The translations under genes were made by a program, and so were the position numbers. The notes below the pieces were generated by a model. The model was not told the DNA's origin. It was given only the letters and a program-made list of their open reading frames with translations, and made no database searches. Positions 1-64,000 of a DNA stretch of 64,000 nucleotides are shown here, in pieces; position 1 is the first letter of the stretch; each line of letters starts with the position of its first letter. Location: the NCBI RefSeq assembly GCF_014132355.1, contig NZ_BLZO01000043.1:1-64000 (forward strand). The letters are read 5' to 3'. Source of the stretch: Okeania sp. KiyG1. Its GTDB lineage: Bacteria > Cyanobacteriota > Cyanobacteriia > Cyanobacteriales > Microcoleaceae.

Positions 1-3000
1 CCCAACTTTGACTACATCCCATCTCCTTAGCTATTTTCTCCTGGGTTACTTTTTGACCAAAACGTAGTAACTTCATACCCAGTTCAATGGCCATCTTAGT
101 GTCAAGGTCTCGTCGGGTTGCAGCTTCGGGACATAAATCATAAGCCATCATTTTATTGATTTGGCATCCGGGAAATTTATCTTTTAGCTGCCAAATCAAA
201 TGTTCCGAATAATCCCCCAGTAGATGAACTTCCTTCTGTTTGTGAGGCTGTAAATGCGCTCTGAGACGACCGACTAACTGTAATTTTTCACTGACCACAG
301 AATGCTGGATATACTCCTTAAACTCCTCAGTAGGGTTAGCAGGATTAGCATACTTACCAGTCAAAGTTCTAAAGGAAGCCGCCTTAGCACCTAGATTTGC
401 CGTAGGGTTGCCTATAGCGATGATTACGTCATAGTCCTGGAGTATATTAGTTCCTCGGTTATCTCGCCACCAATAACCAAAATAATCAATCCCTTGTATA
501 TCTTTATAATTAGAGAGTTGCCCCTGAAAATCAATCAAAGCTATTTTCGCCTTTTTACCAAGCTGTGCTGTAAGAGATATGGAATCCGCTATAATTTTTT
601 CTACACCTTTGATTAATCGTTTTGGTAGCGAAGCTTCACTCAATCCCTTTTCTCTCTGTTCCTTACTATCCCGTTGTGCTCCACAACTACCGAAACCACC
701 TACTAATTTAATAACTAAATTAGTAGCAGCAGGTGTAGCGACTTTATATTCCAGGATATCCTCAGAATCAACACCTATACGCATAGCTATATCTTCAGGT
801 CGTGCTGTTGCGTCCTTATAGATAATACTCTGAGCATTGAAAAGACTCCGCTTTACATGGTTATCTGACTGAGTTATATAAAACCCATAGCTTTTAGCTT
901 GGATATATCCCCTACTTCCAGTCAGAACATTTAGTAGTGGAGTAACAAAGTTTAATTTACACTTTTCATCAATCCGTTTTCGTTGGATTTCCCAAGGCAA
1001 ATTATCATCCTCAATCAAATTTTCTAAGTTTGGTTTATATACTTCTTTGAGGATTTGAACTACATCTTCAACAGTAGGACTTACATTGACAACCCTAATA
1101 TCCTTATTTCCAAATACCCGAACTTCTCCCCAAATATTTGTATCAGTTTTAGTTAAAAATTCAACAGCAGATAAATTCCACAAAGCACGATTAATTAATT
1201 TTTCTATCCATGAACCTTTAATACTTTTTAATTGAAGTACATCACTGGAATTAGAATTGCCTGATTTAGCTTCTAAAAAAAGCGTTTTTTCTTGCTCTGT
1301 AATTAGACCATGACTACAATAAAGATCGGCTAACTTCTCAAACATTAAATTAATAAACTCATTATGATTCAATCCATTTTTCTTAATGTTGGGAGTGGAA
1401 TCTATAAATACCATCATTTCCTTCATTATTTGGATTAAAGGAGAGAGAGCGCGGAAGATAGCATTGCCATAATGCAGGCCATCTACTTGATGCTTTATGA
1501 GGTTAGTTCCTAATTCATAGAAAGCTTCATTTAATGATTCACTACCTACAAATATGTCCTTTGTTGATTTAAGAATCTTGGCAGCTTCATCTACTACTGC
1601 AATATCTGTTTCAGATAGTGTAGAGAGCTGTTGAGGATGAGAACGGATAAATGGTGCGTATTGTTTAGTTTTCCAGCGCCCAACCAGCAGTGGACAAACT
1701 ACTTTACCGTCCTCATTCAACAACTTGGGACATCCTTGGCATCCAGCAGAAGCTTTACCGCCGAATAGAGTCCGATTTTTAAATTCGGGGAAATATCTAA
1801 ATATAGCTTCTCTGATGCAAGATGCTTCTATAGTAGGCTCTTCCTTACCTTTAGGTCGGCGGATATGAGGGTATCCCAAAGGCGTTTGCTTGGTAGTATC
1901 TTCAACTAAACCACTATGACGAGATGGCAAAACAACCGAATTACTCTCAATGCTTTCTGTAGTGGGGTTACGCGGGTCGTCACAAATATAGTAGAGAGTA
2001 GGGTCGTCTTCAGATTTTTTTTGTGTATGGGGATTGATTCCCAAATAAGGTGGTAAATTACCTGTGTCATGGCTTTTGCCAGTACCAGTACCACTAGAGT
2101 CAAACAAATTTTTGATACCGCGTTTGACCATAAGAGCTTCAAAAATATTCCTCATCCCTGGAGGAACTACATAAGCTGGACTACCTTGATTTTTCCAATC
2201 TTCAAAGTCTGTTGGTACATTCCAGTTATTAGGATCATCTCCTAATCTAATTTGAATTTTACCTAATAGTAAAGGCGGTTCCCATTTAACTATTGCTGTA
2301 GTAGTTTCTGCTAAATGTTTTGCTTCTGCAACATTCGCTTGACGAATACGTTGTTTTTCTTTGGGGTGTAGCTCTGGCGCGGGTGGTAGTTTGCCATTCC
2401 GACGGAAATACTTATAAGCAGGTCTGGCTACCTTATCTTTAAGATCTTGAGCCAGATTACTGACTGTATCTTTTAGTAGACGTGGGAACTTGTGTTTGAA
2501 GTTGTATTCAGTTTCAGGTATTAATTTAGACTGACTTTGTTTCTGCGGTGGTTTCCACTCCGGCAGTTCTACGCCAGCATCGTCAGCCAACTCTTCAACT
2601 ATCTCCACAAAATCCTTGCCTGTAGGTGTGCCATGCTCACCTTTCAAAAACCAACGATATTGAACAGGATGACCGCCTTCCTGACAACCATGACAATACC
2701 AGGAATTGTCTTTTGTATTTACTTGAAATGCCGTACCGCTAGACCCGTTGTGTTGTGGACAGTAACCAACTAATTTATTGGGCCCATGCTTTTTAAATTG
2801 ATGCTCGCTCCAATTATATATATCTTCTGTATTTAGCCTGGGGAGGATGTCCAGCTCTAGGATATCGGCTAAGGAGTCAGCAGTGCTGAGAGTAGGTAAG
2901 GCTTGTCTTTCTAGTTTACGTTGCTCTAAGTACCGCGCGCGTTCTGCCTTTTTCACCTCAGCTTCAGTGGTGGCCTTAGCTTCCTTGTCGGCTAGTTCTA

Positions 3001-3609
3001 GGAGTACATCTAGGATAGGTTGTGGGGCAATCGCTACTTCTGTATCTGCTGGGAATTTACCCAGCTATATCTACCAGTTGTTGGATGGTAGGAGGGCGGC
3101 AGAACGGACTGGCAATAATTATAACGAAATTCTAAAAGTTCGTCTGTGTCAGTTTTTAAGCCCTTCCACTCTCGGACTACAGCTCGGGTAAAGTTGGCTA
3201 ATTTTTCCCTATACTCCGGCGGGATTTGAAATGCTATTTGATACCGTCCTGGTTTTCCTGATGTCCAACTTACAGATTTAGGTAAATCTGGACAAATAGC
3301 CTTGAGAATAGGTTCGGCACTAGCGCCATCTACATCTATGGCCAGCAGTCCATCGGATATCTCACCTAGTCTTACCCCATATCCAGAATCAAAAGCTGTA
3401 TATGGTTTACCTTTTTTACTGACTAAATCTTGCCCTTGGGTTATGGCAGTAGTGATCGCTTCCCTACTAACTGGCTCTTCATGTTGCCAGTTACTTCTAT
3501 AGGGGCGTTTTTCTCTTACTGGTGTTAATGCCAAGTTAGGAGGGATAATTCCTAAACCTTCTGCTATTTCTGAGGCTCTGGGGTGGCGATTAAATATTTT
3601 CCAATCCAT
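1..3609 (-). CDS. CyRepA1-type plasmid replication protein (primase-helicase), frameshifted, 3' end beyond window
   Basis: Likely replication initiator with primase/polymerase and helicase parts, as found on cyanobacterial plasmids and prophages. The first 190 codons look like a bifunctional primase-polymerase N-terminus: LLAIDVDG at residues 88-95 and QSVLPPSYHPTTG near residue 165. That frame stops at 3034, but the -1 frame is open from about 3060 to the left edge. It contains a CHC2-like zinc ribbon (CPQH near 2750, CHGC near 2690), a Walker A GTGTGKS at about 2071-2091 and an acidic VVDEAA. Adding one base to the A (or G) run near 3056-3063 fuses the two frames smoothly (YSWV then KFPADTEV). 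The start at 3609 follows an AGGAGG-like site. The break could be a sequencing indel or real decay. The family call is by motif and architecture. Confidence 0.75.
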
Positions 3610-3790
3610 TTTACACTTCCTCCTGTAAAGAAGTTTTGACAGCGGAGATTAGGGTAGTAGTTGCAGAATTTTGATGTTTGTGCAATAATTTGTTCATAAG
3701 TTTTTTCATTTTTGTTTGTTTTCTCTACGGGGGTGTTAGTCCCGTAGTTTTTTTTCTTTTCAAGCCTTATCTTCACACGCGATAGCGTAG

Positions 3791-5459
3791 CTAAACATAG
3801 TTATCGCGGAGCGGAACGGATGTTTGATCGCCAAAAATCATCTTCATGTGGTGTTCAACCCAACCTATGCACTGACCGTCGGCTTTCATCAGGCGGAGTA
3901 AATATTTTTGATACGCAACTTTGTCAGCCACAGTAGGTTGCGAACCAAATATGGCACCGTGCATCCATTTGTAGGGAGGCCAGTATCCATAATGAATTTG
4001 GTATTGTTTATCTGCCCAATTAGATTTTAGTCCTCGATGGTAAGCTTCTGTGAGCAGTTCATGGTAATGGCGATATTGCTTGACCTTATCTGCCGTGCAG
4101 CGTAATAGTTTGAACTCTTGAGTAGGTAAAAGTTTAGGTAATGGTGCTGCTGGATATTGATAGCCACAACAGCTACACACCTTGTCGAAATTGCGATTTA
4201 TGGCGTTACAACTCGGACAAATTTTTGTGGGAGCTACACCAGTGGGGGTGTTGTCGGATTTCCCCAGGGTAAATATTGTGGTATCCTCAATGAAACCAAA
4301 TCGTGCGATTATCCCTGCTTGGTCTAGAATTAAGAAGTCATGTTTACCCTTAAAGCGTCTTGCTGCACGGCCTATCTGTTGCCATGCCTTAGCCTTAGAT
4401 TTAGTGGGACGACATAATAAAACGCAAGAAATGGCAGGGACATCAAAACCTTCTCCCAATGCCTCACAACTTGCTAAGACTTTGATGAGTCCTGATTGTA
4501 ATTGTGAATAAATTACTTCTCGCATTTTTGTGGGCATGGTGCCGTCTACACTTGCTGCGGGGATGCCAGCTTGATTGAAGGCAGTGGCGATCGCTTTTGC
4601 GTGTGCTACATTTACAGCAAAGCCAATGGTTAATCTACCGTTGGCTAATCGCTTCCATTCGGAGACTAGAGTTTCGACGACCTTTGGCACATTGCAACGT
4701 ACTACTAACTCAGAGTTATCATAATCACCTGCTACAGTCCGCACTCCTTTGAGGTCAGCACCATCAACACTGTAGTAAATTGGGGGTGTCAAGTATCCTT
4801 TGAGGATAAGTTCGCCTGGAGTTGGAGCTGCAATGAGGGTATCGAATAGGTCTGACATTGCTTCTCGTTTTGAAAGTCTCCAGGGAGTAGCGGTGAGACC
4901 TATAAAGGTGGTATTGCCAAATTCACCTTGGTAATTTTCTAATTGTCTCTTTACTACTTTGTTCCAGGCGGTTTGATGTGCTTCATCTATTAATACAATG
5001 TCAGGAGCAAACCAATTGATTTTCCTTCGACTGAGAGTTTGTGCGCTGGCTATCTGAACTTTGGCAGAGCGAGTTTCTTTGTAGCCTCCAGCAATGACTC
5101 CACATTCAATGCCGAAGTTAGCAAATTTATTTAGTGTTTGCTTGATAAGCACATCACGATGAACGATGAACAATATAGTTTTACCACTGGAATATTCTTG
5201 ATGTATGAAGGAAGCAGCAATTATAGTTTTCCCTGCTCCAGTAGGGGCGACAATTAATATTCGGCGGTGGTTGTGCTTGATGAACTTGTATAGATCGTCA
5301 ATAACTTGGAGCTGGTAATCTCTGAGTTGGGGAATTTGTGATGATGCTATAATGAGGTTTAGAGATAATTGTTGATCTTCTTCCAGGTTTTTGAGTATGC
5401 TGCTGTAACAATGAGGGTTGCAGCAGTTTTGTTTGAGATGCTACTGATGGTAAATTCAT
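3791..5459 (-). CDS. DEAD/DEAH-box superfamily 2 helicase with C-terminal zinc ribbon, N-terminal frame break
   Basis: ATP-dependent SF2 helicase. The frame 5440-3791 contains LRDYQ (Q-motif-like), Walker A APTGAGKT near 5240, DEAH in VLIDEAHQ, SAT-like LTATPWR, and the C-terminal motifs EGFDVPAISC and QQIGRAARR, followed by a CPSC...CSCCGY zinc ribbon. A conventional TTG start at 5173 would lose Walker A, so the true N-terminus lies upstream. The frame is open to a stop at 5443 but has no ATG, GTG or TTG there. An ATG at 5459 begins MNLPSVASQTK in another frame and could join through a one-base change in the T run at 5388-5392. It lies just downstream of the replication gene on the same strand, as in plasmid replication modules. 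The helicase call is firm; the start is not. Confidence 0.8.
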
Positions 5460-5528
5460 AAGTTTTCAGTGATTAAAAAATTTTCAGAAGTGATGGGTTG
5501 TTGTATTAAGATGTATAATGGTGAAAGT

Positions 5529-6628
5529 CTATGTGGGTGGGGAGTTGTCGCCTTTGATTATTTCTAAAATTTGGCGATGTGGTAGTTTGGCAGCGATCGC
5601 ACTACTAGCTGCTCTTACCTTTTTGATCGGACATCCGACTGAGGAGACTACTGCTTTGCCCTTTTTGTACAAAGGTTTACCGTTTTTCCCTTTCTTATGC
5701 CAGCAGTAGTTCCAATACCAGTGTTTAGGATTGTATTGAGAACGTTGACCTTCTTTGACACGGGGATATTCAACTAACTCCAGTCTTTGTTTCGATTAAT
5801 TTTGTGTATTTATGAAGCCATCCACTGCCCCCAACTGGTTTGTGTGGGAGATTTTCCTACTAGAGTACTCAGTAGAAACCCTAGAGTCTTTGTTTGGTAA
5901 AGTTTTCAGAAGTTGAGCTTTTTCACAATTAATTGGACTATCAGATAATTGGCCAACAGATGTGGATTTGTTGTTTTTCTACTGCCCCCAACTGGTTTGT
6001 TGGGAGATTTTTCTATAGAGTACTCAGTAGAAACCCTAGAGTCTTTGTTTGGTAAAGTTTTCAGAAGTTGAGCTTTTTCACAATTAATTGGACTATCAGA
6101 TAATTGGCCAACAGATGTGGATTTGTTGTTTTTCTACTGCCCCCAACTGGTTTGTTGGGAGATTTTTCTATAGAGTACTCAGTAGAAACCCTAGAGTCCT
6201 GATTAAGTCTGGTTTGTAGAGTTTCAGATTTTTTGTTTTGGTAGGCCATCTTGAATTAGGCCAGGGATTGTTGATTGATTGAGGCATTCACTGTTTTCTG
6301 CTGGTTTGGACTGTGACAGTTCCCTAGAGTCCTCTGTGGAACCGCTACAATCCTGATGGTGGGTGACTCGTAGGTTTTGAGAAATTGCCTCTGGTTTCGT
6401 AGTTACACTTTCACTGGATTCCTGGCCATTGTTAAGCAAGCTTGAAAGTTCCTCTAGAGTAAGACTAAAGGGATGGGTTGTTATATGGCCTTCGGGTAGA
6501 TGCTCGTCACCGGAAAAGGTGTTATAAGATTTGGTAACGCTATCACTCATACATTGTTGTGATTCTGTTTCTGTCGTGTTGTCGGAATTGTTGTTGACGT
6601 TGGTATTGTTAATAAAATGTGGATTCAT
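5529..6628 (-). pseudogene. Broken cyanobacterial hypothetical protein with tandem-duplicated core and aromatic C-terminal domain
   Basis: Family not recognised. The first 134 codons from 6628 are polar and low in complexity (MNPHFINNTNVNNN). The frame then shifts at a T run (6229-6234) into KKSETLQTRL. A 155 bp tandem duplication follows and wrecks the frame. Beyond it, pieces in different frames read KPVGGSGWLHKYT, EYPRVKEGQRSQYNP and KHWYWNYCWHKKGKNGK, ending GDNSPPT at 5529. Joined by eye they make one plausible protein with an N-terminal disordered arm and a compact basic, aromatic C-terminal domain, reminiscent of the 157-residue protein at 55.7-56.1 kb (SGW, YWYY motifs). At least three frame changes plus the duplication make a functional product unlikely. 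Confidence 0.55.
5824..6198. repeat. Tandem duplication, ~155 bp unit, about 2.4 copies
   Basis: The unit begins at 5824, 5981 and 6136 with the same ACTGCCCCCAACTGGTTTGT sequence. Copies two and three are nearly identical. Copy one differs by a few small changes (157 bp spacing). The period is not a multiple of three, so the duplication breaks the minus-strand reading frame it lies in. It ends where copy three diverges after 6198. Confidence 0.9.
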
Positions 6629-6681
6629 TTGACTTTGGCACTCCTGTTAATAATTAACAATTAGTAATTAACAATTAATAA

Positions 6682-7044
6682 TTATTTTTTTGTTGTTGAT
6701 TTGATGATTGCGATTAAGATTTTTATGACTTCAATACAGTCTTGATTAATTGATTTAAAACCTTTTTTATTAATGTAATCAGCTTGATGTAATAGCTCTA
6801 ACCAATATTGCGTTTCGTTAGCTTCTTTGATGGCAATCCGCAGTTGATGCACAAAGTCAGCACGGCTTTCCGCATATTCAGATTCACGCACTAAAGCACC
6901 AATTGCTGTACCACTCCGAAGTATTTGTTTTGATAAAACATACTCTTTTTTATCCTGGTTTAGATATTGTGATAACTTAACTATTCGTAGTGCAAATTTG
7001 AAAGATTTGTTTTGGATTACATTATTTTTTCCATGATTTTTAAT
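6682..7044 (-). CDS. Four-helix-bundle protein (23S rRNA intervening-sequence-protein family)
   Basis: About 120 residues matching the four helix bundle / IVP-like family, whose members are found in rRNA intervening sequences, DGRs and elsewhere. Diagnostic segments are NKSFKFALRIVKL, KKEYVLSKQILRSGTAIGA, ESRADFVHQLRIAIKEANET, YWLELL and SINQDCIEVIKIL. A GTG start at 6891 would remove the first two helices. The frame is open upstream to 7044, where the only start-like codon is ATT (ATT-AAA-AAT), just after an AGGA at about 7 bases. Either it uses a rare ATT start or the original ATG has mutated. It may be an accessory protein of an unseen element; there is no RT next to it. Confidence 0.7.
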   Translation of the reverse strand: MKNHGKNNVIQNKSFKFALRIVKLSQYLNQDKKEYVLSKQILRSGTAIGALVRESEYAESRADFVHQLRIAIKEANETQYWLELLHQADYINKKGFKSINQDCIEVIKILIAIIKSTTKK

Positions 7045-7083
7045 TCCTAATTATTAATTATTAATTGTTAATTATTAATTGTT

Positions 7084-10000
7084 TTAGAAAGGTATTAAGT
7101 CTTCTTGTGTTGCCGTCTGTTCAGCATTTTGGGAAATAAAGTCTTGCCAACACGCTGTCGCTGCTTTTTCGATGGTGTCGTAGTATGGTCCGAAAACGTT
7201 GGGACTGACGTACCATTTGCCAAATCCTGCTTTGTTTTTGCTTTTATTGCAAAGGTTGATTTTCCCGCATTTCTGCGTTCCGTTCCAAACTATGTAAGTC
7301 TCACTACGGTTAAACATTGATGTGTCTTTGAGCCAATGTAGTCTTTCAGGATGTTCTTCTGTATTGGTCTGTGACTGTTCTGTGGTTGTGGATGTGTTCA
7401 ACTCATCAGAAGTTTGACTATCAGTAATATCTAAGTAGGCAGCATTATTTAATAAGTCTTGCCAAGTGATAGTATCATTGTTTTTGTGGCTGTCTTTAAT
7501 TGTTTGCTCCAAAACGCTATGGTCAATATAATTATTGATATTAACCTCTTTACCTGTTTCTAAGTCATAACAGACTCGATCTATATCAATACCATATAGT
7601 TCTTTCATTTTGTCGTTCAACTTGACAGTAGGGAAAAGTGTGGAAGTATTATCATCAAAGGTTTTCATTGAACAGGGATAGAGGTTTTCAGACCCACGGT
7701 AAAACCAAAGTACGTTTCCAGAGCGAGAGGTACGGATGCTCTCTAACCCATCAAATACAGCAGTCATTTGGTCGAGCAGGTCTAATGGTAATGGTGAGTT
7801 TTCACCTATTTGCTCTGCGTTATTTTCAGGCTTTTCCTTATTAGGGATAAAATCAAACCGAATTACCCATGCTATTTGTTGGTCGTTACCATCAAAGAAT
7901 TTGTTGATGAATTCTGCGCGTGATAGTTCTGGAAAACCTTCTGCTGCTAAGTCAGAAGTGGGTATATCGGCTAATTTTTCTTGGTAAGGTTGATGGGTGA
8001 GTTTGATGTAACCAACTTGCTTACCACCAACTCGATAGCTTTTCGTTAGTGCAGGGTAGAGAAACTCTCCCGGTCTGGCATTCCAGTCATTAAGGAAGCG
8101 TTTGGCGTAGCTATCTTTCCACATCCTCCGCGTGACTGTTTTTTGTTCTGATAGTAGCTGTGGTAGGGTTAAACCGAAGCTGATACTTTTGCCATTTACT
8201 TGATAGTTTAATTCCTCTACTGGAGGCTTTTTTGTCATTTTTTGCTCACTGCTAGATTCCTGTTCAGAGGTTTGAAGATCAGAGCGTTCGGTTGTTGGTG
8301 TGATGACGACTGGTTTGAGGTGATAGAACTTATAGGGGATATTAAGATTTACTAAAAATGCTTCTAGGTCGAAGTTATATTTAGCCAGTTCACCAATTAA
8401 TTTTTGTTCTATTTCTAGTTCGTTTTCCTCGTTGTGGTGGATGCTACCTACTTTTGTACCGTAATGCCATGCAGTGAGGTCTACCTCATCATGGCTTACC
8501 GTAAAACCTTCGAGCTTTTCGAGTTTTACTTTGATGGCATCCATCCAGGTCAGGTCTTCCCAGATTAGGTCTTCGTTGTCATCAGGAAAGCTAGAAGCAG
8601 TAGTATTTTCAACGACTTCTGAGTTTTCTTTGTTGGTATTAGTGTTGTTAACAGTAGTTGCTGCTATCAGACCGCCAAATTTCAGTGCAGCAAAGTTTTC
8701 TGCTGTGGGTTCATCGCTTAATGCTTCAGTGTGAAGGCTGTCATTTTTAGCTGTCTGTTGAGCTGCAATATAACGGAGCAAACCAATGTTTACTTGTTCT
8801 GGCACATTATCCCCGTGGTCTAAGGAGTTCAGCCATTGAATAGTGGCTACTTGTCCATTGACTAACTGTAGTACTCCTTGTAGTCCGCGTCCCTCTTTCC
8901 AAGTGGGAGCGACGACGCATCCAGGGATAAAGATGGCTGGATTACTTTTGCCAATATGCTCGAATGGGTCTAGTTCAAAGCAATTATCAAGTGATGCGAA
9001 TTCTATCGATTCAATTAAACCTTTGATGTCGATTCCGTAGGAGATTTTGAGGTTTGCTATTAAGCCTTCTTCTGCTACTAATTTATTTGGATTTAGTTCG
9101 ACAGAACCTAGTCTGTATTTCTGTTGATAGAAGGTTAATTTGTTGTTGTTTTTTTGAATGTTTAAGTCGGTTTGGTATGATTGGATTGCTGAAAATAATG
9201 TGTCTAATTCTTCTTTTGTTGATTCAATTGTCTGACTGCCATTATTGTTAGGGTTTTTGGGAGAGGGAGTCGGAGTAATGGAGCCTCCATTATTAGTGTC
9301 ATTATCATCAGTTTGTTCGGGGTCCTTTTCAAATATTTTTTGATGTTTATGGCGTATAGTTTCTGTCAATTCGTTCCAGGGTGGAGTTGATTCTACAAGT
9401 TTATTGAGTAGATTATTGGCAGTTTCCAAGTCTTGTTCATTCCAGGTTTCTTTAATTAGTAATTCTTTGATGGGTTCCGAAGTGATGATGTAATTTTCTA
9501 TTTCAATTGATTGTTCACCTTTGATAATATCAATGGTTAGTTGATTGAGTAGAAATGAATATTGTTCTAATAGATTATTAATCAACTCTTCGTCTGGTTT
9601 GATTTCTAAATCATTAACTTTGACGGAGCCTAAGTAATTTTCTAACCATTCTTTACCGTTGTAAGCTTTAAATATTTCTCCTTGACGGATGACGATGAAA
9701 TTCAAATGATTAGAGAGGCAGTGGAGTGCATTTTGGAGAGTGTCTAGATGGTTCAATTCTTGTTCTAAACTACTTACTCCTGTTAGATAATCACGATAAT
9801 TACCTAGCTTTTGTTTTTCGATGTCTTCGATTAAAGTACCTATGTCGATGCTGTACAAGTCTTCGAGTAGGTGGTATTCGCGTTCTGGAATTTCTAACGT
9901 ATCATTGCTTTTGAGAAAGATTGTGCCTAATTGATTTTCTCCCGACAGGATATGAGCTGTGTTTGAGTTTTCTTCCCTAGTTATTTTAAGTAAGTCCGTG

Positions 10001-10304
10001 TCGTAACTGTTAATGGTGTCCATCAACAATTCAAGGTTGTCAATGATAGGGCAGTCAAACCACCAAGTTGCTCTTTCGATCGCTTCTTCTATCGTCTTGA
10101 CATCGTTGATAAATCGGGTTTCGTGGGAGACTAGGAAGGGGAAGGTTTTCCCATGTTCTGTGTGAGAAATATCAGTTACTTTTACCCAATTACTACTGTT
10201 TTGTGTGTCTGATGAGTAGATAAATATTTGATTATTATCTATGGTTTTTATTACCCAATTTTCTAATAGTAATGGTGTGATTCTTTCTGTGAGTGTTAAT
10301 GTTT
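7084..10304 (-). CDS. Very large hypothetical protein with an ASCH-like central domain
   Basis: Roughly 1,070 codons. The part from a TTG at 10029 gives 981 residues, but the frame is open a further ~90 codons upstream with protein-like content (ENWVIKTID, ATWWFDCPIIDN) and no usual start. A one-base addition to the T run at 10302-10306 would fuse it to the methyltransferase gene before it. Several repeated modules share a pattern such as LGTIFLKSND/LGSVELNPNK and YSIDIGTLIEDIE/YGIDIKGLIESIE, separated by polar linkers (PTPSPKNPNNNG). Residues about 615-735 of the 981-residue form resemble ASCH/PUA-like domains: LTLPQLLSEQKTVTRRMW, PGEFLYPALTK, VGYIKLT and WVIRFDFI. The function is probably nucleic-acid related, but that is inference. 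Confidence 0.55.
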
Positions 10305-11998
10305 TTCTACTTCTTTGGGGTCAACTTCAACTTCAACCTGTGTAGATTCGTTTTTTGTTGGTAACTTTACTTCTCCAAACTGAGAAAATACTTGTCTAAA
10401 TTTCTCTATATTTTCTCCCCAATAGACTAGACAATGTGACTGACGTGCGGGTAGTTTTGGTTGGTAATTAACGTCTAGGAATTTAATCCTTCCTTTCCAA
10501 AAACAGATGGGTTGATTCCACAGTGGTTTAAACCATTTAGTATCTGTTGATGCTGGCAAGAGAGCGATCGCTTCTGTGACGTTACTGTCATTAACTTCTG
10601 AAATCAGTTTCTCTATCCATTTACCAGGACAGCTATAGGGTGGGTTGATGAATACTTTCCCAAACCATACACAAGCAAGTCCATCTTCTCTTATGGTTTT
10701 GTGGTATTTTGCTGGTATGTGTTTTCCGTCGTCAGAACAGGGGTCTAGGTCTATTTTTCCTAACACAAGTTCTACTAATTCAACAATCTCTGGTGGTGTG
10801 TACCAACAGTCTGAGGATTTTGGTTTAGCTGTTTCTATTTTTGAAGAATTGGATATTGGTGGCTCTTTTTTTACTAAACCTGTTAAGATTTCAGCAAACT
10901 CATGAACATCTCCCGAATAGTAAACTTTTTCATACCCAGGACGAAAATACCAATAACTACCGTCGTTATAGCCTACTTCAATACTTTCTTGATTTGGGAT
11001 ATAAGAAGTGCCCAACTTACCTACAGTACAGCTTGAATGACTTTTGACAAACTTACCTCCTACTTTTTCTGGCACATTGTACAATCTCTGTAGAATGGCT
11101 TCTACTGCATCGGGTTTACCTGCTTTGAATTCTTCCCAGATAGCCTCCGCAAATAGTTTAGTAGAGTTATCTGGTTGAATCCAGTTTCCTGAGTTGGTTT
11201 TTTGTTTAAACTTGATTTCATGCTCATCTTTGATATCGTCCGGAATTATCCGGAAATACCTTTTAAAAGAACCTTTTTTTACTTCTCCGGTACTGCTGTT
11301 GTACCAAGTGACAGTAGGAACCGTAGCTACATCTACTATCTCAGCAGTGTCTATTTGGGTATTTTCTGCTGCCTTAAGCTGAGGAGTTATGCTATCTTTT
11401 GATTTCTGCTCCGCTAAAACTATATCCGTTTTTATACCTTTCAATATTTCAGCAAAGGCAAGAAGGTCGCCAGAACAGTAAACTTTGTTGCGACCAGGAC
11501 GGATATACCAAAAGTTACCGTCGTTATGACCTACCTCGATATCTTCATTCTCGATCTGAAAAACGCCAAAAGTTTCATTTAGATGGAAAGTGCCGGAAGT
11601 ACCTAAATTACATAAAGAAGCAGTAAACTTACCTCCTACTTCCTCTGCTGCTTCGTACAATTTCTGTCGAAAATTTTCAGCAGGTTTTCCTAGTTTGAAT
11701 TCTTTCTCCACCCTATCTATTAAGGGTTGAGTAGTGGGATTGATATCTTTACTCCACCTCTTGGCGGATTCAGATTTTTTGAGACCTACTTGATGTTGAT
11801 TTTGTTTGTTGTTCCAAAGTACCCGAAAATACCTTCGTTCGTTCCCTGCACTTACTTCTCCACTGATGGAGTTGTACCAAGTTACATCAACATCTTTTGA
11901 TGCGTTCTCTGTTGCAGGCAGTTCTGTCTGATTGTCTAGACTATTATCATCTAGACAATTACTACTTTCGGTATATTTTGAGGGTTTTGTGTCCGAGA
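10296..11998 (-). CDS. Phage-type DNA N6-adenine methyltransferase fused to repeated N-terminal modules
   Basis: The C-terminal third is a phage Dam-type N6-adenine methyltransferase: WYTPPEIVELVE, KIDLDPCSD (SAM-binding region), the catalytic NPPY in FINPPYSCPGKW, then ALLPASTDTKWF and FWKGRIKFLD. The N-terminal part repeats a module: VTWYNS...GEV...RYFR, KxGKP, VGGKF, LGTS, EVGHNDGNFWYIRPG and YCSGDLLAFAEIL appear twice. A GTG at 11711 would start after the first VTWYNS unit (DVTWYNSISGEV near 11870), yet that unit clearly belongs to the repeat, so the coding region begins further upstream. There the frame has no start and overlaps the preceding small gene, with a T run at 12004-12009. Host or element DNA modification is the likely role. 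Confidence 0.75.
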
Positions 11999-12268
11999 CT
12001 ACATTTTTTGTTCGTCTTTTCGATAATCGCCATCAACTATTTCAATTACTCGCAGTGTTGGTGACGGTAATGTTGGTAAGATTAATCCGAGTTGCTCGGC
12101 AACATCGGCTCGATATACGGGATACTTTTCGAGTATTGGAGCCAACTCTCCTGTTAATGCGGAAATTTTTGTATCCGCATTACTCATGTCTTCTAGACGT
12201 TCTTGTTCTTGCTGTAGCTGGACTTGAAGAATTCTCACCAGCTCTTGTTGGCTTTGTAGATGTATCAT
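11999..12268 (-). CDS. Small coiled-coil protein, probably the N-terminus of the methyltransferase fusion
   Basis: 89 residues. The first 35 (SQQELVRILQVQLQQEQERLED) form a likely coiled coil; the rest (TGELAPILEKYPVYRADVAEQLG, LPSPTLRVIEIVDG) is compact. No family recognised. It ends DEQKM at a stop directly after a run of six A (coding strand). One extra A converts the end to DEQKNVVSDTKP and continues straight into the methyltransferase frame, so this may be its true N-terminus, or a programmed -1 shift joins them. Confidence 0.5.
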   Translation of the reverse strand: MIHLQSQQELVRILQVQLQQEQERLEDMSNADTKISALTGELAPILEKYPVYRADVAEQLGLILPTLPSPTLRVIEIVDGDYRKDEQKM

Positions 12269-12572
12269 AATGAATTTTATTGATATCGTTTACAGAATTT
12301 CCTGGTTGCAGACAGTGGGAATTCCGTGTACATCAGAGAGTGGTGGGTTGCGGGGGTTAATTGAAAATCTTGTATATACGATTCGCGATCTGAAATAACA
12401 CAACTGCAGCTATATACAGTATAGTTTGGTATTTTTTGAACGATCGATCGCAGTTCAAGATTTTTAACATGAATGCAATATTACTATGATGCAACGGAAG
12501 TACGGATGGAGTGATGCTCGGCTCAAGTGCAACTAACTGCACTTGATTACACGGGGGAGCGATCACTACATC
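12269..12572. other. Intergenic region between regulator and methyltransferase block
   Basis: About 300 bases with no convincing gene; the open frame inside has no recognisable protein character. It holds an imperfect palindrome, GAACGATCGATCGCAGTTC, near 12440 that includes a GATCGATCG core. It should contain the promoter for the minus-strand methyltransferase block, but no clear -35/-10 pair was picked. Confidence 0.4.
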
Positions 12573-12980
12573 CTATCCGGTTAGTACAACCCACTTTTGA
12601 TTCAGTTGATGGGCCAATCGGCGTACTTTTCGAGATGGTTTGTTCTGGCCATTAATCCAGTGGCCAATAGCTCGAACCGAAACTCCTAGAGCTTCAGCTA
12701 ATGTAAAACGGGAAATATTAAATTTTGTTAGCAGTTGTAGTGGGTCCAATTCTGCTGTTTCGATTTTTGGAGGGAACGGCAGTGGCCACTTATTTAAAAT
12801 CTGTAAAAGTTCCCAGGCTAGTCGTTGAATAGTCCGGCTTGGGTTTGTTGCGCCACACATCCATCTCGATACGGCAGATGGATTGACTCCCAGGGCTTTT
12901 GCTAGTTGCGTTTGGGATAGCCACTGGAATTGCAAAAGTAGGGAGGCTGGATTTATATCCTCGAAATGTGCTATATTCAT
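12573..12980 (-). CDS. Transcription regulator with two tandem helix-turn-helix domains
   Basis: 135 residues holding two related XRE/Cro-like helix-turn-helix units: LSQTQLAKALGVNPSAVSRW (residues ~21-40) and FTLAEALGVSVRAIGHWING (~95-114). Each is followed by a similar basic segment, NPSRTIQRLAWELLQ and KPSRKVRRLAHQLNQ. DNA-binding repressor or activator, cytoplasmic. An inverted repeat AGTAA-N7-TTACT lies 78 bases upstream and is a candidate operator. It heads the minus-strand block, so it may control the downstream plasmid-type genes. The HTH call is strong; the target is inferred. Confidence 0.75.
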   Translation of the reverse strand: MNIAHFEDINPASLLLQFQWLSQTQLAKALGVNPSAVSRWMCGATNPSRTIQRLAWELLQILNKWPLPFPPKIETAELDPLQLLTKFNISRFTLAEALGVSVRAIGHWINGQNKPSRKVRRLAHQLNQKWVVLTG

Positions 12981-13057
12981 GGTTCAAGAATTTTTTAATT
13001 ATCTTTTTTGGCTATAGGGAAGCTTGTAACTTCCTTGTAGTTTTTATTTAGCTTAAA

Positions 13058-13074
13058 AGTAACCAGGTATTACT
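13058..13074. promoter_or_regulatory. Operator-like inverted repeat 1 (AGTAA-N7-TTACT)
   Basis: Perfect 5-base arms AGTAA and TTACT with a 7-base spacer, 78 bases upstream of the tandem-HTH gene on the minus strand. It shares the GTAA...TTAC pattern with sites at 13416 and 13952. Confidence 0.4.
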
Positions 13075-13080
13075 ATTAAG

Positions 13081-13380
13081 TCAAGTACCATCAACAAAGT
13101 GTTTTTTGAATAACTGACGGAATTCGTTGATGATGTTGGCCTGTTTTAGCATGACCTTGACATAGTCTGGATGCCCTTTGAAATCAGCTCCCCAGTTTTT
13201 TATAGATTGCTCGGTAAAACCTGTGACTTTTGCTAACTCTTCGATACAGCGAGCTTTGTATCCTCGCTGTTCTGGTAAAGTGTTGTAAAGTACAGGGACC
13301 CATATTTGACAATACTCTTCAGGACTCATGCCAGTTTTAATATATGAATTATTTTCTACATGGCATTTTGTTATAGGCAT
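13081..13380 (-). CDS. Small HTH-like hypothetical protein
   Basis: 99 residues, not recognised as a named family. The middle, EELAKVTGFTEQSIKNWGADF (about residues 49-69), looks like a helix-turn-helix, and the protein lacks membrane or signal sequences. It sits in a run of small minus-strand regulator-like genes with similar palindromes in front of each. A GGTAA-N7-TTACC inverted repeat lies 36 bases upstream of the ATG. Probably a DNA-binding accessory regulator of the plasmid-like block; inference only. Confidence 0.5.
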   Translation of the reverse strand: MPITKCHVENNSYIKTGMSPEEYCQIWVPVLYNTLPEQRGYKARCIEELAKVTGFTEQSIKNWGADFKGHPDYVKVMLKQANIINEFRQLFKKHFVDGT

Positions 13381-13415
13381 TGTCTAGGGTGAATTTGAAC
13401 TACATCTATATCTAT

Positions 13416-13432
13416 GGTAATCAATAGTTACC
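13416..13432. promoter_or_regulatory. Operator-like inverted repeat 2 (GGTAA-N7-TTACC)
   Basis: Perfect 5-base arms with a 7-base spacer, 36 bases upstream of the 99-residue HTH-like gene. Same GTAA...TTAC pattern as the sites at 13058 and 13952. Confidence 0.4.
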
Positions 13433-13497
13433 TTTGAATCATATCTGGCGATCGCTACACAGTTCAATTAATTCTCTATAAAAACAGCTTTTAAAAA

Positions 13498-13764
13498 CTA
13501 TTTTATAGAACAAATTTGTTCAGCTTTGAGGAGTTGCAATTCTGACAATAAACTATGTACAGCCTCTAGATGTTCCACCTTAAAGTGAATTACAAACCCT
13601 TTTCCGTCTCTGCTGTAGCCAGGACAGTTCAAGGCTACCCCCTCCTCACCTTCTCCAAAAGTCGTTTTTGCTGAAAATAGCCAGTCATCGGGAGTTAGGC
13701 TGTAATGAGTGTCCGTCCAGGTTCTGTGCGGGGACTCGGAAATTTGAGTAGTTTTGTTCATCAA
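13498..13764 (-). CDS. Small hypothetical protein
   Basis: 88 residues, no family recognised. Soluble, acidic in the middle (TTFGEGEEGVALNCPGYSRDG) with a possible beta-rich core and a C-terminal helix (HLEAVHSLLSELQLLKAEQ). The ATG is preceded by a GGAGG-like stretch (CCTCC on the plus strand at about 13764-13768). It lies in the regulator island and is divergent from the RHH gene at 14060. Confidence 0.5.
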   Translation of the reverse strand: MMNKTTQISESPHRTWTDTHYSLTPDDWLFSAKTTFGEGEEGVALNCPGYSRDGKGFVIHFKVEHLEAVHSLLSELQLLKAEQICSIK

Positions 13765-13951
13765 CCTCCGTAGAGGCCCATACGGGCAATTCTTAAATGA
13801 GTTTGTCTGTACCTGGTCGAGATACAGTTGTTACGCCGTGGCTTTGGTGAGTCACGGTTTTGTTTTGTTATAAGTTTGTTGAGGTACTAGCTACGGTGCT
13901 TGAGCGCTCTGGCTTTCTCCTGCGTTTCCTCTTTAATGTTGATCTAAGTAT

Positions 13952-13973
13952 ACGGTAATAAGGTATTTACCGT
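13952..13973. promoter_or_regulatory. Operator-like inverted repeat 3 (ACGGTAA-N8-TTACCGT)
   Basis: Perfect 7-base arms, 8-base spacer, in the roughly 295-base divergent intergenic region between the 88-residue gene (minus) and the RHH gene (plus, 14060). It is the longest of the three related palindromes. Nothing else stands out in this intergenic region. Confidence 0.5.
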
Positions 13974-14059
13974 CAAAAGTAAATAAAGAAAAAGTATAAC
14001 CTAGATGTAAAGATAACAGGTAGATACAGATATATAGATAAAAAGAAATATTAAGCAGG

Positions 14060-14449
14060 ATGGCCAATGATGACAGAAAAATTAAGACCTCCATTGTATT
14101 ATCTCAATGGGTAAAACAGATGATAAAGCGGGTTGCGGCTAGTGAAGATGTAGCTATGAGCGATTGGATCGAACAAGCTTGCAGAGAAAAATTGATGGAT
14201 TTAGGCATCTTGCCAGTTCACGATTACAAAGATTTGGCCGACTTGGTAGATACACACTACGATTTGCTTAGGGAGCAAACCCAAATACCTACATCAAATC
14301 TTAACAACATTCGTCGAGGAGGCAGTTGCTCTGAAATTGACTTGCTAAGGGTGGCGATGTGTTTAGACATCAGTGAAACTGATATCCGGAATTTAGCTAC
14401 GAAATCAACTACTAACTTAACTCAAGAGTATTGCAGCGATGCAGTTTAA
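14060..14449 (+). CDS. Ribbon-helix-helix (CopG-like) DNA-binding protein with C-terminal HTH-like part
   Basis: 129 residues. The N-terminus KTSIVLSQWVKQMIKRVAAS followed by DVAMSDWIEQACREK fits a ribbon-helix-helix fold (beta strand then two helices). The C-terminal half (TSNLNNIRRGGSCSEIDLLR, CLDISETDIRNLA) resembles the end of a Cro-like HTH. Probably a dimeric transcription regulator or antitoxin; no toxin gene is next to it. The start is supported by AGCAGG a few bases upstream. The palindrome at 13952-13973, about 90 bases upstream, suggests autoregulation. Confidence 0.6.
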   Translation: MANDDRKIKTSIVLSQWVKQMIKRVAASEDVAMSDWIEQACREKLMDLGILPVHDYKDLADLVDTHYDLLREQTQIPTSNLNNIRRGGSCSEIDLLRVAMCLDISETDIRNLATKSTTNLTQEYCSDAV

Positions 14450-14461
14450 CGTCAAGAAAGT

Positions 14462-14614
14462 AGTTTTACCTGGGATTACGAGCCTCAAACTTGGGCAAAT
14501 TTGGAAACTTATTTTGAAAGATTTGAGGTTAACGGTGAATCTTATAGTTTCAACTAGAATCTGTATGCTGAACCAACTACTACTCCTAGTGATGTGAGGT
14601 TGCCTGTGGCATAG
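14462..14614 (+). pseudogene. Short gene remnant with an in-frame stop
   Basis: 51 codons reading SFTWDYEPQTWANLETYFER and then, after a TAG, NLYAEPTTTPSDVRLPVA. The composition looks protein-like and continues in the same frame past the stop, as if TGG had become TAG. No start codon and no family recognised; it starts right after the RHH gene. Probably a degraded tail of a lost gene. Confidence 0.3.
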
Positions 14615-14689
14615 ATTGACTTTTGTGGGAAGCGATCGCCTTTATCTAAAAGCAAGCGATCGCTCCAGCTTTAAGATTAAGTCCGACAT

Positions 14690-14715
14690 TTTCCGATAGC
14701 ATTTGCTATCGGAAA
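14690..14715. repeat. Perfect 11-bp-stem hairpin
   Basis: TTTCCGATAGC and GCTATCGGAAA separated by ATTT form a perfect 11-base-pair stem. There is no clear T tract after it on either strand, so it is a weak terminator candidate or a small palindromic repeat. Confidence 0.5.
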
Positions 14716-14761
14716 GACACAGTAACAAAAAAATGTAACTATGGCTTTGAGTATTAGGTGT

Positions 14762-14800
14762 GGGGTGTAGTGCGAGCGCTCTGAACTCGCACTACACCCC
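14762..14800. terminator. Perfect 15-bp-stem hairpin, possible terminator or mobile palindrome
   Basis: GGGGTGTAGTGCGAG pairs perfectly with CTCGCACTACACCCC around a 9-base loop. The plus-strand side is followed by TTCCATTCTC, only weakly T-rich. It lies between the plus-strand RHH gene and the minus-strand PEP-CTERM-like cluster, where a bidirectional terminator would fit. Apart from this and the 14690 hairpin, 14615-15035 holds no recognisable gene. Confidence 0.45.
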
Positions 14801-15035
14801 TTCCATTCTCAATAAGCTTGATATTTGACTTTGGCTATTATTCAGCTTAACCTATAAATTCCTTGATATATCTATCTTCCAGCTTGCTTGTCACCCCGTG
14901 AGCTTTCCAAGACCTATATTTACTAATGGAGTACAATCTGACATGAGTAAATTTCTGGAGTTTTTTCTGGATGATAAGCAATGAGTGTGAATTTTGTATC
15001 TATTACAAAACAACTTACTTGTGTAGCATTGATGT

Positions 15036-15866
15036 CTATGATAAAATCTTTTTTGACAAATAAGAACCAATAAGGAAAATTCCTAAAATAATAATAGATT
15101 TTGAAGAAGTATTTTCATTAGTACTACGATGTATCACTTCTGCACCAAGATTATCAATGGAAAAGAGTGGATCACGTGGTGTAAAAGTTTTAAATTTTAC
15201 TTTTATACGTTCTATTTTCTTATCAGTATTGTTAGGCGGGTCAAGTTTTGGAATTACTGTATCATTTATTATATCTGGAATATTATTTGTATCACCTGAA
15301 GCAGTTCCAAAATCGTATTTCCATTTTCCATCTTTTGGAATCCAATCAATTCTAAAAAAACCTTGAAAAGCATCAATTTCGCTACAAGGTTGATCTAAAT
15401 GTATTATTTCGTTACGTCTAGTAATTAAATCTATATTTACAGTAACACGAATAGCACAGTTTTTTTCATTTTCATTAAGTAATAATGAATTATCGGAACT
15501 CTCTACTAATACTTCGTCTATTAATACCGTTAAATCAAAATCTGAAATAGTATCACTTTCTCCTGAAAAAATTTCAAATGTAAGACCTTCTCCTATCAAA
15601 AAATCAAACATAGAAAAGTCCATTTTAATCCATTGAGCATCAGGAATTACTTCATCTAAAAATATATCTACTCCATCACCTATATCATTAACTGTTACAT
15701 TTAATGTTCCTGAAGATTCTTCAATAATTCCATTTTCTAAAGGGCTGTAGATAGAAGAATCTATGATTCCATCACTAAAATTATCTTCAAAAGATGCTCC
15801 ATAAGCAATAGGAGTTATTGTAAAAGCTGTCATTAAGCTTGCTAAAAAATAAATCTTCTTTAACAT
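15036..15866 (-). CDS. Secreted protein with C-terminal membrane anchor (PEP-CTERM-like cluster member)
   Basis: 276 residues. Signal peptide MLKKIYFLASLMTAFTITPIAYGA, then an acidic beta-rich body (FEDNFSDGIIDSSIYSPLE, FFRIDWIPKDGKWKYDFG) and a C-terminal hydrophobic segment SIIILGIFLIGSYLSKKILS with a basic end. That tripartite end resembles sorting signals, but the PEP motif itself is missing; STNENTSSKS stands there instead. Likely exported and surface or envelope associated. The next two genes on the same strand are also exported. Ligand unknown. Confidence 0.6.
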   Translation of the reverse strand: MLKKIYFLASLMTAFTITPIAYGASFEDNFSDGIIDSSIYSPLENGIIEESSGTLNVTVNDIGDGVDIFLDEVIPDAQWIKMDFSMFDFLIGEGLTFEIFSGESDTISDFDLTVLIDEVLVESSDNSLLLNENEKNCAIRVTVNIDLITRRNEIIHLDQPCSEIDAFQGFFRIDWIPKDGKWKYDFGTASGDTNNIPDIINDTVIPKLDPPNNTDKKIERIKVKFKTFTPRDPLFSIDNLGAEVIHRSTNENTSSKSIIILGIFLIGSYLSKKILS

Positions 15867-16081
15867 TATTTTTCTTTTTATTAATTAAGAGTTTCAGAAT
15901 GAGACTGTTCTAAGTTCCATTAATTTTCAATCTACATCTAGGCATAAAACTAGAGTAACTGTAATTAAGTGCCAAGTTCTCTGCAATCACAAACTATATA
16001 ACGATTTGACGGCATTCCAGTATTCACTATTTTAATAAATAGTTGATGAAAGATACAGCAGACTTTTAATATTTCTTGCCT

Positions 16082-16836
16082 TTAGAAAAATTTTCTCTTG
16101 AATTTACTAAATAAACCAAATATACCAATGTTAAGTATTCCAAAAATAAAAGAAGGTTCTGGAACAGAACAAAATTCTTCAAGAGGCATTTCAACTTGAG
16201 CTAAGTAAAAATTTCCGGTGGTTTCTGAAAATTTAGATAAATCCCAAGTTACCTCTGTATTTAAAAAAGATGTTGGTAATGTTGATAAATCATTAATTTC
16301 AGTTATAGAAGCAGAATATTCTGTTCCGCTTCTTAATCCAAATATTGAAGCTTCTTTTAAAGAAGTTCCTTCTGGCATGCTGATTAAAGAAAAATTATCA
16401 GGAAATGTATTCCCTGAAATTTCATCCAAGGTAGAACTACTCATTAACCATGGAATTCCTATTAAGTCTTTAATAGATGGAAGTTCTATTATATCAATTT
16501 TCCCTGGATAAACATTAACTACTCCAAATGTTTTCGTTTCTGTGACTTCTATAGTTTCCAGATTAAGAATAGGTAAAATTTCACCTTCATCACATTTACA
16601 TTCTTCTATCTCTAGACAAAATTCTCCTATTAGCTCACATTCCCATCCACTAACTGTTTGCACTACTTTAGACTGGCCAGTTGGAACTTCTAAGTCAAAT
16701 ACTTTTTTGAGTTCTACATTATCATTGTTATGAGTTACAATGCTGCCATTAAGTAAAGCTTTAGCTGGAAATGTAATTCCCAGAATAGTAGTTTTAGCAA
16801 TAAGCAAAGAAAAATTAAAGTATTAGTTTTCAACAT
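16082..16836 (-). CDS. PEP-CTERM sorting-domain protein, frame break in signal peptide
   Basis: The C-terminus SVPEPSFIFGILNIGIFGLF followed by SKFKRKFF is a textbook PEP-CTERM signal (PEP motif, hydrophobic helix, basic tail), recognised by exosortase. A usable start in the main frame is only a TTG at 16807, which leaves a poor signal peptide. An ATG at 16836 begins MLKTNTLIF in another frame; one extra base in the A run at 16810-16814 (plus strand) joins them into a proper signal peptide ending near ITFPAKA. The body contains a cysteine cluster (CELIGEFCLEIEECKCDEG). Exported protein of unknown role. Confidence 0.65.
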
Positions 16837-16974
16837 AAAAAGTTCCTTCTAAACTAAAAAAAATTGCTTATAACATTTCTCCATAAAGCTGCACTTAACG
16901 GAAAATTGGTATTGATCATATATATCTAAAATTAATAATCTCACAGTAATTCCACGGCGATCGCTCATTTTTCT

Positions 16975-17212
16975 GCTCACCTATCTGCTCATTTTTCTAT
17001 AAAACTGTTCACTTTTATGTTCACTTTTTTATTAAACTGCTCACTTTCTGTTCACTTTTTTATTCAGAACGTTCAAAACCAAAGAACCAGCGAAACTATT
17101 GCCAGCATCTAAATCTTAGATTTGGCAGGCTTCCTATCATTATCTAGATTTGTTCAAAACATCAAGAGAGAACCGAGGAATGTCCCTTAGTAGCTCTTAG
17201 AGTATTTATAAA
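16975..17212. repeat. Diverged ~230 bp noncoding repeat, copy A (inverted partner near 30.6-30.8 kb)
   Basis: By eye this stretch matches the reverse complement of about 30575-30800 at high identity, including TCTAAATCTTAGATTTGGCAG and a downstream ATCAAGAGAGAACCGAGGAA-like part. One side carries several GTTCACTTTT-type copies spaced 14-22 bases apart, resembling iterons. No protein frame is conserved between the copies, suggesting a noncoding element (regulatory RNA, MITE or binding array). 16837-17408 has no other visible gene. Confidence 0.6.
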
Positions 17213-17408
17213 CTGAAGTTTAGACCAGGGCAAACGCATCTAAATTCTGGAAACTTGTACCGTTAAGCTTTACAGAATTGGTAAATATAAATACTTAGGA
17301 GCCTGACATCCTTACTCTGTTAGAACTTCAAAATAAGATGCATTTGCCCTGACTTCTGAGGTGCAGTGTTTACGAATTAATCAGGTTTTTAAGGATTTTC
17401 ACAACAGC

Positions 17409-18452
17409 TCAAATGGTCTTAACGTAAGTTTTTGTAACATTACTACGATCGCCCATATCTTCTTTTTTTGTGGATTTAGAAGACTTAAATTTACGCTTAA
17501 GAGTTGAACTTACTCCTAAAATACCAAGGGTAAAAATACTAAAAACACTTGATGGTTCAGGAATTTTTTTATCATCGTAAAATCTGATCTGCTGTCCAGT
17601 GTCAGGATTTTTTATTGTGTAACTAAGTAACCATGGATCAAATCCATCAACAGAATCAAATAGACCTAAATCAAAGGTAAATTTATTAATTTCGTTTACA
17701 TTTAAAGTTGCTAATTCAATTCCAGTATTTGTATTTAATGGATCTAGATGAACAAGATTGATTTCTGTGAATCCTGTCATTTGTAATAGTTCATTTGATT
17801 CTGGAGAGGGTAAATTTAGTATATTGGGTTGAATTGTAATTTGATTATTATCAATATCAAAATTCGTAAAATTATTTGCAGAAGTTCCTTGATATAAATT
17901 AGTTATTTGAGCAATTATATTAGGATCTAAATTAGGATTTACAGGAATAGGAGGATCTAATGTTTGCCAAAGTTCAGGGCTTTCATTAAGTTCCATTTCA
18001 TGCAATATGTCTATATGGTCAGCCATACACTCAGATATAACAAAAAGTCCTCCTAAACGAGTGGATGTACCTAAACCATTACTAAGATTACAAGAAAAAT
18101 CTCCTTGATCTAGTCCAAATTCACCCCAGTCCCATCTTACTTGTGGTGGATTTGAAACAAGGCTTTTTCCACCATTAAAAATTGAAAGTATTCCTGAAGG
18201 CTTTGGAGGTGGGATACTTATTCCATTATCAAAAAGATCTTTAAATATTACATTGCCTGAACCATCTACCTTATCAAAAAAAAATACTCCTCTTCCTATA
18301 TCACCTGTAGTTTGCCCATCCATGAATCTAGTATAAAAAAAATCTCCACCTACGATTGTTCCTGTCGTTGCCGCTTTAATTTCATTGTTATTAATAGTAG
18401 CCTCTAAAGCTATAAGGCTAAAGCTTATCAAGAAAATTTTTCTCAAATTCAT
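17409..18452 (-). CDS. PEP-CTERM sorting-domain protein with extended tail
   Basis: 347 residues. Signal peptide MNLRKIFLISFSLIALEATI, then a large extracellular body (GDFFYTRFMDGQTTGDIGRG, DGFDPWLLSYTIKNPDTG) and a C-terminal KIPEPSSVFSIFTLGILGVS plus STLKRKFK, matching PEP-CTERM. Unusually, a further ~22 residues (SSKSTKKEDMGDRSNVTKTY) follow the basic cluster where the signal normally ends, so the original stop has probably been lost. It precedes the IS element; the insertion end is only 40 bases upstream of its start and may have replaced its promoter. Confidence 0.65.
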   Translation of the reverse strand: MNLRKIFLISFSLIALEATINNNEIKAATTGTIVGGDFFYTRFMDGQTTGDIGRGVFFFDKVDGSGNVIFKDLFDNGISIPPPKPSGILSIFNGGKSLVSNPPQVRWDWGEFGLDQGDFSCNLSNGLGTSTRLGGLFVISECMADHIDILHEMELNESPELWQTLDPPIPVNPNLDPNIIAQITNLYQGTSANNFTNFDIDNNQITIQPNILNLPSPESNELLQMTGFTEINLVHLDPLNTNTGIELATLNVNEINKFTFDLGLFDSVDGFDPWLLSYTIKNPDTGQQIRFYDDKKIPEPSSVFSIFTLGILGVSSTLKRKFKSSKSTKKEDMGDRSNVTKTYVKTI

Positions 18453-18484
18453 AAATACATCCTCTTAGAATTTAATTGGGAAAG

Positions 18485-19739
18485 TCATAACGTGACATAC
18501 TCCCACACTAACCTTGCGGTATAGTGTGGGCTTCTCGTTTCCCAGTCCCGGTACCCCGTCGGACAAGCGCGTGCTTTAAGGACGGAATGCCCTACCGCCC
18601 TATTTTTGATATTTATTGCTGCATTCACATCACGATCGATCGCAATACCGCAATGCGGACAAGAATGAGTTCGTATGTTTAATTTTTTGGGAACTTTTTT
18701 TCCACAGTTTGAGCAATTTTGGCTGGTATTTTTGGGGTTCACTGCTATAGTTTTCTGTCCAGCATTTTCGGCTTTGACAGTTAAAATAGTTAGAAATTGT
18801 CCCCAGCCAGCATCATTAATTGATTTACTCAAACGAGTCTTTGCTAGCCCTTTAATGTTTAAATTTTCATGGGCGATAACTTCGGCTTTTGATAACAATT
18901 CATTAGCTGTTTTGAAATGAAAGTCTTTACGTTTATCGGCTACCTTTTTGTGTTGTTTCGCTACAGACAGAAGAGCTTTTAACCATCTTTTACTACCTTT
19001 CTTTTTACGAGATAAACGTTTCTGTAGAGTCTTTAATCGCTGCTGAGATTTTCGATAGTATTGGGGTATGGGGACAGATTCTCCTTCACTTGTTACTAAG
19101 AATTCCTTCAGTCCCATATCAATTCCCAGAGTGTTTTTTAATGTAGGTTCAACTTTAGTTGTTAAAGCTGGAACTGATTTGTCTTCTAGGGATAAAGTTA
19201 CATAATAACCATCTACTTTACGGCTAATTGTTACTGTTTTAATTTGAAAACCTTCTGGTATTGGACGATGCTGAATTAACTTTACTTTTCCTATTTTGGG
19301 CAAATTAATCTGATTTCCTTCAATACAGTTAAGTTTGATTTGAGGATAAGTAAAACTGCGATAACGTCCTTTTCCTTTAAACCTTGGTTTGCCTAATCGC
19401 TGCCCGTTTTTATCTGCTTTAAACCACAAGCACAAAAGCTAGTTTTACCCGTTTAATGCAATCCTGGCATACCTGAGAATGAATTAATTTGTACTCCCGA
19501 AATTTATCTTTGGTATTGACCAAATCCTTTTTCTGAGAGTAATAATCTGGATTATCTCTTAGTTGAGGAATTGGCATCACTAAGGGGCAAGCGTTAACCG
19601 GACAACAGTTTTCTGACCACCATGAGAACCGCTCGCCTAATCTATAGTTGTACTGCCGACGTAACAATTCTAACCACAGTTCTATTGTGGCTATTTGTTC
19701 TTTGTTCGGCCTTAACTTGTATTGGTAGGCAGTGCGCAT
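18485..19739 (-). pseudogene. tnpB: TnpB RNA-guided nuclease of IS copy 1, split by a frame break
   Basis: IS605-type TnpB, a Cas12-like RuvC nuclease guided by an RNA from the element's right end. The N-terminal piece (19739-19419) starts MRTAYQYKLRPNKEQ; the second piece (19435-18485) holds the RuvC acidic residues in [18 protein letters not shown] and DRDVNAA, plus the zinc ribbon CSNCGKK...CPHCG. The break at KRVKLAF / LWFKADKNG sits in a T run and occurs identically in the other copy, so it predates the duplication or is an assembly consensus effect. All three catalytic acidic residues lie in the second frame. The stop codon lies just outside the element. Confidence 0.8.
18492..18575 (-). 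ncRNA. Candidate omega/reRNA region of TnpB copy 1
   Basis: The right end of IS605-type elements encodes the TnpB guide RNA, with the guide read from flanking DNA. Here the last ~80 bases contain a strong CCCACACTA...TAGTGTGGG hairpin just before the element end at 18492. Position and hairpin are seen; the RNA itself is inferred from the family. Confidence 0.4.
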
Positions 19740-19782
19740 ATCTGCTTTAACTTAGTGTATGCTTTTATTTTAACACCAAATT

Positions 19783-20213
19783 TTGAAAATGACAACTAAT
19801 ATGCAATCGGATTTTGTATCAAGTGGTCGTTCAGTGTCAGATTTAAAAGCCCATTTAATCTTAACAACCAAATACAGGAAAGATGTTTTTACAGCATCAA
19901 TGCTGGCTCGCTTAAATAAAATTTTGGAAGAATTATTAATTAAATGGGAGTGTAAATTAGTAGAATTTAATGGGGAAGAAAACCACGTTCATATTTTGTT
20001 TCAGTATCATCCCAACGTTATGTTAAGCAAGCTAGTTAATAACGTTAAAACAGTTACAAGCCGACGATTAAGAAAAGAATTTTCAGCAACATTTTAATGC
20101 TATTTACTGGATGCGATGTTTTATGGAATGGCTCTTATTTTATTGCTTCTTGCGGTGGGGTAACAATTTCCACTTTGAAAAAGTACATTGAAAATCAGAA
20201 AACCCCAGAATAA
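19783..20213 (+). pseudogene. tnpA: TnpA Y1 (HUH) transposase of IS copy 1, frameshifted
   Basis: IS200/IS605 single-strand transposase. Intact frame 19783-20097 (104 residues) contains the HUH motif HVHILF and DLKAHLILTTKYRKDVF. It stops at RKEFSATF; the remaining C-terminus lies in another frame (LWNGSYFIASCGGVTIS, then LKKYIENQK) up to 20213. The catalytic tyrosine in KKYIENQ is therefore out of frame, so this protein should be inactive. The sequence is the same in copy 2. Mobility would need a TnpA in trans. Confidence 0.8.
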
Positions 20214-20313
20214 TATTGTAAATTAGTGGGACATCTCCTCCCACTAATTTACCGCCAATTCATCTCACACCAAATTAAAATTATGGTGTGAGGCTTCTTG
20301 GCGGGTCAGCTAA

Positions 20314-20754
20314 AAAGTTCAAAAAGTTAGTATTTTGGGCAGACAAGGACTGAAAAATCAAGGGACAACTCTTCCTACTATCTCCTCTATAATTCCCATT
20401 TCTCCTGACTCCTAACTTCTTCTCCTGGGATAACTTCCCCTCCTAACACCCCTCCTGGGAGAGGCAGGGCTATTTCAAAGTCTAGTATATTAACGATTTA
20501 TGGAGAACGGGAGATAAGGGGATAGGGGAACAGTAAAATTTACCAAAATTTGGCGATTTTTCACCCAATAAGCGTCCTTTTTGCTCTGAGAAAATATTTG
20601 GTTCAACGTCGCTTAAAAGCCTCTATCCCCGTGTCTGGTGTGTCTGGTGTGTCCCCGTGTCTATCGAGAATGAAACAGCCCTGCTCCTGGGAGAGGTGGG
20701 TTGGGTTTGGGTGGGTCCCCCACTCTGCTTTTTTCAGCAAACCCTAATTATCAA
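20314..20754. other. Intergenic region with GC-rich repeat debris
   Basis: No supported gene. It contains several diverged pieces of the dispersed CCCCTCC-CA-GGAGGGG repeat (CTCCTGGGAGAGG near 20450 and 20690), a doubled GTGTCTGGTGT, and TATCCCCT stretches. It lies between IS copy 1 and the end of the eCIS half-operon. Confidence 0.5.
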
Positions 20755-20892
20755 TTATCCATTATTATCGTTTAGTCGCTGATTAATTTGTGCGACTTGT
20801 CCTACCCACTGCTGACGTTCTCGGTGTTCCATTCTCATAATCTGTTCATAAGACCAATGAAAATGATATGCCAGATAAGCTACCTCCTCCAT
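20755..20892 (-). CDS. DUF6760-like small eCIS accessory protein
   Basis: 45 residues from ATG: MEEVAYLAYHFHWSYEQIMR then EHRERQQWVGQVAQIN. This matches a short protein that regularly follows tube genes in cyanobacterial contractile-injection loci. The conserved family N-terminus (YPLERL) is present just upstream in the same frame, but without ATG, GTG or TTG, and overlaps the end of the preceding gene; the real start may be non-canonical or the frame damaged. It is the last gene of the minus-strand eCIS half-operon, immediately before the IS copy. Confidence 0.6.
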   Translation of the reverse strand: MEEVAYLAYHFHWSYEQIMRMEHRERQQWVGQVAQINQRLNDNNG

Positions 20893-20915
20893 GAGTCTTT
20901 CTAGGGGGTAGCTAA

Positions 20916-21278
20916 CTACTCCCCCAGTGGAGTAGTTTCCACCTCAAACTCTCCACCACAATGAGGACAAGCTACCCGGAGGCGACTGTGACCATTTTGG
21001 TTAATTCTTTGATAAAAATCTTGCAGATAAACAAAATCTCCAGAAAATAAACCCTCAATTACCTTAGTATTAATTTGCTCTAAAGTTCCTAGTCGAACTA
21101 CTGTCCTTGCTAGGAGAATAATTACTAAATAACCAGGATTTTTCTGTACTCTTGGATCTCGCATCGGAGCAATTTCATCATAAGCTGTAGAAAGTCTCAT
21201 AATACCTTCTTTGTGGGTATTGCCTTCCAAGTCAAGATATCCTTGGGGCAAGATAAAAGGAAATTCTGTTTGCTGCAT
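20916..21278 (-). CDS. Zinc-ribbon phage-tail-assembly-like protein of the eCIS
   Basis: About 120 residues from the ATG at 21278 (MQQTEFPFILPQGYLD), preferred over an ATG 21 bases upstream because the family begins at this segment. Conserved-looking parts are GIMRLSTAYDEIAPMRDPRV, YLVIILLARTVVRLG and a C-terminal zinc ribbon remnant CPHCGGEFEVE. Such proteins lie between tube and small accessory genes in cyanobacterial eCIS clusters and resemble phage tail assembly proteins. Probably a chaperone or baseplate assembly factor; exact role unknown. Confidence 0.6.
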   Translation of the reverse strand: MQQTEFPFILPQGYLDLEGNTHKEGIMRLSTAYDEIAPMRDPRVQKNPGYLVIILLARTVVRLGTLEQINTKVIEGLFSGDFVYLQDFYQRINQNGHSRLRVACPHCGGEFEVETTPLGE

Positions 21279-21471
21279 GATTTTCAAGTCAAAAGTCAAA
21301 AGTCATTTCAGTTATTCGGTTACCATATAAAATCATGATAATTACTACATTCAAGTCATTGCGACTTACACTCCGTGAAAGGAAGCAATCTGATGAGTGG
21401 TACGAGATTACTTCCCTTCGGTCGCTACAGACAACTGTTTAACCTGATTTTTTGGTCAATCAAAAAAAATA

Positions 21472-21912
21472 TTAACCTACGGTAATTCCTTCGTGAACTA
21501 ATTCCAGAGTTTCTATAGCAGTTTCATCTGAGGTAGCATTAAAATCTGGAGCTGTCCAAGTTGTAGGCCAGCATTGTTCTAAATTCCACCTGATTTTTTC
21601 TTCTCCTTTGTCATCTGCCAAAATAATCGAAAGATTACGCCTATCCGTTTCCCCATTTTGTAATTTTTTGTGCCATTCCCACATTTCTTGATTATCAGTA
21701 ATTCCTCGTCTTAAGGTAATGTTACCATATTCATTCATTCCAGGGATTTTACGTTGACCTAAAGATTTATCTGTTCCTTCTCTGTAAGTTCCGGTGTTGC
21801 GAGTAGCTGTTAAACCAGTACATTCTTGAAAACCAGCGTGAACAATACCATCCCATTCAACCCAAAAATTATATCCACTGTAAGGATCATGGGGATTAGA
21901 AATCGTTGGCAT
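21472..21912 (-). CDS. eCIS inner tube protein (Afp1/gp19 family)
   Basis: 146 residues; forms the hexameric-ring inner tube that is expelled when the sheath contracts. Family signatures: DPYSGYNFWVEWDGIVHAGF near the N-terminus, GLTATRNTGTYREG, a central NITLRRGITDNQEMWEWHKK and a C-terminal DETAIETLELVHEGI. Length is normal for T4 gp19-like tubes. A purine-rich AGGAGG stands just before the ATG. It follows the sheath genes on the minus strand. A second tube gene (32769) lies on the far side of the IS, as expected for two tube paralogues in one operon. Confidence 0.85.
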   Translation of the reverse strand: MPTISNPHDPYSGYNFWVEWDGIVHAGFQECTGLTATRNTGTYREGTDKSLGQRKIPGMNEYGNITLRRGITDNQEMWEWHKKLQNGETDRRNLSIILADDKGEEKIRWNLEQCWPTTWTAPDFNATSDETAIETLELVHEGITVG

Positions 21913-21984
21913 AAGATAACCTCCTTAAATTGAAATTAATTCATTAATTGTGATAATGAATCTCCATTCATTATCAATTATCAA

Positions 21985-23124
21985 TTATCCATTGGTAATT
22001 GTAATTCCACTACTACTTTGAATCAGCAAAAGTTGAATAAATTCTCCCGGAATAGTCGGAGCTAAACCGACTTCTGCTATTACCTTTCCCATCTCTAGAT
22101 TTTCAGGGGGATTAGTTTCCGCATCGCATTTAACATAAAATGCTTCTTGAGCAATAGCACCTTGAATAGCTCCTTGTTGCCACAAAGATTCACAATAAAC
22201 GCTTAGTTCCCTTTCCAGGCGCATCCATAAACGGAAATCATTGGGTTCAAACACCGTATCCGCTAGATTCTGATTTGCCCAGCGTCCAAAAGTCAGAAAT
22301 AAGCGACGGACATTAACATATTGCCATTCAGGAAGGGAACTAAGAGTTCGCACTCCCCAGACTCGTATCCCTCGTCCTCGTATGCTACGGATACAATTAA
22401 CACCTGCTCCAATTTGGGGATTTAGCTGTGCTTGCTCTGTTGGAGTTAAGGAAAAACTCAAATCCAGTACCCCTTCAAGTTCTATATTGGCAGGTGCACT
22501 ATGTACTCCAAATGTGCTGTCAGTAGTTGCATAAATTCCGGCAATATAACCGCAGGGAGGAATGGACTTAGGATTACTCGGATTTGTCAGATTTTCTATT
22601 TTTAGCCAAGGTGCATATAACGCCCCATTATTGCTCGTCAGTTTCTGTTTTTGCTCATCTAATTTTTGGATATCATTTAAACCATCAAGAATGGCAAAGC
22701 GATCGCCCATACGATTACAATGTTCTAAAACAGTTTGCTGCATTTGAACAACTTCTTCTAGTTGTTTGATTAGCATGATGTCTGGAACACAAACCAAATC
22801 AATATTTTCTAGGATTTCGCTTGCTTCTAAACCTTGTTCCAGTGCCTCAAGAGTATTATCTGCTATTGCCACAACATAACAAAGATTACCTCCCTGTTCA
22901 AAAAATCCTTTGACAGCATCACCCAAATATCCCTTGCTCTGTGGCAAACTACTAAAATATTGGTCAAACTCAGTCCCCAAAGTTAGCTTGAGAGGTCTAT
23001 TCTCACCTGCTTTTACTTTTGCCAAGCCAAGGAATACCGGAACACCAGTCAGTAATTCCGGTTCGGGTGTCGGAACAATATGGGTAAGAGAAACTCCTGG
23101 TATTCTAGACTCATTCGTTGACAT
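21985..23124 (-). CDS. eCIS contractile sheath protein, second paralogue
   Basis: 379 residues of the phage-tail-sheath/Afp2-4 family. N-terminus RIPGVSLTHIVPTPEPELLT; middle GYLGDAVKGFFEQGGNLCYV, NRMGDRFAILDGLND and PCGYIAGIYATTD; C-terminal conserved half NCIRSIRGRGIRVWGVRTLS, NVRRLFLTFGRWANQN, FVEPND-like VFEPNDFRLW and QEAFYVKCDAETNPPE. Forms the outer contractile sheath around the tube. It is shorter in its variable insertion than the neighbour upstream, typical for multi-sheath eCIS. The start follows a weak ribosome site. Confidence 0.85.
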   Translation of the reverse strand: MSTNESRIPGVSLTHIVPTPEPELLTGVPVFLGLAKVKAGENRPLKLTLGTEFDQYFSSLPQSKGYLGDAVKGFFEQGGNLCYVVAIADNTLEALEQGLEASEILENIDLVCVPDIMLIKQLEEVVQMQQTVLEHCNRMGDRFAILDGLNDIQKLDEQKQKLTSNNGALYAPWLKIENLTNPSNPKSIPPCGYIAGIYATTDSTFGVHSAPANIELEGVLDLSFSLTPTEQAQLNPQIGAGVNCIRSIRGRGIRVWGVRTLSSLPEWQYVNVRRLFLTFGRWANQNLADTVFEPNDFRLWMRLERELSVYCESLWQQGAIQGAIAQEAFYVKCDAETNPPENLEMGKVIAEVGLAPTIPGEFIQLLLIQSSSGITITNG

Positions 23125-23179
23125 AAATATTAGTTCGTAGCTCTTAGTTATCCTAAAATTGACTATTTATTGCCTATTT

Positions 23180-24909
23180 TCACGAACCAGACCATTGACT
23201 CAGACGGAAAATCACAAATTCAGCTGGCTTAACTGGTGCAACTCCAATCTCAATAATGACTTGACCTAAATCCCGTACTTCTGGTGGGTTATTCTCTGCA
23301 TCACATTTCACATAAAAAGCTTCTTGGGGAGTAGCTCCAAATAATGCCCCGCTGCGCCAAACATTGGTCAGGTAAGCATTTACATTGCGCCGAATTTTTG
23401 CCCAAAGTTCTGCATCATTCGGTTCAAATACTGTCCACTGAGTTCCTTTCTCAATAGAATCTCTTAGTGAGAGAAACAGACGACGAACGTTGATGTACTT
23501 GAATTCCCCGTTTTCATCACCGCCAATGGTACGGGCACCCCAGATTCTGATATTGCCATTAAGTTCCCGGATACAGTTAATACCATCAGGATTTAGCCCG
23601 TCTTGCTGATTTTTAGTGACTTTGTAGTCTAGTTCTAATGCACCAGAAATTACCTCGTTAGCAGGGGCTTTATGGACTCCCCGTTGAGCATCTACGCGAG
23701 CATAAACTCCAGCAATATGTCCGCTAGGGGGTACAGAGGTATACAAATCTTCACCTTTGCCATTAGGATTCAAAATCCTTTTGACTGGATCGGATACTTG
23801 AATCCAAGGAAAGTAGTATGCAGCATAATTAGAATCATCTGGCTTGTCTTTGTCTTTTACGTTACTAGAGTCTATCGCTACTTGATCATCATTCTTCTGG
23901 TTGCAGTCAAGGATGGCGAAGCGATCGCCCATGTTCTGACAGTGGGTGACAATGGCACTACGGCTAGCTGCATCAGTAATTCCTGGTGCTGCTACAATTG
24001 CAATTTCATCTATCGCCTCAAATTTTTCTAAAACGCCTGTAATATTACCAGCTTCTGTTACACGGGATACATAGCAACGAGAGCCACCATTATTGAAAAA
24101 ACCATAAACAGCATGAGCTAATTGCTTCTGTCTTTCATCCCTTGAGAAATCACCAAAGTATTTTTAAATTCATTAAAGTTAGTACATAATTTGACTTCAT
24201 TAGCAGCAACTGGGGTAAATGTCGGAAATCGTTGTTGGTAATCTGCTGTAATAGTAATCAGTGTTTTTGTTCTGTTACTCTCGTATAAAGTCGAATCGTC
24301 TGTGATCAAAGTAACAGGAATAGTCATCCTTGTAACTTTATATACATCATCGTTCAAGATTTGTACATTACTTGAATCGAGGTCTGTACCGTTAGCCTTT
24401 AACTTCCATGTTGGTACTGTATTATCATCATTAACTGGATACTTATCAAGATATATTTCCCAGTTTGGTGTTTCCGATAAATTTATATCTTTTTGGATTG
24501 TTACAAGAACTTCATTTGTTACTTTAACTGACTCTACAATATACTTAACTTTGACTATTTGATCTGCTGTCGGTGCTGGTTCTATAGTAATTTTTGCTTT
24601 TTTGCTTGCATTTCCCGCTTGGAATGTTGGCTCAATTTCTACACCTGAAGAGTTCCTTGTCTGAGTATCAACAATAAGAACTTTAACTTTTGCTTCTATA
24701 TTAACTGGAAAATTGTTTAGGTTGAATTCTGTTTGTTCTCCATTTCCAGGAAACTCTTCTGATACCTGCATAAGAGGACTTATTGGAATTTGAATTGCAT
24801 CACTTACAACCCCTATAAAACCAGCCGTACTGGTGCTGAGTCCTGTTATTGGAGCAGAACCGGAAGAAATTTCTTCTACATAAACACCGGGCGACAAATA
24901 AGTAGGCAT
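23180..24909 (-). CDS. eCIS main sheath protein, interrupted by a one-base frameshift
   Basis: Sheath of about 570 residues. N-terminal part (24909 to ~24118) begins MPTYLSPGVYVEEISSGSAP, the standard sheath opening, followed by an expanded beta-rich insertion. C-terminal part (to 23180) has GFFNNGGSRCYVSRV, MGDRFAILDC, GHIAGVYARVDAQRGVHKAP, NVRRLFLSLRDSIEKG and QEAFYVKCDAENNPPE. The two frames meet at NEFKN; adding one A to the run of five at 24161-24165 (plus strand) gives NEFKKYFGDFSRDERQ and restores the protein. The C-terminal frame is open across the junction, so it is a single gene with an indel (sequencing error or recent mutation). Confidence 0.85.
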
Positions 24910-24939
24910 TTGATAAACTCCTAGATTAGATATGTTGTA

Positions 24940-25575
24940 CTAATTTCCTTGACGCTCAAGAGAAAAATTCTGTTCAGTTACCTCTCTTAGAGAGATATCA
25001 ACTTCTTCATCAACTTCTTTATAGCCAGTAGCAAATACATTTAGTGTTACCTTGTTGTTTGTCTGAAGTGTTAAAGTTTCTAGACCTAAGCGGTAATTCC
25101 CATCAAAATTGCTTAACGTAAACTTTGGACTGTTGGCAACTTGTATTTTTGCTAAACCTATTCCGTTGGAACCAGAATCTATAACCTTACCTTAAATTCC
25201 AACTGGGAATAAATGAATATCATGTATGGCCGTTATAATTCTATTATTGCTAGAGTCTTCTGTTAAACTAAAATCTTTGGTACCATATTGATTTCCACTT
25301 CCAGGTATGGAAGCTGCAAGAGTATATTCACCTCGAGGTAAATCAACAAAGTAAAAATAACCATCACTAGCTGTAATTTTTCGGTCAGGCCGATCGTTCA
25401 TTTTTTCCCACTGCGAACCGTATTGCAATGCTTTTAGGGATAAAATTTCTTGGAATTTATCTGGCATTGCTATTATTTCTACCATCGCCCCAGAAATTGG
25501 TTTTTCCGTTTCCCCTTCTTCTAAAACCCTACCAGCGATCGATATCTGTGGGTTATATATAATCATATTAAGCAT
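24940..25575 (-). pseudogene. Carboxypeptidase-regulatory-like domain protein of the eCIS, in-frame stop
   Basis: Two beta-sandwich modules in one frame. The first (25575-25192) has SIAGRVLEEGETEKPISGAM, ASDGYFYFVDLPRGEYTLAA, typical of carboxypeptidase-regulatory-like folds. A TAA ends it at PVGI, but the same frame continues GKVIDSGSNGIGLAKIQVAN, NFDGNYRLGLETLTLQTNN and FATGYKEVDEEVDISL to a stop at 24940. A CAA-to-TAA change is the simplest explanation, since a second, equally typical module (GKVxDxxxxGIxxAxI) follows without interruption. It lies between the terminator and sheath genes, where such decoration proteins occur in cyanobacterial eCIS loci. The first half could still fold alone. 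Confidence 0.65.
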
Positions 25576-25594
25576 GATTACTTTCCTTAGTCAA

Positions 25595-26182
25595 CTATTG
25601 AGAGTTAGGTTGATAAACTCCTACCAGTCCCACTTCTGTTACTGCTTCATCTACAGGAACAGAAATAGTAATAGTACAATGCAATACAACCTTGGGTTTT
25701 GTCCCATCTTTTCCACCCATGGCTTGCCAAAATTCCCCAAAACTTTGTAAATTACTAGGACGCAAACTAATTAGTCTCAGGGGGAATTTTTGTCCTTCAA
25801 AGTCATTTTCCACAACATAGGTTTCAGGAATTTGTCTATGGCGCAGTAACACCTTCATAACTTCTCCCAAAAGTTGATGTTCTGCCTGGATATCTTTTTC
25901 ATCTTCAAGCCAAGCAGTAATTAGATATGAACAATCTACCCTAGCAGGGGGACGTTTTTTGAGAGCTTTACCATTACTTTGCCGTTCAACTAACCAACTT
26001 CTGTCACGTAATTCCAAGTTCTCTCGCACGTCGTAGAGAAAACAATTGATTGCTGGCTTTTCTTGGATCGCCCCTTGATAGGGTGTATCAAAACTGATAG
26101 AAACCTCTGTTTTTGTTCCAGGAAGGTGTCGGATTTCTTTGTTCAGTAGAGATTTTAAGGTATCATCTAAATCCTGAAGCAT
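25595..26182 (-). CDS. eCIS tail terminator (DUF4255 / Pvc16 N-terminal family)
   Basis: 195 residues; caps the tube/sheath during assembly (Afp16/Pvc16 role). Motifs: MLQDLDDTLKSLLNKE, VSISFDTPYQGAIQEKPAIN, CFLYDVRENLELRDRSW, PPARVDCSYLITAWLED, LLGEVMKVLLRHRQIPE and SFGEFWQAMGGKDGTKPKVV. This is a well-conserved DUF4255 pattern. It is the first gene of the minus-strand eCIS half-operon, a usual position in cyanobacterial clusters. Confidence 0.85.
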   Translation of the reverse strand: MLQDLDDTLKSLLNKEIRHLPGTKTEVSISFDTPYQGAIQEKPAINCFLYDVRENLELRDRSWLVERQSNGKALKKRPPARVDCSYLITAWLEDEKDIQAEHQLLGEVMKVLLRHRQIPETYVVENDFEGQKFPLRLISLRPSNLQSFGEFWQAMGGKDGTKPKVVLHCTITISVPVDEAVTEVGLVGVYQPNSQ

Positions 26183-26863
26183 GAGCTAATTTTTATCGTT
26201 GAGTGTAACATATTACAGTAATTTTCACTTTCATAAAATCAATACAACAGTTTACAAGTTGATGAACTTCCACTGAGTTAGTAGGCAACAGGCAAGAGAG
26301 AAGAAGGAGTATAAATTCATTGAACTCTCAATTATTTTCTTTTCTGGCAACGTCTACATCAAAAGTAAGCAGAGTCCATGACTCCTTTACATGGGGACAG
26401 GGATAAACAATTCCCTGGACAAGACGGCTCCTAATTATTAGCGTGTTATAGACGTTAGATATACAACTTTCACATTGCACATATTCTATCACTACTTTGC
26501 ATGCAAAAAAACCTAAAAAAACTTAAATGGATACTTCAAGTAAAGTAAAGATTTATGATTAAATCTAAACTATTAGCTATAACAATTCAATATCAAAAAA
26601 AATGTACCCTTGGCCTAATTGCCGAATTATTTCATAGCGGTTATTGATAATTGTATTCATATATTTTCACATTTACAGGCTTATATATTAAACAACTTAA
26701 GTTATTTAATATAATGTACCTAAATCATAATTTATAATTTCTCAAACATAAATCATCTATTGATAATCGTTTTATATTATGTCTACTAAACAGTAGACAC
26801 ACTTACTATACAGGTTATTCAACCGTTAATTTAATTTAATGGATAGCGATCGCTTTGACAAAA
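26183..26863. promoter_or_regulatory. Upstream region of the eCIS half-operon, no gene seen
   Basis: About 680 bases, very AT-rich, without a convincing frame on either strand. It should hold the eCIS promoter and leader. It contains TCTTTTCTGGCAACG near 26340, which recurs near 40850, and runs of TATA-like sequence near 26700-26800. No operator or terminator could be assigned. Confidence 0.35.
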
Positions 26864-27076
26864 TTACTGATTCACCAAATCAAAGATGAATTCTCGTACT
26901 TTTTCCCGCCATTCGGGTATCTTTTTTAGTTTTTCCAAAGTGTTCTCATCTACACAAATATTAGTATTTTTGTTCAATGCTCCTTTCTCTGGATGAGACC
27001 GCTTGAATTTATGCTTTTCGATCCCTTCAATTTGCCGTTTATAGCTAGCTTCACTCAATTTCGACTTAGCAACCAT
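26864..27076 (-). CDS. Small basic hypothetical protein
   Basis: 70 residues, strongly basic N-terminus (SKLSEASYKRQIEGIEKHKF) and an acidic helix at the end (KKIPEWREKVREFIFDLVN). No family recognised. GGAGAGGGGG on the coding strand precedes the ATG. It is divergent from the small plus-strand genes at 27346 and shares their intergenic region. Confidence 0.5.
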   Translation of the reverse strand: MVAKSKLSEASYKRQIEGIEKHKFKRSHPEKGALNKNTNICVDENTLEKLKKIPEWREKVREFIFDLVNQ

Positions 27077-27345
27077 TGTCCCCCTCTCCTTGGTTTTTAG
27101 CTCATTATAACACTATCATAGCAGCGTTAAATATAAGGATAGCTTATGATATGCCGAGCTATTTACGGGAAATATTATACATAAATCAACTTAACGCTAC
27201 TATAGTAGTGTTTGATAGTCTTATAAAGGAAAGGGAGAAGGAAAACCCCAAGCCAAAAGTTAACCAAATCTTCCAAAAAAAACTTGGACCAAGGCGATTA
27301 AACCAAAGCCCAAGGCACAAAAATAAGCTAATCAGAAATAATACC

Positions 27346-27660
27346 ATGCAAACACTACAATGTACAACACCGCAAGGTACAACTAAGTCTTATCAAACTT
27401 ATCAAAATAACAACACTTCTCAAAGCAACGATAACTGGCTATATGCCGGGACTCCCGAAGCTTGGTTATACGTTGATTACAGCCAGCCTCCTTACGACAT
27501 TTGCACAGAAGCTGAAACCACTGCATATAAGTTTCCAGACTATGAGGAGGATTGGGATTGTTATGATTACTCAACTCCTGCAAAAACACCAGAGCAGATA
27601 TGGCAGGAAGTAGAAGACTTCATAGCATCAGGTTCTTCAGATGATTTCGATGAATTCTAG
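27346..27660 (+). CDS. Acidic hypothetical protein, paralogue A of the WLYAGT pair
   Basis: 104 residues from ATG 27346 (MQTLQCTTPQGTTKSYQ); a longer frame upstream from 27076 looks non-coding and basic. The core SNDNWLYAGTPEAWLYVDYS, ICTEAETTAYKFP, CYDYSTPAKTPEQIWQEVED and acidic end SSDDFDEF are nearly the same as in the gene at 29345-29659. No known family. Tyrosine- and aspartate-rich, soluble. Followed after 10 bases by a 64-residue gene, so the two are probably one operon. Confidence 0.55.
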   Translation: MQTLQCTTPQGTTKSYQTYQNNNTSQSNDNWLYAGTPEAWLYVDYSQPPYDICTEAETTAYKFPDYEEDWDCYDYSTPAKTPEQIWQEVEDFIASGSSDDFDEF

Positions 27661-27670
27661 AGGGTGAGCC

Positions 27671-27865
27671 ATGACAGCCATAGAAGCCGCGATTGTAGCT
27701 TCTATGGATTTAGGTAAGTCGATCTTACCCGAATTCATAGAAGCCGTTTATGGGTATGGTGATGATGTGGCAATAGTGACCCCCGACGCAATCATCACTT
27801 TATCAAAACAAACTTTTCAAACCTACTTAACCGACTGGTTGGAGGCACTGCTTGAAGTTTCTTGA
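27671..27865 (+). CDS. Small hypothetical protein partner of paralogue A
   Basis: 64 residues (MTAIEAAIVASMDLGKSILP, FIEAVYGYGDDVAIVTPDAI, LTDWLEALLEVS), predicted mixed alpha/beta, no family recognised. A GAGGGTGAG ribosome site stands before the ATG. A truncated copy of its first codons (MTAIEATITASM) follows paralogue B at 29334, showing that the two genes were duplicated together. Confidence 0.55.
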   Translation: MTAIEAAIVASMDLGKSILPEFIEAVYGYGDDVAIVTPDAIITLSKQTFQTYLTDWLEALLEVS

Positions 27866-27868
27866 CAC

Positions 27869-27900
27869 TCGCCCGTTAAATCAAAGATTATAACGGGTGA
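27869..27900 (+). terminator. Rho-independent-like terminator
   Basis: TCGCCCGTTA and TAACGGGTGA form a 10-base stem with one mismatch, loop of 12, directly followed by TTCTTGTTTC, four bases after the stop codon of the 64-residue gene. Confidence 0.55.
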
Positions 27901-27981
27901 TTCTTGTTTCGCAGACTCTGAGCTAGGCAACAAATCAAACAAGTTGATCTGTACCCCCGCCAGACCGTCTCCACAAGCATT

Positions 27982-29133
27982 TTAATTAACCGTGTGTCCC
28001 ACGGCTTTTAATCCTCTTTTTTTAATTATTTTGGCAGCAGCTATATCACGATTTATGTGATATCCACAGTTGCTGCAATTATGGTTCCTTTCAGACAATT
28101 TCTTCTTCTGAATATGACAGCATAATGGGCATTATTGAGAAGTATAATCTTTATCAACCTTAGTGTAATACTTTCCTCGCTTCCAACAAATATAAGGAAG
28201 TATTTCATTGATAAATTGACCGATTCCAGAGTCTAAAGATTGTTTTCTAACTATTCCTCTATACCAAGAAACAAAGTTGATATTTTCAACAAAAATATTG
28301 TCTGCTAAATTGCAAAGTTGATGAGCTAATTTAAAATGCCAATCACGCCTAGTATTAGCTATTGTTTCATGTAGTATACCTATTTTATTCTGAAGTTTTA
28401 ACCAATTGTTTGAGCCTTTAGTTTTATGTTTAAGTCTACGTTGCAGCAATTTAAGCTCGCGTAGTTTACCCAACAAAAACTTAGGGGCTTTGATTAATTT
28501 TCCAGTTGAAGTAGCTATAAAACTTTCTATTCCTGCATCTATGCCTAATGATGTTTTTCCTACTGGATTATCTGGAATTAACTCTGCTGATTGGAAACTA
28601 ACCATTAAATAATAACCGCTAGCTTTCTTGACTACTCTAGCTTGTTTAGCTGCCATACTTTCTGGATATTGCCTACTTTGTCTAATCTTTATCCATCCCA
28701 ATTGAGGCAGTTTAATTCTGTTATCACTCAAGCAGTTTTTCAACATGGCAGGAAAAACAAAACTTCTCAATCTTTTCTTAAATCTAGGAAAACCTTTACC
28801 TAGACTTTTCATCTCAGAAAATGCTCTATCTAAAGTTTTCAAAGTTTGTTGCAGAACTTGAGCATTAACTGACTTTAATCTAGGATTAGACTTCTTAGCT
28901 GTTGTTAAAGTTTTAGCTTGAATATTGTAGTTAGGATAAGGAGTATCAGCAGGAATAATATATTCGGAAATAATTGAACAACTGTTTATTGGTGATTTTC
29001 TTGAACTCAACCAGTCTTTTCGTTCTCTTAAGGCGTAGTTATACACACTTTTGCAAACATCAAGAATATGATTAATCTCAGCTTCTTGTTGCTTGATTGG
29101 CCTTAATTTATACTGGTAAGTTAGAGTTATCAC
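27982..29133 (-). pseudogene. tnpB: TnpB of a second IS200/IS605 lineage, in-frame stop before zinc ribbon
   Basis: Start chosen at GTG 29133 (VITLTYQYKLRPIKQQE); an upstream ATG gives only a spurious leader. RuvC acidic residues are visible in GIDAGIESF and FVENINFVS, and the third in NRDIAAAK. A TAA at 28132 follows VDKDYTSQ exactly where family members continue with a cysteine pair; the same frame goes on CPLCCHIQKKK, CSNCGYHINRD to a stop at 27982, so GAA or CAA has become TAA. No tnpA accompanies it. It sits inside what was a duplicated two-gene unit (see 29275-29659). Confidence 0.7.
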
Positions 29134-29274
29134 TTGACAGCTTTTATTACTTTTGAATATACTTCTATTGTAATGCAAATTATATATACTGTAAATGGTT
29201 AGAAAAAATAATTTTATGGTCAGATTAACTGACAATAGAAAAGAAATTTCTGCAATTAACAATTATTAATTATT

Positions 29275-29334
29275 TTGTTAATTTAACTTTACTGAAACCA
29301 TAGAAGCAGTAATAGTAGCTTCTATGGCTGTCAT
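29275..29334 (-). pseudogene. Truncated copy of the 64-residue partner gene
   Basis: The first twelve codons (MTAIEATITASM) match the gene at 27671, then the sequence diverges to VSVKLTK and a stop. The divergence point lies just upstream of the TnpB-containing DNA, suggesting that its insertion truncated this copy. Confidence 0.5.
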
Positions 29335-29344
29335 TGCTCACCTT

Positions 29345-29659
29345 CTAGAATTCATCGAAATCATCTGGAGAACCTGATGCTTTAAACTCTTCTACCTCTC
29401 GCCATATCTGCTCTGGTGTCTTCGCAGGAGTTGAGTAATCGTAGCAGTCTAAGTCTTCCTCGTACAGAGGAAGTGTGTATGCAGTAGTGCTTGCTTCGGT
29501 ACAAATATTGTAAGGAGACTGGCTGTAATCTGTATACAACCAAGCATCATCTGTACCTGCATAAAGCCAGTTATCGTTGCTTTGAGGTGGTTGTACTGGT
29601 GGTGCGACTAGCTTCAGTTGAGGTGGGGCTGGTCTTTTTGTCTGTGTTTGTGCTATCAT
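29345..29659 (-). CDS. Acidic hypothetical protein, paralogue B of the WLYAGT pair
   Basis: 104 residues from the ATG at 29659, which has an AGGAGA ribosome site 8 bases upstream; a longer frame to 29698 is unlikely. After a proline-rich N-terminus (KRPAPPQLKLVAPPVQPPQ) the sequence SNDNWLYAGTDDAWLYTDYS, ICTEASTTAYTLP, CYDYSTPAKTPEQIW and SPDDFDEF matches paralogue A. Function unknown. It is inverted relative to paralogue A, 1.7 kb away. Confidence 0.55.
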   Translation of the reverse strand: MIAQTQTKRPAPPQLKLVAPPVQPPQSNDNWLYAGTDDAWLYTDYSQSPYNICTEASTTAYTLPLYEEDLDCYDYSTPAKTPEQIWREVEEFKASGSPDDFDEF

Positions 29660-29872
29660 TAGATTTCTCCTATGTCTAATTAGGGGGCGGGGCATCACAC
29701 AAACTTTTCCAGAGCGTAGGTGGTGTCCCTTTTGGTTTTTATAGAGGCTCTTTCCTTTCCTCTATACTTACTATTATAACGGCACTTACGCCGTGCGTCA
29801 ACTCCTAGACAAATATTTTTTTTGCCCTTAATATAAGGTATGACCGTGTAAGTGCCATGAGGAGGCCACAGA

Positions 29873-30136
29873 ATGAACAGTGCCAATAAAGGGTATGAAA
29901 CCGTAACACAGACTGATAGAGGATATGCAGGACATTTCAGTTCCCCCTACTCTGAACCAATGGGGAAGCCCCTATCTATAAGATTTCCAATAAGTCTTGA
30001 TAATTTCTTAGAAAATGAAGCTAAAAATTTAGGTGTTACAAAAACCGCTGTGGTGAGAGAAGCTGTTAGGTTAATGGAGCAACAGAAACAGACACCTACT
30101 GCTGATACGGTCAACAAGTTGTCAGAGGATAGTTAA
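29873..30136 (+). CDS. Ribbon-helix-helix DNA-binding protein
   Basis: 87 residues. KPLSIRFPISLDNFLENEAK followed by LGVTKTAVVREAVRLMEQQ is a clear CopG/MetJ-type ribbon-helix-helix: one beta strand and two helices. GAGGCCAC stands ahead of the ATG. Likely a dimeric repressor or orphan antitoxin; no toxin gene is adjacent. It may regulate the divergent WLYAGT gene across the ~210 bases between them. Confidence 0.65.
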   Translation: MNSANKGYETVTQTDRGYAGHFSSPYSEPMGKPLSIRFPISLDNFLENEAKNLGVTKTAVVREAVRLMEQQKQTPTADTVNKLSEDS

Positions 30137-30159
30137 TCTACCTCTACAGCTAGACAGTT

Positions 30160-30524
30160 CTCTTTTTTTTGCACATCAAAAGCGAACTGCTCACATTTAG
30201 TTTGAGCGAGCGCCTATGAATCATTAAGCAACAGATTTTTCTTTGAAAGCAAGACTTTATAAGGATTGAAAATTACAAATTCATATTTGAGCACAAAATA
30301 GCGGAGCGGTCACTACTTGCACCGCCACAGTTAACTTTGATTATTTGCTATTAATTTATCGAGCGGCAAGTAGTTAATTTTCGTGCAGGCAGAGTTTGAG
30401 ACGGCCTAGAGTCTCATTCCGTTATAAAGCGCGATGCTCGCGCACGATATAGGAATTACCAATTGGGTCACTCTTTTTTGCACATCAAAGCTAGAACGTC
30501 CACATCTAGCTTGAGTGATCGCTC
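30160..30524. repeat. Pair of ~54 bp direct repeats with variable hairpin
   Basis: Around 30160-30213 and 30470-30524 the same layout recurs: T-run, GCACATCAAA, a short block, CCACAT or TCACAT, then TAG(T/C)TTGAG and a GATCGC or GAGCGC end. The inner blocks differ but remain complementary (CTAGA...TCTAG in the second; AACTG with a weaker partner in the first), as in a conserved structured RNA or palindromic binding site. The remaining 30137-30812 sequence holds no gene; it includes a GCGCGATGCTCGCGC palindrome near 30430. Confidence 0.4.
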
Positions 30525-30574
30525 TGGGATATCAATCCTTGACTTAACATTTCTCAATAAACATTTAGTTGGCC

Positions 30575-30800
30575 CATTTATAAATACTTGAAGGCTGCTA
30601 AGGGGCATTCCTCAATTCTCTCTTCATGTTTTGAACAACTCTAGATAACGATAGGAAGCCTGCCAAATCTAAGATTTAGACGCTGGCCATAGTTTTGCGG
30701 GTTCTTTGGTTTTGAACGTTCTGAATAAAAAAGTGAACAGAAAGTGAACAGTTTTATAGAAAAGTGAACAGAAAAGTGAATAATCACTGTGAAATTACTG
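30575..30800. repeat. Diverged ~230 bp noncoding repeat, copy B (inverted relative to 16975-17212)
   Basis: Contains GCCTGCCAAATCTAAGATTT and four AAAGTGAACAG-type iterons, matching the reverse complement of copy A. It directly abuts the left end of IS copy 2, so its own end may have been cut by that insertion. Confidence 0.6.
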
Positions 30801-30812
30801 TGAGATTATAAG

Positions 30813-32634
30813 TTAGCTGACCCGCCAAGAAGCCTCACACCATAATTTTAATTTGGTGTGAGATGAATTGGCGGTAAATTAGTGGGAGGAGATGTCCCAC
30901 TAATTTACAATATTATTCTGGGGTTTTCTGATTTTCAATGTACTTTTTCAAAGTGGAAATTGTTACCCCACCGCAAGAAGCAATAAAATAAGAGCCATTC
31001 CATAAAACATCGCATCCAGTAAATAGCATTAAAATGTTGCTGAAAATTCTTTTCTTAATCGTCGGCTTGTAACTGTTTTAACGTTATTAACTAGCTTGCT
31101 TAACATAACGTTGGGATGATACTGAAACAAAATATGAACGTGGTTTTCTTCCCCATTAAATTCTACTAATTTACACTCCCATTTAATTAATAATTCTTCC
31201 AAAATTTTATTTAAGCGAGCCAGCATTGATGCTGTAAAAACATCTTTCCTGTATTTGGTTGTTAAGATTAAATGGGCTTTTAAATCTGACACTGAACGAC
31301 CACTTGATACAAAATCCGATTGCATATTAGTTGTCATTTTCAAAATTTGGTGTTAAAATAAAAGCATACACTAAGTTAAAGCAGATATGCGCACTGCCTA
31401 CCAATACAAGTTAAGGCCGAACAAAGAACAAATAGCCACAATAGAACTGTGGTTAGAATTGTTACGTCGGCAGTACAACTATAGATTAGGCGAGCGGTTC
31501 TCATGGTGGTCAGAAAACTGTTGTCCGGTTAACGCTTGCCCCTTAGTGATGCCAATTCCTCAACTAAGAGATAATCCAGATTATTACTCTCAGAAAAAGG
31601 ATTTGGTCAATACCAAAGATAAATTTCGGGAGTACAAATTAATTCATTCTCAGGTATGCCAGGATTGCATTAAACGGGTAAAACTAGCTTTTGTGCTTGT
31701 GGTTTAAAGCAGATAAAAACGGGCAGCGATTAGGCAAACCAAGGTTTAAAGGAAAAGGACGTTATCGCAGTTTTACTTATCCTCAAATCAAACTTAACTG
31801 TATTGAAGGAAATCAGATTAATTTGCCCAAAATAGGAAAAGTAAAGTTAATTCAGCATCGTCCAATACCAGAAGGTTTTCAAATTAAAACAGTAACAATT
31901 AGCCGTAAAGTAGATGGTTATTATGTAACTTTATCCCTAGAAGACAAATCAGTTCCAGCTTTAACAACTAAAGTTGAACCTACATTAAAAAACACTCTGG
32001 GAATTGATATGGGACTGAAGGAATTCTTAGTAACAAGTGAAGGAGAATCTGTCCCCATACCCCAATACTATCGAAAATCTCAGCAGCGATTAAAGACTCT
32101 ACAGAAACGTTTATCTCGTAAAAAGAAAGGTAGTAAAAGATGGTTAAAAGCTCTTCTGTCTGTAGCGAAACAACACAAAAAGGTAGCCGATAAACGTAAA
32201 GACTTTCATTTCAAAACAGCTAATGAATTGTTATCAAAAGCCGAAGTTATCGCCCATGAAAATTTAAACATTAAAGGGCTAGCAAAGACTCGTTTGAGTA
32301 AATCAATTAATGATGCTGGCTGGGGACAATTTCTAACTATTTTAACTGTCAAAGCCGAAAATGCTGGACAGAAAACTATAGCAGTGAACCCCAAAAATAC
32401 CAGCCAAAATTGCTCAAACTGTGGAAAAAAAGTTCCCAAAAAATTAAACATACGAACTCATTCTTGTCCGCATTGCGGTATTGCGATCGATCGTGATGTG
32501 AATGCAGCAATAAATATCAAAAATAGGGCGGTAGGGCATTCCGTCCTTAAAGCACGCGCTTGTCCGACGGGGTACCGGGACTGGGAAACGAGAAGCCCAC
32601 ACTATACCGCAAGGTTAGTGTGGGAGTATGTCAC
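30813..32634 (+). mobile_element. IS200/IS605-type element, copy 2
   Basis: 1,822 bp, same length and, as far as read, same sequence as copy 1 in opposite orientation. The tnpA end abuts noncoding repeat B; the tnpB end lies 134 bases before the second eCIS tube gene. Together with copy 1 it bounds the segment whose eCIS genes run in the opposite direction. Confidence 0.85.
30913..31343 (-). pseudogene. tnpA: TnpA Y1 transposase of IS copy 2, frameshifted
   Basis: The same 104-residue intact part (31343-31029) as copy 1 with the HUH motif HVHILF; the catalytic KKYIENQ lies out of frame downstream, ending at 30913. The identical lesion in both copies shows it was already present when the element was last copied, or that the pair arose by recombination or duplication rather than by its own transposase. 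Confidence 0.8.
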
Positions 32635-32647
32635 ACTGAAAACCTAG
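31387..32647 (+). pseudogene. tnpB: TnpB of IS copy 2, split by the same frame break
   Basis: Pieces 31387-31707 and 31691-32647 reproduce the copy 1 TnpB, including the RuvC residues in [17 protein letters not shown] and DRDVNAA and the zinc ribbon. Only the last two residues differ because the stop lies in the flanking DNA. The right-end hairpin (32595-32624) is the expected guide-RNA scaffold, with the guide read from the sequence after 32634. Confidence 0.8.
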
Positions 32648-32768
32648 CACTTTTTTTGATTCCTAAAAAACTCAAGTCTTTACCTGTCAATGCTTGAAAA
32701 TTTGTTCGGCAGAGCAATAATTAGACATAGTTTTCATTATTCATTATTCATTAATGAAGGAGGGACGG

Positions 32769-33251
32769 ATGAATCCAAAATTTACTGCACTGAACGCAGC
32801 TTTACTTGCAGGTTCTACAGCCAGTTTAGCAGGACATGACCCATATATGACTTATAATTTTGCCGTAGAAATTGGTGGAGTTGTTGTGGGCGGTTTTAGT
32901 GAAGTTAGTGGTTTAAGTAGTGAAATTGAATTGGAATCTTATGAGGAAGGTGGATTAAATGGATATGTACATAAATTTCCCAAACATACTACTTATCCGA
33001 ATTTGGTTTTAAGTCGGGGATTGGTTAATATTGATTTATTTTCTATCTGGTATGAAGCAACGAGTCAAGGGTTGATTCAACAATTAAATGGTACAATTCT
33101 GTTGCTTAATAGTCAGGGACTTCCGGTAACGTGGTGGACGGTTAAAAAGGCATATCCTGTTAAGTGGGAAGGACCGCAATTGAATGCCAGCAGCGATGAA
33201 ATTGCTGTGGAAAAAATTGAACTGGTACATCAAGGAATTTCTAAGTTATAA
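32769..33251 (+). CDS. eCIS inner tube protein, second paralogue (Afp5-like)
   Basis: About 160 residues from ATG 32769 (MNPKFTALNAALLAGSTAS), preceded by GGAGGGACGG; an ATG 15 bases upstream is less likely. Tube-family signatures: DPYMTYNFAVEIGGVVVGGF, VSGLSSEIELESYEEGG, YPNLVLSRGLVNIDLFSIWY and SSDEIAVEKIELVHQGISK. Together with the tube gene at 21472 it completes the usual pair of tube proteins; this one is expected near the baseplate. It is the first eCIS gene on the plus strand, right after IS copy 2. Confidence 0.85.
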   Translation: MNPKFTALNAALLAGSTASLAGHDPYMTYNFAVEIGGVVVGGFSEVSGLSSEIELESYEEGGLNGYVHKFPKHTTYPNLVLSRGLVNIDLFSIWYEATSQGLIQQLNGTILLLNSQGLPVTWWTVKKAYPVKWEGPQLNASSDEIAVEKIELVHQGISKL

Positions 33252-33255
33252 AATC

Positions 33256-34854
33256 ATGGCAAATGTTTCATCAAATTGGCAAGATTCCCTCAATGATAGG
33301 TTGGTAAGTAGACTCGCTCGTCCCTTATATCAACCAGGAATGATAAAAATGGCCATGAGTCGGGGGATAATAAATCGTTGCGATCGCTTTTTAAATCGTG
33401 TACCTCTGCTGAGTCAACAAATGGAACGTTGGGGTAATAATACTAATAGCCTATCGTATGATGCTGTTCCTATTGTTTATGCACAACCTGTTTCATCACC
33501 AAAGGAACAGGAAATGGGGACTGGAAAAGAAAGTATTGAGATGTCTAATAAATCTAAAAATCAACCTTCAGTTCCTATCATCCAGCGAAAGGAAGATTCT
33601 TCTCAAGTCAAACCAGTTCAAAAAGATAATAAGACTATAGCTGTTCAAAATTTAACAGATTTATCCAGTTCTAATTTTTCGGGTGAAACAACCCCCTCTC
33701 TTTCTTTAGAAACTGAAATTAATCAAACCTCTATTTCCCCATCAGAAATTTCAGTAGTTTCACCACAACCAATTTCAGAGGAATTAGCTAATACTTCAGA
33801 AATGCCATTACAAGGTAAATTTATTGACTCCTCAACTACATCCCAATTAAATCCAAATATTTCATCAACCTCTAGCCAAGAAGAAACAAAAATAATTAAT
33901 CAAACTTCTATTTCCCCATCAGAAAAACCAATAGTTTCACCACAACCAATTTCAGAGGAATTAGCTAATATTTCAGAAATGCCATTACAAGGTAAATTTA
34001 TTGACTCCTCAACTACATCCCAATTAAATCCAAATATTTCATCAACCTCTAGCCAAGAAGAAACAAAAATAATTAATCAAACTTCTATTTCCCCATCAGA
34101 AAAACCAATAGTTTCACCACAACCAATTTCAGAGGAATTAGCTAATACTTCAGAGATGCCATTAAGACAAGAATTTACAAGTATTTCTGAACAACCACTC
34201 CCTATCATTAAAGCAAAGCAGCAAAATTCTTTTCTCTCACCCTCATCTCTTCCAGTAGTTGATCCTTTAAACACTCTAGTACCACTAAAAATACTCCAAC
34301 AAAATAATAATTATTCAACCCAAATAAATTCAATCAAACAAAATAATTTAGAATCTCAAATCTCCTCAAATAAATTGCCTATAGTAAATGCTAAACCTCT
34401 AATCTATGAAGTTAATTTGACTGAGGAAGAAAGATCACTTGCCAAAGATGCGCCCAATTATCAAAATCAATCTTTGAATATTTCTAACTCACAAATTCAA
34501 CTAAGTAATAGCAATCAAAATATTTATCCTCTTACGACCCCTATAACTTCTCCAATTAATTCCAAATTAAAATCTCAACCTTTACCTTTATATGTAGGTA
34601 AAAATAAACAATTATCAAACAGTATTAGTCAACAACCTAACTTATCAAACCAGAATCAAATAGGAGCAAATACCAATTCTTCCTCATCCCCAAAAATTTA
34701 TGCTAATCCTTCATTTCCAACAGAAACTTCCGTTTCGACTATGGCAAATCAATCAAATTCAAAGATTGATATAGATGCCATAGCTAATAAAGTTGAACGC
34801 AAATTAATGCGACGTTTAGTAATAGAAAGTGAACGTAGAGGTAAAAGTCGATGA
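33256..34854 (+). CDS. Disordered repeat-rich eCIS protein
   Basis: About 530 residues from MANVSSNWQDSL, overlapping nothing but starting 4 bases after the tube stop. The N-terminal 60 residues are ordered (LYQPGMIKMAMSRGIINRCD); the long middle is rich in Ser, Pro, Gln and Asn and contains two and a half tandem copies of a 59-residue unit (NQTSISPSEKPIVSPQPISE and on). The last ~27 residues (IDAIANKVERKLMRRLVIES) form a basic helix seen at the end of this gene in cyanobacterial eCIS. Likely a flexible linker or scaffold tied to the baseplate by its ends; role not established. Confidence 0.6.
   Translation: MANVSSNWQDSLNDRLVSRLARPLYQPGMIKMAMSRGIINRCDRFLNRVPLLSQQMERWGNNTNSLSYDAVPIVYAQPVSSPKEQEMGTGKESIEMSNKSKNQPSVPIIQRKEDSSQVKPVQKDNKTIAVQNLTDLSSSNFSGETTPSLSLETEINQTSISPSEISVVSPQPISEELANTSEMPLQGKFIDSSTTSQLNPNISSTSSQEETKIINQTSISPSEKPIVSPQPISEELANISEMPLQGKFIDSSTTSQLNPNISSTSSQEETKIINQTSISPSEKPIVSPQPISEELANTSEMPLRQEFTSISEQPLPIIKAKQQNSFLSPSSLPVVDPLNTLVPLKILQQNNNYSTQINSIKQNNLESQISSNKLPIVNAKPLIYEVNLTEEERSLAKDAPNYQNQSLNISNSQIQLSNSNQNIYPLTTPITSPINSKLKSQPLPLYVGKNKQLSNSISQQPNLSNQNQIGANTNSSSSPKIYANPSFPTETSVSTMANQSNSKIDIDAIANKVERKLMRRLVIESERRGKSR
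33721..34167 (+). repeat. 177 bp tandem repeats inside the disordered eCIS gene
   Basis: Units start at 33721, 33898 and 34075 (exact 177-base spacing, 59 codons); copies one and two are almost identical in DNA, and the third is cut after about 90 bases. In frame, so copy number can change without breaking the gene. Confidence 0.9.
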
Positions 34855-35486
34855 GTCTAGAAAAGTTAACGATTAAAGCTGAAAAAAATAACCCTGGAAG
34901 CTTTACCGACAAAATTGAAGTTCTTTTTAATCCCAGTGAAATTAGCATGACTATCCCTGGTGGAAAAATGGGAGATTATGGACTCGTAGCGACAGAAGAC
35001 TATGTTACTTTAAGTTTGAATTTATTCTTTGATACTACTCTCAAGAAATATCCACCAGAAAACGTCCAGAAATATACCCAAAAAATTGTAAGTTTAACTC
35101 AACCTCGGATTGGGAAAAATCATAAAAGACCACCTCGTTGTCAACTTATATGGGGGACTATTTCTGGTAAAGATAGTGTTATTTTAGCTGATTGTTTTTT
35201 GGAATCCGTAACTAAAAAGTTAACCCATTTCCTCAAAGATGGAACACCTGTACGAGCGACCTTAGATTGTACTTTTAAAGAGTGGAAAGATCCAGATAAA
35301 CAGAAAAAAATTGAAAACCCGATAGATGACCCGGTGAGAATTGTCAAAAGAGGAGAAACTTTGAGTAGTATTGCCACTGAAGAATTTGGCGACCCTTCCC
35401 TATGGCGTATTATTGCTGAGGAAAATCGTTTAATTAATCCTCGGAAATTAGCACCAGGAACAGTGTTAACTATTCCGCCTCTTTAA
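34851..35486 (+). CDS. eCIS LysM-domain tube/baseplate adaptor (Afp7-like)
   Basis: 211 residues, start overlapping the previous stop by 4 bases (ATGA), so translationally coupled. N-terminal domain: FTDKIEVLFNPSEISMTIPG and LSLNLFFDTTLKKYPPENV; C-terminal LysM: VRIVKRGETLSSIATEEFGD, PSLWRIIAEENRLINPRKL, APGTVLTIPPL. This two-part architecture defines the adaptor that links tube and spike hub in eCIS/T4-like baseplates. Confidence 0.85.
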   Translation: MSLEKLTIKAEKNNPGSFTDKIEVLFNPSEISMTIPGGKMGDYGLVATEDYVTLSLNLFFDTTLKKYPPENVQKYTQKIVSLTQPRIGKNHKRPPRCQLIWGTISGKDSVILADCFLESVTKKLTHFLKDGTPVRATLDCTFKEWKDPDKQKKIENPIDDPVRIVKRGETLSSIATEEFGDPSLWRIIAEENRLINPRKLAPGTVLTIPPL

Positions 35487-35791
35487 CGAAGTCAGAAGTC
35501 ATACCAATTCTCCATGAAGTTGCGCTTAATAAAAGATAAAAGATATTAGTAAAATTCAGGTCTGGGGAAGAATTATTAAGCGCATTGTTACAGAGAAATG
35601 GTATCAGAAGTCAACCCACCCCTAACCCCTCCCAGGAGGGGAAGTCAGAAGTTAACCCACCCCTAGCCCCTCCCAGGAGGGGAAGTAGGGGATTAGAGCA
35701 ATGCTCCAAAAACATTTCGCCTTAAAAGTCGGGGTTTATAACTGTTGGCTAAAATCTGGTATAATCTATATAAATCTGGGATTATCTGTTT
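35487..35791. repeat. Intergenic region with two dispersed GC-rich repeats
   Basis: Two near-identical copies of the CCCACCCC-TA-(A/G)CCCCTCCCAGGAGGGGAAG repeat at about 35617-35652 and 35653-35685, each with a CCCCTCC-CA-GGAGGGG hairpin. No gene seen between the LysM gene and the TnpB remnant. Confidence 0.7.
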
Positions 35792-36928
35792 ATGCTACTT
35801 GGATATCATACTGAACTGCACCCAAATAAGCAGCAAAAAACCTTACTCGCTAAACACGCGCTCTGTATCTCGTCACGCTTGGAATTGGGGATTATGGTTG
35901 ACTAGGAACATCCTTAATCACAATTCAAATAATCCTGACAGCAAACTTAAATTTCCTACTGCAATCGACCTGCATAAGCTTTTGGTAGCAATGGTTAAAC
36001 CTAAGAACTATTGGTATTATGAAGTTTCTAAGTGCGCTCCGTATGGATGCTTTGAGATATTTATCTCTAGCTTGGAAACGTTGCTTTAACAAAGTTTCGG
36101 GAGTGCCTCAATTTAAGAAAAAAGGTAAAGATGATAGCTTTACTTTAGATGGCTCAATATCGGTATGCTTTAATCGCATCAAATTACCAAGAATTGGATG
36201 GATTAAAACCTACGAAATATTACCAGATAATATTATCCCTAAGTCTGTAACTATTAGTCGGAAAGCAGACCGTTGGTTTATTAGTTTCAAAATAGAGAAA
36301 GAACCATCTATTACCGAGAAGTCAGTAGACGTAGTTGGTGTAGATTTAGGTGTAAAATCTCTAGCTACATTATCTACTGGTGAAGTTTTTGTTGGTGCAA
36401 AGTCTTACAAAAAGTTAGAAGCAAAACTTTCTCGGTTGCAATATCTGAACCGACATCAAGTCAAGTTTTCTCATAACTGGAAAAAAGCACAACTCAAGAT
36501 AGCCAGGCTACACACAAAGGTAGCCAACATTAGAAAAGATACATTGCACAAGCTAACTACTTACTTGGCTAAAAACCACAGCCAGATAGTAATAGAAGAC
36601 TTAAATGTATCAGGCATGATGGCAAATCACAAGCTAGCTAAAGCTGTTGCCGATATGGGTTTTTATGAGTTTCGTAGACAGGCGCGAGTACAAGTGTGAG
36701 TTATATGGTTCTGAGCTGATTGTTGTGGATAGATGGTTTCCTAGTTCTAAGACCTGCAGTAGGTGTGGAACTGTTAAAGAGTCTCTGTTTTTATCAGAGC
36801 GCGTTTTCAATTGCGAACACTGCAATTTTAGCTGCGACCGGGATTTGAATGCTAGTTTAAATCTAGCTCAGGCGGTCAGTTCGACCGTGACAGCTTGCGG
36901 ACTGGATAACGCCGACGTTGCCAGGTAG
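35792..36928 (+). pseudogene. tnpB: TnpB of a third lineage, broken in three frames
   Basis: Starts MLLGYHTELHPNKQQKTLLA, then changes frame before SRHAWNWGLWLTRNI, again at about 36055 (CAPYGCFE / ALRYLSLAWKRCF) and again at about 36690 (YEFRRQ / EYKCELYG). RuvC residues are present in GVDLGVKSL, IEDLNVSGM and CDRDLNASL; zinc ribbon CSRCG...CEHC. It lies between the LysM adaptor and the spike hub on the same strand. Inactive in this form unless sequencing errors are responsible. Confidence 0.75.
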
Positions 36929-37132
36929 AAGCAAGAATAGAACAGATAATCATAGATTTATATAGATTATCGTAGGTTTCTAAGAACGGCTAATAACTCA
37001 ATTATTTTGGTAAACATTCAGCGGTCAGTTAACAGCTAAAGTTTTTGTTTGTAGTAGGGATTTACCCCTTCTGTAGTTCAGGCTAAAGCCCTACTACAAG
37101 CTTTAATTAATATTATTGAGTGGAAATAAAAA

Positions 37133-38206
37133 ATGTCTAAAAAACCTAGTGGAGAACCATTACTTAATCCTAATATTAAAATTTTACTGAAAGGGAAAGC
37201 TCTTTCCCCAGAATTGGAAGCAGATTTTGTCTCGGTAAAGGTTTCTGAGGATTTAGAAGCACCGAGTATGTTTGAATTAAAATTTGTGACTTGGGATTTA
37301 GAAAAGCAACAATTTACTTGGATAGATAAAGAGGTTTTTGAATTAGGTAATACAGTTGAAATTAAGATGGGATATGAGAATAATCTTGAGACTGTTATAG
37401 TAGGTGAAATTACTGGACTTGAACCGGAGTTTTCCCAAGATACGACCCCGATGTTACTGGTGCGAGGACATGATTTGCGTCACCGTTTGTTGCGAGGTCG
37501 TCAGACAAAATCTTTTACTAAAATGAAAGATAGTGATATTGTGAGTCAAATTGCTAAAGGAAAAGGACTTACTCCAAAAGTAGAAGATACTAAGGCAAAA
37601 TTGGAATATGTTTTACAACATAATCAAACAGATTGGGAATTTTTGCAAGAGCGAGCGGCACGTCTTGGTTATGAAGTAGCTGTTGATAACAAAACTTTAT
37701 ATTTTCGTCCTCCTGACAATGGGGAACAAAAACTTTTTACCATAACTTATGGGGATGATTTACAAGATTTTCAACCTCGTTTAAGTACGATGAATCAAGT
37801 TGAGGAAGTGCAGGTACAAGGATGGCTTCCCCAGGAGAAAAAAACAGTTTTAGCGAAGGCGGGGGCGGGTAAAGAAGGGAATAAAATGGGAGGCTCAACT
37901 TCCGGTGCTAAGGAAGTTCAAAAAGCTTTTGGGAAATCTAGTGAGACAATAGTTAATCAAGCTGTATCGAGTAAAGCAGAAGCTGATAAGATGTCTTTAG
38001 GACAGTTTAGAGAAGGGTTGCTTGACTATATTACTGGGGAAGGAACTTGCCAAGGTTATCCAAATTTACGGGCAGGAAAAGTGATAGAAATTGCAGGGGT
38101 TAGTAAGAAGTTTAGCGGTCTTTATTATCTGATGACTGTGGAACATTTTTATTCAGAATCTCAGGGTTATCAAACTTCATTTACTGTTAGGAGGAATGCG
38201 ACTTAA
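37133..38206 (+). CDS. eCIS spike hub (phage late control D / gp27-like)
   Basis: 357 residues. gp27/gpD-like beta-barrel modules: NPNIKILLKGKALSPELEAD, EDLEAPSMFELKFVTWDLE, VEIKMGYENNLETVIVGEIT, LLVRGHDLRHRLLRGRQTKS, QTDWEFLQERAARLGYEVAV, and C-terminal GYPNLRAGKVIEIAG, SGLYYLMTVEHFYSESQGY. Forms the trimeric hub under the tube. In many eCIS it is fused with the gp5/OB domain; here that part is a separate gene (42812) 4.6 kb downstream. Confidence 0.85.
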   Translation: MSKKPSGEPLLNPNIKILLKGKALSPELEADFVSVKVSEDLEAPSMFELKFVTWDLEKQQFTWIDKEVFELGNTVEIKMGYENNLETVIVGEITGLEPEFSQDTTPMLLVRGHDLRHRLLRGRQTKSFTKMKDSDIVSQIAKGKGLTPKVEDTKAKLEYVLQHNQTDWEFLQERAARLGYEVAVDNKTLYFRPPDNGEQKLFTITYGDDLQDFQPRLSTMNQVEEVQVQGWLPQEKKTVLAKAGAGKEGNKMGGSTSGAKEVQKAFGKSSETIVNQAVSSKAEADKMSLGQFREGLLDYITGEGTCQGYPNLRAGKVIEIAGVSKKFSGLYYLMTVEHFYSESQGYQTSFTVRRNAT

Positions 38207-38516
38207 CGAAGTCAGAAGTCAACCCACCCCTAACCCCTCCCAGGAGGGGAATAGGAGGGGAAGTTAGAAGTTGTTTTTGTAACGGGTATTTAACATTTTG
38301 CCTTAAAAGGCAGGGTGGCGCGACCCAATTATTCTGATAAATGAAGGCAATTTATATACAAAAAAATCTACCTTGTGAGATATATCCATCGCGGGCAAGA
38401 TGCCCGCACTGAGAATATTTAATTGTTAATATCTGTACTTCATAATATTTGGAATCTGCTGTAAAAATCAAGATTGAAAGTATGTTATTGTATAAGAAAA
38501 TAAACAGGATTAAAAA
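38207..38516. other. Intergenic region before the effector gene
   Basis: Begins with another copy of the CCCACCCC...CCCCTCCCAGGAGGGG dispersed repeat (about 38220-38265). The rest is AT-rich with a GATATATCCATCGCGGGCAA-like stretch and should include the effector promoter. No gene seen. Confidence 0.5.
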
Positions 38517-40214
38517 ATGTACCAGAAACCAATAGCAAAAAAAACTTCTCCCTCTCTTTATTCAATTCCAATTAACAAAAAAACGATACCAACTCCTAGT
38601 TATGGTTCATTATCGGGAACAATACAACGAGCGGTAGCAAATCCTGAAAGTTTAAGTCGGGAGGAATGGCTAGGGTTAGACAGTAGCATTGGCACAAGAG
38701 CAACTGAGGAAATTAAATCAGGAAAGCGGACTTCTTATGTGCCTGAATTTCAAGGTATTTCTGCTCAACTTGAGGGTGATTCGGGGGGAGTGAGGGAACC
38801 AATACAGACAAAGGGACAGGATGATGTTGGTGTGTCTGAAGTACAGCATGAAAATAATACCGGACTACCCGATAATCTCAAAGCAGGGGTTGAAAATTTA
38901 TCGGGATATTCCTTAGATGATGTTAGAGTTAATTATAATTCGCCAAAACCTTCCCAATTACAGGCATTAGCTTACACCCAAGGGACAGAGATTCATGTTG
39001 CCCCTGGACAAGAGAAACATTTACCCCATGAAGCATGGCACGTTGTCCAGCAGGCACAAGGCCGGGTGAAGCCAACGATGCAAATGAAACAAGGGGTTGA
39101 TATAAATAATGACCCAAGATTGGAGCAAGAAGCGAATCTGATGGGAGAAAAGGCTGTACAGAAAAAAAGTCAATCTGAAACTCATAACATGAACAACCTG
39201 ACCCTATCAACGAGAATACCTATTCAAAAAGAAAGTGCTCAGAAGGTTGCTCAATTGGTATTAGCAACGGTAAAGCCTCAAAACGGACCCATCACATTAA
39301 GTCAGGCTGGAGGAAATCAGGGAAGATTTGTCATTATGCAAAACCCTGGTCAAATAGAAGGAAATGAGGTGAGTAATGATGTAGGATTTACAGACGTCTT
39401 GAATCCAGAAGGTTGGGCAGGTCTAGCTATATCTCCGGCTAATTATTGGCGGGCACATGCTTATGCAAAGTCTTTTGGTGGAGCAGGTAACGATAAAAAT
39501 GTGGGCTGGTGGACAAAGGGTGCAGAAGACGATTGGACTAAGAATGAACAAAATGTTCGTGGAGCCGGAGTCGATCAAATCAACGAATGGAAACCAGGCA
39601 TAGGAGAAATAGGTAATTACAAAGTCACAAGAGAATTACATCCGTCAGTAGAATTTAAACCCAACTATGTAGATGGCTTAATGAAAGCTATTTCTTGGGG
39701 CTTTGACGATTCAAGGGACGCATGGACAAGAGTAATAAACACAAATACCAAAAAAGCCAAAAACGAAAAGGAAAAACAACTGCGATTGAACACACTGAAT
39801 GAAAAAAAACAAAGCCTTTTAGGAACTGCAAAAACAAAAATAGAGGCATGGGTTGGTCGATTATTTGGAGAGTCTAATTTGGAATCAAATTTAATAAAAA
39901 AGATGACTATGAAATATGACATAACAAACAATGGCCAAAATGCTGGAGGGAGTAGGAAAAGTTTTACATACCATCGCTCATCAGTTCTACCTAAAAAACA
40001 TCAATTTGGTTTGGAAAATAAACCTAAAGAAATATGGGAAAAATTGGTCAATCACAACGAAGGCTTATTCGCTCAGGCAAATCCTCCCATTTCAGAAATG
40101 ACTGTTAGGGTACCTTATTACGATTACAATCAAAAGACACCTGGAGATCATGCTAAGGAAACAGCACAAGAGCTGAGACCCTATGCAGACGGTTGGGGGG
40201 CGGAGAAGAAATAA
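38517..40214 (+). CDS. eCIS cargo candidate: DUF4157 domain protein with nuclease-like C-terminal toxin region
   Basis: 565 residues. Residues ~120-190 form the DUF4157 (eCIS core) domain common in injected cargo: TGLPDNLKAGVENLSGYSLD, VRVNYNSPKPSQLQALAY, GTEIHVAPGQEKHLPHEAWH, VVQQAQGRVKPT; the HEAWH replaces the zincin HExxH. After a linker, ANYWRAHAYAKSFGGAGNDK and VGWWTKGAEDDW recall the RAH/GH-type active-site segment of DNA/RNA non-specific endonucleases. The last ~170 residues (LMKAISWGFDDSRDAWTRVI, PKEIWEKLVNHNEGLFAQAN) resemble the next gene. Sits between hub and spike genes, as cargo often does. Nuclease activity is an inference. Confidence 0.75.
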   Translation: MYQKPIAKKTSPSLYSIPINKKTIPTPSYGSLSGTIQRAVANPESLSREEWLGLDSSIGTRATEEIKSGKRTSYVPEFQGISAQLEGDSGGVREPIQTKGQDDVGVSEVQHENNTGLPDNLKAGVENLSGYSLDDVRVNYNSPKPSQLQALAYTQGTEIHVAPGQEKHLPHEAWHVVQQAQGRVKPTMQMKQGVDINNDPRLEQEANLMGEKAVQKKSQSETHNMNNLTLSTRIPIQKESAQKVAQLVLATVKPQNGPITLSQAGGNQGRFVIMQNPGQIEGNEVSNDVGFTDVLNPEGWAGLAISPANYWRAHAYAKSFGGAGNDKNVGWWTKGAEDDWTKNEQNVRGAGVDQINEWKPGIGEIGNYKVTRELHPSVEFKPNYVDGLMKAISWGFDDSRDAWTRVINTNTKKAKNEKEKQLRLNTLNEKKQSLLGTAKTKIEAWVGRLFGESNLESNLIKKMTMKYDITNNGQNAGGSRKSFTYHRSSVLPKKHQFGLENKPKEIWEKLVNHNEGLFAQANPPISEMTVRVPYYDYNQKTPGDHAKETAQELRPYADGWGAEKK

Positions 40215-40237
40215 GAATCATAAAATCACAGGAGAAA

Positions 40238-40666
40238 ATGCGGAAAGAAAAATATTACGAATGTTTGAGATTGGCTATTGATTGGGGCTTAAGCAAAGAT
40301 AGTATCGCGTGGATAAGAACCCTCAACAAAATCAAAGAAAGCAATGGAAGCTATAGTCTTGAAGTTCTTGAGGAAACTAGGAGTAATCTTCTTCTGCGGA
40401 AGAATGATTATTTGGAGGCATGGTTTGATCCAATATACGACCAAACAGAAAATAAAACCCATTTTTTTGATTTGGAAATGCCATCCGAAGAAATTTGGAG
40501 ATTAATGGTTTGTTTAAATAGGGGTATTTTTGCTCAGGAAAATGGAGGAGATCCTCTAATTAAGTTCTTAGTGACCATCCCTTCTACCATTCCGGGGGAA
40601 GGTCCATTGTATTTATCCCCAAATATAGATGGGTGGGGTGTAAAAGTGCGATCGTCAATTTTGTAG
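40238..40666 (+). CDS. Small protein homologous to the C-terminus of the upstream effector
   Basis: About 142 residues from ATG 40238 with AGGAGA 5 bases upstream; an earlier ATG at 40193 overlaps the effector end. CLRLAIDWGLSKDSIAWIRT, RKNDYLEAWF, PSEEIWRLMVCLNRGIFAQE and PNIDGWGVKV align with the effector's LMKAISWGFDDSRDAWTRVI, KTKIEAWV, PKEIWEKLVNHNEGLFAQAN and PYADGWGAEK. Options: immunity or chaperone protein, a second toxin tail (orphan module), or a truncated duplicate. Close linkage favours a functional partner. No family recognised. Confidence 0.6.
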   Translation: MRKEKYYECLRLAIDWGLSKDSIAWIRTLNKIKESNGSYSLEVLEETRSNLLLRKNDYLEAWFDPIYDQTENKTHFFDLEMPSEEIWRLMVCLNRGIFAQENGGDPLIKFLVTIPSTIPGEGPLYLSPNIDGWGVKVRSSIL

Positions 40667-40876
40667 TGCGATCACCAATCTTGTAGGTTGGGTTTTGTTG
40701 CCTCAACCCAACAAACCAAAAATAATTAAAAGGACAAATAATTAGGCGTTGTCAGATTAAAGGATGAATTATAGGAAAATAGTGGGGGCATTTTGGACAT
40801 TCTATGGAATTTTTCCTTGAACTGTACACGCTTATCATTCTCTCAATCATCTTCTTTTCTGGCAACGCCAATAATT

Positions 40877-41116
40877 ATGATTAATATTGACCAAATCCAA
40901 CAAGATATTAATGAACTACCCGATGAGGCGCAAATCTTCCTGATAGATTTTACTTAATTCTTAAAAAAACGTTATTCCTTAGCAGAAAAACAACAGGTTA
41001 AATCTAAGAAACTCCTTGAGCATCAATCTAGCACCCTAGATATTTTGAAATAATTTGGATTAATCGGTTGTATTAGTGCAGATTCAGACCTTTCTATTAA
41101 TTATAAATTAGTATAA
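40877..41116 (+). pseudogene. Degraded DUF2281-like antitoxin gene
   Basis: One frame of 80 codons with two internal TAA stops: MINIDQIQQDINELPDEAQI, FLIDFT*FLKKRYSLAEKQQ, LDILK*FGLIGCISADSDLS, INYKLV. The pattern (helix, FLKKRY, FGLIGxISAxxDLSxNYK) matches small cyanobacterial antitoxin-like DUF2281 proteins. The continuing similarity after both stops shows recent decay. The rest of 40667-41170 has HIP1-rich and repeat sequence and the TCTTTTCTGGCAACG motif near 40850. Confidence 0.5.
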
Positions 41117-41170
41117 TTGTTGATTTTATAGGGCGATCGCTCTTGTAGGGTAATCATTAAATCAAAAATA

Positions 41171-41587
41171 ATGCCAACAAAAGATAGATACCATGATAAT
41201 TGTAAAAATGCCCTCATCAAAGATAGTTGGACAATAACCCATGACCCTCTTAGGTTAAGATGGGGAAGCAAAGATATGTATGTAGATTTAGGAGCTGAAA
41301 AATTATTAATAGCAGAAAAAAATCAAAACAAAATTGCAGTAGAAATTAAAACTTTTGCTGCTATGTCAGAAGTTAATGCTTTAGAAAATGCATTAGGACA
41401 ATATTTGTTATATCGTTCTGTTATTAGCAGAACTGAACCAGATAGAAAACTTTATTTAGCAATACCTAGTATTGTTTATGCGGACATTTTTGAAGATGGT
41501 TTAGGCAAAATAATTACAGAAGATTATCAATTGTTGTTACTAATTTTTGATATTAATTTGGAGGAAATCATCGAATGGATAGGATAA
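41171..41587 (+). CDS. xisH: XisH, fdxN-element excision controlling factor family
   Basis: 138 residues. Signatures of XisH: AKDRYH-like TKDRYHDNCKNALIKDSWTI, YVDLGAEKLLIAEKNQNKIA, VEIKTFAAMSEVNALENALG, QYLLYRSVISRTEPDRKLYL and IITEDYQLLLLIFDINLEEI. The fold is endonuclease-like (AVEIKTF resembles a PD-ExK core). In Anabaena XisH helps excise the fdxN element; elsewhere its role is unclear and a toxin-antitoxin-like function has been considered. Overlaps xisI by 13 bases, so coupled. Confidence 0.9.
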   Translation: MPTKDRYHDNCKNALIKDSWTITHDPLRLRWGSKDMYVDLGAEKLLIAEKNQNKIAVEIKTFAAMSEVNALENALGQYLLYRSVISRTEPDRKLYLAIPSIVYADIFEDGLGKIITEDYQLLLLIFDINLEEIIEWIG

Positions 41588-41931
41588 ATAACTACCGTGA
41601 AATTATCCAAAAAATTATTCTATCTTATACAAAAATTCCCTATCCTGATGAAAATATTAAATTAGAAACAGTCTTTGACACCCAACAAGATCGTTATTTA
41701 TTAATGATAGTGGGTAGGGAAAAAATAAATTCTAAATATTCAGCAACAAAAAGAGTTCATGGTTGTTTAATTCATGTGGATATTTGGGATGATAAAATTT
41801 GGATTCAACAAGATGGGACAGAAGAAGGTATTGCTAGAGATTTATTAGATGCTGGTATTACTAAAGATAAAATTGTCTTAGCATTTTATGACCCACAAAT
41901 TCGAGAAGAAACAGGTTTTGCTATTGCTTAG
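41575..41931 (+). CDS. xisI: XisI, fdxN-element excision controlling factor family
   Basis: 118 residues: NNYREIIQKIILSYTKIPYP, DTQQDRYLLMIVGREKIN, KRVHGCLIHVDIWDDKIWIQ, QDGTEEGIARDLLDAGITKD and LAFYDPQIREETGFAIA, the usual XisI pattern at usual length. Always paired with XisH in filamentous cyanobacteria, as here. It lies in the cargo island between the two eCIS spike genes; no nearby recombinase or excision element end was seen. Confidence 0.9.
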   Translation: MDRINNYREIIQKIILSYTKIPYPDENIKLETVFDTQQDRYLLMIVGREKINSKYSATKRVHGCLIHVDIWDDKIWIQQDGTEEGIARDLLDAGITKDKIVLAFYDPQIREETGFAIA

Positions 41932-42012
41932 TTTTCTGGATTTCTCAAATATGTTATTCTTAAAAAAGGCACAAAATGATTTGTTTTACTATTAGGAGGA
42001 AGACTAGAATAA

Positions 42013-42135
42013 CAATTAAAATGGGCTTTAGAGAATCAGCGTGTTGTTTATAGCTTTAATATTCGAGACTTTGATCGAATTCATACTAACTGGGTAGAGG
42101 AAAGACAAAATCATTTAAGATTTTTATTATGGTAG
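42013..42135 (+). pseudogene. Remnant of a DUF5615 (PIN-like) toxin
   Basis: Only the end remains: KWALENQRVVYSFNIRDFDR, IHTNWVEERQNHLRFLLW, then a stop. The RVxYSFNIxDFxRIHT segment resembles PIN-like DUF5615 proteins. A stop directly upstream and no start. Its usual antitoxin partner may be the unrelated remnant at 40877, but that is a guess. Confidence 0.35.
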
Positions 42136-42200
42136 TTGCGATTGGTAAAATTGTAGCAAATGGTATAATTTTTGATGTAAAAAACTGGCAAACTAATCTG

Positions 42201-42789
<589 letters not shown>

Positions 42790-42811
42790 TCAAAATTAGG
42801 AGAAATGTTAC

Positions 42812-43519
42812 ATGAATGGATACGATTTATTAATCAATAATGACAAAAATAATATTTTTAATGGTGTAACAATCGGCATAGTTACTAACAATAAAGACCC
42901 AGAAGGTTTAGGCAGAATTAAAGTGAAATTTCCTTGGCTTTCTGAAAATGAAGAAAGTTACTGGGCTAGGATTTTAACTCCTATGGCTGGAAATGACAGA
43001 GGTATTTATTTTTTGCCGGAAGTTGATGATGAAGTATTAGTGGCTTTTGAACAAGGTGATATGAATGTTCCTTATATTCTAGGTGCTTTGTGGAATGGAA
43101 AAGATAAACCTCCTGCTAAAAATGATGATGGTAAAAATAATCAAAGAATGATTAAATCCCGTAGTGGTCATCAGATTATTTTAGATGATACTAAAGGAAA
43201 AGAACAAATTATTATTCAAGATAAAACGGGTAAAAATCAAATTTTGATTGATTCTAAGGAAAATAATATGAATATTAAGGTTGAAAAAGATTTGACTATT
43301 GAAACTAAAGGTAAAATCATCTTAAAAAGCAGTGATGATGATGTTTCGATTGAATGTAACAATTTATCTATAAAAGTCAACAAAAATTATCAGTTAGACG
43401 CAGGGGAAAATTGTACGATTAAAGCTAAGTCTAAATATGAACTAGAAGCCAAATCAGGTTTAGGGATTAAATGTTCGGCTGGAGTGAAAGTTAATAATAG
43501 TTCATTGGAGGTGATGTGA
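42812..43519 (+). CDS. eCIS central spike (gpV/gp5 OB-fold plus beta-helix)
   Basis: 235 residues. OB-fold part: NGVTIGIVTNNKDPEGLGRI, KVKFPWLSENEESYWARILT, GIYFLPEVDDEVLVAFEQGD, YILGALWNGKDKPP; then a repeated beta-helix of short units (GKEQIIIQDKTGKNQILIDS, TIETKGKIILKSSDDDVSIE) forming the needle. Pairs with the hub encoded at 37133. Separated from it by the effector, xisHI and toxin-like genes, which makes 38.2-42.8 kb a cargo island within the spike module. GGAGAAA precedes the ATG. Confidence 0.85.
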   Translation: MNGYDLLINNDKNNIFNGVTIGIVTNNKDPEGLGRIKVKFPWLSENEESYWARILTPMAGNDRGIYFLPEVDDEVLVAFEQGDMNVPYILGALWNGKDKPPAKNDDGKNNQRMIKSRSGHQIILDDTKGKEQIIIQDKTGKNQILIDSKENNMNIKVEKDLTIETKGKIILKSSDDDVSIECNNLSIKVNKNYQLDAGENCTIKAKSKYELEAKSGLGIKCSAGVKVNNSSLEVM

Positions 43520-43902
43520 TGGATATTGATTTTTTAGGTGTGGGATGGACTTCACCTGTGGAACTAGAAAATAGTCACATTAAAGTAGCTAAATATGAAG
43601 ATGCTGTGCGACAGTCTATTTGGATGATTCTTGGTACCGCGAAGGGAGAACGGGTAATGCGTCCTGATTTTGGCTGTGAGATTCACGATAAAGTTTTTTC
43701 TCCGAATAGTTCAGGAACAGTGGGTCAAATTGTTAGTGATGTTCGTGATGCTTTAATTGAATGGGAACCTAGAATTGATGTTTTAGATGTGGATACAATT
43801 CCTGATTCTAGCCAACCGAATGTTATTTTAATTCAGGTAAATTATCAAATCCGAACCACGAATAATATTTTTAATTTGGTTTATCCTTTTTATTTACAAT
43901 AA
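43519..43902 (+). CDS. eCIS baseplate wedge protein (gp25/GPW family, Afp9-like)
   Basis: 127 residues from the ATG overlapping the spike stop (ATG-TGATGG), with GGAGGTGATG as ribosome site. Motifs: GWTSPVELENSHIKVAKYED, AVRQSIWMILGTAKGERVMR, PDFGCEIHDKVFSPNSSGTV and VRDALIEWEPRIDVLDVDTI, the gp25 lysozyme-like wedge family. Joins sheath and baseplate. Confidence 0.9.
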   Translation: MDIDFLGVGWTSPVELENSHIKVAKYEDAVRQSIWMILGTAKGERVMRPDFGCEIHDKVFSPNSSGTVGQIVSDVRDALIEWEPRIDVLDVDTIPDSSQPNVILIQVNYQIRTTNNIFNLVYPFYLQ

Positions 43903-44134
43903 TTATAAGCATTTAGCTGTTAGCTGTCAGCTCTCAGCAATAAAAGCACGCCTTTAAAAACAGGGTTAAAATGAAGATAGACTTTAAAATTAAGGAGGAC
44001 AGTTTTTGTAGTAATATTTAATTATAGCTCAGTTAATCAAGCTTTTATCTAGAACTAAAAAAAAATAAGCTGATAGCTAATAGCTGACGCCTGAATACTG
44101 ACATTTATTCTGATGGAAATAGGCGGTTTTTCTG

Positions 44135-44326
44135 ATGACTGATTTAACTAAAATGACTATAAAAGAATTAAAAAATTATATATCTGAAAGTCGAAATGAT
44201 GATGATAAATTTAGTGGTGCATTAGCTGAATGATTAAAGCGCGATCGCAATCCCGTAATTTATTCTCAAGATATACCTTTGTCAGAGCAAGAACGGATTT
44301 TTATGGAAAAGATTGCTAAACATTAG
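44135..44326 (+). pseudogene. DUF6887-like small gene with in-frame stop
   Basis: 64 codons: MTDLTKMTIKELKNYISESR, NDDDKFSGALAE, TGA, LKRDRNPVIYSQDIPLSEQE, RIFMEKIAKH. Similar to the DUF6887 gene at 60897 in its MxxKELxxYxxxxRxDxxxF core. A tryptophan TGG to TGA change is the likely lesion. Lies between gp25 and the IS1-like element; 43903-44134 is noncoding with TTAGCTGTTAGCTGTCAGCT-type debris. Confidence 0.45.
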
Positions 44327-44389
44327 ATTGGTTTTGTTGGGTGTATTAAAGAAATGTAATTCACCCAAAATTCAAACTATAGCAATTCT

Positions 44390-45144
44390 GGCGTTGCTGA
44401 AAAGTAATGATAAATGTTGTAGAATTCAAAACATGAAATGTCTGAAATGTAACTCCACCCAAACTAGGAAAAATGGCCGAAGACGTGGCCAACAGTGTTT
44501 CCAATGTCGAATCTGTGGTCGTCAGTTCGTTGAATCCCCTAAGAGTCAACCCTATTCACCACAGATTAAAGAACTATGTCTAAAGATGTATCTCAATGGC
44601 ATGGGTTTACGAGCTATCCAAAGAGTAACAGAGGTTCATCATACAACCATTATCAAATGGATTAAAGATGCAGGTATAAAATTACCAGATGCCCCGAAGA
44701 GCAAGAGATACCTGAAATCACTGAAATTGATGAGTTACAGACTTTTATAGGCCACAAGAAACACAAAGTTTGGATTTGGACAGTAGTCAATCATTGGAAG
44801 CCAGGAATCTTGTTGTGGGTCGTAGGCGATCGCAGCAGCAAAACCTTTGAATATTTGTGGTTAATAATTAGGTGCTGGCATAGCTTTTGGTATGTAAGTG
44901 ATGGTTATTCTGTGTACCCTTGTTTTATTGCACCAGAAGATCACTTAGTCAGTAAAACTTATATGACCAGGGTGGAAGGGGAAAATACTCGACTCCGACA
45001 TTATTTGGCTCGCCATCCCATACAAAACCCTTTGCTACTCTAAGTCCCTTGAGATGCTCAAATATTCTATTCGTCTTCTGCTGCACTATCTAAAATTTGA
45101 AACTCTTCCTATATCAGCATAGATCATTACTAATCAGCAACGCC
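44390..45144 (+). mobile_element. IS1-like insertion sequence, 755 bp, with 8 bp target duplication
   Basis: Terminal inverted repeats GGCGTTGCTGAAAAGTAATG (left) and the complement of CATTACTAATCAGCAACGCC (right), differing at 2 or 3 positions. Flanked by the direct repeat GCAATTCT at 44382-44389 and 45145-45152. Length, repeats and duplication size fit the IS1 family. Confidence 0.85.
44433..45122 (+). CDS. IS1-like transposase (InsA plus InsB' frames), damaged
   Basis: First frame (44433-44750): zinc-binding N-terminus MKCLKCNSTQTRKNGRRRGQ, CFQCRICGRQFV and a helix-turn-helix GMGLRAIQRVTEVHHTTIIK. The second frame continues EIPEITEIDELQTFIGHKKH, KVWIWTVVNHWKPGILLWVV, DGYSVYPCF, VEGENTRLRHYLA. 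IS1 normally joins these by a programmed -1 shift; the overlap near 44700-44720 fits. A further break after RHYLAR (about 45015) moves KTLCYSKSLEMLKYSIRLLL into another frame, so this copy is probably dead. Confidence 0.75.
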
Positions 45145-45362
45145 GCAATTCTTAGTTGTGACAATTTTGATAATAGTTAATTTGACTTGAAAGCCTTAAA
45201 AATTATGTAACTCAACCATAATAAGGTTGTGTTGGGTTTCACTGTCGTACCGCTACGCGGAAGCAAGCTACAACCCAACCTACTAAATTAGCTGATAACT
45301 GATAACTGATAACTACAACCCAACCTACTAAATTAGCTGATAACTGATAACTGATAACTAAA
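45145..45362. repeat. Intergenic repeats before the baseplate gene
   Basis: Contains CTACAACCCAACCTACTAAA followed by TTAGCTGATAACTGATAACT twice in tandem (about 45270-45315 and 45313-45358). No gene. Confidence 0.6.
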
Positions 45363-48300
45363 ATGGCATCTCCAAAAATAGACGAGCGTACTTATGAGGA
45401 AATTGTTGAACAAACAAAAGAACTCGCACAACAATTTACCGATTGGCAACCGACAAATGAATCAGGAAAAATAGATGCAGGAGAGGCATTAATTCGCATC
45501 TTTGGTAAAATGGTTAAGTCTGTTAGCGATCGCCTCAATCAAGTCCCTGATAAAAATTTCCTGGTTTTCCTTGATTTAATTGGGGGAGAACTTATACCAC
45601 CCCAACCAGCAAAGGTCCCCTTAACTTTCTATTTAGCTGAAGGGAGTGCAGTGGATGGTTTAGTTCCTGCTTATATCCAAGTTTCTGCACCTCCAGCAGA
45701 GGGTTCAGATGAGGAAATGGTGTTTGAAACAGATGGGGAATTGGTGGTGACAACCGCGCAATTAAAAGCTGTATTTGTACGGGGACCGAGTCAAGATAAA
45801 TATAGCGATCGCTCTTTAGAAGCACTTGGACAAAACGATGAAGTTTTTTTAGCTTTTGCAGGCGATCGCCCCATTGAACATTCTCTTTATATAACTTGTC
45901 CAGAGATTTTTAATTTACCAGAATTATCAGGGTTCAAACTGATTATTACTACTGATAATACTGCTGAATTTCCAAGCGAACTGAATTGGTTTTATTGGGA
46001 TGGTTCCCAATGGCAAGAACAAAGTCCTAAAAGCACAACTAATGAGAAGGAATTGACTTTTGATTTTACTGATTTACCAATTCCAACTGCTTCTGAAATT
46101 CAGGGGGAAACTGGTAAGTGGTTACAAGCAAACGTAACTAATCTATTGGTAAATTCATCTAAAATAACAGATATTAAAGGTGAAATAAAATTTACTAAAT
46201 CTGATTTAGTTCCTGATATTTGTTTATTTAATTATAGTCCTTTAGACCTCACAAAAGATTTTTATCCTTTTGGCGAACAGCCAGAATTTAATGATACTTT
46301 TTATATTGCTTTACACGAGTCATTTGTTAAACCTAATACCACCATCACTTTATATTTAATCTGTAAATCAATTAGTTCTTTTGTTGACCTAAATATTGTT
46401 TGGGAAATTAGTGATGGAGAAGAATGGAAAGAAATTACAACTGTAGATAATGGCATAGTAAAATGGAGCGGTGAATCACCTGATTTTACCAAAGAAATTG
46501 AGGCTATATTAGAGTTTTCTGATACAATACCATTACCTAGCATAGAAGATGGAGAAAATCGGTATTGGATTCGGGCGCGGATTAAAGAAGGTCATTATGG
46601 ACAAACAGCTTCGGAGCGTAAATATCCTGTTTATGATAATTTAGCAGTCTTGGCAAAGGAAGCAAAACAAGAAGGAAAGGATATAGAAGTTGATAATTTG
46701 GATTTATTCAAAGTAGAAGATTCAATTCGTCTTCTGCCAAATACGGGAGGATTTCCAGAAGAACATACAATTACTCAAATCACTCAAAACCCTAATAAAT
46801 TGACCCTAAATAACGGGATTATTAATGATAATTTACCTGTAGGAACTAGGGTGATGCGTAAATTAATTATTACTGAAATAATTCCCCCAACTTATGACCC
46901 TCCTTTAATTCAATCTTTAAAATTAAGATATGATTTTACCCTAACTGAAGAGGCTGTTTATTTTGCTAATAATGATTTCATCTATTCTCATACCAAACAG
47001 CTCAATACTAAATTAACAGAAAAAACAAATCAGGGAGATAAGTTGCTTACTTTAGCAGAAGTTACAGGATTAACTGTTGGTCAATTTCTGACAATTGGAG
47101 ATGAAAATTATCAAATAGAAACTATAAACTCTAAAACAAATCAAGTTCTTCTGACTTCAAAAGTGACGGAGGAATACTCGAATGATACTCCTGTAAAATA
47201 TACTTTCCAACCTTTTACTCCCACAGTAGACAAAAACCCCACCCTTTATCTAGGATTCGATCAATCTTTTGAGAATAAAACTGTTACTCTCTACGCTCAG
47301 GTTGAACCCCCATTAGCTGAAGAATTATCAAGGGATATTACATCAGAAACATTCCTCACAGAAACTGCTATTAGTGGACAAATTTTTCTGAAACTTTCTG
47401 ATATTACAGGTTGGGAAATTGGTGACAATATTGAAGTTCAAAATCCTGTTGATATAAAACAATACGATCAATATCAAATTAGCGATATTATTGATGATCA
47501 TCAAATTACAGTCAATCCAACTATAAAACAAAATTATAGTGAAAAAAGTCGAGTTATTTACCCAACACAACCGGAATTAGTTTGGGAATATTCTAGTCCT
47601 CTAGGATGGCAACCATTGGGGGTAAAAGATGAAACTAAAGGTTTTTCGGGGCGGGGTTTAATTCAATTTATTGCTCCTATAGATTTGAGTCAAATGGAAA
47701 ACTTTGGTCAAGAACTCTATTGGTTACGAGTTCGTTGGGAAGGGGGTAATTTTATTGCTAAACCCCGTCTCCGTCGCCTATTAACAAATACTATTTGGGC
47801 AGTTCAAGCAAATACTATCACAGAAGAAATATTAGGTTCTAGTAACGCCGATCCTAATCAAGTTTTTGTGGCCAATAATACCCCGATTTTACAAGGACAA
47901 CAATTAGAAGTTGAAGAAGGACAAATTCCTCCCGAATTAGAATCGGATCAGGTTAAAGTGATTCGAGATGATATAGGAGAAATTGAAGAAGTATGGGTAA
48001 AATGGCATCAAGTAGACGATTTTTATACTTCTGGTGCGGGCGATCGCCACTATACTTTAGACAGACAAACAGGAGAAATTCAGTTTGGGGATGGAATAGT
48101 AGGAATGATTCCGCCTCTGGGGCGTAATAATATTCGATTCTCTTTGTATCGCACGGGAGGAGGTGAACAAGGAAATATTGCTGCGGAAACCATCAGTCAG
48201 CTAAACACTACTATTCCATACATCGATCGCGTAATTAATCTGGAACCCTCAGCAGGAGGTGCTAACCAAGAAACCTTAGATCGTCTTAAAGAAAGAGTCC

Positions 48301-49040
48301 CCAAACAACTCCGTCATAGCGATCGCGCTGTTACTACACAGGATATGGCAGATTTAGCTTATGAAGCTTCGACTGATGTTGCGAGAGTTAAAGTTGTAAC
48401 TCCAGATATGATAGTAAGCGACTTTAATCCATTAAATGAAGATTTTTGGCTAGAACCGATTCAACCTGGTACTTCATTTCCAGAGACTCTTGAGCAGAAT
48501 TTGGAGACACCCAAGGAGGATGAAAGACAGAGCGATGAGATAATAGAGGAAATTAAGCGTCGTGCGGGTAAAGTTAAACTGATTATTTTGCCTGATAGTA
48601 CAGCGCGCCAACCTGTTCCTAGTTTAACGTTATTAGAAGAAGTCGCCTCCTATATTCGTTCCCGTTGTGAAGGGACGGTAGATGCGACCTTTACTGGGCC
48701 CAAATGGCAAGAAGTCAGTGTGACAACAACCATAACTCCTATTTCCTTGGAAGGGGTAGATATGGTGAGAGATAAGGTTAAACAGCGTTTAGAAGAGTTT
48801 CTTCACCCCTTAACGGGTGGTAGTGGTAAGGGATGGCAATTTGGTCGTTACCCTAAAGAATCAGACTTTTACGCTATTATTCAAGCTATTCCTGGGGTAG
48901 ATCATGTTGATTCTCTAACAGTTGATTCTCTAACAATAGAAGGCGTTTCAAAAAACGCTCCCCTGAGTGCTGATACTTTGATTTTTTCTGGCAATCATAC
49001 TATTAATGTTAGTTCGATAAGGAGGTTGCTTGATGTTTGA
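45363..49040 (+). CDS. eCIS baseplate protein J-like, large (Afp11-like)
   Basis: 1,225 residues. N-terminal baseplate segment: YEEIVEQTKELAQQFTDWQP, GKIDAGEALIRIFGKMVKSV, DRLNQVPDKNFLVFLDLIGG; many beta-rich insert domains in the middle; C-terminal conserved core: YTLDRQTGEIQFGDGIVGMI, SLYRTGGGEQGNIAAETISQ, KERVPKQLRHSDRAVTTQDM, DLAYEASTDVARVKVVTPD and GRYPKESDFYAIIQAIPGVD. Main baseplate wedge of the contractile machine. Intact and longer than phage gpJ, as usual for eCIS. Confidence 0.85.
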   Translation: MASPKIDERTYEEIVEQTKELAQQFTDWQPTNESGKIDAGEALIRIFGKMVKSVSDRLNQVPDKNFLVFLDLIGGELIPPQPAKVPLTFYLAEGSAVDGLVPAYIQVSAPPAEGSDEEMVFETDGELVVTTAQLKAVFVRGPSQDKYSDRSLEALGQNDEVFLAFAGDRPIEHSLYITCPEIFNLPELSGFKLIITTDNTAEFPSELNWFYWDGSQWQEQSPKSTTNEKELTFDFTDLPIPTASEIQGETGKWLQANVTNLLVNSSKITDIKGEIKFTKSDLVPDICLFNYSPLDLTKDFYPFGEQPEFNDTFYIALHESFVKPNTTITLYLICKSISSFVDLNIVWEISDGEEWKEITTVDNGIVKWSGESPDFTKEIEAILEFSDTIPLPSIEDGENRYWIRARIKEGHYGQTASERKYPVYDNLAVLAKEAKQEGKDIEVDNLDLFKVEDSIRLLPNTGGFPEEHTITQITQNPNKLTLNNGIINDNLPVGTRVMRKLIITEIIPPTYDPPLIQSLKLRYDFTLTEEAVYFANNDFIYSHTKQLNTKLTEKTNQGDKLLTLAEVTGLTVGQFLTIGDENYQIETINSKTNQVLLTSKVTEEYSNDTPVKYTFQPFTPTVDKNPTLYLGFDQSFENKTVTLYAQVEPPLAEELSRDITSETFLTETAISGQIFLKLSDITGWEIGDNIEVQNPVDIKQYDQYQISDIIDDHQITVNPTIKQNYSEKSRVIYPTQPELVWEYSSPLGWQPLGVKDETKGFSGRGLIQFIAPIDLSQMENFGQELYWLRVRWEGGNFIAKPRLRRLLTNTIWAVQANTITEEILGSSNADPNQVFVANNTPILQGQQLEVEEGQIPPELESDQVKVIRDDIGEIEEVWVKWHQVDDFYTSGAGDRHYTLDRQTGEIQFGDGIVGMIPPLGRNNIRFSLYRTGGGEQGNIAAETISQLNTTIPYIDRVINLEPSAGGANQETLDRLKERVPKQLRHSDRAVTTQDMADLAYEASTDVARVKVVTPDMIVSDFNPLNEDFWLEPIQPGTSFPETLEQNLETPKEDERQSDEIIEEIKRRAGKVKLIILPDSTARQPVPSLTLLEEVASYIRSRCEGTVDATFTGPKWQEVSVTTTITPISLEGVDMVRDKVKQRLEEFLHPLTGGSGKGWQFGRYPKESDFYAIIQAIPGVDHVDSLTVDSLTIEGVSKNAPLSADTLIFSGNHTINVSSIRRLLDV

Positions 49041-49306
49041 TTTATTTATTAGACTTGTCGCTTTATAACTTAAAAAATCCCCAAAAACCTTGTTCTGTAA
49101 GGATTGTAGCCATTGAATAACAAAAATGCTGGGAATTATTGCTCTGTCTAGGTTAGAGCGATTTTTTTCCTTTATTTAGCGACAACTCTATTGGACAACA
49201 GTTGTAGAAGTATGAAGTACATATGCTTGGATCTTGTGCAATGCCATAAGTTTTCATACAACAAAGCCATTATTCATTATTAATTATTCATTATTAATTA
49301 TCAAAC
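49041..49306. other. Gap between the two baseplate genes
   Basis: 266 bases, noncoding. Repeated TTATTCATTATTAATTATC near the end, and a small hairpin-like TCTAGGTTAGAGCGATTTTT near 49160. Confidence 0.4.
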
Positions 49307-50260
49307 ATGACTTTACCTTTACCTAATCTTGACAATCGTAGTTATGCCGACTTAGTAGAGGAGGCAATTTCTCAGATTCCTGTTGAATATCCTGAATGGA
49401 CAGATCATAATCCCACGGATACAGGAATTATTCTGATAGAATTGTTGGCATGGTTGACGGAAATGACTCTCTATCAAGTTAATCAAGTTTCTGATGAAAA
49501 TTATGCTAGCTTTTTTAGTCTACTTGAAGGACAAAAAAACGAATTACTCCTAGACTCTGCTGAAGAAAGACACAAAAGCTTACAATCAAGAATTAAGGAG
49601 ACTTTATTAAATTTACGCGTTCGCTATCGGGCGGTTACTATTGAAGATTATGAGCAATTAGTTCTTGAAGATTTCAATGAATCTCCAGATTTTACTTTGA
49701 AAATTGCCCGGGTTAAGGGTTTAGCACAACGGGATTTGGAGGAGGGTGATGCTGATAGTTTTGCTCCAGGACATATTAGTTTAGTTGTTGTGCCGGAAAA
49801 TGATCAACTGTACAATTATTATGACAAATTATCTGATTTATGTAAGTTTCTTGAGCCAAAAAAACTGTTAACTACAAGTCTGCATATTGTAGAACCTGAA
49901 TATGTATCTATATCCATAGAAGCCACATTAATTCCTAAAAATGACGTAACAAAAGAAGATTTAACTCCCAAAGCTGAGGCAGAAGTTGAGCTTTTTTTTG
50001 CACCTTTGAATTCTGGTAAATATTGGGAGGGTAAAGGATGGCCTTTTGGCAGGAGTATTTATGTCTCAGAAATCTATAAATTACTTGATGATTTGGAAGG
50101 AGTAGATTATGTGGAAGATATTTTCATTAAAGATGAAGATGGTAACGATTTTGAGTCTCAAAATGGTGAACCTCTATCGGAAGTTTATCTAGCTGATAAT
50201 CAGTTAGTTAATTTGAAAGGAAGTGAATTTACAGTAGAAGATAATCCATTTGTAGATTGA
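49307..50260 (+). CDS. eCIS baseplate protein, short (Afp12-like)
   Basis: 317 residues. Start MTLPLPNLDNRSYADLVEEA, followed by IPVEYPEWTDHNPTDTGIIL, IELLAWLTEMTLYQVNQVSD, VRYRAVTIEDYEQLVLEDFN, and C-terminal EGKGWPFGRSIYVSEIYKLL, DDLEGVDYVEDIF. Same family as baseplate J proteins and paralogous in part to the 1,225-residue gene, lacking its insert domains. Part of the wedge ring. Followed after 21 bases by the tail protein gene. Confidence 0.8.
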   Translation: MTLPLPNLDNRSYADLVEEAISQIPVEYPEWTDHNPTDTGIILIELLAWLTEMTLYQVNQVSDENYASFFSLLEGQKNELLLDSAEERHKSLQSRIKETLLNLRVRYRAVTIEDYEQLVLEDFNESPDFTLKIARVKGLAQRDLEEGDADSFAPGHISLVVVPENDQLYNYYDKLSDLCKFLEPKKLLTTSLHIVEPEYVSISIEATLIPKNDVTKEDLTPKAEAEVELFFAPLNSGKYWEGKGWPFGRSIYVSEIYKLLDDLEGVDYVEDIFIKDEDGNDFESQNGEPLSEVYLADNQLVNLKGSEFTVEDNPFVD

Positions 50261-50281
50261 TAGTATTAGCCTAGGTTAACA

Positions 50282-51889
50282 ATGAATGAACAACAATTAA
50301 TTAGTACCTATCAACAATATTTACCAGCAATTCTCCAAGAACAGGTTTTTCTGGGTCGTTTTTTATTGGCTTTTGAAAAGATTCTTAGTGGACTTGATGA
50401 AACCCCTACTGAGGGACAAATTATTACAAGTGAAAATGTACCAGGATTAGAGGAAATTCTAAGTGGGATTCATCTCTATTTTGATCCTGAAAAAACACCA
50501 GAGGAATTTTTACCTTGGTTAGCTGGTTGGGTAGCTTTAAGTTTAAGGAATGATTGGAGTGTTGAGGTAAAAAGAGCTTTTATTTTAGAAATTGTTGAAT
50601 TGTATCGTTGGCGGGGAACAAAACAGGGATTAAGTCGAGTTTTAAGTACTTATTTGAAAATTGCTGGATTAGGGGAAAAGGTAGAAGTATCCGACAATTT
50701 TACTGGTTTTCCCTATTATTTTCAGGTTCAATTAACATTAAATGACCGCGATCCTGTTAAGTATTGGCAACAGGCTAAAATAGCTAAAGCAATTATCGAT
50801 CAAGAAAAACCAGCACAGACATATTATGCTTTAAGAATTCTGACGCCAACGATGCAGATAACGAGGCGATCCGTGTGGTCTTCTGAGCCTTTTACATTAT
50901 TTGAAATAACCCAAGAACAAACATTTACTATAGAGGTTAAAATTACTTCCAGTCTATTTAATAATGGTGAAATAAATCAATTACCTGAACAATTAGTTAT
51001 TGAACTGCAAGGTAACTCTCAAGCAATTACTCTAGAGCCACCTGAACTTATTATTGAAGGTGAAAATTTAGCTGTAAAATATACCTTGACTTATCAGCAT
51101 TTTCAAGATAATTTAGATGGGTTTAATGTCAAATTATCTAATCGAACAGATGAATATTTTACTGGGAATTTAACTATTAAATTATATTTTCAGCTCAATC
51201 AAACAATCTATGATGATATACTACTCAGAGAAGAACGGATAAACCTATCACCTGTATTAAAAATATGCAATCAAAACGATGCACAAAAAATTATCGAAGG
51301 AAATACAATTTTTCGAATTGCCACTGTTTCCCAAATGTCAGGAATGAGGATTACAGAATATTTGTGGAAAGCTTATATCTTTAGAACATTTACAGCTCCT
51401 AAAATTCAAGAATTAGAGCCGGATATTACTGCTATAATTGAGAAAATAGAACTAGAGGCGGTTGTAGAAGTAACCCAACCCAACCCAGTAACTCCAGAGA
51501 TGCTCAATAAAATTACAGTTCGGATCAAAGATAATGTCTCTAATTTTCATTTATTGACTCCAGAAACTACTATCGAAGATAATAAAATTCGAGTAAAACG
51601 CTCTCTCTATTATTATCAGTTTATGCAAACCATAGATAGTTTAACAGTTACAATTAAAAATCTCAATAATCTTAAAGTTCAAGGTAAAGTAACTGTGCAA
51701 GCATCTTTAGAAATTAATCAGGAGTTATCCTCTTTTCAATTACTAGATGAAAATTTTGAACTAGCACCAGTTCCTCTTAAAAATATTCTACAAATTTGTT
51801 ATGATAATGAGGTTGGAGAAGATATTATCAGAGAAACAATTCCTACTATTTTAGGAACAACCACTCAATCATTAGATGGACAGGAGTAA
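50282..51889 (+). CDS. eCIS phage-tail-like protein (gpI / TIGR02242 family)
   Basis: 535 residues. The N-terminal ~190 match the tail-protein domain: YLPAILQEQVFLGRFLLAFE, LPWLAGWVALSLRNDWSVEV, RAFILEIVELYRWRGTKQGL, SRVLSTYLKIAGLGEKVEVS. The rest is a set of repeated beta-sandwich units (for example FTIEVKITSSLFNNGEINQL and EVTQPNPVTPEMLNKITVRI), possibly carrying fibres. Intact. Next gene starts 3 bases after its stop region, so translation is coupled. Confidence 0.75.
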   Translation: MNEQQLISTYQQYLPAILQEQVFLGRFLLAFEKILSGLDETPTEGQIITSENVPGLEEILSGIHLYFDPEKTPEEFLPWLAGWVALSLRNDWSVEVKRAFILEIVELYRWRGTKQGLSRVLSTYLKIAGLGEKVEVSDNFTGFPYYFQVQLTLNDRDPVKYWQQAKIAKAIIDQEKPAQTYYALRILTPTMQITRRSVWSSEPFTLFEITQEQTFTIEVKITSSLFNNGEINQLPEQLVIELQGNSQAITLEPPELIIEGENLAVKYTLTYQHFQDNLDGFNVKLSNRTDEYFTGNLTIKLYFQLNQTIYDDILLREERINLSPVLKICNQNDAQKIIEGNTIFRIATVSQMSGMRITEYLWKAYIFRTFTAPKIQELEPDITAIIEKIELEAVVEVTQPNPVTPEMLNKITVRIKDNVSNFHLLTPETTIEDNKIRVKRSLYYYQFMQTIDSLTVTIKNLNNLKVQGKVTVQASLEINQELSSFQLLDENFELAPVPLKNILQICYDNEVGEDIIRETIPTILGTTTQSLDGQE

Positions 51890-51892
51890 GTT

Positions 51893-52966
51893 ATGCTTGA
51901 ACCAACAGATTTTAGTGAATTTCCTACCGAATATCCCAACTATTTTCCTGGGCAATATTTATTAGCAGATGATTTTAAACTGCAACATGATTATTTAAGC
52001 TATCGCCTTCGTTACCATAACCGAAGTCTTCATGTTTCAGGAATTATTGAAGGACTAGAAGTTACAGTTGCAGATGGTGATAAATCTGTGCTGATTACAC
52101 GTGGATCAGCTATAGATGATCAGGGGAATCTGATTGTTTTAAAAGAAGAACAAGAGTTTAATGCATTTAATGGTTTAAGTGAAGGGGAACTTTATATTCA
52201 ATACGATGAACAACTTGCAGAAAAACAACAAGATGGTGTAGACAATAGCTATACACGCTCGATAGAGACTCCTATTTTTGGATTTGCTGATCCAACACCT
52301 GAGCATTGTGTAAAGTTGGCAAAACTGAAAATTTCAAGCGATCTCATTAGCGACAATGATCCTAACATTCGAGAATATTCAGGTGTGTATTTACCAAGCT
52401 CTAATGGCACAGCATTGACTCTACGTTATCAGGGTAATGCTGATCATAGGGCAGTTTTCACAGGAAGTTTAAAGATAGATGGAGATTTGACGCTACAGAA
52501 TGGAGTAGCGGTGAATAACATTTCTAGCAATGCTAATCTTGGGGATAATAATGATACGACAATATCAACAACGAAAGCAATCAAAAGCTATGTTGATAGC
52601 AAAGTAGAAGAAGATGGAGAATGGGAAACACTAAAATTAATAAACGGTTGGACAAATCAAGATAGCAACGAACTTGGATATTTTAAGGATAGTTCGGGAA
52701 TTGTTCACCTGAAAGGCGTGCTAAAATATGAAGATTTAATTCAATCGAAAACTGCGTTTCAACTTCCTGGTGATTGTAAACCATCAACTGATTGTTATTA
52801 CCCTGTTGGTAGTTATCCTCCATTCTCTTATGAATATTATCAATATGGTCCTTTCATCAGCTATATCACTATCTCCGCCGGCACTGGAGACGTAAAATAC
52901 ATTTGTAGGAGCGTTTTGAATAATGCCGTAATGTATTTAGATGGTATTACTTTTAGAGCAGCATAA
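51893..52966 (+). CDS. eCIS tail fibre / receptor-binding candidate
   Basis: 357 residues. N-terminal adaptor NYFPGQYLLADDFKLQHDYL, SYRLRYHNRSLHVSGIIEGL is the type found on proteins attached to the baseplate. The middle (ALTLRYQGNADHRAVFTGSL, DGDLTLQNGVAVNNISSNAN, DTTISTTKAIKSYVDSKVEE) resembles phage tail-fibre stems, and the C-terminal ~90 residues (GYFKDSSGIVHLKGVLKYED) resemble a receptor-binding tip. Its C-terminus shows no similarity to the DGR template repeat, so it is not a visible DGR target. Confidence 0.7.
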   Translation: MLEPTDFSEFPTEYPNYFPGQYLLADDFKLQHDYLSYRLRYHNRSLHVSGIIEGLEVTVADGDKSVLITRGSAIDDQGNLIVLKEEQEFNAFNGLSEGELYIQYDEQLAEKQQDGVDNSYTRSIETPIFGFADPTPEHCVKLAKLKISSDLISDNDPNIREYSGVYLPSSNGTALTLRYQGNADHRAVFTGSLKIDGDLTLQNGVAVNNISSNANLGDNNDTTISTTKAIKSYVDSKVEEDGEWETLKLINGWTNQDSNELGYFKDSSGIVHLKGVLKYEDLIQSKTAFQLPGDCKPSTDCYYPVGSYPPFSYEYYQYGPFISYITISAGTGDVKYICRSVLNNAVMYLDGITFRAA

Positions 52967-53083
52967 TAATTATCAATAGATATTAGTTTAGTGCGATCGC
53001 TCATACCATCTAGCAAATAAACATCAAACCAATAGTTTACCTTTATTATCATCACTGGGGATGTTGATGTTCTAAAAAAAAAT

Positions 53084-53698
53084 ATGACTCAAGAAACTCT
53101 AACTTTACTAACTTTTGAACAATTTCTTCAGCAATACCCTGAAGATGGAAGACACTACGAACTACATCAAGGAGAAATAGTAGAAATGCGTCCAATTGGA
53201 GCGCACGAAAAAGTTGCCGCTTTGATCGCAAGAAAACTAGATGTAGAAATTGAAAAACACTCTTTGCCTTATTTTATTCCTCGTAGCTGTTTAGTTAAAC
53301 CAAAACGGGAAGGAGAAGGTTATCTGCCTGATATTATTGTTTTAGATGAAAACGCCCTGGAAGCAGATCCCTATTGGCAAAAATATTCTACTATATCTAG
53401 AGGAAAGTCTGCCAAGTTAATCATTGAAGTTGTTAGCACAAACTGGCAAGATGATTATCTAACCAAACTAGCAGAATATGAAAAGCTAGGTATCCTAGAA
53501 TATTGGATAGTTGATTATCGAGCATTAGGCGGAATAAGATATCTGGGTTCTCCTAAAATTCCCACAATATGGGTTTATCAACTAGAAAAAAATGAGTATC
53601 AAGAAGGTAAACAGTTTCGAGATGATGACTTGATTCAATCTCCTACTTTTCCTGAATTAAAATTAACCGCTCAACAAATTTTTCAAGTTGGAAATTAG
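53084..53698 (+). CDS. Uma2-family putative restriction endonuclease (DUF820)
   Basis: 204 residues, normal family length. TLLTFEQFLQQYPEDGRHYE, LHQGEIVEMRPIGAHEKVAA, YLPDIIVLDENALEADPYW, SAKLIIEVVSTNWQDDYLTK and KLAEYEKLGILEYWIVDYRA, including the PD-(D/E)xK-like PDIIVLDE...IIEVVS core. Very common in cyanobacteria, function unproven. Probably unrelated to the eCIS that surrounds it. Confidence 0.85.
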   Translation: MTQETLTLLTFEQFLQQYPEDGRHYELHQGEIVEMRPIGAHEKVAALIARKLDVEIEKHSLPYFIPRSCLVKPKREGEGYLPDIIVLDENALEADPYWQKYSTISRGKSAKLIIEVVSTNWQDDYLTKLAEYEKLGILEYWIVDYRALGGIRYLGSPKIPTIWVYQLEKNEYQEGKQFRDDDLIQSPTFPELKLTAQQIFQVGN

Positions 53699-53837
53699 CG
53701 ATCGCGACAATGACTAATATTATAGCGCACATAAAAATCTATCAAAATTATGAGATTATGGAATAAACTAGGAGGAGAATTAACCTACCCCTAGCCCCTC
53801 CCAGGAGGGGAGATATTTTTTTAGCAGATATTAAACT

Positions 53838-54266
53838 ATGGCAGATTTCATTCTGATCACAGGCGATCAAGCTATGTTTAACCCGACTTTTGGCCAAGCC
53901 ATTGTCACCGTCCGTCCAGGGAATTTAATTGGCACAGGTAAGAGTAAAATAAACCAGAAACTTGTCTGCGTAGACGGCGATGAAAAAAAGGTCATTGTTC
54001 CTGGTTGTCCTTACATGACACCACAATATAGTATTCCAGGGGTGGGAATGCTTTCCATAGAATCCTTGGCAGGCAATCAAAAAGCTAAAAATACCAAATC
54101 TGGGGGTAAACCTGTATTGCTGAAAGGAGCATCCTTCAAAGCTAAATTTCAAGTGATGGTTCCCGCACAACAACCCTCAGCACCTAGTCCTATTCCCGAT
54201 GCTACCCCCCAATACTCCGGGACTGGTACATTTATGACGATGAATATGAAGGTAAAAGGAACATGA
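53838..54266 (+). CDS. PAAR-like candidate spike-tip protein of the eCIS
   Basis: 142 residues. ADFILITGDQAMFNPTFGQA, LIGTGKSKINQKLVCVDGDE, VIVPGCPYMTPQYSIPGVGM and KPVLLKGASFKAKFQVMVPA give a compact beta-rich, glycine-turn-rich protein such as those found at the Afp10/PAAR position of cyanobacterial eCIS. No strict PAAR motif or clear metal-binding triad is seen. Preceded by a dispersed GC-rich repeat (about 53785-53812). The next gene overlaps its stop by 4 bases. Confidence 0.5.
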   Translation: MADFILITGDQAMFNPTFGQAIVTVRPGNLIGTGKSKINQKLVCVDGDEKKVIVPGCPYMTPQYSIPGVGMLSIESLAGNQKAKNTKSGGKPVLLKGASFKAKFQVMVPAQQPSAPSPIPDATPQYSGTGTFMTMNMKVKGT

Positions 54267-54487
54267 AAGAACAATTAGAGAAACGTTTGGCGGAACTGAA
54301 AGCCGAATTTGAGTCAGGACAGAAGGTTATGGCTGAATATGAGGCTAAAGTTGCCAATCTACGGGATACTTTACTTCGTATTAGTGGGGCAATTCAAGCT
54401 CTGCAAGAAGCAATCTCTGAAGAAAATGAAACAGACAAGGATAGTCCTCTTCCCGAAATAGCAAATGTAGAAGATACTAATTTATGA
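54263..54487 (+). CDS. Small coiled-coil protein coupled to the tip gene
   Basis: 74 residues, nearly all helix: KEQLEKRLAELKAEFESGQK, VMAEYEAKVANLRDTLLRIS, GAIQALQEAISEENETDK. Starts with ATGA overlap, so it is translated with the PAAR-like protein. No family name. Probably an assembly or loading helper; inference. Confidence 0.6.
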   Translation: MKEQLEKRLAELKAEFESGQKVMAEYEAKVANLRDTLLRISGAIQALQEAISEENETDKDSPLPEIANVEDTNL

Positions 54488-54637
54488 GGGAGTTAAATTA
54501 GACAACCTTTCGGCAAACCTACTAAGCTGTCTAATTTTGGTTGATTTTCGGAAGCTAAAATAACTTCACTGGAACTGACTGGACTCTTCCACCATATCAG
54601 TAAATTCCCATTTACCAACTCTGACAATGAAGAGTGC

Positions 54638-54779
54638 TAGGGGCAGAAAGCAGGAGACTACACACTAGGCACATAGACAATACGAAAACCCCTATTGTTG
54701 TTGTGGTTGTCCGCATTGTTCCTATTCCGATTGGCGCTCCGACAATTCCTGGCATTGTTGTTCCAACTGCCTCCACGAA
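54638..54779 (-). repeat. DGR template repeat (TR), 142 bp
   Basis: Equal in length to the VR at 58233-58374. Read on the coding (minus) strand, the first ~85 bases hold AAC/AAT-rich codons (SWNNNARNCRSANRNRNNA), the hallmark of TRs. The last 57 bases are identical to the VR (initiation of mutagenic homing side). Hand comparison finds 15 differences, 14 at TR adenines. It lies downstream of the RT gene on the same strand. Confidence 0.9.
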
Positions 54780-54882
54780 GCCGGGATTGTCAGTCCCAGA
54801 AATTATTCTATCACAAATTTGAATGAATTTACAGCGCTTTTTAAATTGATGAACTACATCGCCATAACCAAAACCTTCTAGG

Positions 54883-54900
54883 GACGTTGCATGCAACGTC
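54883..54900. repeat. Perfect 18 bp palindrome between RT and TR
   Basis: GACGTTGCA/TGCAACGTC, perfect two-fold symmetry, 12 bases downstream of the RT stop and about 100 bases before the TR. It resembles small dispersed palindromes of cyanobacteria and could act as a terminator or DNA structure. Confidence 0.6.
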
Positions 54901-55743
54901 TCTACTGTGGTCTACTGAAATGAAAACTGCTGTAATATTTTTTGTTTTAAATGCCAGGTATTGCCGTGGGCTAAATGGGCAAACCAACTTTGCAGAGATT
55001 TTTGGATTTGAGTAGATTCTATTTTTCCTAATTGGTAGTCTGTTTGTAATTGTCTTAATTTTTTTCTAGCCAATCTTAAATTTTCGGAACGTATTCTAAT
55101 GCGGTCTGGCAAAACTCGAAAACCGACAAAGTTAGCACCTTTTTTTGTGGAAAATAATTGACTTTTAATGGGATGAATCTTGAGGCGGAGGTTGGCTAAA
55201 TATGTTTCGATTTTTTGTCTGGCTGCGATTAATAATTCTCTGTCGTCTGAGAATAAGCTAAAGTCATCAACATAGCGCAGATATTTTTTTAACTTTAGTT
55301 CTTCTTTGATAAAATGGTCAAAGTTATTTAAGTATAAATTGCCAAAAAATTGACTGGTTAAATTTCCTAGAGGTAAACCTCTTCTGCGGTTTATTGGTGT
55401 GAGTAAATCATCTCCTGGAAAATAATTTAATACTGGGATTTGTTCGTTACTCCCATCAATAATTTTGTCGATTAACCATAGGGTGTCTTGACATTTGATT
55501 TTCCGACGAATAATTTCTTTGAGTATTTGATGGTCGATACTAGGGAAATATTTTGCTATGTCGCACTGTAAAATATAGCGACTGGAACGGGAAAATTCTG
55601 TAAAACTCACATCTTGCACCAACAAAAGTTGATATGAAGAACAATAACTGAAATACTTATCTGATCGGAGGTGGGAGTTAGTTATCTCTTCTCAATAGAG
55701 AACTATAATGAAGAAGTAATAAAAACCAGAGGGTAAATTAATC

Positions 55744-56145
55744 TTACTCTACCCGATGACCTGCTTTTTCTTCATCGGGATATAAATCTAACCAACTTTC
55801 ATAAAGTGCTTCGATAGCTGAAGTTAATTGCTCAATTTTACCTCTTCTAATCACAGCATTCACTCCATCTATATGTGCTTGACTTCCTGCTTTTCCTAAA
55901 TGTTTAAAACGCGAAAATTCCCCTTTTTTATTACTTTTTGGGAAAACAGATCTAGACCCTTTGAGTTGATAATACCAATAATGATATTTTTGCCCTTTGG
56001 CTTGATACCGTGCTACATAACAATCAGCAGGAGCAACCCATCCTGAAGCTTCAATTTCTGATTTTTCACGTTTTAAAGCAGCTATAGCTTCTCTAATACG
56101 GTCTGCTCGCTCTGCTATTTCTAGATTACTGTTGATTTTAGCCAT
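55744..56145 (-). CDS. Passenger gene of the IS: basic hypothetical protein
   Basis: About 133 residues from MAKINSNLEIAERADRIREA; a longer frame to 56217 runs into the operator-like palindrome. Helical N-terminus, then ASGWVAPADCYVARYQAKGQ, KYHYWYYQLKGSRSVFPKSN and HLGKAGSQAHIDGVNAVIRR. The SGW...Y(H/W)YWYY pattern is like the broken protein at 5.5-6.2 kb and other cyanobacterial proteins of unknown role. Being divergent from the transposase inside the IS is unusual; a regulator or host-interaction gene is possible. Confidence 0.55.
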   Translation of the reverse strand: MAKINSNLEIAERADRIREAIAALKREKSEIEASGWVAPADCYVARYQAKGQKYHYWYYQLKGSRSVFPKSNKKGEFSRFKHLGKAGSQAHIDGVNAVIRRGKIEQLTSAIEALYESWLDLYPDEEKAGHRVE

Positions 56146-56205
56146 TTTTTGAGCTTTTTGATTATGGAATATGTTATTATAGTTCTCTATTTTAAACAGA
56201 GAACT

Positions 56206-57328
56206 ATGTTGCCTCACCCCATTTTATCCCAAGTTGACGAATTACTCTGCTCTTTAAAAGAATTAATGCCCACAATTTATCAAAAGAAACTCTAGAATCT
56301 GTTTTAGGCTTGTTTCTACATAGTCAAGGAAATGCTGTTCCTCATCATTGTCAAACCAAATCAGAAAGTGCTATTAGTCGCTTCTTAAATCATTATAATT
56401 GGTCAACTCGTTCTCTGATACGCACTGTTCGTTCTTTCATTCTCAACTTAGTTTTATCTGAAAGAATAAAAGGACGAAAACTCATTTTACAAGTTATTCT
56501 AGATTTAACAACTCTTGAAAAAGTAGGGAAGTTTGTTCATCTAAAAGAATTAGTTAGAGTTTATAATCATAAAAAGGTTTACACATCGTTGTTCTTTACT
56601 TAGTTATAGGTAATTGGCGATTTCCTTGGAGTTTTCGTGTATATAGAGGCAAAGGAACCTCATCACCTTCTCAACTGGCTTTAAAATTACTGAATACATT
56701 GCCTTCTATTTTGACAAAATCTTTCCCAATTTATGTTTTAGGAGATACAGCCTTTGGGACAATTAAATTCATTGAAAAACTCCGTGACAGTTCTTTTAAT
56801 CATCATGGAATTCTTGGCATCCCTAATACCAGAAAATTAACTGATGGACGTAAAGTGTCTGAACTAAAAACTCGTGGACAACAAGTTTATCTAAACGGCT
56901 TAAATTTTCCTGTCTTCTTATCATGGGTTTGGCTAAAACGAGATGGAAAAAGAGTTAAGCGATTTGTTATTTCAACTAAACCTATGAAGGGAAAAACTAT
57001 CGTCCGTTGGGGAAAACGTAGATGGCAGATTGAAGGTTTCTTTAAAACGGCCAAACATCAATTTAGTCTCCATCGTTTTGGACAAAAAACTTTATTAGGG
57101 GTTTATCGTTGGTTAATTCTTTCTCTCGTCTCTTATTTATTAGCTTATTGGATTTATTTACATAATGGTTATTTTGATGATTTAGATTGGTATGATTCAG
57201 CCGAAAAAGCCTTAGTTTTGCTCTTACCTCAGATTTTACTCCTTTCCCTTATCAAAAAATTAAAGTTACTAAATCCTTGGTTTTATAAACACGGTTTGGA
57301 ACTTTGTCTTGTCAGGTGCAAGATGTGA
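56206..57328 (+). pseudogene. DDE transposase of the IS, two frame breaks
   Basis: Frame pieces: MLPHPILSQVDELLCSLKEL (from 56206), then LFLHSQGNAVPHHCQTKSES, FILNLVLSERIKGRKLILQV (to ~56570), then NWRFPWSFRVYRGKGTSSPS, FPIYVLGDTAFGTIKFIEKL (DDE aspartate region), RWGKRRWQIEGFFKTAKHQF (glutamate region) and YRWLILSLVSYLLAYWIYL. One extra A at the runs 56282-56285 and 56571-56575 repairs both breaks. The protein ends exactly in the right terminal repeat. IS4/IS701-like by the W-x(2)-E-x(6)-K pattern; the exact family was not checked. Confidence 0.7.
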
Positions 57329-57649
57329 GTAAAACGACGCAGAGCTTTATGGGTGCCAAAATTGATTCTATTGGCATAGGAATCATGGATAAATGTTTTT
57401 TCAAAGATGGGAACAATAATATTACATAGGGCATGATGGATAATTCTGTCCCGGTAGGGGGCAGCAGAAATCATTCTGGTTTTGCGGTCGATAATTTTGA
57501 AGGTTCTATATTCTCCTGGCTGATAAGTTTTGGTTTCTAGCTGTGTTTTTAGTTTTAGTAGTTCTGGCTCTAAGTTGTAGTAAAATTTCAGAACGTTGTC
57601 TCTATATTTTTTTCCTTTCTGGGATTTTTTGGCTGCTAGGAGGAGATTT

Positions 57650-58075
57650 TCAAACCTGGCTATTTGAGGAAATAGGTTTTTGTGTCTTTTCACTGTTAAT
57701 ACTTTGGGGATTTTTCTGGTTTTTTTGTTGTTTAACCCAGCCACCTAATTCTTTGCCTATATCGCTGATTAGTTGGCTGACATATTCATAGCGTTTGTTG
57801 TTGATTAATTGGAAATCTAAGAGAATTCTGGTTTGATAACGAATGATGTCTAGTTTGGGATTGAGAGATTCTAGTAATTTGAGTTTTTCTGAGGCATATT
57901 TGGCAGTAATTAGGGATTCTAAAAAATCGTATAAGCCATTAATCCCCTCCTGGGAGGGGTTAGGGGTGGGTCTATCTCCGATTGTGTATTTGTGAGTTTT
58001 GGGTAGTCTGTTAATAATTGGTACATACCAAATAATTAAATCGTAGGTTTTTTGAATAATTGATAGTTCATTCAT
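57650..58075 (-). CDS. avd: Avd, DGR accessory variability determinant, with in-frame repeat insertion
   Basis: 141 residues: [95 protein letters not shown]. This is the four-helix bundle that forms a barrel bound to DGR RTs. Between GDR and NGLYDF, ten residues ([10 protein letters not shown]) are encoded by a copy of the dispersed CCCACCCCTAACCCC...GGAGGGG repeat, in frame, in a loop between helices 1 and 2. Otherwise normal length. Lies between target gene and RT, the usual order. Confidence 0.85.
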
Positions 58076-58252
58076 GTAATTAAGGTAAGGCAGGAGGCAG
58101 AAGGCAGAAGGGTTAGAGGTGGGTCTATTTCCTAAATCTCAAAAAAAAATCGACCCGCTTTAGTGGGGAAAGGAGAGGAAAGAGGAAAAAGGGCAAAGGG
58201 GAAAAGGGGAAAAGAACAAAGGGGAAGAATCTTAGGGGCAGAAAGCAGGAGA
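58076..58252. other. Gap between target gene and avd
   Basis: Holds the 3' end of the VR plus purine-rich GGGGAAAAGGGGAAAAG-like repeats (58160-58230). The second side after the VR, where DGRs often have a hairpin, shows no obvious stem. Confidence 0.4.
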
Positions 58253-58374
58253 CTACACACTAGGCACATAGACAATACGAAAACCCCTAATGTTGATGTG
58301 GTCGTCCGCATTGTCCCAATCCCGATAGGCGCTCCGACAAAGACCGGCAATGCTGCCCCAACTGCCTCCACGAA
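58233..58374 (-). repeat. DGR variable repeat (VR), 142 bp, at the 3' end of the target gene
   Basis: Covers the last ~40 codons (FRGGSWGSIAGLCRSAYRDW and on) plus 20 bases past the stop. Identical to the TR in its final 57 bases. Variable codons GGC, AGC, ATT, GGT, CTT, TAT, GAT, TGG, ATC correspond to AAC/AAT/AGG in the TR. Confidence 0.9.
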
Positions 58375-58960
58375 ACACCCTATTATTGTTATATCCTCCT
58401 TCCAGCCAAGCACTACCATCATCAGGCGCTTCATTATAATCATCATGCCAAATATCCTCACACCATTCATAAACATTGCCGTGCATATCGTATAAACCAA
58501 AAGCATTGGGAGGAAAAATTCCCACCTCTGTTGTTTTTGTTCGATTTTCTCCTGGGGGTCTATCATCACTGCCATTATAGTTAGCTAATTCAGTCGTTAT
58601 ACTTTCGCCAAAATAATAAGGTGTTGTTGTTCCTGCACGACAAGCATATTCCCACTGACTCTCACTAGGCAAACTGTAAGTTCCCTCCGTTATTTCGGAT
58701 AGCTTTTCACAAAATTCTGTCGCATCGTTCCAACTTACTTTTTCCACAGGGAGGTTTTGTTCCTTAAAATTAGAAGGATTTATTTCCATAATTTCCTGAT
58801 ATTGACGTTGAGTAATGAGATATTTGCTCATGTAGAAAGGCTGGATATTGACCTTATGTATCGGCTTTTCTCTGTTATCCTTTTCTGAACCCATTTGAAA
58901 ACTACCCCCAGGAATATAAACCAGTTCCAAGAATAAATCTAATTGATTTATGGTCAACAT
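58253..58960 (-). CDS. DGR target: formylglycine-generating-enzyme (SUMF1) fold protein
   Basis: 235 residues. LELVYIPGGSFQMGSEKDNR, HKVNIQPFYMSKYLITQRQY, NLPVEKVSWNDATEFCEKLS, YSLPSESQWEYACRAGTTTP, FGLYDMHGNVYEWCEDIWHD and VFRGGSWGSIAGLCRSAYRD, RGFRIVYVPSV: a complete FGE-sulfatase/C-type-lectin-like fold, the usual DGR target. The VR covers the C-terminal ligand-binding surface. The two active-site cysteines of true FGE are not evident, so it is probably a binding protein, not an enzyme. No signal peptide. Start MLTINQLDLFLEL. Confidence 0.85.
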   Translation of the reverse strand: MLTINQLDLFLELVYIPGGSFQMGSEKDNREKPIHKVNIQPFYMSKYLITQRQYQEIMEINPSNFKEQNLPVEKVSWNDATEFCEKLSEITEGTYSLPSESQWEYACRAGTTTPYYFGESITTELANYNGSDDRPPGENRTKTTEVGIFPPNAFGLYDMHGNVYEWCEDIWHDDYNEAPDDGSAWLEGGYNNNRVFRGGSWGSIAGLCRSAYRDWDNADDHINIRGFRIVYVPSV

Positions 58961-59122
58961 ATACGTTCTTTGCTAAAATTAACTACTATTCTATTTAAGC
59001 ATATCTCAGTAATTTATCTAAATGTTGGTAGAAGACCCGCGCTCTCTCGCACCTTTAGCGTCGGGATGAATACCAACCCATGCTATAATATAGCAACTAA
59101 TATTAGTAACAGGTCGATAAAA

Positions 59123-60506
59123 TTGAAAGCTAGATATAAATATCGTATCTACCCTAATCGTGTCCAAATAACTAAATTAAATCAATTATTTGGTTGTTGT
59201 CGGTATGTTTGGAACCAAAGTTTAGCACATTGTAATCAGTTGTATATTAATGGTATTATAAAGCCTTCATATACTGATTTAACTAAACAATTCATAACAC
59301 AAGCTAAAAGAGAATTACTTTGGTTGAAAGAAGTTGCTTCAACTCCATTACAACAATCATTAAAAGATTTAGACCAAGCTTACAAAAATTTTTTCAATAG
59401 TTGCAAAGGTCAACGAAAAGGAATTAAGGTAAAACCACCTAAATTCAAGAGTAGAAAGTCAAAGCAAACTGCCAGATTTGTTGGTGCTAATTACCAGATT
59501 AATCAAGATAAAATCTATCTACCCAAAGTAGGTAAGATAAAAATAGTTTGGTCAAGGCCATTAGCTAGTAAGCCTACATCTCTAACAATTATTAGAGATT
59601 CAGCTAATCGCCCTAGCATTGCTAGTTTTGTCGTAGAAATTAACCATGAATCTTTGCCTATAACTGATAATTCAATCGGGATAGATTTAGGTATTTCGAC
59701 ATTTGCTACATTGAGCAATGGAGGGAAAATATTAGCTCCCAAACCTCTTAAAAAGAACTTGAAAAAGTTAGCTAAATTTCAAAGAAAGTTTGCTAAAACT
59801 GAACTAGGTAGTAAACGTCGTGAAAGACGCAGGCTAAAAATAGCTAGGCTACACGCCAAAATCAAGGATATTTCCTACGGAATGCTGCGCAAACGTACAG
59901 ATTTTCTACACAAGTTGTCTACTAATTTAGTTAGAAAATATGACACAATTGTATTAGAAGACTTGAATGTTTCTGGCATGATTTCCTACGGAATGCTTCC
60001 CTACGGGATGCTACGCAAACGCAAACGTAATCGCAAGTTAGCTAAGGCAATTAGTGATTTAGGATGGCGACAATTCCGTACTTTAACAGAGGCGATCGGG
60101 TGAGAAATATGGTCGTGAGTTTAGGGTAATAAATAGATGGGAGCCGACAAGTCAAAAATGCAGTTGTTGTGGTTTCCGTGGAGGCAAAAAAGAATTGAAT
60201 GTCCGTGAATGGACGTGTCTCAAATGTGGGGCAAAACATGACAGAGATGTGAATGCTGCTATCAATATTTTAGGAGTTGTGCAACCGAAAACCAAGGTTG
60301 AAGTAATTCAAACTGAAGCATTAGAAACACCTATACAACTATCACTTTTTGTTAGCGTAGCTCCTCCGCAGGAGGCTGTCGTCGCGGGCGGGCAGTCCGA
60401 GACGTTAAACAAGACGAGGATCCGACGTAATTCTACCCGTAAAAAGGTAGTTGATGGCAATGAGTCGTCTACCCGCCCTGAGTCAATTCAACTTCGGTTG
60501 TTCTGA
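59123..60506 (+). pseudogene. tnpB: TnpB of a fourth lineage, with small repeats inserted in frame and a frame break
   Basis: Start chosen at TTG 59123 (LKARYKYRIYPNRVQITKLN), the normal TnpB opening; upstream frame is a leader artefact. RuvC residues in GIDLGISTF and LEDLNVSGM, third in [10 protein letters not shown] (60240). The first frame ends at LTEAIG (60103); the rest (EKYGREFRVINRWEPTSQKC, CCGFRGG...CLKCGAKHDR) is in another frame. Two copies of a TCCTACGGAATGCT-type small repeat add SYGMLRKR after KIKDI and SYGMLPYGMLRKRKR after NVSGMI. A third small repeat (GTAGCTCCTCCGCAGGAG) lies near 60356 in the tail. Confidence 0.75.
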
Positions 60507-60690
60507 TGGATGGGAATCCCGCGCTCTCCCGTAGGGGAGCGTCGGGAGGATGTCAAAGACATCTCTAGTCGCTAAATTAAAGGACTAAAGCTATGGTAGA
60601 ATTAGAAAAAAAACACACTACTAATATGTTGCCCATGTCCTACAGTGAATTTAAAATTATAGCTGAGGTGCGCGATCGCTATGTTAAAAT

Positions 60691-60900
60691 ATGCAGATTC
60701 AGATAAATTTAAGGAGTCTAATTATACCTACATCAGAACAAAAGACTAGATGTTATGTACTATGTTGCTGGTTTACCAGACTCTACTTACCTATTAATAT
60801 TGTTCGTTTAGATGAACGCACAGGAAATATTTTTTTCCTTGCAGGTGAAGATAACATCATAGAAATATATCCTAACGGAAATTGGAGATACATTGAATGA
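60691..60900 (+). CDS. DUF6888-like small protein
   Basis: 69 residues: SLIIPTSEQKTRCYVLCCWF, TRLYLPINIVRLDERTGNIF, FLAGEDNIIEIYPNGNWRYI. The pattern R(T)GNxxxLAGE...I.P.GNW matches DUF6888. It overlaps the next gene by 4 bases (ATGA), and DUF6888/DUF6887 pairs are frequent in cyanobacteria, possibly as toxin-antitoxin-like modules. Upstream, 60593-60705 encodes a 37-residue peptide of doubtful status. Confidence 0.65.
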   Translation: MQIQINLRSLIIPTSEQKTRCYVLCCWFTRLYLPINIVRLDERTGNIFFLAGEDNIIEIYPNGNWRYIE

Positions 60901-61112
60901 ATCAACCCAACTTTCAAGCAATGAGTCAAAAAGAATTGCAAAGTTATATGTTAGCTCATAGAGACGATCCAGAGGCATTTTATGCTTATATAGATAGGTT
61001 ACACCAAGAAGGAAACTGGATTGAGATGCCCCCAGTAGATTCAGTTGAGGATTTGGAAAAATATCCTGAGTTTACAGCTAGATTTCGTAAAGACTCCCAA
61101 AATCAACCATAA
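60897..61112 (+). CDS. DUF6887-like small protein
   Basis: 71 residues: NQPNFQAMSQKELQSYMLAH, RDDPEAFYAYIDRLHQEGNW, DSVEDLEKYPEFTARFRKD. Matches the DUF6887 family pattern (MSxKELxxYxLxHRDDxEAF). Translationally coupled to the DUF6888-like gene. Role unknown. Confidence 0.65.
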   Translation: MNQPNFQAMSQKELQSYMLAHRDDPEAFYAYIDRLHQEGNWIEMPPVDSVEDLEKYPEFTARFRKDSQNQP

Positions 61113-61699
61113 TTTTTAGTCCGATATGTGGCGATTATCATGCGATCGCCACTGATATAAAATTTGGTTGAACAATCGTCATTATCGGGATTTAATATGA
61201 TATAAACCTGGTTTCTCTGCTTTTGAGCGTTTCAAGTTAATTGGTAAATAAAATCTTGTTACCCAACAAGATAGAATATAACATTGTAAGAGTTGTGCTT
61301 GTGTAGGAATAATTTTTTCTCCAAAAGCTGAACAAATAATATTAGATGTAGGTTGGGTTGAGGTACGAAACCCAACAACAATCGGTAGTGCGTCAAGGAA
61401 GTGTGGTCCGGGTGGGAAGTGTGGGAAGTGTGGGAAGTGTGGGGCTGGGGGTGGGTTCGGTTAGGGGTCGGTCTCGTACGGACTAAGGATGCTTAGTCCC
61501 TACCGTACTTCTTAATGCACTATTTTAGATGAAACAGTAAGGTTGTGTGGGGTTTCCCTTCGGGAAGCTCCGCTAACACTCCGTTCAACCCAACCTACAT
61601 TTTTAGGTGTGTCAGTCTACTACGAAAAAAGACTGAATAATATTAATTTTACGATAAAATTCTAAGATATCCATTCTACAATTACCTGAGATAAAACCT
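61113..61699. repeat. Intergenic region with short tandem repeats
   Basis: About 590 bases without a gene. Contains a 9-base tandem GGGAAGTGT repeated about three times (61410-61440), a GTAGGTTGGGTTGAGG-type debris sequence, and a promoter-proximal AT-rich stretch before the ATPase. Similar cyanobacterial repeat debris recurs at 45.2 kb. Confidence 0.5.
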
Positions 61700-63873
61700 A
61701 TGGTAGAACCATTAAAAGCCAATTTACAAACTCAGAATACAAAAACAAAAATATTTAATAAATCCATCACTTCAAAAACACAAATCACCCCAGATATTAA
61801 TGGGTTATTACCTCTTATTCAAAATTTAGATCGACGTATCACTCAATTTATTTCCTCTCTCCAAAAACACTGTCAAACTGAACAAAAATATGGCATAACA
61901 TGGTTTCAAAAAATGGAGATAGCAGATGATAAAACCTCTAGTCAAATTTCTGCAATTTCTCTGATTTATTGGTTACAAAATACTTTTGAATTATCTCCTT
62001 TTGACTTAGATATTTTAACAGTCACCCTGGCACCGGAAATAGATAGAGAATATGAAAGATTTTATGCTTATATTCAAGATGAAACAAGTCACAAAAAACC
62101 TACGGTAGATTTAGTCTTAAATCTATACTGTTCTAATATTCTGGAAAAACTCTCACGACGTCAACATTTTACTACCAATGCACCTCTAATTTCTAATGGT
62201 TTACTCTATCTATCCTCAGAATCAACTTTCCTTTCTCAACATCTGATTATTAATCCACAAGTTGTCAGATTACTATTAAATCAACCAGGATTAGATTCTC
62301 GACTTATTTCTTATTGTCAATTAAAAGAAACAAATATATCTGCCGATATCTTATATCTCAATCCCGATATCCAAGCCAAACTACAAACCTTAGTTAAAGA
62401 AGATTGGCAGAAACAACAACCACTTCTGCTTTATTTTCAAGGAAGCGATCGCCCAGGTAAATGCAACACAGCTCAATTTCTTGCTCAAACTTTAGAAATT
62501 CCTTTATTAATAGCTGATTTAGCCAAATTATTAGAAGATAAATCCAACTTCCAACAAAACCTAGAATTAATATGGCGAGAAGCATGGTTTTTTCAGCGAT
62601 TATTATATTGGGAAAATTTCGATATTCTCTACCTCCCAGAAAATCAAATTCCCTATCAATCTTTTATGAGAAAAATTGAAAAAAAAGAGGTATTACTATC
62701 TTTTCTGGAATAAAAAAATGGCTACCCACAACCACAGGTGCAAAAGGTTTAATTACCATTACTTTTACAATTCCTGAATCCAGTCAACGTCGAGAATATT
62801 GGCAAAATTATTTAAACAAATTAGAAATTAGTATTGAAGAGAAAGAATTAGAAATATTAAGCGATCGCTTTCGTCTCACCCCAGACCAAATAGCTAATGC
62901 AGTAGCTACTGCCTATAATACCACACGTTGGCAACAAATATCTGAAACTAAAAATGAATCTTTAAACAATACTTCCACAGAAAAATCCCAACCCTCATTT
63001 ATTGACTTATGTAGTGCAGCACGCCATCAATCAGGTTACGATTTAATAAATCTAGCCCGTAAAATTGAACCAAAATATACTTGGGATGATATAGTATTAC
63101 AGCCCAAGCAACTAACACAACTACAAAATATTTGTAAAGAAGCAGAATATCAAAATTTAGTATATAATAAATGGGGTTTTACTACTAAATTATCATTAGG
63201 AAAAGGTTTAAATGTTCTGTTTTCTGGCACTCCCGGTACAGGAAAAACTATGGCAGCAGAAGTAATTGCCAATCATTTACAACTAGATTTATACAAAATA
63301 GATTTATCGCAAATAGTTAGTAAATACATTGGCGAAACAGAAAAAAATCTCAACCGAATATTTACCGCAGCAACCAATTCAAATGCCATTCTCTTATTTG
63401 ATGAAGCTGATGCCTTGTTTGGTAAACGTACAGAAATACAAGATGCTCGCGATCGCTACGCTAATATTGAAGTCAGCTATTTATTACAAAAAATGGAAGA
63501 GTATGAAGGCATTACCATATTAACTACAAATTTTCGTAATAATATGGACAAAGCCTTTGAAAGAAGACTCCGATATATTATTGAGTTTTCCTTACCAGAT
63601 GCCAACCATCGTCACCTAATTTGGCAAAAGATTTTTCCCAAAAATGCACCTTGTAGTCCCGATCTAGATTTAGAGTTTCTAGCACAAAATTTTGAGATTA
63701 CTGGAGCTAATATACGCAATATCGCCCTGACAGCAGCATTTTTAGCAGCAGATGATAGTCAAGTAATTGAGATGGTCCACTTAATTCGAGCCATACGTCG
63801 AGAGTACGACAAAATGGGACAAATTCTGCGGGATAAGAATTTAGGTTCTTATGTAGGGTTTGCTGAAATGTAG
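61700..63873 (+). CDS. eCIS AAA+ ATPase (Afp15-like), one-base frameshift
   Basis: About 725 residues over two frames. N-terminal helical region: SLIYWLQNTFELSPFDLDIL, TVTLAPEIDREYERFYAYIQ, HLIINPQVVRLLLNQPGLDS. The second frame from about 62690: GIKKWLPTTTGAKGLITITF, the ATPase core LGKGLNVLFSGTPGTGKTMA (Walker A), NAILLFDEADALFGKRTEIQ (Walker B), RYANIEVSYLLQKMEEYEGI, TTNFRNNMDKAFERRLRYII. Adding one A to the run of eight at 62679-62686 joins them (IEKKRGITIFSG). Remodels or assists assembly of the contractile particle. The last eCIS gene in the window. 63874-64000 shows nothing. Confidence 0.85.
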
Positions 63874-64000
63874 CAGCAAGCAATTGATTACAGTTAGACT
63901 AACAGCAGTAGTTAATTGTTTTTGTTGATGGCGATCGCTACAAATCCTGCTCAATTACCTCTCAAGTCTAGCCGTAGTTCTTTTAAGTAGTATAGGTTGG

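Follow-up and report, generated by a model that had tools for sequence, protein, structure and literature searches.

The window, that is, the whole stretch of 64,000 nucleotides that was analysed, comes from a filamentous cyanobacterium and contains a diversity-generating retroelement (DGR) lying among the genes of an eCIS cluster, which encodes a phage-tail-like injection machine (Table 1). In the past the element would have diversified part of a binding protein. The target gene with its variable region (VR) is followed by avd, the reverse transcriptase (RT) gene and the template repeat (TR), an order that appears to be the standard one for cyanobacterial DGRs. The TR is 3' of the RT gene in 52 of the 58 loci that have an adenine-biased repeat pair among 76 related loci examined. 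These loci were collected in a single scan based on the RT piece of the window, with all patterns lying within its 3' part (C piece).

Table 1. Positions of the DGR, the insertion sequence (IS) and the neighbouring genes in the window.
Feature	Position	Strand	Remarks
eCIS spike-tip gene, left neighbour of the cassette	53838..54266	+	then a 74-aa ORF up to 54487
Stretch unmatched in the orthologous eCIS cluster L207 (genome G017)	54488..61038		DGR cassette and TnpB/IS605-type element
TR	54638..54779	-	3' of the RT gene
RT gene, 3' piece (C piece)	54912..55605	-	GNLTSQ and YVDD; PF00078; ORF 54912-55625 begins within the IS
Target-site duplication TAAAA, left	55601..55605		
IS splitting the RT gene	55606..57329		IS701-like DDE transposase; 15-bp inverted ends, CTCACATCTTGCACC
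157-aa ORF within the IS	55744..56217	-	opposite strand to the transposase; no family match
IS transposase	56310..57328	+	split over two frames here (ORFs 56310-56603 and 56699-57328)
Target-site duplication TAAAA, right	57330..57334		
RT gene, 5' piece	57330..57744	-	ORF 57283-57744 continues into the IS
avd accessory gene	57650..58075	-	141 aa; PF22296, NF033474
VR	58233..58374	-	3' end of the target gene, extending beyond the stop codon
DGR target gene	58253..58960	-	235 aa; FGE-sulfatase as sole domain (Pfam and PDB sequence matches)
TnpB (IS200/IS605-type) ORFs	58943..60506	+	between target gene and ATPase gene
eCIS winged-helix/AAA+ ATPase gene, to the right of the cassette	61658..63873	+	two frames

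Repeat pair, target gene and avd

In DGRs of the Bordetella phage BPP-1 type, Avd-bound RT copies the TR RNA, misincorporating at adenines, and the cDNA replaces the VR. The TR and VR of the window align without gaps across 142 bp and are identical over their final 57 bases. On the coding (minus) strand, 14 of the 15 mismatches fall on the 37 available TR adenines (hypergeometric P = 9.5e-9), with seven A->G, six A->T and one A->C substitutions. Our re-alignment agrees with the original prediction in the positions, length, mismatch counts and identical end of the repeats; the tabulation by TR base that it proposed as a check gives substitutions that are not spread evenly over the four bases. 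This pattern implies that the element was active in the past. Chance repeats, or repeats of a non-DGR kind, were ruled out by the adenine bias together with the anatomy of the locus. The signature is not entirely pure, one mismatch being at a G (G->T). The mismatches alter 12 codons of the target, all between codons 202 and 224; in known DGR targets the varied residues form a single surface patch. Read in the frame of the target, 12 of the 46 TR codons are AAC or AAT, from which mutation of adenines cannot make stop codons.

The target protein matches FGE-sulfatase (PF03781, E 2e-52), and no other Pfam domain was found in it. Its best PDB sequence match is PvdO (5hha), and the DGR target TvpA (2y3c) ranks fourth (E 2.5e-18). 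The VR spans the 3' end of the gene and continues 20 bases beyond its stop codon, as expected from the FGE-fold target ending in the VR that had been described. The predicted avd is likewise present, the protein exceeding the cut-offs of both PF22296 (bAvd, 55 bits, cut-off 40) and NF033474 (117 bits, cut-off 80); a PDB sequence search with Avd gave no match.

The split reverse transcriptase gene

The GxxxSQ motif is a hallmark of DGR RTs. Both this motif, as GNLTSQ, and YVDD are present as originally proposed, but the RT is no longer encoded by one gene: the IS separates it into two ORFs, with the N-terminal part on one and the two motifs on the other, each carrying IS-derived residues. The window DGR thus lacks an intact RT gene. 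In the relative from Okeania sp. SIO2C9 (locus L070), the RT continues through the insertion point in a single frame.

The origin of the RT was examined with a tree of 37 rows, covering 24 of the 76 related loci, in which the bootstrap was not fully settled and BPP-1 sits on a long branch. BPP-1 Brt and the 24 DGR-locus RTs form a group with the C piece, set apart (100/100) from 11 further RTs encoded in the window's genome. The RT is therefore placed inside the DGR clade, contrary to the second refuting condition of the original prediction, and its identification as a group II intron RT or a retron was rejected. The best NCBIfam matches of the RT pieces are group II maturase models, all under cut-off; the group II intron maturase cut-off is passed by 10 of the 11 comparison RTs, with L036 falling below.

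The IS is 1,724 bp long, has inverted ends CTCACATCTTGCACC and GGTGCAAGATGTGAG, and is flanked by a target-site duplication of TAAAA. Its transposase scores above the cut-off of DDE_Tnp_1 (PF01609). A copy on contig C152 encodes the transposase in a single open frame of 401 codons, for which IS701 is the best NCBIfam model (E 6.4e-17, 61.5 bits versus a cut-off of 170); the window fragment also stays below the cut-offs of the IS4/IS701 models. The element resembles IS4/IS701-type ISs in its DDE_Tnp_1 domain, inverted ends and duplication of 4-5 bp. It differs from them in scoring below the family cut-off and in carrying the 157-aa ORF, for which no Pfam or NCBIfam family match was found. Six full-length copies are listed in the genome, and their sole differences are two single-A indels. 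This near-identity suggests a recent insertion, and the IS appears to have jumped into the RT gene not long ago.

Two alternatives would leave the strain with a functional RT. In the first, the element still works, either with a DGR RT provided in trans or through assembly of the two RT pieces. The pieces are otherwise open, avd, TR and target are intact, and VR-like ends exist at remote sites in the genome. However, the N-terminal and GNLTSQ/YVDD parts would have to function from different ORFs that both contain IS-derived residues, and the draft genome (198 contigs, 92% complete) yielded no second DGR-type RT, although one could lie in the missing part. A search of the genome with the RT piece returned a strong match only at the window's place, the other 12 matches being at most 32% identical. 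A second DGR remnant on contig C11 has a target, a TnpB ORF and a truncated avd with 102 open residues; this second avd sits at a locus with no RT match. The remote FGE ends on C11, C42, C53 and C171 were rejected as targets of the window TR, as they fit a SIO2C9-type TR better. Among the matches listed, their differences from that TR, which comes from another species, are at adenines in 9 of 19 (C11), 11 of 23 (C42), 16 of 42 (C53) and 20 of 30 (C171) cases. We regard a still-working element as very unlikely. The original prediction had the element active in the recent past; the adenine signature bears out past activity, while a working element is unsupported, with the RT split and no other DGR-type RT found.

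In the second alternative, the strain has an intact RT whose interruption arose in assembly: the IS is repeated, contigs C64 and C82 terminate at it, and its A-run indels vary between copies, but a perfect 5-bp duplication flanks the window copy and the other copies with readable flanks bear their own (4 bp in two, 5 bp in one), which are not expected from a false join and make this reading highly improbable. The A-run indels and the two-frame ATPase gene do hint at assembly errors; errors of this type would not account for 1.7 kb of inserted DNA flanked by a target duplication. The strain could harbour some cells that are free of the IS.

The eCIS neighbourhood

The original prediction placed the element within an eCIS locus, which is correct as to position, with the spike-tip gene on one side and the AAA+ ATPase gene on the other. 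The two closest, orthologous eCIS clusters (L207 and L208) lack the cassette. L207 has 393 bp in place of the unmatched stretch, and the homology of both clusters to the window stops on the left at 54487, the last stop codon before the cassette. The comparison shows the absence of the cassette from these clusters, not the route of its movement. In both of them the ATPase gene is a single frame of 735-738 codons.

The DGR could nevertheless be tied to the eCIS, with the target serving as a receptor or cargo on the injection particle that is diversified to switch target cells. The location of the cassette inside the cluster favors such a tie, as does the precedent of the BPP-1 phage DGR, which diversifies the tail protein Mtd (annotation of NC_005357). 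Against it, the cassette is on the strand opposite to the eCIS genes, the target has no Pfam domain other than FGE, and the orthologous clusters do without the cassette. Nor was the association across genomes seen that would mark an eCIS receptor or fibre: no DGR parts were found in the 8 eCIS loci taken from genomes of the family (4-20 kb per locus), and no eCIS cluster at the 76 related DGR loci, which were covered at a median of 15.8 kb. Such a tie is thus hardly probable; the link seems to be positional only, and the suggested display of the target with the eCIS is unsupported. Nothing found lends the placement functional meaning. The only sheath match, at L120, was rejected as an eCIS component, since it is part of a prophage tail in which the Mu Gp36 and FII tube families are also present. 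No other compared locus showed a cassette within an eCIS cluster.

Proposed history and related elements

We consider it highly probable that the window contains a canonical cyanobacterial DGR cassette whose RT gene was later split by an IS701-like element; its target would then be frozen, and its adjacency to the eCIS is probably incidental. With the unchanged 3' end of the repeat as its anchor, cDNA made from the TR would have overwritten the VR in the FGE-fold target. The cassette would have come to lie between the spike-tip and ATPase genes, and the IS would have entered the RT gene afterwards, presumably leaving the target at its last sequence. The element is a real DGR that is now apparently dead. 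As the IS appears to have cut its RT in two, it represents an ordinary, now apparently silenced member of a well-described family. A clean adenine signature is therefore compatible with an element that is dead at present, which corrects the tempting reading of activity.

The nearest RTs, 83-88% identical to the C piece, are from DGRs of Okeania sp. SIO2C9, Hydrocoleum sp. CS-953 and Trichodesmium. The SIO2C9 DGR resembles that of the window in its avd (81%) and the FGE domain of its target (61%). It differs in its open RT, in an additional TR-like copy between target and avd, and in its surroundings, 15.6 kb in which no match to an eCIS protein was found. The BPP-1 DGR (NC_005357) shares RT, Avd, TR and a VR at the 3' end of the target; its order is mtd-avd-TR-brt, whereas the window DGR has the TR after the RT, is chromosomal and has a broken RT.

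Among the related loci, the RT is open in 1 of 6 from Okeania, Hydrocoleum and Trichodesmium versus 60 of the 67 others that could be evaluated; three loci truncated at contig ends were omitted. The Fisher value (2.9e-4 without the window) is descriptive, as the six-locus group was picked post hoc and the rows are kin by descent and mostly MAGs or drafts. The comparison covers this RT lineage; the single frameshift in L128 may be a sequencing error, and the N-terminal rule used for scoring may be wrong for L101, which has a single stop at residue 34. The Trichodesmium MAG that contains L072 (G011) has a second DGR, outside the 76, whose RT is 63% identical and open for 315 codons.

RT loss may be a regular last step in these three genera, in which an FGE receptor is diversified, a useful variant spreads, and an IS insertion, frameshift or deletion then locks it, with two DGRs locked in the window strain. 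We regard this as rather unlikely, and found no positive evidence for a bolder version in which the locked receptor was taken over by the surrounding eCIS. A pure adenine signature is a poor clock, since the RT-broken loci L101, L123 and L143 show one non-adenine difference each in their best pairs (1/16, 1/18 and 1/17); L073 and L072, with 8/22 and 3/15 differences not at adenines, are also scored as RT-broken. Dating RT loss by non-adenine differences is thus weak. With an IS that looks fresh and an open RT in a close relative, the window DGR offers a case for timing the decay of the VR signature after RT loss, and for asking whether such loss fixes a chosen receptor.

PMC10907252 describes a 'clade 5E' of cyanobacterial DGRs with putative conflict systems, and FGE as a subtype of CLec folds. 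The window DGR is also cyanobacterial and has an FGE target. VMAP had no match among 45 window proteins scanned with Pfam, a subset of the ORFs; L120 of the related set has VMAP.

Anatomy of the DGR and its split reverse transcriptase gene

The diversity-generating retroelement (DGR) belongs to a known family and is now apparently silenced: its reverse transcriptase (RT) gene is split by an insertion sequence (IS), and its variable region (VR) is near-pure in changes at adenines of the template repeat (TR). Repeats, avd and target are as originally predicted, since alignment, Pfam/NCBIfam and PDB results agree. TR and VR differ at 15 positions in 142 bp, 14 at TR adenines (n = 37) and one at a G (hypergeometric P = 9.5e-9), rather than evenly over the four bases; the final 57 bases do not differ. 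The single non-adenine change, G to T, may stem from an RT error beside altered adenines or from a point mutation acquired afterwards. Read in the target's frame, 12 of the 46 TR codons are AAC or AAT. The 235-aa target ends in the VR and has FGE-sulfatase as its sole Pfam domain. In the PDB its sequence matches PvdO (5hha) best and formylglycine-generating enzymes next, with a DGR target, the variable protein of Treponema denticola (2y3c), in fourth place (E = 2.5e-18). The avd product scores above the cut-offs of both PF22296 and NF033474.

Features of the DGR cassette and the surrounding eCIS cluster (window coordinates)
Feature	Position	Strand	Remarks
eCIS tube, sheath and Pvc16 genes	21472-26182	minus	
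eCIS tube to spike tip	32754-54266	plus	
TR	54638-54779	minus	repeat alignment with VR
RT C part ORF	54912-55625	minus	contains GNLTSQ and YVDD
IS	55606-57329		between the two RT ORFs; inverted ends CTCACATCTTGCACC / GGTGCAAGATGTGAG; TAAAA on either flank
RT N part ORF	57283-57744	minus	ORF reading
avd	57650-58075	minus	
VR	58233-58374	minus	repeat alignment with TR
Target gene	58253-58960	minus	
Winged-helix/AAA+ ATPase gene	61658-63873	plus	

The tail CCTAGCACTCTTC is common to the TRs of the window, of Okeania sp. SIO2C9 (locus L070) and of the related locus L073; the TR of L072 has two changes in it. Most VRs compared depart from this tail at two or three bases; the VR of L072 agrees with its TR. 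The pattern resembles the IMH/IMH* distinction of BPP-1.

The GxxxSQ and YVDD motifs of the predicted RT are present, but the single gene is not; the RT is read as two ORFs with the IS between them. The IS encodes a DDE transposase (PF01609), and five further full-length copies in the genome are listed as 100% matches; those on contigs C64 and C82 have common flanks, located at contig ends, and could be a single copy. The only differences among the six aligned copies are two single-A indels. Target duplications of the other copies with readable flanks measure 4 bp in two and 5 bp in one. The copy on contig C152 has an open frame of 401 codons, whose best NCBIfam model, an IS701 transposase, is matched below its cut-off. 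In SIO2C9 the RT is a single 365-codon frame across the equivalent of the insertion point. Given the IS ends with the TAAAA duplication in the assembly, the near-identical copies and the uninterrupted SIO2C9 RT, a true and recent insertion is most likely. The VR would have been made by retrohoming, which would have stopped with the arrival of the IS.

Opposite to the transposase strand, the IS also encodes a 157-aa product (55679-56217 region) with no family match in Pfam or NCBIfam. Its ORF lies between 31-bp imperfect inverted repeats (55679-55709 / 56176-56206), perhaps as a nested element inside the IS.

Neither decay nor IS neighbours of DGRs are new, as cases in two papers illustrate. 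PMC8867640, citing Pfreundt et al., reports strong expression of template RNA without detectable mutagenesis in T. erythraeum IMS101 grown in the laboratory; it also describes localized hypervariability in marine metagenomes. Transposases occur near cyanobacterial DGRs, IS200/IS605 being the most widespread; Anabaena sp. 90 has a degraded cassette, and PCC 7120 a paralogue keeping remnant TR-VR homology (PMC7517822). In the literature searched, an IS within the RT gene of a DGR did not come up, which does not prove absence.

Kinship of the RT and its state in relatives

The tree of the RT comprises 37 rows: the window C piece, BPP-1 Brt, 11 other RTs of the same genome, and RTs from 24 of the 76 related loci found in one scan with the window piece. 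In it the window RT pairs with that of SIO2C9 (100/100) within the branch holding BPP-1 (100/100), with a bootstrap not fully settled and BPP-1 on a long branch. This places the RT with the DGR RTs, as predicted; two of the 24 rows (L132 and L144), where no TR was found, count as DGRs by kinship only. The best PDB match to the RT piece, 8ub7, is titled only 'Reverse transcriptase' and is presumably the BPP-1 complex. An A-biased repeat pair lies near the RT in 58 of the 76 loci, and in 52 of these the TR follows the RT, as in the window; avd was detected in 68. The best pairs hold 985 differences, 878 of them at A, which is not independent evidence because pairs were chosen for at least 60% at A.

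SIO2C9 has two TR-like copies (L070 8410-8730 and 10692-11027); the upstream copy separates target from avd and the downstream copy follows the RT. The local VR is nearer the upstream copy (10/12 differences at A, versus 11/20 for the downstream copy), and the FGE ends L214 and L217 of the SIO2C9 genome differ from the downstream copy mostly at A (9/12 and 14/16).

The RT is open in 61 of the 76 loci, broken in 12 and cut by a contig end in three. Only one of the six Okeania/Hydrocoleum/Trichodesmium loci, L070, has an open RT, against 60 of the 67 other evaluable loci (Fisher 2.9e-4, post hoc and with non-independent rows). The five lesions are all unlike one another: L071 lacks its first 125 residues and has a later stop; L072 has stops around codons 51-65; L073 changes frame somewhere in residues 112 to 140; L128 is frameshifted at about 205; and L138 lacks residues 1-244. 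A general loss is argued against by the Trichodesmium MAG of L072 (G011), which harbours another DGR whose RT is open for 315 codons and 63% identical to that of the window.

Of the recent activity originally proposed, past retrohoming is supported by the A signature; its recency is not proven. Non-A differences number one of 16-18 in each of the RT-broken loci L101, L123 and L143, 3/15 in L072 and 8/22 in L073. Because a broken RT is thus seen with pairs as pure as that of the window (1/15 not at A) as well as with less pure ones, the signature fits a recent stop of diversification but does not prove it.

RTs and DGR remnants elsewhere in the genome

The draft genome, 92% complete at 10.98 Mb in 198 contigs, contains 36 RVT_1 matches. 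The window RT piece matched 13 places, strongly only at its own and at no more than 32% identity at the other 12; no second strong match was found in the draft. Eleven of these 12 were placed in the tree, where they cluster together and away from the DGR RTs (100/100). Ten of them exceed the cut-off of a group II intron maturase model; for L036 that model is also the best, but its score is too low.

The two bAvd matches are the window avd and one on contig C11, at a second DGR remnant (C11:52000-62000, L165, 1853-8109). Here a 1,053-aa TPR-FGE target, VR-like at its end, precedes a TnpB ORF and an avd that stays open for 102 residues; the 10 kb covered gave no RT match. The locus is probably the counterpart of the SIO2C9 DGR, because the DNA on both sides aligns. 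With the window RT split and no RT match at C11, both DGRs detected in the genome are without an intact RT in the assembly. FGE genes on contigs C42, C53 and C171 (L209, L210, L211) have 3' ends that are VR-like and similar to the SIO2C9-type TR; these may be orphan variable regions.

The surrounding eCIS cluster

The cassette lies inside the contractile injection system (eCIS) cluster, as predicted, since eCIS genes stand on both sides (spike tip and ATPase); the cluster occupies both strands. In the closest clusters, L207 (genome G017) and L208 (G002), the spike tip is 79-80% identical. Homology to them reaches 54487, the end of a 74-aa ORF, and starts again at ~61 kb; 54488-60886 has no match in either, and L207 has 393 bp in place of the window's 6,551. 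By comparison with L070, DGR-like sequence begins at 54496. Eight eCIS loci from genomes of the family, each covered over 4 to 20 kb, yielded no DGR parts. The 76 DGR loci, 1.13 Mb in total with a median of 15.8 kb, gave one sheath match (L120), rejected as an eCIS beside a DGR since it belongs to a prophage tail, and one ATPase-only match (L091, 31%). The cassette being missing from L207 and L208, the eight eCIS loci lacking DGRs and the 76 DGR loci lacking eCIS clusters, the association seems to have arisen locally, and we infer that the eCIS plays no part in the DGR. The terms diversity-generating, retroelement, formylglycine, FGE and C-type lectin do not occur in the main text of an eCIS receptor catalogue (PMC12923769), and the one review yielded by a search for both systems together names contractile injection systems twice, both times among its references.

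The DGR at L120 (3208-11900), beside the prophage tail cluster, has two FGE targets adjoining VMAP/trypsin-like and AAA genes.

The window's AAA+ ATPase gene is read in two frames that overlap (61658-62713 and 62680-63873) and is a single frame of 735-738 codons in L207 and L208; the split is either a genuine lesion or an indel from assembly. The gene at 51893-52966, between Tail_P2_I and the spike tip, has no Pfam match; its L207 and L208 matches come in several partly repeated segments, making it a candidate fibre gene. A xisH/xisI pair lies at 41171-41931, within the cluster.
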